A stretch of 64,000 nt of DNA, taken from the NCBI GenBank assembly GCA_008933995.1, contig WARS01000028.1, positions 1,499,501 through 1,563,500 on the forward strand, given 5' to 3'. This document shows positions 1 to 64,000 of this stretch, piece after piece (the stretch's first letter is position 1; each line of letters opens with the position of its first letter). Source of the stretch: Datnioides undecimradiatus. Taxonomy: Eukaryota; Chordata; Actinopteri; Lobotiformes; Datnioididae. The notes beneath the pieces were generated by a model. The model was not told where the DNA came from. It made no database searches and saw only the letters and a program-made list of their open reading frames with translations. The position numbers and the translations under genes are program-made.

Positions 1-298
1 GCATAGCTAACAGAAGCAGCACACACACACCTGCGTTAAAGTGTTTCACCTTCTCCCTAATGACTGATGAGTTTTGATGTGGCGCTATGAGAAGAGGTCT
101 TGACATCATGATTGATGACAGCTCAGGGCGAGGCCTAAATGCTCTGATCTTCTGAATCGTCACCAAGATGGCGGCGCGGTTGTAGAGATAATTTGGCTTC
201 ATTAGGTGGCAAAACGGCGCCAGTGGAGACACATGAAATATCTTTGTTTACTAAATGTCATTTCCTCCGGACTGAATCCCAACATGTCTGACTCTCAG
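1..298. other. plxnb2 intron, no feature recognised
   Basis: Sequence upstream of the first recognisable plexin exon. The likely acceptor is the CTCAG ending at 298. No coding or regulatory feature is supported here. Confidence 0.5.
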
Positions 299-3200
299 TT
301 CGTCCAGGAGGCTCTGAGCAAGAACGACACCGTGCTCCAGTTTTACTCCGCCGAATGACGCCTCGACAGCCAGTCCCTCAGGACCTTCCTCCATCTGGAC
401 TAGCGTCAAAGAGCAGCTGAAGAGCTACGACTACCACCCCGAGCCCACCTTCAACAAGCTCGCCAAGAACGTCATCACCGAGACCAGCATCATCATCGTC
501 ACTGTGAGCCGCCGCCGCCACGCTGTTTGCATGCATCGCGCCGCTCTTCATCTCTCATGTTCTGTTGAGTTCACTCTTCTTCTTCTTCTTCTTCTCCTCC
601 TTCTTCTTCTTCTTCTTCTTCCTCTGCTCCTCAGGGTCGAGGCTTCTCCAAAGCGATAGCGGCCAAAAGAAGAGGCTCAGGCGTTTGTCGGGGACGCCTC
701 CTGTCACGTCAACATACTGCAGGTGCACACACACACACACACACACACACGCCCAGAGCTGGGGTTTATAAAGGTGTGAATGTGGAGGTGATCCTCATCT
801 CTCTCTGGTAGCGGGGTGTCAAGGCGCTCCTCATTATTCTGCCTGTTCTGCAGCGTTGAGCTGAATTTAACAGATGAAAAGTTTCATTTCTGACTCCGAC
901 CAAACACCTTTTATCGAGTTCAGAGACAAAAACGGGGACTCTGGCGTCGCGGTGCTGAAAACACCGAGCTGGGAGCGTTTGGAGGCTTTGTAAAATCATT
1001 TTGCTGCTGTTTTAATTAATAAAACTCTTAATTAATGAGCTGCAGTCACCTAATCATGGCTGAAGCCCATGGACGACGGATATCACTGATAATCATTAAT
1101 ATGAGCTCGTGCAACAGTCTAACATCAGAGTCTAACGTCTCCTCTGTCTGCTTTCACCCGTGCGCAGGGCGACAAAGCTGATCCTGGAGATAAATGCGTC
1201 TCAGCCCAGAGCCGGAATCAAGCGCCAGCGCAAGAGACACAACCAACGACCTGCTGGACCTCGTGGTAAACATACACAATCAGTCGTGTTGTTTTAAAGG
1301 AGTTAAAAAGAAACAGCTGCAGGCTATCCAGCCTCAGAACGACCAGTTAAAAGCCAGTCTGGTCAGGATTAAGATCACAGGAGGAGGTGAGGATTAAGGT
1401 CAACAGTGCTCACCTTCCAGGGGCGTGTTTGAATCAGCTGGATTTTCGCACAGATGATATAATTATCTTTAAAGCTCATCACAAACAAAACATGACCCAG
1501 AGCCTGCCGTTTATCTCGTTTTAAAGTTACTTTCTGGATTAAAATTAATCCAGTGATGGTTGTCAAGCGCCAACTACTGTTGCAATCTTGCGAACAAGGT
1601 ACTGGTACTAATTAGTGCCCACTTTAAATGGCAGCTAATCTGCCAAAATATAAACAAATACAGTCCCACAGTTTTATGTAAAAAGGTTGGAAATGACCCT
1701 ATTGCAGGTGAAGTTCGGTCACGGCGAGTGGATGGTGGGTTCGGTCTACTACGCTAGGAAGGACGACATCCCCCTGGCCATCATCATCCCCGCAGTCATC
1801 GTGCCCATGCTGCTCTTCATCGCCGTGTCCGTCTACTGCAAGGTCGCGACCAGAACATTCACACACAGGTCGCGTTTGTTTTCCTGCCTCCGTCTTTAAA
1901 AGCTCCTCCCTCCATGTGCTTCCGCAAACAGGAGGAAAAGTCGCTGGCGGAAGCAGATGCTGAAGGTGAAGCGCAGCTGGAGAATCTGGAGGAAAGTGTC
2001 GCGACCGCTGCAGAAAAGAGTTCACAGGTGGCCGGCGTCACCTGGCGCCGCCGGAGTCACATAATGGCGTTATCCAGGTGCTATACGGTCTCGGCAGCGT
2101 GTTTGTGGCGATGCTGTAAAGCCCGGCGAAACTGCATGGGACCCGCTGCGGTTGTCGCGGAGCTGGATTCTAAACGCTTCGTCTCGCTGCAGATTAGAGG
2201 ACGCCGCCGCTTTGACAGTTTATCTCCATAATGTGAAGCCCCGCCAACGCGATTCAGCAGGAACGGGCTTTGGCTCCAGAACATCAGGCGCTTCCCCGCA
2301 GGTCCTCGGCGGGAGCTCGGTGGACCGTTTTCAACTGAAGTGTGACAGCTCTGTTACCGGGCACACTCTTCACATAATGAGCGCCTCGAGAAGAGACTTT
2401 AAGAGAGGGATGTTCAGGCTAGGTGGCTGCAAACTGCCGGGGCGTGAAGGCGTTAGGACAAAGCAAAAGGTTCAATGAAGACATACAATCCAAGTTTCTA
2501 GCAGCCAAATCCTGACCTGCTGTACTCTGTCGAGCTCTAACTCCTCTTCCTGTGTGTTTTGAACAGCAGTTTACAGTCTGGCAAGGAGTCGGTTGACCCC
2601 TGAACGTCTCAGTCACACAGAGATGAATAAAAGCAGCACTCGTCCTGTAGCTGAAGAGCTAATGGAGCCAGTCAGTGTGTGTGTGTCTGACAGACTCAGG
2701 TTGTTGTTGTCACATGATGAAACCTGCTCCTCTGTGTCCTGCTGCAGCTCAGCACAGTAGCTTTAGCTAATAGCATTAGCTGCAGCCTGTCTGCAGCAGC
2801 TCTCTCCAGTCTGCAGCAGCATGTTTCTTCAGGAAGTTGTGCTTTGGTTCAGGGTTTCTTCTCTTCTCTGGCTGCCAGTAGTCATCCCGGTTACACTGCT
2901 CCCTGCAGAGCTGATGGGCAGCAGCGACAGCGTGTGGACGGGAGCGTTAGCATCCGTTTGGAGCAACAACTAGCCGTGACTTCAGCCTGTCCTGACCCGA
3001 CAGAGGCGACAGAGCTGAGCTGTGTGTTGTGTGACGTGTTGCTGCCACAGGTCAGAGATGTGCAGCTATGAACCGTTTGGTTTCTGATCTTTTAGAGATG
3101 CTGAGCTACGGTTTCTGTCCTCCACAGCAACAAACTCTGCTCAGCTCCTCTCTCCTGCCAAGTTACTGAGAACGCTTTAAGCAGCACGAGTTAATATAAC

Positions 3201-5775
3201 AAACGTGAACAACCAGATATTTCATGATTCCTCTTTGTCAGATCTGATGATCGAGATGGAGGACCACACCAGCGACCTGAGCGAGGCCCGGATCCCCTTC
3301 CTGGACTACAAAACCTACACCGACCGGAACTTCTTCCTGCCCTCCAAGGACGGCGCCAATGACGCCATGATCACGAGGAAGATACAAATCCCAGAAGCTC
3401 GCCGGGCCATCGTGGCCCAGGCGCTCAACCAGTTCTCCAACCTGCTGAACAGCAAGCCCTTCCTCATCAACGTGAGTGAGACGCTTCAGTCGCCGCTCGT
3501 GTTTCAGCGGGCGGCGTGAGCTGCTAATTAGATATTAAATTAAATTACTCAGAATCAACTGAGCCTGTCATGCTCCTCAGAGGACGAGCCTGCAGCACCG
3601 TAGCACAAATCACTGAGAGTTTCTTCTTCTTTCCTGTAACATTCAGTTAAAAGCTGCAAGAAGAAGCTAAAAACACACTTTATTTCTAAGGAAAAGACTA
3701 AATTATGCTGCTGTCCTCGCCTGATGTGGCTTGATTTAGCTTTTTAGTTTATGCGTTTTATTATAATCCGCCCTCTTCTTCTTCTTCACTGGTCTGTTTA
3801 TCATGCTGAGTCACCTTCTGTTTGCACCAAAAGCTGCATAAATCGAGTTGAAGCTAAAAGCCGAGCTCTTCCTCCGCCCCACAGTTCATCCACACGCTGG
3901 AGAGCCGCCCCGACTTCAACGCCCGCGCTCGCGGCTACTTCGCCTCGCTGCTGACGGTGGCGCTGCACGGGAAGCTGGAGTATTACACGGACATCATGAG
4001 GACGCTGCTGCTGGAGCTGATGGACGAGCACGTGCAGAGCAAGAACCCCAAGCTGATGCTGCGGAGGTGAGGACGTGAGAAGACCCACTGATTTGCATTT
4101 GTTTACTGTTTGTTTAGGCTGTAAACACAGGAACACTCCTGACGCGTCACTGTGTCTGTGTGAATGTAGGTCGGAGACGGTGGTGGAGAGGATGCTCTGT
4201 AATTGGATGTCCATCTGTCTCTATCAGTTCCTCAGGGTAAAACACACTCGTCCTCTTCTTCTGTTGTTTTTACTTCTGTCTCTGTTCGATCTGTTTCTCC
4301 TCCTCCTCTTCTTCTTCTTCTCCTCCTCCTTCTTCTTCTGTTCCGTCACTTATAATTGCCTCTTAGCTGGAAGCCGCCGTGTGTCTGGGCTCTTTCTGAC
4401 AGCTGCGGCTGATTTTGCTGCAGCTGATGTTTCTATAATTTAACGCCGCGTTCACACTTGAGCTGCAGAACGAGTCGAGCACGGCCTGAATTCAGTCCCT
4501 CAGACAAGTAACTAAGTACTTTTACTCAAAACACAGCACTCACACACACACGAGAGCGACTTTAGTTCAGCTTCTAGCTTCAAAATCTGATGTTTCTGGA
4601 TAATTTGAGTATTTACAAACCAGACCATCAGCACCAACAACACTTAAGTAACTTTTGAGTAATATTATTAAACCCTGCCTGTGAGGAGGGAGCGCTTGAT
4701 TCGTCAAACATTTCGATCAGCTGGTTCCCGTCAAACCGGTGCGAGTCACCGACCCCGTTGGCGCTCTGGTTGCAGGACACGGCAGGGGAGCCGCTGTACA
4801 AACTGTTCAAGGCCCTGAAGCACCAGGTGGAGAAGGGGCCGGTGGACGCCAAGGTGAAGAAGGCCAAGTACACGCTGAACGACACGGGGCTGCTGGGAGA
4901 CGACGTGGAGTACTCTGTGCTGGTCAGTGCACGCACACACACACACACACACACACGCACACACACAGTAATGATCATTCACTCTATTCATGTGTGTGTG
5001 CGTGTGTGTGTGGTGTCAGACTCTGCAGGTGTTGGTGCACGGGGAGGGACCAGATGTGACTCCAGTGAAGGTGTTGAACTGTGACACCATCTCCCAGGTG
5101 AGCCCCCCCCCCCCCCCCACCCCGGGTCTTTGATGGCGTGCTGGTCCCCGGGGACGCTCAGACTCCCCGTCATACATACATTCATCACACGTGCTGCGTC
5201 TGAACAGCGCGGCCTTAAATCTGACCCCAAACCAGCCCGCGTCAGACGCTTTAACCAAACAGGAAGTGGATTGTTGGTGTTCATGCATGACTTTAAGCTG
5301 CGTGTGCTGCTGCAGGTGAAGGAGAAGATCATCGACCAGGTGTACAGGAACCTGCCGTACTCACTGAGGCCGAAGGTGGAGAGTGTTGCCCTGGGTACGA
5401 CTGACAGATCTTTATTTATTTATTGGCTGCACCTTAATGTCATTTAGATAACAAGTTGTTTATTAATCACGGAGGTAAATTCAACTGTTAAAGCAGCTGA
5501 AACGCAGAGAAATAAGGTGGAAACCTTCATTTAATCAGGCGACAGACTGATTTGAAGCAGCGCAGACACAGCAGAAGCACATTAAAGCGTCTCTGTGGCG
5601 ACTTTCCTGACACCCACGCGTTGTTCTGCTCCGTCCGCAGAGTGGCGCCCCGGCTCCACGGGTCAGATCCTGTCCGACCTCGACCTGACCTCGCAGAAGG
5701 AGGGGCGCTGGAAGAGGCTCAACACGCTGGCTCATTACAACGTGAGTCTGCCGCAGAGTCGGTGTTCCTGTTTTG

Positions 5776-5830
<55 letters not shown>

Positions 5831-6410
5831 ACCCACACACTCTGATGTCTCCTTGTTTTCCAGGTTCGGGACAACGCCACGCTGGTTCTGTCCAGAGTTC
5901 TGCACACGCAGTCGTTCCACCAGCACCAGGACAGCCACGAGGAGAGTACGTACACACACACTCACACACACACACACACTCTGATTGGTTCAATTCAGTT
6001 CACACCTGAGGTTCAACAAAGAGACTGAAAACAAACTGTCTCTCTCTCTGTCTGTCTCTCTCTCTCTCTCTGTCTCCCTGTCTCTCTCTCTGTCTGCCTG
6101 TCTCTCTCTCTCTCTCTGTCTCCCTGTCTCTCTCTCTGTCTGCCTGTCTCTCTCTCTCTGTCTCCCCGTCTCTCTCTCTGTCTCCCTGTCTCTCTCTCTC
6201 TCTGTCTGCCTGTCTCTCTCTCTCTCTCTGTCTCCCTGTCTCTCTCTCTGTCTCCCTGTCTCTCTCTCTCTGTCTGCCTGTCTCTCTCTCTCTCTCTGTC
6301 TCCCTGTCTCTCTCTCTGTCTGCCTGTCTCCCTGTCTCTCTCTGTGTCTCCCTGTCTCTCTCTCTCTGTCTGCCTATCTCTCTCTGTCTCCCTGTCTCTC
6401 TCTCTCTCTG

Positions 6411-6454
<44 letters not shown>

Positions 6455-8906
6455 CCTGTCTCTCTCTCTCTGTCTGCCTGTCTCTCTCTCAGAAAACTCT
6501 CTGCTGGAGGACGACAACACCTTCCACCTGGTGCGCCCGGCGGACGACATCGATGAGGTGAAGTCGAAGAGGGGCAGCATGAAGGACAAGGCCATGACCA
6601 AAGCCATCACCGAGATCTACCTGACCCGGCTGCTGTCTGTCAAGGTGTGTGTGTGTGTGTGTGTGTGTCAAGGTGTGTGTGTGTGTGTGTGTGTGTCAAG
6701 GTGTGTGTGTTCATTATATCTCAAACCCTCCATTTACCAGGCTCAGATCGTCCTCTTATACCTTTTTACCTCAAACGGTTGTTACAGCGTTACCGTTCAG
6801 AATCAGAGGAAACGTGCACAACAGATTTGAGCCTGTGTGTGTGTGTGTGTGTGTGCGTGTGTGTGTGCGTGTGTGTGTGCGTGTGTGTGTGTGTGTGTTA
6901 CAGGGCACTCTGCAGCAGTTCGTGGACGACTTCTTCCGCAGCGTGTTGTGTTCGAGCTCCGTCGTTCCCCCGGCCGTCAAATACTTCTTCGACTTCCTGG
7001 ACGAGCAGGCGCTGCGGCACGACAACGTGGACGAGGAGACGCTGCACATCTGGAAAACCAACAGGTGACTTTCTGTCAACAAACAAACAAAGAAAACAAA
7101 AACACAAACTGCAGGTGGGCTTTTTGCTGAATTGAATTAGTCCGTTAAAGTTTAAATTCAGGGTTTGAAACTCAGTGAATCAGGTTCTGACGACAAACAG
7201 CAAACGTTCCCATCGGAGAGCGTAAACAACAACAAAGCGAGAGTCTCACACGGATCAAAATCAGGTGGGAAAAGACTCGACTCTGATTGGTCGACGTGAG
7301 ACGCCTCCGCTGATTCAGCTGCGATCTGATTGGATGACAAAGAAGAAGAAGAAGCGATGCAGACACACAGATCTGTTTCCTTTAACTCCTCTGCCTTTAG
7401 ACCGGCCTGTCAATCATCTCACACACACACACACACAGTGGACCATGAATTGTCCATGAGCTGCAGTGAAAACGTAACTGCATTTACTCGAGTACACGGT
7501 TAAAGTACTTCAGACGATGCAGTAAATGAACAAACAACACAAACAAAACAAACAAACAAAACAAACAACACAAACAAAACAAACAACACAAACAAACAAC
7601 ACAAACAAAACAAACAAACAACACAAACAAAACAAACAACACAAACAAAACAAACAAAACAAACAAACAAAACAAACAACACAAACAACACAAACAACAC
7701 AAACCTGATTCATTTTCACTTCATTTGAATCTTTTTATGTCAAAAATTCTTCTTCAGTAAATTTATTTATTTATTTGTTTGTTTAGTCAAAGTTAAACTG
7801 CAGAACAGCTCAATACAACCGGTCATCATTGTTAACAAACAATCAACAACAACAATAGTTACTTTTAATACTCTAATTACATTTCCCTGTTAGTTACTAA
7901 CTTACAGCTCAGTCTGTTTGATCTGATTGTTAAAGGCTCATGATGTCAGTTCGTCAACGAGTTTCATGATTCAAGTCCTGATTCCACAAACTGTCTCTCT
8001 CTCTCTCTCTGCCTGTCTCTCTCTCTCTGCTCAGCCTGCCTCTGCGGTTCTGGGTGAACATCCTGAGGAACCCCCACTTCATCTTCGACGTGCACGTGAC
8101 GGAGGTGGTGGACGCGTCGCTGCACGTCATCTCCCAGACCTTCATGGACGCCTGCACCAAGACGGAGCACAAGCTCAGCAGGGTCAGTCACATGTCTACG
8201 TGTTGCAGTCTTTAGCTGAAAACACGTCCTCGGCCTTTGTGGCAGAAGCGTTAATTACAGCACCTTATCACAAACTGAACCCAGGACAGTTTGAAGGCGT
8301 CAGGGCCGATCAGCGGGGGGGCGTTTCCGAGCAGCTTCTCTGATCTGTCCTCTCGTTTCTCTCTCTGTGACTGCAGGAGTCTCCCAGCAACAAGCTGCTC
8401 TATGCAAAAGAGATCTCCACGTACAAGAAGATGGTGGACGAGTGAGTGAACAGATGTGTCTCAGAGAACAGCTGGGCTGCAGGCGGCGCCGTCAGTCCCC
8501 GAAAGTTTGCTCTTGACAGCAAAAAGTCCCGTTTTTCAAACTTAAGATGACGCGACAGCAGCAAAGTGTTGTTAATGTGCAGCAGCTGCAGACAAACGCA
8601 GTAACGACTTGATGATGAGCGGCGCTGATGTCACGGCGTGTTCCCGCTGCACTCAGCCGCTGTCAGAGGTCAGGACTCAGGACGCCTGCACACCTGCTGT
8701 CTCACCTGAGGAGCGCATCCCATGATGCATTCAAGGTCCGCTCGGACGAGTAGACGTCAGGTTGATCCTGACTGAGACGTCGCTCTCTGATTGGACAGTT
8801 TGGTCTTAACACCTGTGTTGAACAAGACACTATAAAACTACTGATTAGTTACTGGTTATAAAAGTAATCTGTTACTCTGGGAAGTAACCATTACATGTTG
8901 TTTGAT

Positions 8907-8944
<38 letters not shown>

Positions 8945-9033
8945 GTCCACAGTTACTACAAAGGCATCAGGCAGATGGTTCCAGTCAGTGACCAGGACAT
9001 GAATACACACCTGGCCGAGGTGTCCAGGGTATG

Positions 9034-9089
<56 letters not shown>

Positions 9090-9890
9090 ATGCTCTTTAG
9101 TTACAAGTTACTTCACAGATTAAACATATAAAAACACAAGATTTCACATTTTTATGATAATATGAATTTGAGCAACACACACTGTAAAAACAGTGTTAAC
9201 AGTCAGTGTAACATTAAACGGTTGTGGTGTTTGATCCGTGCCGGTGCAGTCAGTGGTGTCCGACCGAGGCGCGGCTGCGTTTCAACATGTTTTCCTTTGT
9301 TTCCGCAGCAACACACAGACAAGCTGAACACACAGGTGGCCTTACATCAGCTGTACCAGTACGCCAGCAAGTACTACGACGTGGTGAGGAACGCCTCTTC
9401 AAAGCGTTTCAGCTTCCTGCTCCGGCTCAATCTGACCTCCACATGATGAAACGTTCCAGTTTAACTACGAACGTTTTAAAACAGTCGCTGGAAGATTTTC
9501 ACTTAAACCTGCTGTTTTAAAACATTTTAAAACCTTAATTAAACGTAATTATCCTTTAAAAGGCGACGACACATTCAGTCCTGCCTGGATGAAAACGATT
9601 AAAAGCTTCCGACCTGAACGTGATGAGACGGCCCTGCTGCAGCCACTAGGCGGCAGCACAGGCAGCATGTTCAGCCTGGGTGTAGTGAGCATCAAGCTGT
9701 CCATGTTAACAATCGATGAACTGGTTTTAATTTATAGTTAAAAGAATATAAAAGCTTTTAAAGTTTGATTTCTCGCCTTCTTCAGATCATCCAGTCGCTG
9801 GACGAGGACCCAGCAGCCCAGAACAAACAGCTGACCCTCCGCCTCCAACAGATCGCCGCCGCCCTGGAGAACAAGGTCACCGACCTTTGA
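299..9890 (+). CDS. plxnb2: Plexin-B2, 3' part (transmembrane and cytoplasmic region), 5' end outside window
   Basis: Semaphorin receptor of the plasma membrane; its cytoplasmic GAP acts on Rap/Ras-type GTPases and its tail recruits PDZ-RhoGEFs. Exons: 299-503, 635-722, 1168-1265, 1708-1842, about 1932-2027, 3242-3471, 3885-4066, 4170-4236, 4776-4922, 5020-5097, 5316-5394, 5641-5741, 5864-5945, 6493-6644, 6904-7064, 8035-8182, 8377-8441, 8953-9028, 9309-9383, 9786-9890. Exon 1708-1842 encodes the membrane segment ([19 protein letters not shown]). From 3242 on, about 582 codons are open and in phase. They contain the first GAP half with its arginine pair (LMLRRSET), the Rho-binding domain ([15 protein letters not shown]), the second GAP arginine (LPLRFW) and the C-terminal PDZ ligand VTDL. 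Assignment to B2 rather than B1 rests on [18 protein letters not shown] and [16 protein letters not shown], as I remember the families. The five exons before 2028 carry frame lesions (see findings). The 3' UTR end was not determined. Confidence 0.93.
575..622. repeat. (CTT)n microsatellite at a plxnb2 acceptor
   Basis: A CTT/CTC run that doubles as the polypyrimidine tract of the exon starting at 635. Confidence 0.85.
726..750. repeat. (CA)n microsatellite
   Basis: Perfect CA run that begins three bases after the donor at 723. Confidence 0.9.
5103..5118. repeat. Poly-C run just after a plxnb2 donor
   Basis: Sixteen C in a row directly after GTGAG at 5098. Its length is likely to be unreliable in any assembly. 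Confidence 0.9.
5777..5827. repeat. (TG)n microsatellite, plxnb2 intron
   Basis: About 25 uninterrupted TG units between the exons ending at 5741 and starting at 5864. Confidence 0.95.
6041..6490. repeat. CT-rich minisatellite (CTCTCTGTCTGCCTGTCTC type), plxnb2 intron
   Basis: About 450 bp built from alternating (TC)n and TGTCTCCCTG or TGTCTGCCTG units in a higher-order pattern. It ends directly at the AG acceptor of the exon starting at 6493, so it supplies an unusually long pyrimidine tract. A long open frame through it is a repeat artefact. Confidence 0.9.
6641..6712 (+). repeat. 28-bp tandem repeat carrying three copies of a splice donor
   Basis: The exon end TCAAG followed by GTGTGTGT recurs with a 28-bp period, giving identical donor-like junctions with GT at 6645, 6673 and 6701. 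The units are joined by TG runs. Confidence 0.85.
6834..6898. repeat. (TG)n with CG interruptions next to a plxnb2 acceptor
   Basis: TG run interrupted by GTGCGTG units; the acceptor TTACAG follows at once. Confidence 0.9.
7527..7704. repeat. AAACAAACAACAC-type minisatellite, plxnb2 intron
   Basis: About 180 bp of AAAC, AACAC and AAACA units in irregular order, in the long intron between 7065 and 8034. Reading frames on both strands through it are repeat artefacts. Confidence 0.9.
8911..9087. repeat. Pair of (TG)n microsatellites flanking a plxnb2 exon
   Basis: TG runs at about 8911-8940 and 9041-9087 lie on either side of the 76-bp exon 8953-9028. Confidence 0.85.
9643..9656 (+). promoter_or_regulatory. 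CTCF-like motif in the last plxnb2 intron
   Basis: CCACTAGGCGGCAG differs from the vertebrate CTCF core (CCASYAGRKGGCRS) at one position by eye. Function is inferred only. Confidence 0.3.
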
Positions 9891-12800
9891 CCTCACCTTG
9901 TGGGGTCAGGGGGGAGGAGCTAACAGCTACTCAAACACAGGATTGTTGTTTCCCCATTCGTGGACTCGAAGGCGGACGAGCTCGTGGACTCTAATGAATG
10001 TTCGACCATGTAAGGACTGAAGTGGGAGGGGCTAGTGGAGCCACAGGAAGCTGGTGACCACATAAGGACTGAATGGGGGAGGGGTTGCAGGACTTTTAGG
10101 ACAAATGAAGTGTTGAACTGCGGTGGAAACTGAAGCGCTCATATCTACCTGTGTCTTACTTCCACTCGACATCTCACAACAAAACAAACACCGCGGAGCT
10201 ACGCGACCATGTCCCGACACACGGCGGCGGCCACCTCTGTGAATTCAAAGGGTTATTTTTTTAAAGCTCGCCAGGCGTTTGGTTCACGCGCCCGGCTGTT
10301 CCCGTGTTCGGCTTCTCGACACCACAAATTCCGATTTTTACCACGTACAGATTGGAGATAATTGAAGAAATTAGACTTTCTTTCTTTTTTTCTTTTTTTG
10401 AAGTTCGGATCCGAAGCGCGGCAGCGTTTACCGTTAACGTGTTCCGGCGACGTCTACAAACTGGATCTGAGGTGAATTTGCTCCAGCTCTTCTGTCTCCA
10501 CACTAAAAAGGAGACGAGCGATAAAGCGCTTGGATGAACTTCGAGTTTTCAAGCGAGCTCGGATTCGAAATGATCAACCAATGAAAACCCACTACGGTAC
10601 ACACCACTGGCCAATCACGGGTCCTGGTTTGTCTTGAAGGCACAGCAGAGGAGGGGGAATTCAGGGTACGATGAGTTTAGTCCAAAAAGAATCAAACAGC
10701 GACAGAAGCTTCGTCTCGTTTCGTGGCCAAACGTCTTTCCGTATCAGAGCAGTGGCCGTGTGCGTTTCTACGCTGACGACGCCGCGCTGTCGACTCAAAT
10801 CACAGCTGAATGATTTCACTCTGTTTCGTTTGTTTATTATTATTATTCTCTGCATTTCCATAAACAACATGAAATCTATCTTTTTAACGGACTGAGACAG
10901 TGCCACTGTTTATTTCCTTTGGCAAAGTGTTAATCAGGGTGGTCCATGATGTCATATCCTGTGTGTGAGTGTGTGTGTTCAGTAGGTATCAACGCAGTTG
11001 CCGCTCTGCAGCTTTTTCTTTTTAACCTTGTGAAGAATCATGTGTGGCCTGATCATGTGACCTGAAAACAGCCAAACACTTTCTCATTTTTAAGCGTGAT
11101 TTTTGTTTTTAGCGTCTGAATGATGTCATTTCTGTTGCGATACTCCCTGCATGTATCGTGCTGCATTGTCTTGATTTCTGCACACGTGAGAGCACCAAGT
11201 GTCTTCTGAAGCCAGAGTATCCATGCATCCTTCAAAAGACTTGAAATAAATCGAAAATGGTTGGTAAAATGTATTAAATCCAGTTATTAACAGGTCCGAT
11301 TCGGCCATTTTGGATCTTTTAAAAGCTGCAAAATGACAAAAAACACATGCATCTAACGCGACGTAACTACCTGATGCAGTTTGACTTCACTTCAGCTGAT
11401 CAGAGCTGCTCTCCTGGTGGTTCAACGTACGCATTTAAAACACCACCCCAACCTTTTGTGGTCGGCAGGCGGCGTAAAGACGATTAAAACAAAAGAAATG
11501 AAGCTAATTACAACAAAAAAAGTCTGATGTGTTGCACAAAATGTATCTTTGTGTACAAATTCTTATTGTTATTGTTATTATGCAGCGCCTGAATATGCAT
11601 GTGCCTCCACCTTATTTAGTGTTTCATAATGTTTGTGTTAAATCAGGCTGGTTCAGTTTCAGCCTCCTCAAACCTGCACAAACGACCGTCTTCACTCTGT
11701 TCAACTGCACCAGGGTCGTTAACTTGATGCTGAAGATGAGAGACGGAAGATGTGTTCACGTCTGCTGTTAATTAGACAAAATGTATGAGAGGAAAAGAAA
11801 AAAGCGTAAAACGTGAACATTTAATCACCGACCCGTCTGTAAATGAACCGTGGACCAAGTTATCAGAAGATCTCGAGCAGCCCTTTGGGTTTAAGTGCCG
11901 TTACACACCTGAAGTGTAAATGAAGCTCATTCATCTTCACCTGCGCTTCACATTAATCACCGTCGTCGCTGCGGAGCCGTCGCACATCTGCGTTACTCCT
12001 GAGCCCAGACCACGCGCTTCATGTCGTGTTTGAGTTAATCCACTGTTACACGTGCAGTTTGTGAGGAGCGTTGGCGGTTTCTCTTCCTGGGAATCGAGCA
12101 TTTCTGCTCCTGACGATTGTTTCTTTGCTTGTTTTTGAGGTTTTGTGTCTGGAGGTTTGAGCTCTTGCAAACTGCGTCTTTAAACACTTAAAGCAATACG
12201 ACCTTCGGGCTGATGCCGCCTCTTTGTACTCGTGTCTCAAACTTCTTGAACTGTGGACTTGCTGAAAGGTTCACAACCACAAATTGGCACCAGATGACCT
12301 CCAGACACAAAGGCCGAAGCAAACGCATCGGAGCTTTTTATTGTTTTATTCCTTTTTCTCACAGTTTTGCTTTTTAAAGCCGCTTTGGTGCCAAATAACT
12401 TCAAGAAACTGTCGCGTGTGTCGCTGTGTGTGTGTGTGTTGAGTGTAGAAATAAGAAATAAGGGGAACAAACGATTGTTTGAATATTAAAAATATCCTGG
12501 TGGTACTTTTATATATTAAAAAACAAACTGTTGAAATGTGAAACTTTTTTTTTCTGGAGGCTGTTTCGGTGCCGGCTCTGAGGGTCAGAGATCACAAGAC
12601 CTTTTGCAAAACGTCACCAGCTTTTCAAAGCAAACGCACACATTTGCTTTGCGGGGGGGCAACATGAAATGCTGTTTCACATTTTCTCACAGCTCAGATG
12701 ACAAATATATCGTTTATTAACGGTAAAATATATCTCGTGAAGACATCTCTCCGCCGACATTCGCTTCTGTCTGCCTTCTTTTTGCCACCGGCGAGTGCCT

Positions 12801-15296
12801 TAAAGAGTAGAGCTGGAAGTCGATTCGGGAGTAAAAGCCAAAAAACAGGTGTGCAGAGGCGCGGTGACGGCGGTTTGCTGCATGTTCGTGGGTCTTTGCT
12901 GGAAGATCACGAAGCAAAAACAGGAGGTTTTAGAAAGTTTAGAAGAGACGGTACAAAAAAAAACAACAAACAAGCCGCGTTCAGAAAATCACGTCTCCGA
13001 ACCACAGGACTCATCTTCTTTAATCAACAGCACATAAGAGTCGTCGTGTTCATAAAATTCAAACTTTGCACAGTTTTAATATTTAAATAACTGAATTAAA
13101 ACAGTTTGCACCACAAAAACGAGTCCTTAATACAAACCAAAGGACTCCAGAGACAGAACTGTAACCTAACGTTGGTCAACAGGCCAAAATCAAACCTCCT
13201 CCTGTTTTACTGTTCAGACACAAAAGGTTTTCTGGATCCCAAGTTGAACAAACGTGACCAAAGTGTCAGATAATGAAAACATAATTAATAATGAGGGTTC
13301 CTAAACATTTACAGAAAAAAAACAAAAATAATATTTATTTTTGCTGGACACAAGTCAAAGATCATGGTGGCTCAGTTTTAGCACCTGTTAGCCGCCAGGT
13401 GTTAGCTAACATGCTAACGTCTGAACCGTTTATAGAGCTAGGAGACGTAGTCTGGAACAAGATCAACATACGTGACCTGAAACTTAAGAAATGCTGAGAG
13501 ACGATGGTGAAAAAGTCAAAGATTTAAAATAATTTTGAACAAAAACAAGACGATAAATAACAAAATGAACGTTTGACTAAGCTGCCAGATAACGTCAGTC
13601 AGTTCAGCTCAATGTCATATTTCAGTCTCATTACGTGTGTTAATATTATTAATGCTAATGAACGCTGACTAAACACTTTTGCATTAAAACATGTTAACAG
13701 ATGTTCCTAGAAGCCAATTTACAGCTTTAATTACAAGTTTTAATGGTTTATTAAATCCGCCTTTGACGACCTGACCCACTCTCCTAACGAGCCTGTGATT
13801 CATGTCGGATTAAGTTTAATCACAAACATGTTTATGTTCATATTCTACCTTAAATCATTTTGGTTAATGATGTTTTAGAATATTTTTATGATGATAATAA
13901 CGACGTTTGTTAGCCGTCAACAGTATATTCATAAATCCTACGCCGTGTTTATTCCACAGTAGATTGAGTGAATCCATTCTTTATTTGGTCGAAGAGTTCG
14001 TCAACATCCATAATTATAAATCTATAAATAATAATAATAAATAATAATATTTACTGCATCAGCCAAAATTCATTGTTCAACATTTTGAAATCAAATTGCG
14101 ACATTTTCCTGAGACACACCTGTCATGTCACAGCGTGATTAGCCTAGCTTAGCATAACGACCTTTTTCCATGCAGCTCAGCAGCAGACGCTCATTTATCT
14201 AATGGAAAAGTAGCAACATGTCATCGTTTCAGTCAACCAATGAAAGAAATTCAGTCTGAGAGAAGCGTCAATGCTACGGACGCTCGTGGAGAAGGGGTTA
14301 AGCCAAAAATGTCAAATCCAAGATGGCGGATCATCTCTGCCTCGCTTTTACCTCTGCAGCAACTCGTGACACCACGTTATTCGTCGTTTCATGACATCAA
14401 AATTAAGACAAGCCAAAATAAACACCAACTGATGCTTTTCCCCTTTGTTAAGACTTTGTTAATCTGCATTTTTAGGAGAAAATGTTGAAATTTTGCAGAA
14501 AATTGTGTCAAAAATTGTTGATAATTAATTTACAAACCGCTGATGTAGCATCCTGGATGTTTGGCATAAAACCTGTGAGAGGTCTTTGTTTATCTGTCTG
14601 TTCCCCATGTTCCCGAGCAGTTTAGTGCACATTAGAAGGACGTGAGGATGTTTAGCTGAGTGGTGTTCAGGCGCAGGTTCAGATGAAGGATGAGCACAGG
14701 GAGCTGAGCCGTCGCTGTGAAGTCGGTTTATTCGTGGGCTGTTTGAGGGTCTGTGTGTTTTAATGACGTGTTTGGTAAAAGAAATATATATTGTTTTCTG
14801 AGGCACAAGTTAACGAGAGGTTTTGAATGTTATACAGAAAAAAAATGCCCAGTGGTACCGATGTTGATCCCCGACATCACGAGGGTTAAATGTGTTTCTA
14901 CCATTGTATAACAGTTTGTACATCGAATACGACTTTCCCATTGTTTATTCTTGTAACATCATTGTAGGAAACAAGTGGTTTTGGACGGACTGGACCGAGT
15001 GCAGGCTTTACAAACAGACTGAAACAAGCACCACAAGTGACCAGGAACCAACCGGTCTGGTCTGGACTGGAGCCCAAATCAGTGACTCTTCTGAAGGAAG
15101 TGGAGAAGTGGGCAGATAATCCAGATCTAGGAAGTCCAAATATCCAATAAAAAGATGTTTATACGAATTTAAAGTGTTCCTCTTTTGTTTTGGTGTCTTC
15201 TCATCTGTCTTCTCGGTCTTCTTCTTGTTGCTGAGAGTTAGAGGAGCAGATCAAGACCACTCATGTGTCAGTGCTCTAAAATATGGACTTGGAGCC
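9891..15296. other. plxnb2 3' UTR and intergenic DNA, no gene recognised
   Basis: AT-rich non-coding sequence after the plexin stop codon. Short reading frames lack splice context and known domains. AATAAA strings occur (for example near 11245 and 15146), but none can be fixed as the plxnb2 poly(A) signal from sequence alone. Fragments of GCTAAC/TTAGCATAA-type repeat sequence occur near 13400 and 14140. Confidence 0.6.
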
Positions 15297-15502
15297 GGAG
15301 GTGATTAGCCTAGCTTAGCATAAAGACTGTAAGTAGGGGGAAACAGCTAGCTTAGCCCTGCCCAAAATTCAAAAATACATATCAGAACACCTCAAAAGCT
15401 CATTATGAACAGATTTATCTCAACAGATGTATTAAAACACAAAGGTAAAGACAATTTGTGTGCATAATCTGTTTTTTATGCTAAGCTAAGCTAATCGCCT
15501 CC
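15297..15502. mobile_element. Palindromic MITE (teleost GCTAAGCTAA family)
   Basis: Near-perfect terminal inverted repeats of about 28 bp at 15297-15324 and 15475-15502 (outer ends GGAGG and CCTCC, inner ends CATAAA and TTTATG), with an AT-rich, non-coding centre of about 150 bp. The TTAGCATAAAGACTG ... GGGGGAAACAGCTAGC order is, from memory, a common dispersed non-autonomous repeat in teleost genomes. No clear target-site duplication was found. Confidence 0.65.
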
Positions 15503-17129
15503 TAACTATAACTTGATGCTTGAAACAGGTGCAAACATGGCATCAGTGTAAGAAATTTCTTTTGATTTATAAGATATCTGTCTACAGATGATTAATTATA
15601 TATATTAAGGACCTGCCTGACTTTGAAATATGATTATTAAAATGATGTTTAACAAACAAAGCAGAGCAGAGCCTCAGACCATTTGTCAGGTTTCTGTTTT
15701 CTGCATCAGAAGAGGTCCTGTCTGGATGCTTTGCAGCAAAAAACAGTGTTTAACAGACAAACGCAGCCCAAGGCGAGGACACGCAGCGTCCGCAGGGTTT
15801 TACTCAGAGACGAGACTCCTGTTTATGATTCATAGAAACTGATCGTTCAAGGATTTCTGCCCTCACATCTCCCATTAAACTCCTGACCGCGATGCACCGC
15901 TGCAAAGCTGGATCCACATTCACAGGTGTGCAGCGGTTACTCAGTGAGGAAAATGTATTATTCATGTATATTTGTTTTGTTTTGAATCACTTTGTGCATC
16001 ATTTATAGCTGCTGCGTCCCTGTGGAGTAAAATTATATGGAAAACAAGTCAAACCAGACGGAGGATGACGATTATTAATTATTTAAACTAATAAAACACA
16101 AACAAACTGATTTATTCAGTGGATTTATTGAGTTTTTCTTTAGGACATGACAATATTCACCAAACATCTTCACATTTGTCTGTTTTAAATTTACTGAACT
16201 TCTGCTTTAATGAATTAAAGTATTGTGTGTCAGAGCAAACTGCTGATATTCACAGTTAATCTGACGGATCAACCGTAGTTTTGACAACAACACTCTGATT
16301 TTCAGCCGCTGTACGGAGACAAATGTGCGCCAACACTGCCCCTCTGTGGTCTGAATGAGGAACTGCACTTTGAAGCAGCAGCAGACTGAACGCATCCTGT
16401 TTTCTTTCTTTGTTAAAGGTCAAACTGAAGAGCGGGTTAGTGTAAGTGAATCAGAGACACTGTGTGAGGTTAGAGGAACATGTTCGCGCTTTAAAACAGC
16501 AGCTGGAGGTCAGTGTTTGTAGCTCAGCAGCTGATTTTCTGATCTCAGCTCTCTGAGACATAACTCAGTCAGATCTTAACGCAAATACATTAAACATGTA
16601 TTATTTTCAGTATTTACCCACTTTCACTTTCTGATCATGTCATTATCTTTTATAAAAGTCATATAATTCGCTTAGAAATCAGGAAAAAGGCTCCAGAACT
16701 CAGCTCAGAAAATCACATTTTAAGGTTTTCTGTAATAATAATTTTGTTTTCTTAGTGAAATGTCTCTGGATAAATAACCTCTCTCTCCACAGGGGGGCAG
16801 TATAAACACATTTATGGAAGTTGGCCAGTTTTCTTCTTCATGGATTTTTAATACGAAGACGTACAAATTGTAACAATAACATCAGTTTATAGTATTATGT
16901 TGTATTTATTTAAAAACAAACGAGAAATGATTCGGCGAATGGTCAGGGCTTTCAATGTATTCAGAGAAGGCCCTGCAATAAGAAGAAAAAAGAAAGTTTG
17001 ATTATCATAAAATTTTAAATTCAATTAAAATTAATTTGTGATGCTTACTTGTGGTATGACAGTGTTACGCCGGCTTGTGTTGTTTTCCACCCGCGCACTG
17101 CACATTCAGTGGTTGTGTGTTGGAAAAAA
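15503..17129. other. Intergenic DNA, no feature recognised
   Basis: AT-rich sequence between plxnb2 and the promoter-like block. No ORF with domain similarity and no structured RNA was noticed. Confidence 0.5.
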
Positions 17130-17335
17130 AATGCAACCAATCAGATATTTTTCTGCTGAGTCACTAGGCAGAATACCTCCCGTTTGGTTAATTCTATTTC
17201 CGTGATAGAATGTCCTGACCGTTAAACAGAATGAGAGCGTATGTTTGAATTGACAATTTGATCAACCAATCACGTTCCCACGGCTCCGGGTAAGACCCGC
17301 TCAGTTACTCTGACAGGAGACCTAGCTTAATGCTA
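17130..17335 (+). promoter_or_regulatory. Orphan promoter-like block with two CCAAT boxes
   Basis: AACCAATCAG near 17137 and AACCAATCACG near 17263 precede a GC-richer stretch that runs into the decayed ORF at 17359. No TATA box was seen. This could be the promoter of an unannotated transcript or the remnant promoter of a transposon-derived gene. It rests on motif reading only. Confidence 0.3.
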
Positions 17336-17358
17336 ACTAGTGGTCCGAAGCGACATTG

Positions 17359-17741
17359 AAAATGGCAACAGGTGGAGATGATATTGATTCTTAGTGGGTG
17401 GAAAGGATATTGACGTGGATTTTATTGTCAGTGCCCTTTTCAGAACGAGCGTTCAGCGATAAGATGGACATTGATAAAAAAAAAAAAAAAGAAAAAGTCC
17501 GCCCAACGCCCGAACACCTCGGACTCAGGCTAAAGCGGACTATGTGCGCCATGTTCAGGCTCGGTTCGGCACTGAGGTTCTGTTGCTGGGAGGGTTTGAG
17601 ACTCTGCGTTAGCTTCCATGGCTATAGAAAAGCAATTTCTCTTGGATCTGAAAACCAGTGATCAGCTTTATGACCGAGTTACTGAAAAGGTCATCCGAAA
17701 GGACGGACGGATGGATGTCGTCTTCAAGTGAACGTCACTGG
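17359..17741 (+). pseudogene. Decayed hAT/ZMYM (TTF-type) transposase-like N-terminal fragment
   Basis: An ATG at 17362 is followed after ten codons by a stop. The same frame reopens at 17398 and gives PFSERAFSDKMDI, KVRPTPEHLG and then LRFCCWEGL before a stop at 17659. This order resembles the N-terminal part of TTF-type zinc-finger proteins related to ZMYM/hAT transposases (PFS..F..KLDI.KKGRPTPEL ... L.CW.CLLF), as I remember that family. A run of 15 A within 17468-17490 has probably shifted the frame. Part of a second frame also fits (YVRHVQARFG). A good donor (CACTG then GTGAGTG) lies near 17741, so the stretch could still be an exon. No transposase core was seen. Confidence 0.35.
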
Positions 17742-18485
17742 TGAGTGAAACTGATTTATTATTGCTGGATTGCTGCAGCTCGTTCAACTGGTTGTCCATA
17801 CTTGTTTCATGTTTTTTTTTAAATGTCCGTTTTGAATCTGCAGCGGAGCGGAGGAATTATTGTTTGTAACTATACAGCGCGCTAGCTGTGTGAACGTATC
17901 CGTCCGCGGTGGTCCTGTGTTGTTTGGGCGCTGTGCTTAGCAAACTGGTGATGAACTTGGACGTGAATCTTAAATCTTGGTAGTGTTGTCCTAATCGGGT
18001 CAGTGAACGGTCACAGATGAGTGATGTCCTGCACTGTGTGATGTGTGCAAATAGAGCGGTAAAATCATATTTTGTTTGCGGTGGTGGAAAAATGGCCAGA
18101 AGCATCGTTTCATTCTAACTCCATTACATTTCACCTCATTGGGAGGACATTAAATATAATTATGTTAAAGTTTGAGGTTTCACAGGAAGACCAAGTTGGA
18201 AGTTTAAATTGTTAACCTAAGAATCGGCAATGGCGTCCACTGCGCTGTCAAGCTTCGCGCCTCTGGCTGACTTCCGGTTTCTCCAAGGCAACGGCAGCTG
18301 AGGATCATGGGTATTATAGTCCTTACAGAGAAAACTTTTTTTTTAACCCAGAAATTGAGTTAAAATCCTTTAACTTCGATTTCGTTCATTTCTAAAATGT
18401 GTTTATACAAATTTCAGCAAATATAAGAGTGAAGAGGCAAAAACAGAATAATCAGAGGAAGTGACACACTCGTTAACAGAAATCA
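17742..18485. other. Intergenic DNA between the orphan exon and the mdm2 3' end
   Basis: Contains an ETS-like ACTTCCGG near 18270 and ATCATGGGTATTATAGTCC near 18304, reminiscent of the ZNF143-associated ACTACAATTCCC motif in reverse. No coding feature was recognised. Confidence 0.35.
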
Positions 18486-18487
18486 AT

Positions 18488-18493
18488 CTTTAT
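18488..18493 (-). terminator. mdm2: Probable mdm2 poly(A) signal
   Basis: TTTATT on the + strand is AATAAA on the mdm2 strand. It lies about 1.46 kb past the stop codon and would define a 3' UTR of about 18470-19956, in which no other feature was seen. Confidence 0.5.
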
Positions 18494-19956
18494 TCAGTTC
18501 ACAGAAAACATCAGAAATTAGAGATCTCATATATTCATCTTATTATTTAAAGAGCTCATAGAAAAGTGTCTGCTTAAATAAACGAGAGCATCTTAAATAG
18601 ACTTTTAATAAATAATAAAGATGTTGGTGACGCTACCATGTCTGGGCTGGACCTACTGCTCCTGGAAAGAAAGATGTCGTTTGGTTTTAATTATTCTGGT
18701 GCAGTTCAAACTGATTATATAATGCAAACAATAATCCAAATACTTTCTAATAATAAATTAGTTTACCTTTAATGAAATTCCTATTTTTACTATAATTACC
18801 ACCAAATTACATATTTCTTTCCAGCAAACTTCCAATTAAAGGATCGGCAGGTTGCAGCCTGCAAAATAAGGTACAGCTTCACTACACAAGTCCAACATTT
18901 TTGAATAATTTCCTAATCATTTCCCACAAAATCTCCCAGAAACAATCGTGTAATGTGTTAATCACTGAAAGGAAAGTGGTTTTTAATCTCTGTGGGTAAA
19001 TCTATCAAATTAACTGCTGAGTGTTTGAGCTTGAAAACTGAAGGTCAGCTCCGTTTTTTCATTTCTCATCTGTTTAAACAGTGAAACAACCAATATTTAA
19101 TTGAGTTTTAACAGTTTTTTTGCCGTTTTTCTTCATATTTTCCTATAATAAATATCAAATTACAGAATACTTTCCAGGAAATGTCTTTAAAAAAAATGTT
19201 GGACCTGTGAAACGAAACATTACCACAGGCAGCTTTGCTGAGACAATCGAACAGACTTAAAATTAAAGGAACAATCCAACATTTTATCTTTTTAGCCAAA
19301 CTCGAATGAGACGATCGTGTCATTTTTGTGTATTTGTCGACTTGTGAAACCGAAGCTACTTCCTGTCAACAAACAGCCCAATCACTTCACCCAACTCTGA
19401 GTAAGATGGAGAAGAATGAACGAGTTTGAGGAAGCTGAGAACAGACAATGTTTGCTTCATCTGTTTCAGGACAAAAATACAAATGTTTGAGGTTTAAGCA
19501 AATGAATAAATCTGATATTAAACATTTTTATTATAAACAAATCCTGTTAAACCACTCCAACCAACAACAAACTGATTTCCTAACTAGCATCATGAGTTAA
19601 AGCCTGACACACATCCTCTGTGTGGCGTGCCATCACCATGAACACACACCGTGCTGCCGCCCCAAATAGCTGATGATTCATCTGTGCCTTTTAAGTTAGT
19701 TTCTAACAAACTCACTATTTCCTCTTGTTCTGCTGTAATAACATTTAAGCCGATAGAGACTCGGAGAAACTCAAAGTGCAGACATGTGCCGTGTGGACAA
19801 ACAGAAAACTGAAACATGAAACTGATTTTTGGTCAATTCTGATTTTATGATTATTTTGTGGAACTGAACCGCGAGCTGGAGTCTCACATGAGGCCAATGA
19901 GGAGGACCGTCATTGTTCGTGTACGCTGCTGTGTTAGCTGGGTGCAGAGGGGAGTC

Positions 19957-23154
<3,198 letters not shown>

Positions 23155-23171
23155 GATGACGCTGATGGTTC

Positions 23172-24669
23172 CTGCACACACACACTGATCAATGAATTGA
23201 TCATTCATCTCAGTAAAGCTCGCTGAAGGGAGCCGCTGATTTGCACCCACACTGCTGCTGCAGCGATCCCGGGAGCAGAAACTACTGTAACCACCAGTCG
23301 GCTGTGAACCGCCTGTCGTCTGTGATCAGCGCTGTGCAGACCGGGTGCCGTGGGTGTATCAGAGCCGAGCGAAGCTGCAGAGATGGGTGCAGACTTTGCC
23401 TGAGCGCCACCTTAAACGTTAAATATAGTAAACTTCAAAGCAAGTGAATCTAGAAATGTCAAACATGCCACCGTCCTGTAAGTAGAACCTTCTCATCAAA
23501 AGCTCTGACCTGTGTCTGACCTCTGAGGTGCTGAACCTCAGCTGACCCACACCTGCTGAGTCAAAGGTCAGTGCCTCCAGCATCCTCTAACACAGCCTGG
23601 ATGATTCCCACTGAAGAAACACACTCCTGCGCTGAGGTGACTCAGCGTGGAGTGGGGATGAAGCTCAATCGCTTTACAATCAAATTCAAATCCCACCGAC
23701 CAGAGCGACACCAATTATCCTGATGTCATGATGATGATTGACAGACTGAAATCTGACCTGAATTCAGTGCAGACAAATTCAATCCAGCACGAGAACAGCT
23801 CCAACGTGTCCCCGGTTCACACAGATGAAAACGGTTGGATTTCTCTGCTTTACACTGGAGGCTGATTCTGAATCAGCCTTTAAACGCCAAACATGAACAG
23901 CTTTATGTGTCTGTTTAAATCAAAACGTATTGTTTCTGCTGTGATAATGAAGCTTTGTGGTTGTTTTCTCCTTGTGCTGCGTGTTAGAGGAGCTCTGGGA
24001 ACTACAATTTTATGTTTTTCTTATTTTAAATGCAGCTTTGCAGGGTGGTTCAGCTTCAATTAGAACAGGCAGATTTGATTAACATGGAACAGAGTGTATA
24101 TTCAGTTCACAAATACCCAACATTTTAAAACAAACCAAAAGAAATCAGCAACTTTTTCAATTAACATTATGAAAAAATGCCCAAACTATAAAACTTAATG
24201 TTTCCTGCTTCTCAAAAATGAATATTTGATGTTTTAATAGATGTTTCTGGCTGGCTATAAGGATAAACTGAATACTTTTCAGATTTGGAATATTAATTGG
24301 ACAAAACAATATTTAAATATTTTCTGGCCACCTTATTTTTTACAAACATGCTGCTAAATGTGGACAAAATCACAAATCAAGTGTTTGAAAGCTCAGTGCA
24401 GTCAACTCTGCACCGCTAAAATACATGATTCCTGATAAAACCAGAGTAAAACCTAAACCTAAATCACTTTTGTTGGTTGTTAATTTTGTTTTCTTGGCAT
24501 CACAAACTTAAGAAACAACATCATGTAGCATGATTCAGTTACATGCCACCAAAAGTTTGCATATAAACAGTTTAAGAAGTTATTTAACAGTATTCACTCT
24601 CACCAAAATAAGTTTATTCATGGTCTGCAGTATTTCTGGACATTAATCAGACAGAAATTCAAATCTTAC
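23172..24669 (-). other. mdm2 intron upstream of the first coding exon
   Basis: Runs from the acceptor before the first coding exon (exon start 23171, preceded by GTGTGTGCAG on the gene strand) to the donor of the P2 leader exon at 24669. AT-rich; no further coding or structured element was recognised. Confidence 0.6.
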
Positions 24670-24735
24670 CGTTAATATGGAGCAGAAAGCATCAGCAGTC
24701 CATCCTGTGCAAGAAAAAGCAGATAAAGTGCCGTC
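24670..24735 (-). other. mdm2: mdm2 5' UTR leader exon (P2 type), inferred
   Basis: On the gene strand a TATA box at about 24769-24764 predicts transcription starting near 24735. About 66 nt downstream is a strong donor (CG then GTAAGA, border at 24670). The exon has no ATG that would add coding sequence in frame, so the ATG at 23154 remains the start. The start site is inferred. Confidence 0.5.
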
Positions 24736-24760
24736 AGAGTGAAGCAGAGAACAGCTGCAG

Positions 24761-24955
24761 CCTCTTATAGAGCTGCTCAGACATGTCAGGACTTCACCAG
24801 TCTCAGTGGCCTGGTCTAGCCTCGCCGGGGCCTATCAGGGCCGACCAGGGCTACTCCAGGCTGAGTCAGCAGCAGTGTGTTGTATGTACATGTGTGAAGT
24901 GACTCTACCAGCTGATTCAATCACACGGCTCGTGCAGGCATGTCGGGACTAGTCC
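24761..24955 (-). promoter_or_regulatory. mdm2: mdm2 P2-type promoter: two p53 response elements plus TATA box
   Basis: Distal element 24936-24955 (+ strand AGGCATGTCGGGACTAGTCC) matches 19 of 20 positions of two adjoining RRRCWWGYYY decamers. Proximal element 24779-24798 (gene strand GGTGAAGTCCTGACATGTCT) matches 17 of 20 and strongly resembles the proximal human MDM2 P2 element as I remember it. CTATAAG at about 24770-24764 lies about 10 bp downstream. In human, P2 lies in intron 1 with two p53 elements and a TATA box, and the arrangement here is the same. Occupancy by p53 is inferred. Confidence 0.75.
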
Positions 24956-25229
24956 AGGATGACTCATCGCTGTCAGAGTTTGATAACCAAACTAACCAGA
25001 ACCAATGACAACCACACTGACCAATGACAACCAGGGTTATATCAGAGATGAGACACAGCCTGACCGGAGTGTCTCCACAGCAGGACTGTCATCGGGCGTT
25101 TGGGAAAATAGAGAAGTGGTTAAAAATAAAAAAATCCACCCACGCATGAATTTCCTGTTACTTATTTGGGCAGCCCATCGAGTTAAATATAGTTCCACCC
25201 AGAAACAGGCGCTATACTTATTTAACTTA

Positions 25230-25283
25230 TTAGATAGATACTTTATTAATCCCAGAGGAAACTCAGGTGTCCAGCAGCATTAT
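25230..25283. mobile_element. Fragment resembling the 3' end of a teleost non-LTR retrotransposon
   Basis: TAGATAGATACTTTATTAAT followed by CCCAGAGGAAACT matches, from memory, the ACTTTATT.ATCCC..AGGAAATT tail common to fish LINE and derived SINE copies. No reverse-transcriptase frame is attached, so it is at most a truncated copy. Confidence 0.4.
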
Positions 25284-25799
25284 TGTCTTTCTATAAGCCT
25301 GCCTGAAAATGTATTTCTAAATCAGCACACAGTCTGCAAGAGACAGGCCAGACAAAACTTTATTGTTTTATGTATAATACTGAAAGTTTTCATACTTTTA
25401 AGACTTGGACGAATAATTTGTTAGACTGACAGACAGAGCGCTCCACGTTGTCTGTGGGACAGAGAGATGAGTTTAAATGTAAGAGTGAAATAGAAACTTC
25501 AGACAGCTGTTAAACAACAGCCCTGCACACAAACAAGCCTGAATGAGTAAACAAACAATCATAATAATCCTATAAATAATAATCTATCAGTCTGCCTATC
25601 AGGGAAATATTTTGATGTTTTCAGAAAACAAATATTTGAGACATCAAATTTTAAATATCAAATGCATAATCAGATTACTATAAAATAAATTCTATTTATA
25701 AATAATATAAAATTTAGTTGAGTGTCTGTCTCTGTGGAGTACACAGCAGACAGACTGTCTGCTCAGCCACAGGGCAGAACATCCTGACCCAGGGGTTTT

Positions 25800-25814
25800 G
25801 GGGGGGGGGGGGGG
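25800..25814. repeat. Poly-G run
   Basis: Fifteen consecutive G. The count is unreliable, and the run is capable of forming quadruplex-like structure. Confidence 0.85.
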
Positions 25815-27196
25815 CACATGACATAACAGACATTTGTAATCGAGACTGAGGTTTGATTAAAGAGCTAATCGATCATGAACAATAAGGTTAAACTGGATGA
25901 TGCATGTTGCATATTTACTTGTAATAAACCTTTAAATTTACAATATAATCTATAATCTTCTCTTCTCTGGCCGGTGGATACCTCCTCTTACGCGTCTGTC
26001 TGCAAGACACTGACTGTCTGAATGAGACCTTACAGCCAAAATGTGCATTTTATTTTTAAATGGCCAATCGCAGACCGTTCAGCCCGGTTTGGCCTTTGTG
26101 TGTAAATATGTCTGGGCAGATGTCTGAGTGAGTGCACGGGGGAAATGACTCGTCACACACAGCGGACAAACAGCGTGACTCAGCTGCTCCACAGTACAAC
26201 ATTACAACACAAACGTGTGCAGTGAAAATATGCCCAGACTTGTCCCGCACTACTCTCCCCCACCCTCGCTCGCGCTCTCTCTCTCTCTCTGTGTGACATC
26301 ACCCACACACCTGATGAAGGCAGATCACATCCCATCACCCTGTCAGGATGACCGCAGCGCCAGCACATTAACTCACACCGCTAGATGTGATTAAAGATCA
26401 CTGAAACTGAAACTTAAGACTGAAACTTAAGTTCAAACGGCTGACGGACTTCAAGTCAAGTGAATCTTTACTCTCTTAAGATGCTAACAATACATCTATT
26501 CCAGCTTGATCGCTGCTTTAAACTAATTTATAATTGATAAACTAATGTTAAATCTACCGTTGCCATGACTTCGCCCGATAAAACACCATCTCCCCCTAAA
26601 AGCAAACCTAAAGTGACATAATTACACTTGCCGATAAGTTAGCTAGCAGGCTAAAAACAAACACTCAAGTCTGCCCAAACTCAAGTTTAACCACCGCATT
26701 CACGACAGTGGGACGATTTCAGACTCGCTATATTCCAAGCAAAAACACTGGTGCCATGGCGGTTACATATACATTTTGTAGTTTACGTTGAAACTAAGAA
26801 TAATTTCAACCTGAAGTAGCTATTTTAGGTAGCTTGCTAACGGCTAGCCGATAGCTAACCTATAGTAGCCAACCGTTAGTCAAACTACTCGGCTATAGCT
26901 ATTTAGCTAATGTACGAGACTTATTGCGAACTTAAAAGCCGTAAACAAAATTTGAAACTGATGAATTTCAGTCCCTCGACCTAAATTTAGACGTTTTCAA
27001 CCCCTTTAAAAAAAAGTTCCGGATCTTGGCAAACAGAGAGGGCCGCGTCGCTGCTCCTCGTTCGGCTTCTACTTGGCCAAGAAAACACAAGGCTGCGCGG
27101 CCTGCTCACATCCTGCTAACCACCTGCTATCTGCTGCTACTACAGTTGTTACAAGATAAAGGCCTGGCATAGTAAACCAAACCAGCATCCACCTAC

Positions 27197-27300
27197 CTTA
27201 TAAGTTATTTTCGATAAAATAATAAAATCCACAAACAACGTTCAACTCCCAGTTTCGCGCCGGACAGTTACACCACCAGAGTCGCTGTGTTAACTGCTTT
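27197..27300 (-). promoter_or_regulatory. mdm2: Candidate mdm2 P1 promoter and leader exon
   Basis: On the gene strand a GC-richer block (27000-27330, locally rich in CG) includes a good donor, CTTATAAG then GTAGGT, with the exon border at 27197. A spliced leader starting near 27290 would join the acceptor at 23171. This fits the two-promoter layout of vertebrate mdm2, with P1 constitutive. No TATA is needed for such a promoter and none was seen. The start is inferred. Confidence 0.35.
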
Positions 27301-28445
27301 TCTGTTGTTCCTACAGTGGGTAATGTGGCGCCCCAGCAGGCGGAGCACTGACACTGCAGCTAGAGATTCATTACAGTCATTGTTATTTTTCAAATTTGAT
27401 TAAAACAAAGGGAAAAAACCCCACGCGCATAGTTTGAATATTAATGGGATATTAATTTAAATGATTTTATTCTGTTGTGAGGTAAATTCTCTTTAAACAC
27501 CTAATTTACTGTTCATACTCTGAGCACGGCTGCCTGCTGGAGCCACGTGTGCCGGCTTCAGTCTGAGCTCGTGTGTCACATGAGTGATGATGAGCTGAAA
27601 TGGTTCACTTTGCTCCCGGTAAGCATCTTATTGTCAGATTTTAGAGTAGTAAAACTAAATGATTTACATGATATAAACCCATGAGTCACTGTCAGGAAAT
27701 GCTAAAACATATATGCGTGATCCAGTAAATCTGAGTGTAACATACAAGATACTACCCTCAAACCAAAGTTCCGCATTATCCGTTAATTAAATTCAGCGAC
27801 TTTGTGCAAATAATTCACTTTTTTTCTTGAAATACTGGCTGCTTCTTTTTTCAGTGCAGTGGTTTTTAACTCATTGTCAAAATAAGACAGAATTAAATGC
27901 GAGTCCTGCTCCTGAAACATTAAAACCTTTATCCAAACAATGCTGACCTTTTTCTTAAAGTTTCTCCATTAAATGCTACAGCTTTCCTGAAAATCGACTT
28001 GTTTTAAATATTCCACTTTTAATCTAGAAAGAATAAATATATTGTGAATTATTTAGTTTTTAAGGATTTACAATTTGACTGTTTCTCAGAAATTATTTTA
28101 TTCTCAAAATTACTGTAATATTAATGACTCAACTCCCCAAATCAGATACTTTTCCTTTGTAGTCACTCTAATAGTATCAGTATACAGTATTTTAAGTTGT
28201 GAATATCATCTGTCTGCAAAACATGCCTTTTACTGGTGGTACTGATATCACACCTCTAAATGAATTTTATCATCTTTATAATGTAATTAGATAAACCCAC
28301 TGCACGTTAACACTTACACACTTGTGGTTTGATCACATTTTAAAACAAAGACTCTCTCATGCAGGTAAATGGCAGCAGTGAACTCTGCAGTGTTGGTGTT
28401 ACTGGTTTAAATAAAGTTTACAGAAAACCACAACAGGAAAAAAAA
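27301..28445. other. Intergenic DNA between the mdm2 promoter and the nup107 3' end
   Basis: AT-rich, no supported feature. Confidence 0.5.
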
Positions 28446-28451
28446 TGCTTT

Positions 28452-28457
28452 TATTTT
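28452..28457 (-). terminator. nup107: Probable nup107 poly(A) signal
   Basis: TTTATT on the + strand (AATAAA on the gene strand) about 85 nt after the stop codon gives a very short 3' UTR consisting largely of a CA repeat. Confidence 0.55.
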
Positions 28458-28491
28458 GCAAAAAAGATGAATACAATCAAATAAGACAACA

Positions 28492-28494
<3 letters not shown>

Positions 28495-28539
<45 letters not shown>
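28495..28539. repeat. (TG)n microsatellite abutting the nup107 stop codon
   Basis: About 22 TG units end immediately before the stop codon position 28540. On the gene strand the repeat is the first thing in the 3' UTR. Confidence 0.95.
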
Positions 28540-28540
<1 letters not shown>

Positions 28541-31373
28541 CACGGCTGTAACTCGTAGCCCAGTGGGTCGAGTCCTCGGTCTAACAGAGAGAGCGACGAC
28601 TCGCGCAGCTTCTGAAGGAACCTCCTCAGCTCCTCTTTAGAGAAAACCTGGTCGTGTGGAGAGAACGAGGCACAAAACACAACATTAACAAATATGGCAA
28701 CAAGAGCAAACTGCTCCCAGAGAAGATTCAAAAAGAAGACCATTCATTGTATTACCTGATAGAGGCGGTGCTGGTCGGATGAGATGATGTCAGCGAGTCG
28801 CAGCGCCTCCTGGTGTCTGGAGGAGTTCTGCAGCACGCTGAGCAGCAGGAAGGTGAGGCGAGGCAGGCACAGTGAGCGCAACGCCACCATCTGGTGGCTG
28901 CGCTCCGAGTCCTGCTCTGCATCCTGAAAACACAAACAATCCACTCATCAAACAAACAAACATGGAAATGAATCACTTGCCGAGTTAATTAGACAGAGTT
29001 TAAAGCTGCAGAGTATTTGATGTTTTTTTTGATTGAAACAAACTGAAAAACCATATTTCATGTCGACAGTCACCTGTCTGTTGTCGATCATCCATCCTCC
29101 ATCCACGAACAGCAGCACGTTGTAGATCCTCTCTTTCACGTCTTCAGTTAGGACGTCCAGACGGCTCGACCAGGCAGCCAGGGACGCCTGAAACACACAC
29201 ACACACACACGGGAACACTAAAATTAACATTTTACATTGATTTATTAACACAATCATATGTTATAATGATAGACAAGCTGTACATATGAAAAACTATATA
29301 CAGGAACTTACCTGGTACTCCTTCTCTCTCATCTCATTGGCTACTCTCTCTGTGAATTTGGCCTCAGGAGCAGGTGCAGGCTTCTGAGGGGCGGAGCTGC
29401 TGTGGCTGAACCAGTCAGTGAACGCCTCGTGGGCTTCCTGTGAGATCATTGAAAGGCACGTTCAGATCAATAAAACATACTGATCGATTGAATCAGAACT
29501 TGTCATGATTAGCACCACGAGTGTTTCAGTCAAATCGTTCGACACCTCGGTGGTGTCTTCTACACTTTGGTTAGAGGTGGTTAATTTCCTGTATTACAGT
29601 ACGAGTCCAGAGTCGAGTGACAGACCAGGTAGGCTCTGATGCACAGGTGTTCCCTGATGGCGTTCTCGTCCTCAGGAGACGTCGCGGTCTGACCCGTCCC
29701 CGCCCACTGGCAGTAAATCTCCCTCATTGAATCCTCGGGAACCTTGGAGAACACCGCCTTGGCTGCGTCGTGCTTCTGCAGGGCTGAGAGACAAAGAGAC
29801 AGACAAGCAGTCAGGAGCAATGCATCATGGTCCTCACCGAGGTGCCCGCACGTGTGCTGCATTCGAGTGACGTGTGACTCGGTTTGTTTTCAGTTTAATT
29901 TGAACATTTGATTGTTCGGCATGTGATCGGTCCACAGCCATGACTGACGAATAAATAAACAATATGAAAATCCAAGAAGTACCCAGGAACTTCCTCATGA
30001 TGGCGTTGGACTGCTTTAGGGACTCGGCTCGATGGGCGGGGTCAAACAGCAGCCAATCAATGATGTCGATCTTCTTCAGGTCCTCCTATCAGAGCACAGC
30101 ATCACAGTGAGTGACAGAGCAAAACGCCAATGCTGCCGTGTGACTCGGTTTGCTTGTTCGTCAGACTCTGCACCTTAGTCGTTCCCATCTCCAGCGTCTG
30201 GTTGTGATGCGTGAACTCCGTCTCGTCTCGCTCTCTCACCGTCTCCACCACCAGCTTGGTGATGGCAGCAACATCCAGACCTACAGAAACCAAAACCAGA
30301 TCAGTTTTCTGCTGAGTCATGTTTCTTACCGGCCTCAGTTTGTGTGTTCCTGTCTCACCTGCTTCAGTGGCGAGCTGTAGGCAGCGAGGGCGCAGCTCCG
30401 GTTGGGTGACGGTCTCCAGGAAGGTGGCGTACTGAGCAGTGGCGATCTCGGCCGGCAGCTGGCTGACGTAGCTCGCCACGAGGTCGGTCTGCTGATCCCG
30501 AATCAGCAGGGACACGTACGCCTTCAGCACATCCACACACACCTCCTCCTGGCAGAGACAGAGAGGTAGGTTTAATGTTTTAATGTTTCATTTTAAACCT
30601 TTTAACATAATCATGTTTCACTGAAGTAAGTAGGGTTCATCCTCTGGGGACTATGAACGTCCTTTTTGTCAATCTTACCTTCAGAGCTAAACCCAGAGAG
30701 CGGAAAAACAGCAGCAGGTGACTCATGAAACGCAGCAGGTGGGAGGGGAGGGGCTTAGAGGCTGTCAGCCAATCAGAGAACTCCTCCAACAGACCTGAAA
30801 GAGACAGACAGGTCAAGGTTTCAGGACTGTCTTCAGTTTGGTTTGATACTGTCTTTAGAGGTCGGGGGGGGGGGTCTCTCTCACCATCCAGGTCTCCCAG
30901 GATGACAAACTTCTGGATGATGTGGTAATGCTCTTTTGTCTCCTCCAGCACCCTCTGCGCGCACGCACAGACACACACACACACACACACGCCAAGACGC
31001 TGGTTTTATGGTGGGTTTGGTCACGTGACTTTCACCAATCACATGCAGTTAATGTGCGAGTCTCACCTTCGACTCTGAGGCTTGAAGTTCCTCGAACACC
31101 TTCTCCATGGTCCAGCTGTGGAGACACACAGACAGTTCAACGATCAGAGAGATCTCAGTGTTTCTGCTCTCCATGCAGGTTCATTCATAAAAGTCCAGGA
31201 AGTGATGTCAGCCAGGTCGTACTTGGCCTCCAGGTATTCTCGTGGCAGCGTCTCCACTTCGTGGTGGGCCATTCCTGATGACATCAGATCCTTCTCCACC
31301 AGTGAGTCGACCATCACTCTGAAGTGCGCCCACACGCAGTCCTCCCACGATTCACACACAGCCAGGAGCTGAG

Positions 31374-31404
<31 letters not shown>

Positions 31405-31617
31405 AGTGTGACATTAGTTTCAAACACAGCCAGGCTAACAGCTCTGTGAGGCACATTTAGCTAAATGCTAACAAAGTAGTCACAGTGTTAGCTTAGCATG
31501 TCAAATCTGTGACATCATGGACTGAAAACAAAGACAAACTCATCATGGTGTTACCGGTTTGAGGTTTCCACTCAGGCTGGCGTAGATCGCTCTCTCATAT
31601 CTGTTTAACTGCTCCTG

Positions 31618-31665
<48 letters not shown>

Positions 31666-32153
31666 CAGCAGGTTAACAGTCAGATGTAAACACTAACTGT
31701 ACTCAGACTCCTGTGCACACCTGAGAACAGCAGCAGCTCCTGTGTTTTATTAGAAACTGATGTGTTAGCACGTGATACCTGGAGGCTGCAGGACAAACTG
31801 AAGCCTCTGTAGTTACAGATAGATATATCTCTGTTTCATCAGTAAACTGCAGAGTATCAGCTGTACTGAGTGTAAAGTGAGATGACTGCTGACCTCCTCA
31901 GCCATTCTCCAGCAGCAGGCCTTCCAGATTCCTCTGTGAGGGTTTCCTTCAACAGGCTGCAGCTCAATGCTGCCTGCACAGACACAGAGAGCAGAGGAAC
32001 TGGAAAATGAAACATGATTGAAAACCAGATTCAGACTGAAAGGAGAAAACTCAGGAGGTTACCTGAGTTCATGTTGGGGTCATGGTAGAGTTTCCAGCCT
32101 TCCAGAGTCGCTGCTCTCCAGGCCTGACCGCAGCGCTTACACAGCCTCTGAGC

Positions 32154-32188
<35 letters not shown>

Positions 32189-32380
32189 CAACGGTGGGTG
32201 TAAGGAAGCAGCTGACTCTCTCTCTCTCTCTCTCTCTTCCTGTTAGTTTCACTGTCTCTCTACCTCCTCGGTCATCCCTGCTCTGATCAGGGTGAACAGA
32301 TTCTTTAGCAGACGGGCGTCGTCCTCTCTGTCCAGGTCAGCCAGGGGGCGCTGCTGCCTGAGGGGAGCGTCTGGGTCCTG

Positions 32381-32426
<46 letters not shown>

Positions 32427-32568
32427 TATCTATGTATTTAGGAGCACTGAAGATGAGGATGCCTTGTTGTCATGGTAGCAGGCCTCACCAGCTCAGTGAC
32501 CAGAGGAACAGTGAAGGCCGTGCCGCTCTTCCTCCTCAGCTTCAGCGCGTGGAGGGTGTTCTCCCTGA

Positions 32569-32603
<35 letters not shown>

Positions 32604-33599
32604 TTAAACACACTAACACAGACTTGATATTTTAAAAGACAGATGAACCGGAGGAAACTCACCAGCAGACGTTTTTGGCGTAGTATTCTATGTTATCAGA
32701 GAAATCTCCAATCTGATCCTTGGCGATGCTCTCCAGCCAATCAACGACCAGCTGCAACACCATGACGAGGTGATGAACAACGAGCAACAACAACAACAAC
32801 TTTGTTTCACCTCATGTCGTCTTCTGAGGCCAGAGAAGTAAACCTGGTGTTGATGAGATTAAACGTGTGCGAGTGTTTGTCACCTGACTCTGACGTATGA
32901 CGGCATCCCGCTGGAAGAGCTGCTCCACCACAACCTTCTCGCTCTCACTGGGAATCTACACACAGACAAACACAGCCTCACCTCTGCAGCCTCCACACTC
33001 AGACCAGTGGACTCAGCAACGACGGTAAAACAAGTGGCCAGACAAATCACTTACTATCAGTGTGTGTTAGTGTGTGTTTGCATGATACTCACCACCATGT
33101 CTGTCATGATGTCATCTTCCATCGCCAGCTGAACCCGATCCCTGCAGAAACAGACAGGTGATCAGCCAGAGACAAGCTAACAGCCAGACAGACAGACGGG
33201 TGCTCCCTCAGACAGACAGGTACCTGTACAGTGAGGTGATGAGTCTCCAGGTGCAGTTCTCCTGCTGCAGCAGCCACCGGACTCCTGCTGTTTTACTGTT
33301 CTGACCCGCTCTGAGGACCACCGACTGCAGCAAGTCCACCTTAAATAAGGCAAGAAAGATAACGTGGGTTATTAAAGTGAGCCGTCGGTTCATCACTGAG
33401 CTTTAGGGGCGCTGGTAAATGCATATTTGAAATGTGACTAGCTGTTCCCCCCTGCTTCCAGACGTTATGCTAAACTAAGCTAACTGCATCCTCATTCCAG
33501 CTTCTGGCTTAAAGGAATAGTTTAATATTGCAAGTATGCATATATGGTAACTTGTTGAACATTATGAGATGAAGCTACTGTTCAGCAGCCATGAAGCAA

Positions 33600-33645
<46 letters not shown>

Positions 33646-35554
33646 GCCTACCTTGTCCTGGCAGAGTGTCTGATAATCCTCGAGCAGATCAAACACCGCG
33701 GAGGACGAGTGTTTCAGAAAGGAACTGAGGAACTCTGGGAAAAGACTGGCAGCCGCTGAAAAGATCAAACACCTCAGTGTTAACAGGATCGCCGCAAACG
33801 AACAAACCCTGAGTGACAGAGCGGGCTCGGGTGCGTTTGTTTCACTCACTGGACTCGCCCGGGTCGTCCTCCTTTAGTAGTGCTGAGCTGAGGTTGGCCA
33901 CATCTTCTGTGAAGAAGCTGGTGTTCTCCATTCCCGAAACAGGGGAGGTGTAGATACTGTTGGTCCAATCACTGTCATCCAAATTCTGGAAACACGCCAT
34001 CATTAGGAATTAAGTTAATCTCAGGAACTCAGGCAGACGGTGGCCTAGCTTATTCGTTTTTATACAGTTTGCTGAATCCAACTTCAAACCAATGTAAGAG
34101 CTAAAGCTCTAAGAGAAGTTTGAGACAACAAAAGTGTAAGTGTGTGTGTGTGTGTGTGTGTGTATCTCACCATACTGCTAAGTGCATTCCTGGGGGTGTG
34201 TGTGTATCGAGGCGTTCGACCTCCAGGAGCTAAAATGGCAGAAACATCTGGAACCCTGGGAGTGACTGGGAGGAGAGAGAGAAGTTTAATATGAGCTGAT
34301 GTGAAAGATCACCGCCCAAACGTGTGTGATTGTGTGATTGTGTGTGTGTGTGTGTGCGTGTGCGTGCCCCTACCAGCCTGTCTGTACAGAGAAGCAGGGG
34401 TGTTCCTCAACAGAGAGCGGGCCGGTGTTACCGTGGAAGCGATGGGGCTGCCGCTGCCGGGTGACGGGACTGAGGCCAACACTCAGGAAAACAACAATGC
34501 TGACAGTTCACGACATTATTGATTGGTGCTGGTAGTGAAGCAGTGTGGAGGCATCGGTCTGTACCACCCACACACATTTCTGTATTAAAACGATCTTTAT
34601 CTAGGAAGATGAACTATCAGGATCGTAAATGCATAAATCACTGTGATGAAACACTCTGAGCTGGAGGATACAGGCCACCTTCTTCCTCCTCCTGCGGGCA
34701 GCGATGGTCACCTCGTCTTCTCGGACCACCGGAGACAGCAGCTCACTCTGACCCCTGGAGGACAACATCACAAGTGTCTGTGTGTGTTTACACCTGGCAC
34801 TGAACTCTGACTGAGCGCAAAGCACGCTATCATGTTACGTCTGAACCAGAGGTGCCATTTACCATATTTCTGTAAATGTAGTTTTAAAACAATCCATATT
34901 TGTAGGATCTCTCACTTTAAGAGTAGAGCGATATGTTTTGTCTGCAGCAGTGTTTAATTTTATCTTATTTATGTATAATAAGTATTTGTAGTGTGAAGTA
35001 AGAGGTTATGTTATGTCTAACACTTAAGTATGGTCTGGGCACTTGTGATACTGTGTTTCTGTGTTTCTACTTTAACTGTGTATTTATTTGTCCGTGAACT
35101 CCAGGAAGTAGACGCACTCAGAGGCAGTAAAACCCACTGGAGCCATTAAAACAAAGTTTCTGGTGACTTTCTCTGACAGCTTTAATGACCAGCAGCTCTG
35201 TTAGCTAACAACAACAAACCCCTGCTGATATTAGTTTGTTCGTCACAGGATAACAACTCATTTCACACGTGGTCAGCAAATAACTAGTTCCTACAATGCT
35301 GACTATTACTGGTGTCATTACCAGCCCCGATTGAATGTCAACAGAACACAAACCAGCGGTTAGCCGTTAGCATTAGCGTTAATTCTGTACGGCGCCGCTA
35401 ATAGAATTAGCATCGTTTAGCTCCAGCTAGCTAGCAGTTAGCACCAGCCGGCAAAACAACAAACTAACAATGCACATAAATAACTGAAATATCGAGGTCT
35501 GGACGCTGTTTAAAGCTTGAAGTTATTTAATAAAACTGTATTTTACCAGTCCAT
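28540..35554 (-). CDS. nup107: Nucleoporin Nup107, complete
   Basis: Scaffold subunit of the Nup107-160 (Y) complex of the nuclear pore. Exons 5' to 3': 35554-35547, 34754-34672, 34469-34374, 34265-34171, 33985-33850, 33755-33652, 33339-33224, 33141-33093, 32955-32884, 32751-32663, 32564-32489, 32377-32264, 32153-32063, 31973-31894, 31614-31555, 31368-31223, 31115-31067, 30954-30885, 30794-30679, 30548-30359, 30280-30174, 30085-29983, 29783-29626, 29437-29312, 29187-29074, 28923-28756, 28647-28540. The sum is 2724 nt, or 907 aa (human 925), with all phases consistent. Only eight coding bases (MDW plus a split codon) are in the first exon. Diagnostic stretches are [40 protein letters not shown] and the C-terminal [19 protein letters not shown]. 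The N terminus is basic and disordered (AARRRRKK) and the rest is expected to be all-helical. The 34672 border uses a weak donor (GTATCC). Confidence 0.96.
31619..31664. repeat. (CA)n microsatellite at a nup107 acceptor
   Basis: About 22 CA units directly upstream, on the gene strand, of the acceptor of exon 31614-31555. Confidence 0.95.
32155..32421. repeat. Cluster of CA and CT microsatellites around nup107 exons
   Basis: CA runs at 32155-32184 and 32383-32421 and a CT run at 32217-32237 lie against the acceptors and donor around exons 32153-32063 and 32377-32264. Confidence 0.9.
33430..33530. mobile_element. Fragment of the GCTAAGCTAA foldback repeat, nup107 intron
   Basis: GCTTCCAGACGTTATGC followed by TAAACTAAGCTAACTGCATC and TTAAAGGAATAGTTTAATAT matches the outer arm of the teleost palindromic repeat as I remember it. 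Only one arm is present. Confidence 0.5.
33602..33643. repeat. (CA)n microsatellite next to a nup107 donor
   Basis: About 21 CA units, a few bases downstream (gene strand) of the donor of exon 33755-33652. Confidence 0.95.
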
Positions 35555-36200
35555 GGTAGTGAGCTGTCAATTCCCGCTTCACGAGGCTCAACCAGCTTCT
35601 TCTTCGTGCGCTTTTACTTCTTCGTCTTTTGAATTTCCGGCAGACCGGATGCGTCACCGCACATTGCTGCCCCCCACAGTTCAGCGCAAATAGATTAGCA
35701 TAGACTGGAGCAGGAGTGTCAAACCGCATAAAACAAGAGCGTAATAACCTGCTAACAAGTTTTTCAAAAACTAAATAAGATCAGATAAGTAGCTTCAGTT
35801 AAAGTCTACAACTGACGAGCCAGACTGAGATACTTTTATAAAAATAAGCTCAATTATTGATAACAACAACAACAACAATAATAATAATAATAATAATACA
35901 AACATGTACATAGTTACCTCTGCGAATGAACTACACATGTTTTTACTTACATATTTCTATCATCTACGATTTCATATTTTTAACTTCAGTATTGTGTTTT
36001 TACTTCCTATTGATTCAGTTCATGGAGCACTGAAAGCTGTGTTTTGGACTGGTCCCAGTCTTCCGTGTGGAGTGACTCATCTGTCATTAGATGATCTCTG
36101 CTCTCCTCCACCCTCCGCTCCGCTAGCAGCTGCTGTTGCCCAACACATGCGCGTTTAACGGTGCTGAGCACAGAGGAAACAGGAACACGCAGCATTTCTA
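35555..36200. promoter_or_regulatory. Divergent promoter region between nup107 and slc35e3
   Basis: nup107 starts leftward at 35554 and the slc35e3 leader runs rightward from about 36.1-36.2 kb. The first 100 bp hold GAATTTCCGGCAG (ETS-like) at about 35629 and locally higher GC. An (AAC)n(AAT)n run lies at 35865-35898. A shared bidirectional promoter is inferred from the head-to-head spacing. Confidence 0.45.
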
Positions 36201-36434
36201 TAACCAGGAGTCACGGCTGGACTCTGCAGGATAGCAACGAGGAAAATCCTCCGGAACGGCAGCGGGGATTCCTCAGCGGTAAGGCCGGGACTGGAGCTGC
36301 TATTCCCGGAATAGACGCACGCTCAACCCGGTAACTCCCGGCTTGTTCCTCCTTTTTGTCGGTGTGAGACAGGCGGATAAAGACCGAAAAGGGGAAGAAG
36401 CAGGGAGACAGATGGAAAGATGGAGACCCCAGGT
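36200..36434 (+). other. slc35e3: slc35e3 5' UTR exon, inferred
   Basis: A GC-richer stretch ends with the donor GAGACCCCAG then GTAAAC near 36434. It would splice to the acceptor TTTTTGCAG ending at 37429, where the exon with the start codon begins. The transcription start was not determined. The intron between (36435-37429) is AT-rich with nothing recognised. Confidence 0.45.
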
Positions 36435-37472
36435 AAACTTTTCTTATTGCGTGGCAGAATGAGGACAAGCAGACAGACCGGCAGACAGACAGACAGTGAA
36501 GCAATTAGTCTGAGGAAAATGAACAAATTTCATGTCTGTGCGTTTAGATTATCTTGAAACTGTTATTGGGCGTTGACCCCACACTCAAAATTTAAGCTGT
36601 AATTAATGTTTGAACCTGGATTATTTCTGAATGTTTAACACTGATTTCATGTAAAAACCGGTCTGTGGTCTGTGTTCAGAGCGTCAAGCCAAACTTCATT
36701 TAAAAAAACAGCAATTTAAGAAAAGAGGTGTGTTTGTGAAGTTATTTAACAGATCAGTAGTGGTAGGACACACTTTAACACATTTGCTCCAGTGTTATAT
36801 GTAAGAAGAAATTTGCTGTACTCAGCATTTTATTCTACTATTCCACTTTTTGCTGAAGCAGATTCATTTCACAGCCATAGAGACAGAATTGCCGACAAAC
36901 TGTGATTAACCTGTTCAAAGTAGCTCAGTGTTAAAGCACTAAATTGCATTTATGACTCGGAAACAGAACTATACAAGCACCATTGTTATGTTAATGGTAG
37001 TGGAAGTGAAACTAGTACAAACTACATTTTATAATATGTGTGCTAGTTTAGCCTCTAACAAAATAGTATGCTTTGTAACCTGTAACTTAAAGTTTAAATG
37101 TAATGGAGAAAAGTAGCATAATACAGCACTACTTGAGTAATAGTACTTTATTACTTTCCACCCGTGCCAGATTGTATGTATACAGTCTACAGTCTTTGCT
37201 CTAAGCTAAACATCATGAAAATGATTCATTTAACTCCGCTGCAACATGAGTACTTGTACATTTAAGTAGGATTTTACTTTTACTGTAACAAAGTATTTTA
37301 TATTTTAATATGCTTGAACTCTTACGCACGGTGTATTAGCATTTCTGCACGGGATAATGAAACATTTGTCATGTTGAGTATCTGATGAAGTTTCAGGCTT
37401 TCTAACACTGATGTTCTCTGTTTTTGCAGTGTGAACTGTCGAACAAAGCTCCTCTGGGATAAACTAAGCTAG

Positions 37473-39834
<2,362 letters not shown>

Positions 39835-41745
39835 GCTGACATACCTGTTAGTCAACTTGATGGACCTGTGCCATTGGCTGCCCAGGGTGGGATCAGCTGC
39901 AGAGACCTCTTTTTATAAGTATTTTTCATTTTAGAAGTATTTTTGTAGGAGTAAGTCAAGAATTCAGCGTGGTTCCCTGACAGGATTAAGTGTGTATGAC
40001 GTGTCAGCACATCCTCTGCTCTTCACACTCTTCACAACACTGATGTTTATGCTTTTCATGGAAACTGAAGCTCATCAGATCAGCAGATGGACGTTTTCAG
40101 CGGCTGACGTTCAAGTGAAAATCTTCATCACGTCTTTGTTTCATCTAAAGCGGATAAAAGTTGTTGTCAGACAGCGTTTGCACAGACAGACACTGGCTTG
40201 ATTTCTTCCCAGAATTCTTTGCCTTGTAGCACGTTTGTGTTGACAGATTGGATGACCTTTGATACACTGGTGTGTGTAGTTTTCCAGCCTATCAAACCTA
40301 TCAAAAGAAACCCGCAGGGTTGTGTCAACATATGGTTTGCAGAGTTAAAGGACTCTCAAAGGACAGACCCTGTTAAAGATAATAGGGAATTCATCAACCT
40401 GAAACAACCAAGCCCATTGGATTTGTTTATGCAAGTTGTGTGTACCTGCTGTTTGTCGACTCTGAAAAGTGCAGTAAGCCTCTTCTATCAGGCATTATCT
40501 GTAAGGGATCTGTCATTTAATGACAGTGTTTTAGCTTTAATGACAGTGGCTTTATGATTTGCTTGGCTGCACCATCCATATCATCCCAACACAGAAAACA
40601 GTGTTTTCTGTTTACTGTTTACTGTATTACATTATGACCACACGCTAAAGGAAAAGACGGGGCTGTTAACAACATCAGTCTTTTTCCTGTGTTTTTGAAG
40701 TGGGTTTTTGGTTTTTAACACACAGAAAATCCTTTAATATACGTTGACACTGACGTACAAAGACGGTCCAACAGTTTCCAAGGTATCCACATAAATAATT
40801 TTAATTTAAGAACAAATGATTCAGTATTTTCTACAAGAGTTGTGTAGTAGACATATTTCAGCCTAAATACAGTAACCTGACCAATTGAAAGCTAATAACT
40901 TACAGGCAACAGCTAACAAGCTTGCTAGTGCTAGTTTAACAAGCTTGCTCATGCTAGCTAATGGACCTTGTTAGCTGCTAGTTGCTAACAGGACAGTTCA
41001 AATCAACACAGTTTATTCAAAAGATGTCAGCTGCAGCATTGACTGTCTGTAACTGTTCCTCTGTAGTTAAACAGACGGGTTAAATGAAGTTGGATAAAGC
41101 AGCGCAGCTAACGAGCTACGTTAGCTTGAACTCAACATGTTACATTGAGGGTAATCGTTGGATGGATCGGTGTGAATCCATTGGATTTTATTTGTGTACA
41201 CAGACGGTGTGACTGAGCCTTAAAACAGAACAGTTCCCGGTGTTGGTTCACAGTCTTTTATATTTTGTTGTTTGTGGTTTGAATCTGTTTTTCACGTTTT
41301 ACACTGAGTGTTAAAGGTCTCCAGGATTTCAGACTCTAGTTGGCTGCTGTTAGTCTTACTGAGCATTACTTCGTTTCTTTTTTCTTTTATTTGACAGAAC
41401 TGTGTGACGAGGATCCTTATTAGAGGATTTATTGATTTCTACTTATTTTATTCCATTTGAGAAACCATTTCAAGTGCACACCCCCAGGAGGTGATTCTGG
41501 AGGATCCATGGTTTTTGTTTTTATTATTTAATAAATGTAAACCACAGTCAGTCATTTCACTGCTGAATTAAAACTCCAGTCTTATACTGGTTCATGTCTG
41601 ACCATATCTGTGATGTTCTGTATCATCTGACCGCACAATGACAGGCATTCAAACAGAGTGTTCAGTGGCTTTGCAGCTTTCACCGTTTTCATTTCATTTT
41701 ACTGCTGAATATTTTCAGTCTGCTGAATAAAACTGATTTTGAAGC
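39835..41745 (+). other. slc35e3: slc35e3 3' UTR, inferred
   Basis: Sequence after the stop codon reaches AATAAA at 41726-41731 in a context typical of vertebrate 3' ends, giving a UTR of about 1.9 kb. It is AT-rich, with GCTAGTGCTAGTTTAAC-type repeats near 40920-40980. An open frame at 40198-40557 is judged a chance frame. Confidence 0.45.
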
Positions 41746-42152
41746 TGCTTTGATTGCATCTCTGTCGGTTGAAAGGTTGGCTGTAGTTTCCACGGATACA
41801 AACCTGTGGTAAATAGATTTGAGAATGGCAGGCTAGGTTGCAGGTGAAGTTCAAAAATCTTAAAATCATAAATGAATGTACATTGTCATAATCAGAAAAA
41901 TGTATTCAAAGTGTAAAAGGAAGCCGTGTTTCCAGGTTCTCACCTTGAGTTTTGCCCCTTTTGAGCCTTTAAAAGTTATTTAAATATAACTAGAAGTTTA
42001 CAGGGCATCGCTGTGGGTTAAACTATAACAATAACCAGTCACTAAACCTGCTGTAGGTAACTGTAATTCAGAATGATTATATTTATTATAACCACACATA
42101 GTTTTCCTGTGAACAGCTTCTCTATCCAGTTTTCCCTGGCTCTGAGTTGAGA

Positions 42153-42192
<40 letters not shown>

Positions 42193-42235
42193 TGTGATTA
42201 ACACAGTGTCAATAAAGCTACAACACCAACCCTTG

Positions 42236-42274
<39 letters not shown>

Positions 42275-43030
42275 CGGCTGTGCTGGGAGGAAATTTCAGA
42301 TGAATGAATGACTTGGACAGAGTGTGTGTTTGAAAATACCTGCAGTCTCCTGGGAGGGAAACTCTGGGAGCGGCTTTAAAGCAACCTCACAAAGACTCTT
42401 CTGTTTCCACTGAGGGTCTAGTTTAGTTTAAACTGAACTTTAATTACATTACATTGGTTCAGTTTGAGTTTTTTTTTAAACACTTTTATAAATTAAATCA
42501 GTGTAGCAGCCCATTTTTTTAAGTTTAAGTTACATTCCTGCAGTTTGCTTACAATATCCCATTTAAATAATCGCATTTAAGTAAACTAAAGTAAACTAAC
42601 TAAAACAACTACTTTCACTGTAGTTGGTCCAGTTGCAGCTAATTAGTATACGCTCTAATAAAGCATTGTATTTTTATATGAGACATATTATGTTGCATAG
42701 GTTTCAGGTAACGGTTGCCATTCCCATGTGAAAGAATGTGTTTAGAGCCTGTTGCTCTGCCCCCAAGTGGCCAAATAAATCTATGGGGGGAAAAGCCTCA
42801 GCTTGTCACCGTCGTTGCCTTGTTAAACGACTTGTCGCCCTATACTTTGCCTGTCGATGTGTCATAATTAAACTGTACCATAATATAAACCTTTGTTCGG
42901 GTTAAATAATAATTCAATAATGTTAAATTACATAATACAAATAAGTCAATAAATACGAAAAAGTCTAAAGTCTAAATTAAACTAAATAATAGTTATTTCA
43001 GTCAGGCACTTTTTGTGGAACCAATATGAA
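41746..43030. other. Intergenic DNA between slc35e3 and upf2
   Basis: Holds a (TG)n run at 42159-42190 and a (CA)n run at 42238-42270 separated by about 47 bp, so the transcript could form a long hairpin. No gene was recognised. Confidence 0.55.
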
Positions 43031-43098
43031 AAGGTCCTTCGGCGGTTCACCCGGAAACCAACACTAATGACCGATGTTTGTTTTGCTACAATTAGCAG
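43020..43098 (+). promoter_or_regulatory. upf2: upf2 promoter and 5' UTR leader exon, inferred
   Basis: TCGGCGGTTCACCCGGAAAC (with an ETS-like CCGGAAA) is followed by a short leader ending in the donor ATTAGCAG then GTAAAC (border 43098). The acceptor TTTCCTCAG ending at 44177 opens the coding exon. The intron 43099-44177 shows no other feature. The start site is inferred. Confidence 0.45.
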
Positions 43099-44178
43099 GT
43101 AAACCTTATCATTTTACAACGGTATTTGCTCGATAATTACAATTGTTAGGTGGAGATTTATGGGGTAATTTACTGTGGCTTCACACTACAACGACCTATC
43201 ACGCGCTAACTGCTAATTTAACGCTGTCAAAACATTTGTTTACACTAGTTCCGTTCGTTCGGTTAAGTGGCCTAGCTAAACGGGCTAGCAATGACACGTT
43301 AGCTCCGTTTTTATTATGAATTTGTGTACACGTTGGAAATATTGCGGCATCTTTCAAACACTTTAAAACGGACTGTCATCTTCACTGATGCCCGAAGCTA
43401 ACTGTTTGGCCACATGACGAGTATAAAAGAGCTAAAGTGATAATGCTAGCAGGTGCAGTGCGGCTAACGAGCGGTAGCTTCAACGAAGCTGCTGCGTGGG
43501 TGTGTGTTAGACTAACGTAACTGTTGCCTGTGGAGTTTGTGGTTGAAGAATTGAATCAGAGTTCATTTTAATGTTCTCAAATAACACTGGATATAAACGT
43601 ACAGTTTATATTCCGTGTTACTTGTCCTTGAGGATAAACGCAACATAATGCATTTTGTTTACATCGAATCAATCAAATGTAGAGGCTGCACTGTGCTTGG
43701 CATGAAAATGGAAAATATACAGATATGAAATCCTATTTTAAATCAAAGCGAAATTTGAAAACCACGAACGTTTACATCAGGTCATGCATTTTATAGCCCC
43801 AGTGTGTGCATCATATTATTATTATATATTTGAGTAAAAGTCGTCCTTTTGTTTGAAGAATGAGCAACTTCTTTTTTGCATAAAACAGTATATGCGTTTA
43901 CATCATCTACTGCTATTGTCAGAGTAAAAATATATAATCTCATGTCCTGCACTAAAAGAGATAACAATCAAGTTCCCAAGTTGCTATTATATTTCCTTAC
44001 CGAAGTAGCCATTTTTGATGTGGATTCATGTCCTTCTGTAAAACCCAAATATTGGTTTGTTATTAGAAGGAAATAATGAACTAATAAAACTGACCTCTAA
44101 AGTTTGGTTTGTGTTCTACAAGTTCATTCTGCGGTAGTTAGTGTTGTTAAGAATCTTTTCTTGTTGTCTTTCCTCAGT

Positions 44179-47100
44179 ATGCCTGCTGAACGCAAGCGCT
44201 CAGTGAACATGGACGAAAAAGACGTTTGCTCCTTCAGCAACAAGGAAAAAGAGAAGGACAGAGACGGTGAGAGGAGGCCGGCAGCGGCTCGAGACAAAGC
44301 CAAAGACGAGGCCAAAATGAGCGGTAAAAAGGACGGCGGCAAGGAGGAGAAGAGAAAGCGTCTGGAGGAGGAAAAGAAGAAGAAAGAAGAGAAAGAGCGA
44401 AGAAAGAAGGAGGAGGAAAAACAGAAAGCGGAGGAGGAGCAGAAGAAGAAGGAGGAGGAGGAGAAGAGACAGCAGGAGGAGGAGGAGAGGAAGCTGCAAG
44501 AGGAGGAGGCCAAAAGACAACGAGAGGAGGAGGCAGCTCTCCTGAAGTGAGTGATGGTGAAGATGTAGACGTGTTACAGCCTCTACAGATGAAATGTGTC
44601 TTTTGTATTGTCGTTGTTTGCATACTAGAAAAACACAGGAGGGGATTTTTACATTAAAATGAATAAATGATTAATGTTTGACAGCACGTTGAGATCAGGA
44701 CTTGTGCTTTGGTAGAAGAGACTCTAAAATGAAGCGTTGCATTTACTGTTCTCCGTCAGCTGTATGTTTCCTGCATCAAGCCTGCGCAGTAGAATGTACA
44801 AGTTATGTCATAAGAAAGTTGAACCCGATGCAACTTCTCCCTCTTTCACTGTTGCCTTGGTTTCATATTTCTTTATTTCACCTGATTTCTGCAGGGAGAA
44901 GGAGGAGGGGCACCAGCTGCACCAGGAGGCCTGGGAGCGCCACCAGTGCAGGAAGGAACTCCGCAGCAAGAACCAGAACGCCCAAGAGGGTCGGCCCGAA
45001 GAGGCCTTCTTCAGCCGACTGGACTCCAGCCTTAAAAAGAACACCGCCTTTGTGAAGAAGCTGCGTACGCTCACTGAGCAGCAGCGAGACTCGCTGTCCA
45101 ATGACTTTGCCTCGCTCAACCTCAGCAAGTACATCGGAGAGGCCGTGAGCTCCGTCGTGGAGGCCAAGCTGAAGATCTCCGATGTGGGCTGCGCCGTCCA
45201 TCTGTGCTCCCTGTTCCACCAGCGGTACGCCGAGTTTGCTCCGCTGCTGTTGCAGGCCTGGAAGAAGCACTTTGAAGCGAGGAAGGAGGACAAGGCGCCC
45301 AACGTGAGCAAGCTGCGCACAGACCTGCGCTTTATCGCAGAGCTGACCATCGTTGGCCTCTTCACAGACAAAGAGGGCCTTTCGCTCATTTACGAGCAGC
45401 TGAAGAACATTATTGGGACCGACCGGGAGACTCACACTCACGTGTCGGTGGTGATCAGCTTCTGTAAGCACTGTGGGGACGACATTGCCGGTCTGGTGCC
45501 CCGCAAAGTGAAACTGGCTGCAGAGAAATTCGGCTTGACCTTCCCACCGAGCGAGATAATCAGCACAGAGAAACAGCAGCCCTTCCAGAACCTGCTGCGG
45601 GAGTACTTCACATCGCTCACCAAACACCTGAAGAAGGACCACCGCGAGCTGCAGAACACCGAGAGGCAGAACAGGTGAGTTTCTCTCACAGGGGACATCT
45701 GTCTCTCTGTCGCGTCTTGTTGTTCACTCTGATACAACCTCGACTCTGCTCCTCTGCAGGCGAATCCTACATTCCAAAGGGGAGCTGAGCGAGGACAGGC
45801 ACAAACAGTATGAAGAGTTTGCCACTTCCTACCAGAAGCTGCTGGCCAACACTCAGTCCCTGGCCGATCTGCTCGATGAAAACATGCCAGAGCTGCCTCA
45901 GGACAAGACTGTGCAGGAGGGTGCGTGAGCTCTCCTCTCCAGAACCACACTGAGATCAACAGTGGTTGTTTAACATGCCGCCTGTCTTTTAAATGAAGTC
46001 CGGCAGCGACTCCTGTGAGGTGAGCGTGTGCGTAACGTTGTCTCCTCTCTGCGCTCTCCAGAGCACGGCCCCGGCATTGATATTTTCACCCCTGGGAAGC
46101 CTGGAGAGTACGACCTGGAGGGAGGGATCTGGGAAGATGAAGACGCTCGCAACTTCTACGAGAACCTGGTGGACCTGAAGGCCTTCGTCCCGGCCATCCT
46201 CTTCAAGGACAACGAGAAGAGCAGCCAGGGCAAAGACAAGGACGATGCCAAAGGTATGTTTGATGAAGCTCCTGACAGATTAAAAAGAGATTCCCACTGA
46301 GTTTTCCTCTGACTGTGCTGCTGTGTCTGTCCGGTTCAGACGGCAGGGAGGGGAAGGATGCAGCCAGCACCACAGAGGAGCTGGAGCTGGAGCTGGAGGC
46401 TCTGGACATCGCAGATGAACCTCTTGAACTCGAGGGACCAGACGAGGCAGAAAATGAAGAACTGGCCAAAAAACTCCTGGATGAACAAGGTGAACGTGCA
46501 CCGCTCACCACATAACTCTGTGCATCAACACAGAGACTGCAACAGTACAGGGTTTAATGACGTGCAGCTCTATGCTCAGAGATGTTCTTCTGAAAGTCTC
46601 TGTCGTCTGTTTCTGATTCTTTTTGTAGAACAAGAGGATGAGGAGGCCAACACTGGCTCCCACCTGAAGCTAATCGTGGACGCCTTCATCCAGCAGCTCC
46701 CCAACTGTGTCAACAGAGACCTCATAGACAAGGTAAGGAGAAGGCAACAAGAATGACTTGACGTCAATGTGGCGTCTGCACTGTGTGGAAGACACAGATC
46801 TTCTGCAACATGATTCGCTCAGTGATTAATCTCAGCACCAGTGTCGACACTTACGAGCTCCCTGTTCAAACCACAGGCTGCCATGGACTTCTGCATGAAC
46901 ATGAACACCAAGTCCAACAGGAGGAAGCTTGTGCGAGCCCTCTTCACCGTCCCCAGGCAGAGGTAACGCTGCGCTGCTGCATTAACGCGGCACCGGTCAG
47001 AGGAGATGCAGATGCAGAGTTATCTGCAGAAAGCACCAGCAGGGGGTGCTCTCGTCATAAGTAATGACACTGACTTTCTGCCCCTGCAGGTTGGACCTTC

Positions 47101-47547
47101 TGCCCTTCTACTCTCGCCTGGTGGCAACTCTTCATCCCTGCATGTCAGACGTGGCCGAGGACCTCTGCTCCATGCTGAAGGGAGACTTCAGGTTCCATGT
47201 AGGTCCCTGCTGTTGCTGACTGCCGTGTAACGTCCTCGTGATTTCCAGCCTTTTTATTTTAAGTGATGCCGTCTGACTGCTGTTTGTTGCCGTAGATTCG
47301 GAAGAAGGACCAGATCAACATCGAGACGAAGAATAAAACGGTCAGGTTCATCGGGGAGCTGGCCAAGTTCAAGATGTTCTCAAAGACGGACACGCTTCAG
47401 TGTCTCAAGGTGGGTGAAGAACCTGCACACCTGCAACTGAATCCCCAGAGATCTACCTTTACACTGGGTCTGAAGATAAACTCCAACAGCATGAGAGCAG
47501 ACCTCCACAAGTTTAATGTGCATAATGTGAAAATAATCTTCTGTGTT

Positions 47548-47580
<33 letters not shown>

Positions 47581-50500
47581 GTTCGACAGATGCTGCTGTC
47601 TGATTTCACCCATCACCACATTGAGATGGCCTGCACGCTGCTGGAGACCTGCGGCCGCTTCCTCTTCAGATCCCCCGACTCTCACCTGCGCACCAGCGTC
47701 CTGCTGGTTAGTACCCGTCACCGCCGCCGCGGCCGGATCGAGTCAGAGCAGCGCCGAGCACGACACAGGAGAGAACAGCAGAGCTAACAGTGACTGTGAT
47801 TATGTTCTGACTGATCGCACAAAGTCTGAGCAGCTTTGTTTCACGCTCCACCTGATACCGAACGTATCAAACATCAATATTCGTTAAAGGTCCCGTTCAG
47901 ATTTTTGTTTTCAGTCGTAGTTTTAACATAAACAGCTGATGTTCTGTCAACTGCTGTCCTGTCCAGGAGCAAATGATGCGCAAGAAGCAGGCCCAGCACC
48001 TGGACGCGCGCTACGTGACGATGGTGGAGAACGCCTACTACTACTGCAACCCACCGCCCGTGGAGAAGACGGTGAAGAAGAAGCGCCCGCCGCTGCAGGA
48101 GTACATCCGCAAGCTGCTCTACAAGGACCTGTCCAAGGTCACCACCGAGAAGGTGCTGAGGCAGATGCGCAAGCTGCCTTGGCAGGACCCTGAGGTGAAG
48201 AGCTACCTGATCTGCTGCATGGTCAACATCTGGAACGTCAAGTACAACAGCATCCACTGCGTGGCCAACCTGCTGGCCGGGCTGGTGGCCTACCAGGAGG
48301 ACGTGGGCATCCACGTGGTGGACGGGGTGCTGGAGGACATCCGGCTGGGCATGGAGGTAAAGGCAGCTGCTGAGGTCGGGTAACAAACCAAACCTGCTGC
48401 TAATCTTTACTGACAGCTCCGCGTGGCCGTCGCCGTGCGAGGAACAGTTACATGTTGCAGAACCTGTGAGCCGAGCTGAAGGCATGAGGGTTTACACAAC
48501 ACCTAAAACCGTCTCACGTGGTCGAATCTGCAACTGGGATAACAAGAGTGACAGCAGGTCTCAGATCAGATCAGTCCTGAAATGGGTCCCAACATGGTGC
48601 CGCTGGTCAGCAGGTGATCCAGAGTTTAGCTCTGAAGCTTTTCCAGCAGACACCAGGACCAAGTCTGCAGCGGTCGTTTAACACCGTGACTCATGATCAG
48701 TGAAAACAGCTTAAACGCTGAATCAGAGTCTGACCTCAGGTCTGCTTTATCAACACGATCTGATCAGGGAGTTTACTGATTGTGACACATGATGCTTCTG
48801 TTTACAAACCTCGGTCTGTGGAGTTTTCTCATAAACTACAGACGCAGTGACGCCGGCTTCAGGCTGCAGCGCACTGTCACGGTGATGTCAGAAAAGTTCA
48901 GATTTACAGGTTTTAAAGGTGCAGTGAGCAGGACTTAGAGCGATCTGTTGGAAAAGATCAGAATTCATAATGATGTTGGGAATCATGTTGTTATTGTTAT
49001 TATTATTAGCTGAGCAGAGAGGAAGCAACCTGCTGACATTGACCCTCCATGCTTGTACAGGAGCCCAGAATGGTCAAACCAAGCATTTCCTGCTTGTGAA
49101 ACTGACTCGATTGATTATTGATGGTTAATTATGAAAACAGTGAGTCAGCAGATTGTCTCAGCTCTACACTGCAGATGTGAATCTGACAAACAGTGTCTGT
49201 GCAGCAGTAATTCAGTCAGTAAGAACAAGTGTAACAATATAAGTGTGTCGTTTTGTGCACAAAGCAGGATTTTTAATGCAGGATTCAACATGTAATCGAG
49301 TATTTTTACAGGCTTGTTTGGCTGCTTTTTGCTACAGTAAAGTAATCGATTACTTTTCCCACCCTCAGGTCAACCAGCCCAAGTTCAACCAGCGGCGGAT
49401 CAGCAGCGCCAAGTTCCTGGGCGAGCTGTACAACTACCGCATGGTGGAGTCGGCCGTCATCTTCCGCACCCTGTTCTCCTTCATCTCGTTCGGGGTGAAT
49501 CAGGACGGCAGCCCCAGCTCGCTGGACCCCCCGGAGCACCTGTTCCGCATCCGCCTGGTCTGCACGCTGCTCGACACCTGCGGCCAGTACTTCGACCGCG
49601 GCTCCAGCAAGAGGAAGCTGGACTGCTTCCTCATCTACTTCCAGGTATGTGGGCTCGCTCCGCACCCGGGTTGTAGTTTCATATGGCAGATGATGTCAGT
49701 CAGTGACGCGATGCTGCGTGTGTCTGCAGCGCTACATCTGGTGGAAGAAGAGCGTGGAGGTCTGGACCAAAGACCACCCGTTCCCCATCGACATCGACTA
49801 CATGATCAGCGACACCCTGGAGCTGCTCCGGCCCAAGATGAGGCTCAGCTGCTCCCTGGAGGAGGCCACCAAGCAGGTGGTCGACCTGGAGCGGGAGGTG
49901 CTCATCAAGCTAGGTACGAGCCGCACGCTGAGCGCACGTCTGCAGTTAAAGTCTAAATGTGGCAGGTAGTTAGCGCGAGCGTGCGGATGTGAGCGTGGCA
50001 GCCGGTCGCACCGGTCCGGCCGCTCTCTGTCGCTCCGGCTGAGCAGCATTCCCCGCAGCGTAGGAGGGCGACGGCGCTGCATCAGTCCTCGCTCTGCTTC
50101 GTCTGTCAGACGGGTTCAGCTCCATGAAACACACACATACCGAACACATACAGTCACTGAGCCGAGGGCGGGCAGAGCTCAGGAGCGAATTAAAACAGGC
50201 GACGTCGGAGATTTGGAGCCACCAAAAATGCTGCAGAGCCCGGAGACGCGGAGGAGGAAGCAGCTCTGGCTTTGTTTCCCAGTTTCAAGGTGTTGACTTG
50301 GAATGTGCAGACGTGTGTGTGTGTGTGAGAGAAAGTGATTGACGGGCCCAGTCGCGGCCCCTCAGGCTCAGACACTGGAGCCGTTGTTGCTCGTCTTCAT
50401 ACGTGAACCGGGATCAGTCCGACTCAGAACCAGCCGCTCGCCCGGCTTCATTTCTCCGCCGTCGCCACATCTGCTCAGTCGCGCTCTGTGACTGGCTGTT

Positions 50501-52314
50501 CCTCTCACCAACACGAGAACACATGACACAACTCCCCGCCGACTGTTTGTTCTATTTATAACCAGAGCTTCTGCTCATGATGTAATCTGTCATAACTACC
50601 CGTGTGTAATCTGATTACTGCGCCTACACCGTCGTCCCTGCAGTTTGCTGTGTTTTTACTGACTCTTGAGTTTCCTGCTCACGCTGTGCGTTTTCCCGAA
50701 GGCCTGGCCATGGAGAAGGACGGCCGCTCCAGCGCCATGAGCGAAGGCGACGGCCTGGACGAGGAGGACGACGACGGCGACGACGACGAGGAGGGAGGCG
50801 CCGAGACCGAGGAGCAGTCGGGCAACGAGAGCGAAATGAACGAGCAGGAGGAGGATGTGAGTGTGTTCGCTGCCCAGAACTACTTCCTGTTTGACATCAT
50901 GTGACATCATGTGACATCGTGTATCTAAAACGATGTCGGACCCAGAGTCATTCGTCCGTCCGATGAGCTGAAGCGTCCGTCATCTAACCAGCTGCTCCCG
51001 TTTGTTTCCCGCAGGAAGGGTCCGAGAACGAAGAGGAGGAGCGGGAGGAAGAGGAGGAGGAGAACACCGACTATCTGACCGACTCCAACAAAGAGAACGA
51101 GACGGATGAGGAGAACAATGTAAGATCCACAGGAGCGGCTGCAGACCGGAGATGCTCGGTGGTCACCGTGGTGATCAGCATCATGACCTCAGGACGAGTC
51201 AGATTTGAATTTAGCCGACTCGCTGAATAATAATTAGCGATTTGTGTTGGTGTGCTGCCGCCTGCAGGAGGTGACCATCCGCGGCGGGGGGCTGAAGCAC
51301 GTGGCCTGTGCCGAGGACGAGGACTTCATCCAGGCCCTGGATAAGATGATGCTGGAGAACCTGCAGGTATGAAATACACGAACACGGCAGGCTGAACACG
51401 ACGCAGTGTGGTGTTTTACAGGCTGAATCCACAGTCGAAGGTTTACCTGTTTGCTTCACACTGTTCTTACACAGTTGTGTGTTTCCCTGTTGAGCTGCTG
51501 CAGCGACAGGGAACTGTCTCCTTCAGTATCGAAGCTCTGAGCTGACTGACAGTGTTGGTGCTCAGAGAAGTGTGACGCTGTGCTGCTGGAGCTCTGACAG
51601 GTGTTTCTGTGCAGTCAGTTAACCCAGGTGTACCTAACAAACTGGCATCTGAGGAAGGTCCTGCTCAAAGTCACAGGAACAGATTTATTGGTTTAGCTCA
51701 TGAGAAAGTGAGGAACCTGAGAGAGCGACGCCTCCGACGAGTGATTACACGACTGCTCTGTGCCGTGAGAGATGAGTTATTCAGCTGCAGCAGTGAACAG
51801 TGAAGAAGTAAACATGGGAATGATTCGTTCGTAGTTTCCCAAAGCTCACACCTTCAGATGTTTTATGAAGTGAGTCCTGATTCACACCCTGCCCCTCTCT
51901 GCCCCTCTCTGCCCCTCTCTGCCCCTCTCTGCTCTCCTCTCTGCCCCTCTCTGCCCCTCTCTGCCCCTCTCTGCTCCTCTCTGCCCCTCTCTGCTCCTCT
52001 CTGCCCCTCTCTGCTCTCTCTGCCCCTCTCTGCTCCTCTCTGCCCCTCTCTGCCCCTCTCTGCTCCTCTCTGCTCTCTCTGCCCCTCTCTGCCCCTCTCT
52101 GCTCTCTCTGCCCCTCTCTGCCCCTGCAGCAGCGAAGCGGTGAGACGGTGAAGGTGCACCAGCTGGACGTGGCCATCCCGCTGCAGCTGAAGAGTCAGCT
52201 GAAGAAGGGCAGCTCCGGGCAGCCGTGCATCGGGGAGGGAGACTCGGACATCTCCGACACCATGCAGTTCGTCATGCTCACACGCAAGGGCAACAAGCAG
52301 CAGGTAAAGGAGTG

Positions 52315-52348
<34 letters not shown>

Positions 52349-52566
52349 GCAACTCCTGCAGCACGTTTGACGGTTCGATCACGCTTCAGTTTCACCCTCG
52401 AGGCGCCCGGAGGTGGTGTTTGGGTCACGGAGTCCAGGGAATACACACAGGAGCCGGACTGTGGGGCCGAGCACCGACGACACACGAACAGAAACGTCCC
52501 GCTGAATGAGATTCACTCACACACACGCCTCAAACTGAGCCCAGGAATAATATTGACTCTGGACTG

Positions 52567-52615
<49 letters not shown>

Positions 52616-52879
52616 GAGGCGCTGCAGCGGAGGTGGAATGTGTGGTTTGAGGGCAGACACGGGCTCTTGTGCTTCTCGGGTGTGTCCAGTTTTTCTGCCA
52701 GTTGCTCGGGGGGGAGGGAGGGGGGGGTTAATGGAGCGTTGAGTCCACACGGCGTCGCTCCGTGTGAAGTACGGCCGCCACGGACACACGGGCAAAAATA
52801 AAAAAATCACTTTTCGTGTCGAAGTTGGAGAAAACAGAAAATCTTTGTGTGTGTTGATGGGAAGTCTCCCTCTGTCAAC

Positions 52880-52937
<58 letters not shown>

Positions 52938-54151
52938 AGGGGGAGTACCTTGAACCCCTCGCCACACACACACACACAAACGACATGCTAACTGCTAACT
53001 AGCGTCGCCCTGCTGAATAAGCTGTAACCTCATCAGGATATGACGCTGTGCTGTGGATGTGAAGCTACAACCAGCGGCCAGTTAGCTTAGCATAGCATTA
53101 AAGCTACAAACAAGGAGAAGCCGCTAGCCTGGTTCTGTCTAAAGGTGAAACACACCTGTAAAGTTAGCTAGTTAGCTAGTTAGCTTGTGCTGCAGTCAGA
53201 AAGTGTGTGTTTGAGTGGGTTAAACAAATGAGATGCACCTCGTTCGTTAGAAAGCAGGCAGGCTAGCTGTTTCCAGTCTTTATGCTAAGCTAAGCTAACT
53301 TGCTACTTTAATTTTGGTCACTTTGCTTTTATTTGAGACAGGATAGACGAGAAAAGATGACATCGGTGTCACAGCGAATGATTTTCACATCAGTTCATCT
53401 ACGTGCGCCTCATGCTTGGATTTAAAACAAATAAAATGGCGACGAACACGCTGAAGTTCACGCCATCAGCAGCTGCAGGAACGTTCTGGTGTCTGTCTGT
53501 AACGTCCTGTTTCACATCCACAGTACAAGATCCTGAACGTGCCGCTGTCGTCCCACCTGGCGGCGAACCACTTCAACCAGCAGCAGGCGGAGCAGGAGGA
53601 GCGCATGAGGATGAAGAAGCTCACGCTGGACATCAACGAGCGCCAGGAGCAGGAGGACTACCAGGGTACGGCACGGCGAGCCGCAGCACACACAGGTTAC
53701 ACACACACGGGCTGAGCGGGAAGCTGCGTCAGCACAATCTCAGTGGGTGTGAAGGGACACGAGAGGAGCATCCAGGTCCTCAGATGATGAGCCGTCACAT
53801 CCTCAGAGCAAAGACACAAACGTGCCGCTCACAGTTAGCGGCTAACGAGCTCACTGCTACTGATCTGCCCTTCACAGCTCTGTCCCTCGGCCTAGTGTAC
53901 TGCTGGTTGCCATGGCGGAAGAGATATGTTGTTTGTTGTTGTTGTGTATGAAGTTGGTCACCTTAAAGGACCCCATACACTGTCTTAACAGGGTGCGTAC
54001 CACAGCCAGACACCAGGGGGCGGGGCTTATGAGCTGTACTGCAGCCAGACACCAGGGGGCGGGGCTTATGAGCTGTACTGCAGCCAGACACCAGGGGGCG
54101 GGGCTTATACAGTTCTAGTCTTTAAGCTAATGCAAAAGTAGATCTTAAACA

Positions 54152-54189
<38 letters not shown>

Positions 54190-55400
54190 ACAGAGATGAT
54201 GCAGTCCCTCGCTCAGCGTCCCGCTCCGGCCAACACCAACCGGGAGCGTCGGCCTCGCTACCAGCACCCGAAAGGTGCTCCCAACGCCGACCTCATCTTC
54301 AAGACCGGAGGAAGGTGAGACGCGAGCAGAATGTTGCTGAGTCAGCGCTGGTTATCGCAGCATGCACTGACTCCGCCCACCGGCGTCTCTCTTCAAACAG
54401 CGAGAAAAAGGCGAGGAGTGAGAGGCAGGAGAGGCGAGACAGACGAGGGAGGCAGGACAGGAAAGACAAGCAGGAGAGAAGCCACAGTCACGTGACCGGG
54501 GAGTAGGTTAGCACCGCTCGCCAGTTTAGATTCAGCCCGTCTTCCTGGAAAAGGTTCAGGAGGATTCGTAAATAATGACGTCGTCGTGTTTACACGTAAA
54601 CATCAGCAGCAGCTCGTGAGTCTTTGTCGCTTCTTCACGGCGGAACCACGGCACAACACGAACATTCACAGGACGCGGTTCAGCGTCACACAGAGCACGT
54701 CACAGCAGGTCGATCCGTGTCTGCCTCAGTGTGATGACCCTGACACACAGAAAGATCAGAAAACCAAAGCGAGGGCTCGTTCGGGTTGTTCGGCGTCAAC
54801 AAAATCACTTTTTGTTTCGTTTGCTGGATTAAAAACTGGCGAGCAGCTGCTTTTCAGAGGAATTCTTAGAAACACGACATGTGAGGGGTTTTAATAACCT
54901 GAGCTCTGCTGTAGGAACCCAGACGACGAGGACAGGAAGTGAGGTAATGATGCTGATTTCTGTCTTTTTGTGGGATTTGTTTACTGTAAAGAATATCATA
55001 AACCACCAGACCTCACCTAAAACACAGAAACCGCATCGATGCTGAAACCAGTTTGCAGTTTTTCAAATGTTTTTGGTTTTATGGGATAATGTTTGGTCAC
55101 ATGACGGAGCTGAAGACTTCACCCCCCCGGAGCTGGTGGAGACCAAACACGGAGCAGAAAGAGCTGCAAACAGCAGGGAAACCTTTTATTTCTATTAGAG
55201 CTGCAGAAAACACTTTTCACAATAAAGGTCACCCTCTGTGTCACCACCTCTGTGCTTTTATTTTGAAGCAGCAGCAGTGATTTTTGTGTTAGCTTTAGCA
55301 TTAGCATCAGCAGACTTTACGTTTGTCCACCACCGGCCGGTGTCCCAGCTGCTCAGCACGTCTGCAGTAAATGTCTGCTCTGTCCTCCAGGAGACGCTGA
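44179..55400 (+). CDS. upf2: Regulator of nonsense transcripts 2 (Upf2), complete
   Basis: Core nonsense-mediated mRNA decay factor that bridges Upf3 at the exon junction complex to the helicase Upf1. Exons: 44179-44546, 44895-45674, 45760-45920, 46062-46253, 46340-46489, 46629-46732, 46877-46962, 47090-47198, 47296-47409, 47590-47706, 47967-48356, 49369-49644, 49730-49913, 50702-50856, 51015-51119, 51268-51366, 52130-52303, 53524-53665, 54194-54314, 55391-55400. The total is 3837 nt, or 1278 aa (human 1272). The N terminus is a Lys/Glu-rich coiled coil. Three MIF4G domains follow (about residues 170-400, 570-760 and 775-990; human-based positions), then a very acidic linker (EEDDDGDDDEEGGAETEEQ). 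The C-terminal Upf1-binding part includes VKVHQLDVAIPL and VMLTRKGNKQQ. The last exon contributes ten bases, giving the family ending TGGRRR. The start MPAERKR matches the human start as I remember it. Confidence 0.97.
47551..47580. repeat. (GT)n microsatellite before a upf2 acceptor
   Basis: Fifteen GT units, then GTTCGACAG, the acceptor of the exon starting at 47590. Confidence 0.9.
48357..49368 (+). other. upf2 intron, no feature recognised
   Basis: About 1 kb between coding exons with no microsatellite over 15 bp and no supported ORF. Confidence 0.6.
49914..50701 (+). other. upf2 intron, GC-richer, no feature recognised
   Basis: The 5' half is comparatively CG-rich (49970-50100, 50340-50470). 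No promoter element could be supported, and it is recorded only as composition. Confidence 0.45.
51887..52125. repeat. (GCCCCTCTCT)n minisatellite before a upf2 acceptor
   Basis: About 24 copies of a 10-bp pyrimidine-rich unit (GCCCCTCTCT, with GCTCCTCTCT and GCTCTCTCT variants) run to the acceptor CCCCTGCAG ending at 52129. It serves as a pyrimidine tract of nearly 240 bp. Confidence 0.95.
52304..53523 (+). other. upf2 intron with several microsatellites
   Basis: Holds (CA)n at 52317-52346, (TG)n at 52570-52614 and 52881-52934, and a repeat fragment (next entry). No coding feature. Confidence 0.8.
53075..53310. mobile_element. GCTAAGCTAA foldback repeat copy, upf2 intron
   Basis: The left arm (GCGGCCAGTTAGCTTAGCAT ... 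GCTAGCCTGGTTCTGTCTAA) and the right arm (GCTAGCTGTTTCCAGTCTTT then ATGCTAAGCTAAGCTAAC) are inverted relative to each other around a diverged centre with repeated AGTTAGCT. It is the same family as the element at 15297, more degraded. Confidence 0.6.
54003..54112 (+). repeat. 39-bp tandem repeat, three copies, each with a CTCF/Sp1-like box
   Basis: CAGCCAGACACCAGGGGGCG begins at 54003, 54042 and 54081, a 39-bp period. Each unit contains CACCAGGGGGCGGGGC. Units are almost identical, pointing to a recent expansion. It lies in the upf2 intron 53666-54193. Confidence 0.9.
54155..54188. repeat. (TG)n microsatellite before a upf2 acceptor
   Basis: TG run followed by TTTACAG, the acceptor of the exon starting at 54194. 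Confidence 0.9.
54315..55390 (+). other. upf2: Last upf2 intron, with possible alternative 3' exons
   Basis: The canonical join is 54314 to 55391. Inside lie an open, purine-rich block 54401-54502 after the acceptor CTTCAAACAG, and 54915-54943 after CTGCTGTAG. These could give an alternative C terminus (see findings). Whether they are used is unknown. Confidence 0.4.
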
Positions 55401-56990
55401 TCGGAGTCTGGGCCCAGGCTGAACGAGCGAGCGAGCAAGAGGAGCGAATGAACGAGCGAGAGAGTGAGAGAGCGAGGAAGAGAAGATCGGAGGAGGGAAA
55501 CCGGGTCCACAACGTGGGGCGAGTCGTCCAGACTCCCGCCGACGCCGGGACAGACCGAACCCCTGACCTGAACACACACTCTTACCCCACTGAGGGGCCT
55601 GAAGCCTGAGGAGAGGCAGGGAGCTGGGGTCAGAGGTCAGGGGTCAGAGAGTAGCTCTCTTTCTTTTTTGTCTGTTGCCTGAGAGATGACAAAAAAAACA
55701 ACAACAGAGAACGAAACACAAAGACGACTGAACACCTGACCGGCCGACTGACGAGCGGCGGCGCGGGCGGGAGGCGGGGCGAACGCTTCGCCTCCCGCTG
55801 AGGGAAACAGACTCAGACTGAGGGAGCGACACAGGAGACTAACGAAGGACCTGGATCTACTCTTTTTTTGTTTTTGGACTCTTGTATTAAACCCGGGAAC
55901 ACGTGCGGACACGGCGGCGCTGAGGCTTCACCGCGTGTTCATGAAGCGACGCAGAGGACAATTTGTTCACACACACACGCACACACAGACAAATCGTGTT
56001 GATTCAGAGAGTCAGGCTGTCGGCTCGCAGCGCTCTGTCATTTCCTGAGAGCGTCCCAGGGAAGAAACTCACGACTGAGCCACAGATCGACGACGTTTGG
56101 AGGCAGACTTTGAGTTTAGTTGTTAATTAAAGACGATTAGTTGCTAAATTAGTCGTTAAAGTTGATTTAAAATGGAAAATTCAGAACCTGCAGCTACTTC
56201 TCTTTGTTTCTAACATAGTTTAACGTCTCTGCAGAGCGAGCAGCTTGTAGACGACTCACTGACAAATTGCTGTAAAATGATCTAACTCCAGGAACTCGCT
56301 GTATTCGACACGTCGTCTCTTTATTCATTTCACCCGACGATACACGCACGCTGCGGTTCGCTCAGCTGATGGGCGCCGTCTTCGCGCTGCGTTTGACGCC
56401 TCAGTAAAGTGGACTCCACCTGAAGCTGCAGCCGCAGTGAGTTCAGCTCAGCTCACACCGAACACTGACACAGATCTGGCGTCTCGGAGAGGCGTCGGCC
56501 TCCTCGTGCGAGCGGCGGCGGGCGATGGCCGGGCTTTTATGAACCTCTGAATCAACACCGTGCGTAGGTGCGGACCCCTGAGGGACGCCTGAGTGTACAT
56601 ATCCTTCATCCTCTCCAGCTTCTTCACTGCTCCATGTGTTTTGTTTTCAGATTCAGGAGCATCGAACGTTTTTGATTTGGATTTGTGATTTTTATTTTCT
56701 TTGGACTGATGGGAAACCTGTGTGCCTGAGAGTCTTCCTTAGCGATGACAGTGACGTATATATATTCATTTAGACTTTATCTGTCGAGCCTGTAGATGGA
56801 TGAAAATACTCTGTCCTGCTGCATGAGCCTCCTCCTGCACCGTTGTCACTCCTGTCGTGTCGTAGTGAAGCGTGCGGCTCTTTAGTGTCTGTAGATTCAA
56901 ACCATGCTGCTTTGTGTCTCGGCTCATGACGGAGGACAACATAAATAAATAAAACCAATAAAACGATGGCAGTAAACGTCTGAAGGCTGC
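55401..56990 (+). other. upf2: upf2 3' UTR, inferred
   Basis: Non-coding sequence after the stop. Overlapping AATAAA copies at about 56940-56962 are a credible poly(A) signal, giving a UTR of about 1.58 kb. An A/G-rich stretch (55420-55500) holds repeated GAGCGA units. Confidence 0.6.
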
Positions 56991-58232
56991 CGCTGCTTGT
57001 CGTGCGTTTGCGTGTTTTCAGAGGGTGCGCCTGTTTGTCGAGCTCTAATTACAAGGCAGCGAACATAAGCACTTCTTCATTTCCTGCCCCGCCGCTCCTC
57101 TAAACGCTGCATATGTGCAACGCTGCTGACTGTGGCTGCATGAACCTGGGACAGGGGGCTCTGGTTGACCACCCCCCACCCTCTGCACAACATGTTTGTC
57201 AGCTTCAAGGTCACTTTAAAGGGTAGTTGCACACTTTTTAACATCTTTAACAGCAGCCATGTTCCCACAAGTAGATTATAGGACAGCCTGATGCAGTTTC
57301 AGTGGATTGTGCCCAAGTTTGTATTAAAATGTGAGTAAAAGTTCATTTTACAGTTGTTTGAAGTAGATCATTAAATCTGAATTAGACAAATTCATTTTCA
57401 GTTTCAGTCTTTTCAGGGGAAATCGTCTCTTTTTGCTTCTCTGGAGGAAAAAAGGAGGCAGAGCAAACCTGCAAACACAAAGCTGACGGGACCTCCCTGC
57501 TCAGACTGCAGCTAGATCAGGATCCATGTGTCCGGGCTTCACCGACACATCTGCACGGGTTGCTGTGGTGACGCTTTTCCAGCTGTGCCTGCGCAGGTTG
57601 CAAGTGACGCAGAAGACGCTTTAAAATCCAGTCTGTGCAGACAGAGTGCGGACTGAAACACATCTGTAGAGATCAGATTAATCACACTTCAAACCTCCAA
57701 ACGTGTCAGGCATTGCTCTGCTGAAAACCACCAGGACCTCCCCAACAGGACTGCTTTCGCTGGCAGAACCAAGTGCTTCCTCTGACCTTGAACGCACCAT
57801 GTCTTCTGCCCGGCCTTCTAACTAATTTGCATATTGAAATCCATAAACACAATCAAGATGATGAGCGTGTAATTTAATAACAGGCGTAAGTGCGCAGATC
57901 AGATGTCAGTACCCCGCGATACGTGTCTCGTCTCCGAGTGTCAGACGTCCTGTGACACACGCTCAGCATCCAGCAGCAGCGCTCAGGGTACAGAAACCTC
58001 TCTGTGGAAGTGTTACGTAACCGTCTGCAGGCCAGACAGTCGCGCCGTCTGTGCAGCCCGAGTTCGTCGCACAAATGGTCCGATGTGAAATTCTGGGAAA
58101 GGTCAGGAAAACAGAACTTTTCCGCAGCCTTGTTGCAGAATCAAGAGCTGAGAAATAAATAAAATTTGAGTTGTTGCACGATGAGCACGGCCGATTTAAA
58201 GCATCTCATTACAACCACCTGCGTTTCCTGTA
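56991..58232. other. Intergenic DNA between upf2 and proser2
   Basis: No gene, RNA or strong repeat was recognised; the two genes are convergent here. Confidence 0.5.
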
Positions 58233-58254
58233 GCGGCCACCAGGGGGCAGCGCC
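58233..58254 (+). promoter_or_regulatory. Strong CTCF-type motif between convergent upf2 and proser2
   Basis: GGCCACCAGGGGGCAGCGCC fits the full vertebrate CTCF consensus around CCASYAGRKGGCRS by eye. The surrounding block (58200-58720) reads like a dispersed fish repeat, so the site may have arrived with a transposable element. Function is inferred. Confidence 0.5.
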
Positions 58255-58907
58255 ACTGGACGCTTGATGACACTACTTCATTAATTAGCCCTGTACACGG
58301 TTTCCTTTTGAGCTTCGAGGCTTGCATGAGGTTCATTTTGTACATTGTGGCCCCATTTACAGTAAAATACACGATAAAGCAGGGTCTGCTTTGGGCGTGG
58401 CTCCCTTGTGATTGACAGGTGACTACCATGGCAACTGTCGATCAAGATCAAGATGTATAAACGTGTTTCTGTGACATTGTAAGAACTTGTTTTATCAGCC
58501 TGTGTTTCGCTAGCTGTGTTAGCATCATTTACTATCACAGTTTATGTGAAACAAGCTACCTGAACAAGCTAGTGTTAGCGTTAGCTGATTACCTAGCACC
58601 ACCGTGTTGTCCAAATATGGGCATTGCTGGCTCCCAAAAGCCAAGATGGCTTCAACTGGAAACACAAAGAGCGGTGACTGTAGGTTTGGAAGGTGATGGA
58701 CGATCATGTCGTCATTTTGGGGGACACAGGTACTGTAACTTCAGCCAGTGCATGCACTCATAGAACTGGAGTTGTACCACTAGCGGAAAGTAAATTTTGT
58801 TTATCAAACACAATCTGCCCACAGTTTCTGCAGGCGGGTGTTGATTCCTGTTTGCATGGACGCTCCAGTGATGGACGATGCCCATCCCTAGCGATAAGGT
58901 ATGAAGC

Positions 58908-59085
58908 TGTTGCCAAGCAACCAGCAGAGACTCCAGGAAGTCCTGGGTGAGAAATAGTCCCACATAAAAACGGAGAATGACTCATGTTACATGTTATAAT
59001 TACTGCAAAATACTACAGAGTATTAAAGGCTAACAGTTTCCACCCGTTTCCAGTCTTTATGCTAAGCTAAGCCAACTGGCTCACT
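58908..59085. mobile_element. Half of the GCTAAGCTAA foldback repeat
   Basis: The order TTGCCAAGCAACCAGCAGAG, CTCCAGGAAGTCCTG, GAAATAGTCC, then TTTCCAGTCTTTATGCTAAG matches the right half of the long palindromic teleost repeat from its centre to its outer arm, as I remember it. The inner part is shortened. Confidence 0.55.
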
Positions 59086-61395
59086 CAATCTGAGATAAAA
59101 CATCATTTTCTTCACTTGTGATTATTAAACTCAGCACTAAATGTGTTAAATCAGTGTAGTTTCCCTTTTAATTGTGAAATACCAACACGCCACCTCATCA
59201 CCTTGAAACATCCTGGACGTTTTTCGCAGGTGAACTATTGCACAGACGTGGGTAATCATTGATCAGCACCTGTTCATTCTTTACATTCCTGAGTTACAGA
59301 AAAAGAAAAACAGTGAGACTGAAGTTATATTATATTCTGTTTAATGACTGACAAACAAAACATCAACATGAGATATGATATGCAGAGAATATACAGTATT
59401 AAATCTGGACATTTTAAAAGAAGAGAGGGCACCGGGCTGTTGTAGCACAGCAGGGCCGCTAATGTTCCCATTTACCACACATGAAAGCATTTTTTTTTTT
59501 ATTTTAAATCCCCCGTTCTGTGCAGATCTGCACACTTTCCTCTTAAAGCAGGTGTGTTATGCAGAATAGTAGTTAGAAACTGAATGTAGGCACCATTAGA
59601 TACTTCAGAATGGCTGCAGCGTGAGCTACAGGGAACCGGAGTCTGTAAACAACATTCACAAAAATGCCCCCCACAGCACAGAGCCGCGCGGCACAAAACA
59701 TACTTCAATAGTTACTGTAGGTGAACTACAGAGGCCGGAGTCTTGATAAAACACAGTAAACATACACACACAAACACACATCAACATACATACACACATC
59801 AACATACATACACACACACTTGTGCAGCTACAACAGTTAAATAACACACTCGCAAAGTTCTCGACGACGGCTTTAAAGGAATAAACACACATAAGTGACC
59901 CGGGATGTATTTCTAGACTTTGTGGTTTTAGTGCTTGTGTTTTGTACAATGCCATGTGCTCGCCCATCCCTAAAGAGCAGTTTTAAAGTATTCCCTCTGC
60001 GTAGTAAAAAGAAAAAGTGAAAGTCCAGCCCACAAAGCCGCTCCACAGTCTGTGGTTTGGCGTGGGAGGTTTAGTCCGTGGAGTAAAAATATCCTGCAGC
60101 TCCGCTCAGCTTCACATCTGCCGAGAAACCCCAGGCTGTTCACTTTGAGTTGGTGCACAACTGTTATTCCATCAGGTTCAATGGCATCAATGGAGACGTT
60201 AGTTCACAGTTAAACAGTTCAAACGGGCACTGTGCACGTCCCGGTTCCTGGGTTCTCCTCTGACTTTATACCTGCACAAACGTCTCTTTGCTATAAAGTT
60301 ATGGGCGAAGATAAGTACTTTTAACCAAAGTGCTGACAGAAAAAAACACAACCACACATATAAAAACACAAACGCACACACTGAACGCTGACTAAAATGC
60401 CCGAAGTTGGTAAACACACCAGTGAAAACAACAAAAGAAAAGGTTTCCGTGTAACAGCGGCGATAAAGACTTCACAGCCTGGGCACGAATATTAATTCCA
60501 CTCTGCTGCTGGAAGGAAAACAAACAGAAACAAATGTTGGGAGTGTTTGCTAAAGAATTTGGATTTCATTAATCTATAATCATTTATTGTTTTTTAAATA
60601 TCCAAATTACTTAATTGGCTGCTCAATGGCTGCTGTGCTTGTATTGCAGCAACATATCCTGGGTGTGCCCCAGGTTTACAGTGTTTCAGTTCAGCAAAGA
60701 TCTCATTGTAGTTTGTTTGGACTCCCTCATATGCTGTCCTGCTTCTGGAAGCACTAAGTATTCATCCACCGCTGAAAATAGTCCCTGACAAATCCCCCTT
60801 TCCCTCTCAACTGAGTGACAGTGCCCAGCTGTGCCAGAGACTCTGTAGGGAGGTTAGACGGACCAAACACATCATAGGTTTTGGTCTTTTTTGGTATTTG
60901 TTAACATTATCAAAGAATATACAATATCACTGGCCTTGGTCTTTAAGACGTTTGGAGATATGGAGCAGTATCAGCCTTGTTTGTGGCAAAAAAAAGGTGA
61001 AACCAAATGCTGTTTGATTCCCACAGGAAGAGGACACCCCTCTTTGTAGCATCGGTTTGATCCAAAAGGTTTTGTGCAGAGGTAAACAATGTCTTGGATC
61101 AGAGGCAACAGGAAGCAGTTTGTAGTTCATCTGTCAGGACTTAAGTCAATAAAACAGTGTCGCATGTGCAGCAGCTGCACTGTTTCAGACTCGATTGTCA
61201 GTTTTTTAATGACCAGGAAGTGAGAACTGGCTGTGCGGGTCCAGCCCCATTCCTCTGTAAAAATTATTCTCTCTCCAGCGACATCTCAAACGCAGGCTTA
61301 AATGGAGAAACTTCTAGCATACCACCTCCACCAGCAGGTGCAGACCAGAGATTCAGGTTCGACAGGTGATTGCTGAAGAATGTTTTAAGAGTTTA
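59086..61395 (-). other. Probable proser2 3' UTR plus intergenic DNA
   Basis: Non-coding sequence after the proser2 stop. A gene-strand AATAAA near 60590 (TTTATT on +) is one possible poly(A) signal. The true end is unknown. A CA/CATA-rich stretch lies at 59759-59820. Confidence 0.4.
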
Positions 61396-63345
61396 TCATG
61401 ATTCTTTCAGCAGCCCCAGCTTCCTCAACGCCTCCCTGCGCGATTCGTCTGTCGCCCCCCGTCCAGAAAACTGCACAGTGATGCCTTGGGGACGAAACAT
61501 GGAGCCAGGTCTCCGCTTGTGTTCGGGGGACAGGGCACGCTGCGGTGCTTTCTGCGGTGTAACCACGCCGTGGTAGGAGTGCCGAGGAGGTCTTGGCGCT
61601 GGAGTTGGGGCTGGAGCTTTGAGACTCTTTGCCTGGCTGTTTGAAGGGTGACTAATCCCAACAGAGGGGTTGATGGTTCGGCTCTTTCCTCCGTAACTGT
61701 TAAGCTCAGGTTGTACCGGCTCTGATTTGACAGGCAAGGTTTGACTCTTGTCGATATGAGAGCTTAGGATGTCAGGAAGGTCGCTCATGGTTGTGGCTAC
61801 AGAACCAATGGTCATGACTTTAGTTTTCCCTCCGTAGGGATTGAACTCACTAGGGTTAGCCAGAGCAGATGGGAGTGCTTTGGGTTCATGGGTGGTTGGA
61901 GAGGTTGCAGGTTCGTTCTTAGAGGAAACGGACGGGTTGACCACGATGGATTTCCCTCCGTAGTTGTTAAATTCCAGCGAGGTGACATCAGCCGGAGCAG
62001 GAACAGTTGCCTTGTTTTCTGGAGGAGGTGAATAGCAGCTGCTCTGTGTAACTGCCGTAGGGGACGGGCTCGGGTGGGGGTTTCTATCTTCGTGGCTCCT
62101 GAGGGAATCTTTCCGCGTGATTTCTGTCTTTTTGTCAACATTAATCTGGCTCGGACGTGGTGTCGTCACATTGACCGCTGGCGATATGGTGCTGGTTTCT
62201 GTTGTTGGGGGAACACTGGCCTCCAGAGGTTTGGCGCTTGGTTCTGTGCCTGTAACAGGATTCAGGGAGGTGCTGTTTGGGGTGTCAAGGAGCGACATAC
62301 CCCCGGACATGGCTCGATTTCTTGTCAGGCCCAGCTTTGACAGGGCTTCCATCCTGGATTTGTCTGGTGAGGGGTCCTTGAAGGAAATGCTGCGTTTGGG
62401 AACATTTCGAGTCTGTTCCACAGCCTGCGAAGGCTCTTCCTGCAGCAGAGGGTGTGATCCAGTTAAATTTGCCAGCATCTGTGCCCGTCTCTCATTGATG
62501 TTCACATTAGCCAGTGACTGGTTCTGGTGCTCCTTGCTGCCGAGGATCAAACTGATGTTGGATGGAAAGCGGGTAGGCTTAGCAGAGGTAGGAGGACCCT
62601 GTTTACTGTGAAGATCTGTGCTGTAGCCCGGTGGCTTTTCAGACTCCAGGCTGCTACGGCGGAGGATTGAGGAAGGCAGTAAGTTGGAGGTTCCCCCTGC
62701 CTGGTTCTCAGCTATCTTCTGGGCAATCAAAACAGGGGTAGGGATGGAACCTGGAGGATGGTAGGATGAGTGGCTGTCTGTTGGTCCATAGCTGCCACTT
62801 GGTAGAGGAGGATTGTACTCTGAAGACAAGCTGTCCATTGGGTCACGCCTTGGCTTTATCTCAAAGTGGCTTTCGGGGGCGTGCACCATACTCTGAAAAT
62901 CTGCAAAGAACAAACTGCAAAGTCAAAATCTGGTAAAGAGTACAAACAAGAGTCTGTTCTAGGACTGTAGGACTGTTGAGGCCATTGGCTATGACCCTGC
63001 ATGCAGTAACAGTAACTGTCGTACGCTACCTGGATTGGTGGGACTGAAGATCGGTTCTTTGTTCTGCACCACGTCCGGCCCTGGGCGGACCAGGTCTATG
63101 ATATCCTGGTCTTTTGGGCTGGGTGGTCTTGCCAGGATGGAGGTCGCAATGACACCTTGTTTAGGACTCGAGCTTAGAGGCCCATCGACCTCTGCAACAG
63201 GACCTCTGGCACTTGCGAGGGACCTCACCTGCCCCGTCCTCTTGTCGTTCTCCTCCAGACTCTCCTCCAATGAGCCGATAGTCTCCTCAAAGAACTGGAT
63301 GCACTCCTGCTCCTCCTGGCTCAGAAACTGCAGTGCGTCATCTTC
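61396..63345 (-). CDS. proser2: Proline and serine-rich protein 2, 3' part; 5' end outside window
   Basis: Function is not well established; the protein is mostly disordered and related to the SARG family. Two exons are seen: 63345-63030 and 62900-61396 (stop at 61398-61396), together about 606 codons, in phase across the splice. The first starts EDDALQFLSQEEQECIQFFE, a short conserved helical block typical of the family's N-terminal region. The rest is rich in Pro, Ser and Thr. Internal repeats are a duplicated ALxKLGL helix (about 62330-62360 and 61399-61440, the latter ending LLKES at the C terminus) and three NxYGGK(S/T) motifs (about 61684, 61821 and 61949). The family call rests on these conserved blocks and on adjacency to upf2, as on human 10p14. 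The first exons lie beyond 64000 or in 63346-64000, where none was recognised. Confidence 0.88.
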
Positions 63346-64000
63346 CTGTCGAGGCCAACAAACACCAAGAACTTGTTAACAAGGTGCGATGTCATTACTT
63401 TTTCCAACTTTAGCACAGCACACAGCTGTCTTGTGCCCATCAGGTTTGTTCCTGAGGTTGTTTCCAGCTCCACTTATGAATCAGAATGGATACCAAGCAA
63501 ACAAAACCGCATCTTTGTACAAAATGCAATATTTCCTCTTAATATCTACATCAGGAGGGGAAGAGGCAGGCATTTTGGGTTTTTAAACTAAATACCTAAG
63601 ACTTTAAACCATTTTGTTGGATCAGCAACTCAAAAGAGGCTCCAAAAGCCCAAGGTTCATATGAATTTCATTATTATATTCTCTCCTTCATTGAACCTCG
63701 GGCTGCAGACCAACCATTTTCTCATACAGTAGCCTTGTGTACAGAGTGAACACAGGCCTGTTTGTTCCTGCGCCCCAACCCTCCGAACTTCTTTCCCACC
63801 CTATATTTAGCTCAAATGCCCCTCTCTTCTGTCCTTCAACTGCCCCTCCCGTCTGCGCTTCACCTCCACAGCTACCTGTCCTGCAAACAGTGCTGCCTCT
63901 GACCAGCCACACAATGGGCTATCCAATAACAGCTTGATCTTGCTCCACTTTGAGGTCTTTATCAGTCAAGATAGAGATCAAGTCCACCTATTTAAGCCAA
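63346..64000 (-). other. proser2 intron, no exon recognised
   Basis: Upstream, on the gene strand, of the acceptor before 63345 (GTTGGCCTCGACAG). The short reading frames on both strands show no family similarity. Confidence 0.5.

Follow-up and report, generated by a model that had tools for sequence, protein, structure and literature searches.

A probable p53-inducible internal promoter of mdm2 in the fish Datnioides undecimradiatus, with a mammalian-like proximal element and an altered layout

The window considered here is the whole analysed stretch of 64,000 nucleotides from Datnioides undecimradiatus (contig WARS01000028.1). It contains the mdm2 gene on the minus strand, with nup107 upstream on the same strand, which is a neighbour of MDM2 in human too. 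The coding features recognised in the window are the following:

23171-23107, minus strand: exon carrying the ATG of mdm2 (23154), with splice acceptor and donor recognised in the sequence and predicted splice joins
23013-22939 and 22846-22713, minus strand: two coding exons with the p53-binding SWIB/MDM2 domain (sequence and Pfam)
19957-20511, minus strand: last coding stretch of mdm2, with the Mdm2 RING (stop codon 19957-19959)
28543-29862, minus strand: nup107 (Pfam Nup84_Nup100)
37473-37895, plus strand: triose-phosphate-transporter-like protein, read as slc35e3 (Pfam, below cut-off)
44101-49953, plus strand: MIF4G repeats, read as upf2 (Pfam)
3181-3516, plus strand: plexin cytoplasmic domain (Pfam)
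61399-62922, minus strand: SARG-family end, read as proser2 (Pfam)

Tandem arrays are also present at 6036-6490, at 51889-52125 (10-bp unit, 23.8 copies) and at 54003-54108 (perfect 39-bp unit, 2.7 copies). Searches of the window for Rfam families and tRNA genes gave no match; a scan for bacterial promoters and terminators, a method inapplicable to fish, gave nothing.

The first-pass annotation of this DNA had named the downstream gene mdm2, an identification which the protein comparisons uphold: the gene is mdm2, not mdm4. The joined N-terminal fragment finds its best PDB match in Mdm2 chains (1e-33), and the RING of the last exon matches Mdm2 at 1.4e-31 at best, versus 1.4e-16 for the best Mdm4 entry. 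In Pfam, the SWIB/MDM2 and RING domains score over the cut-off and the RanBP zinc finger under it (23.4 of 27 bits). The start-codon exon is preceded by an acceptor and lies about 1.5 kb downstream of a predicted leader exon, above which three candidate p53 response elements are found on the mdm2 strand:

24955-24936, minus strand: distal p53 response element GGACTAGTCCCGACATGCCT, spacer-free, 19/20 consensus positions, cores CTAG and CATG
24798-24779, minus strand: proximal p53 response element GGTGAAGTCCTGACATGTCT, three-quarter-like, 17/20
26226-26245, minus strand: third candidate p53 element GGACAAGTCTGGGCATATTT, 19/20, second core without its G

For the distal element, the coordinates and the consensus count without spacer given at first reading are exact. 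Spacer-free sites matching at least 19/20 positions occur twice in the window, versus a mean of 0.18 and a maximum of 3 in 60 order-1 Markov windows, and the element is unusual by this count. All sites were also scored with a symmetric p53 matrix built from 20 published natural elements (PMC5905954 Table 1), MDM2, synthetic and spacer-containing elements being excluded. The distal element ranks first of the 63,981 window positions, above all 20 training elements; it stays first in every leave-one-out run at all three pseudocounts, and its score is reached by no position in 60 order-2 simulated windows. This score needs caution, since one of the two cores is CTAG, described as the weakest p53 core type (PMC4323202, excerpt), a weakness invisible to a base-by-base matrix. 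Among the 24 known elements compared, hFAS is the nearest (15/20); RE1 of the MDM2-P2C element reaches 14/20 and human RE1 12/20. Homology of the distal element to mammalian RE1 is thus unsupported, RE1 scoring no better than unrelated elements.

The proximal element is unremarkable by consensus count, since the number of spacer-free sites with 17/20 or better is what chance predicts (21 in the window versus a mean of 20.8 in 60 order-1 Markov windows). Consensus counting was therefore dropped as proof of this element. It departs from the consensus three times, with T and G at positions 3-4 of half-site 1 and with T as the first base of half-site 2. By the p53 matrix, a check which the first-pass annotation had proposed, it ranks third of 63,981 positions, a score reached by 0.75 positions per window in 60 order-2 simulated windows; its leave-one-out ranks are 3-10, 3-6 and 3-4 at pseudocounts of 0.5, 2 and 8, respectively. 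When known elements are held out, usually 1 to 3 window positions score equally high, and 10 in the worst case. The proximal element behaves similarly and so looks like a weak real element.

Its strongest resemblance is to MDM2 elements. When 24 known elements are compared with it in either orientation, the best match is RE2 of the MDM2-P2C element, which we take to be the mouse element (17/20, 16 contiguous bases). RE2 of human MDM2, in the version given by PMC4323202, is second (16/20, 10 contiguous bases), and the other elements do not exceed 14/20. The proximal element had been described as very close to the proximal human MDM2 P2 element, odd first half-site included, and this description holds: in the fish element and in both MDM2 RE2 elements, the first quarter of half-site 1 is without its core C. 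Of 150 simulated 64-kb windows, 6 match the MDM2-P2C element somewhere at 17/21 or better, and the likeness is telling mainly because of its location, 9 bp above the mdm2 TATA box. Judged by its sequence, the proximal element is of the MDM2 RE2 type.

The third candidate site, absent from the first-pass annotation, lies 1.3 kb above the distal element and ranks second of 63,981 by the matrix, a position kept in all leave-one-out runs. By the matrix, the best three sites of the 64 kb are thus all upstream of mdm2, within 1,467 bp; three places chosen at random would have a probability of about 0.0002 of all lying in 24670-28540. The positions ranked 4 and 5 by the matrix share part of their sequence with the distal and proximal elements. 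The gap between these two elements (24799-24935) is exactly 137 bp, and human P2 is given as RE1-n17-RE2 (PMC4323202, excerpt, Table 3), so that the earlier wording "much further than in human" stands.

Below the proximal element, the sequence carries the parts expected of a core promoter and of a short spliced leader:

24769-24764, minus strand: TATA box TATAAG
24736-24743, minus strand: initiator-like TTCACTCT, with predicted start A24740
24670-24740, minus strand: predicted non-coding leader exon of 71 nt, with donor ACG/GTAAGA at 24670/24669 (slash at the junction)
24692-24703, minus strand: uORF1 ATGGACTGCTGA, inside the predicted leader
24672-24692, minus strand: uORF2 ATGCTTTCTGCTCCATATTAA, inside the predicted leader

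TATA box and initiator are at a normal distance below the p53 elements, with 29 bp from the first T of the TATA box down to A24740. The order described at first reading (two p53 elements, a TATA box, then a leader with its donor, all on the mdm2 strand) is indeed complete, with exact coordinates, and the series also includes the initiator and, further down, the coding exon; splicing of the leader is predicted from the donor. The last base of the uORF1 stop codon is also the first base of uORF2 (TGATG), and uORF2 stops two bases short of the splice donor. The predicted leader also contains a strong acceptor-like sequence, TTTTTCTTGCACAG/G, at 24704 on the minus strand.

Further upstream, the stretch around 27.2 kb may contain a candidate P1 promoter and exon 1 of mdm2, as suggested by three sequence features. 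AAG/GTAGGT, at 27197/27196, is the sole stringent donor-like sequence in 24600-28540; an E2F-like site lies some 55 bp above it, at 27253; and the CpG observed/expected ratio is raised at 26.2-27.8 kb. If this stretch were exon 1 of P1, the p53 elements and the leader would lie in intron 1, which is the location of mammalian P2 (PMC2576335, excerpt).

Other motifs surround the p53 elements:

24966-24960, minus strand: AP-1 site TGAGTCA, 4 bp above the distal p53 element
24868-24862, minus strand: TGACTCA, another AP-1 site, located between the two p53 elements
25001-25033: 14-bp repeat containing CCAAT, in two copies 19 bp apart

The first AP-1 site overlaps an ETS-like GGAT core (AGGATG on the plus strand, 24956-24961). 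The regulators described for human P2 are Sp1, p53, Ap1-ETS and MYCN (PMC2576335, excerpt); no GC box was found in 24670-28540.

Our preferred reading, to which we give a probability of about 0.85, is that this feature is the P2 promoter of fish mdm2, that is, an internal and p53-inducible one. Several other explanations have to be weighed against it. Chance matching of the p53 sites, with the mdm2 gene of this fish induced via other elements, looks very improbable. It would account for the 21 sites of at least 17/20, which are no more than expected, and for the 6 of 150 simulated windows in which the MDM2-P2C element is matched equally well, but hardly for the three best sites of an independent matrix all lying upstream of mdm2. 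Another unlikely proposal concerns the leader, which might be an internal cassette exon (24704-24670) of upstream P1 transcripts, the p53 elements then serving as an intronic enhancer acting on P1. The acceptor-like sequence at 24704 does raise this prospect of an internal exon: its polypyrimidine tract and CAG/G make it one of 16 such sites at equal stringency on the whole minus strand, and the features near 27.2 kb would provide the upstream promoter. Such an exon would nevertheless leave a correctly spaced TATA box and initiator directly above it, 9 bp below a p53 site, and mammalian P2 itself starts in intron 1. Uses as a first exon and as a cassette exon may also coexist.

A division of labour between the two p53 elements is conceivable too, though we consider it rather doubtful. 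The distal site and the adjoining AP-1/ETS-like sequence would then form a mitogen and stress enhancer, and only the proximal site would drive basal p53 output. This proposal is consistent with the AP-1 site that overlaps an ETS-like core at 4 bp from the distal element, with the second AP-1 site between the elements, and with the Ap1-ETS regulation described for human P2 (PMC2576335, excerpt). Against it, AP-1 sites are about as frequent in the window as expected (18 versus 17.7), and they cluster only modestly around mdm2: 8 of the 18 lie in 5.6 kb (22646-28131), with p 0.005 in a post hoc analysis assuming uniform placement.

Under the P2 reading, the elements with their matrix ranks, the TATA, initiator and donor sequences and the gene are directly seen. 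By analogy with the mammalian promoter and with zebrafish, we infer that p53 binds here, that transcription starts and the leader is spliced as predicted, and that a feedback results. An activated p53 tetramer would bind the strong distal element and the weaker, three-quarter-like proximal one above the TATA box. Bound p53 would raise the rate of transcription starts near 24740; the leader, short and non-coding, would be spliced to the exon carrying the Mdm2 start codon, and the resulting Mdm2 would restrain p53. Studies in zebrafish count mdm2 among the target genes of p53 and show it rising together with others of them (PMC11166285 and PMC2958845, excerpts). Zebrafish p53 is also active in yeast on the human MDM2 P2 elements and tolerates weak sites (PMC4323202, excerpt).

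As for evolutionary origin, the proximal element and the TATA box probably go back to a common ancestor of this fish and mammals, to which the distal element is probably not recognisably traceable. Deep conservation is suggested through the mammalian elements printed in papers, and for the proximal site only. The loop between p53 and Mdm2 is a standard textbook example of feedback. Provided that the proximal element is truly orthologous, evolution has preserved its weak first half-site ever since the fish-mammal split, which would suggest that the response of the loop is set by a site whose weakness is deliberate; the changed spacing would in turn reveal a dispensable part of the promoter architecture. 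To a broader, tentative model we give somewhat less than even odds. The proximal three-quarter site and the TATA box would be the ancient frozen core of the p53-Mdm2 loop, common to fishes and mammals, while the second p53 input would be free to turn over, being here a separate, stronger site 137 bp off that is joined to an AP-1/ETS-like sequence, with another site 1.3 kb up. The two overlapping uORFs (TGATG) would throttle translation of the p53-induced mRNA itself, unlike in mammals, where the inducible transcript is not known to be throttled in this way.

A literature search, with most subscription journals outside its scope, returned no account of p53 elements in a fish mdm2 promoter, which is weak evidence of absence; a zebrafish target-gene paper (PMC5007497) has the word mdm2 twice, both times in its reference list. 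Sequence collections that are fish-free by design, in which a lack of relatives is uninformative, were searched as well. In microbial contigs, 70 stretches matched the pattern of the mdm2 RING exon and none was confirmed; in viral contigs, none of the 7 stretches matching the N-terminal fragment was confirmed. The combined pattern of proximal element and TATA box occurs in 7 viral contigs, inside open frames of 160-830 codons, and these matches were taken as chance.

Compared with known systems, this is most likely a known kind of promoter in a fish, with an altered layout. As in mammalian MDM2 P2, two p53 elements stand above a TATA box and a short non-coding exon, AP-1/ETS-type sequences are close by, and the proximal element is nearly identical, sharing the odd first half-site. 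The likeness covers the proximal site and probably the position of the TATA, not the distal site. The two elements are 137 bp apart here versus 17 in the mammalian promoter; the distal one is stronger by the matrix and not specifically RE1-like; a third site is present 1.3 kb further up; and the leader carries two uORFs. What stands out is thus the large distance between the elements, a strong distal site next to an AP-1/ETS-like one, the presence of a third site, and a leader with two tandem uORFs. An RE1-type distal element at about 17 bp is regarded here as a mammalian feature, and is not taken as defining for all vertebrates. The p53 element of PUMA (BBC3) has 10 contiguous bases, AAGTCCTGAC, in common with the proximal element, but the match is 14/20 only and it belongs to another gene in another setting. 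Xenopus laevis mdm2 provides another non-mammalian mdm2 promoter with a putative p53 element, which is reported to respond to both human and Xenopus p53 in yeast (PMC4323202, excerpt).
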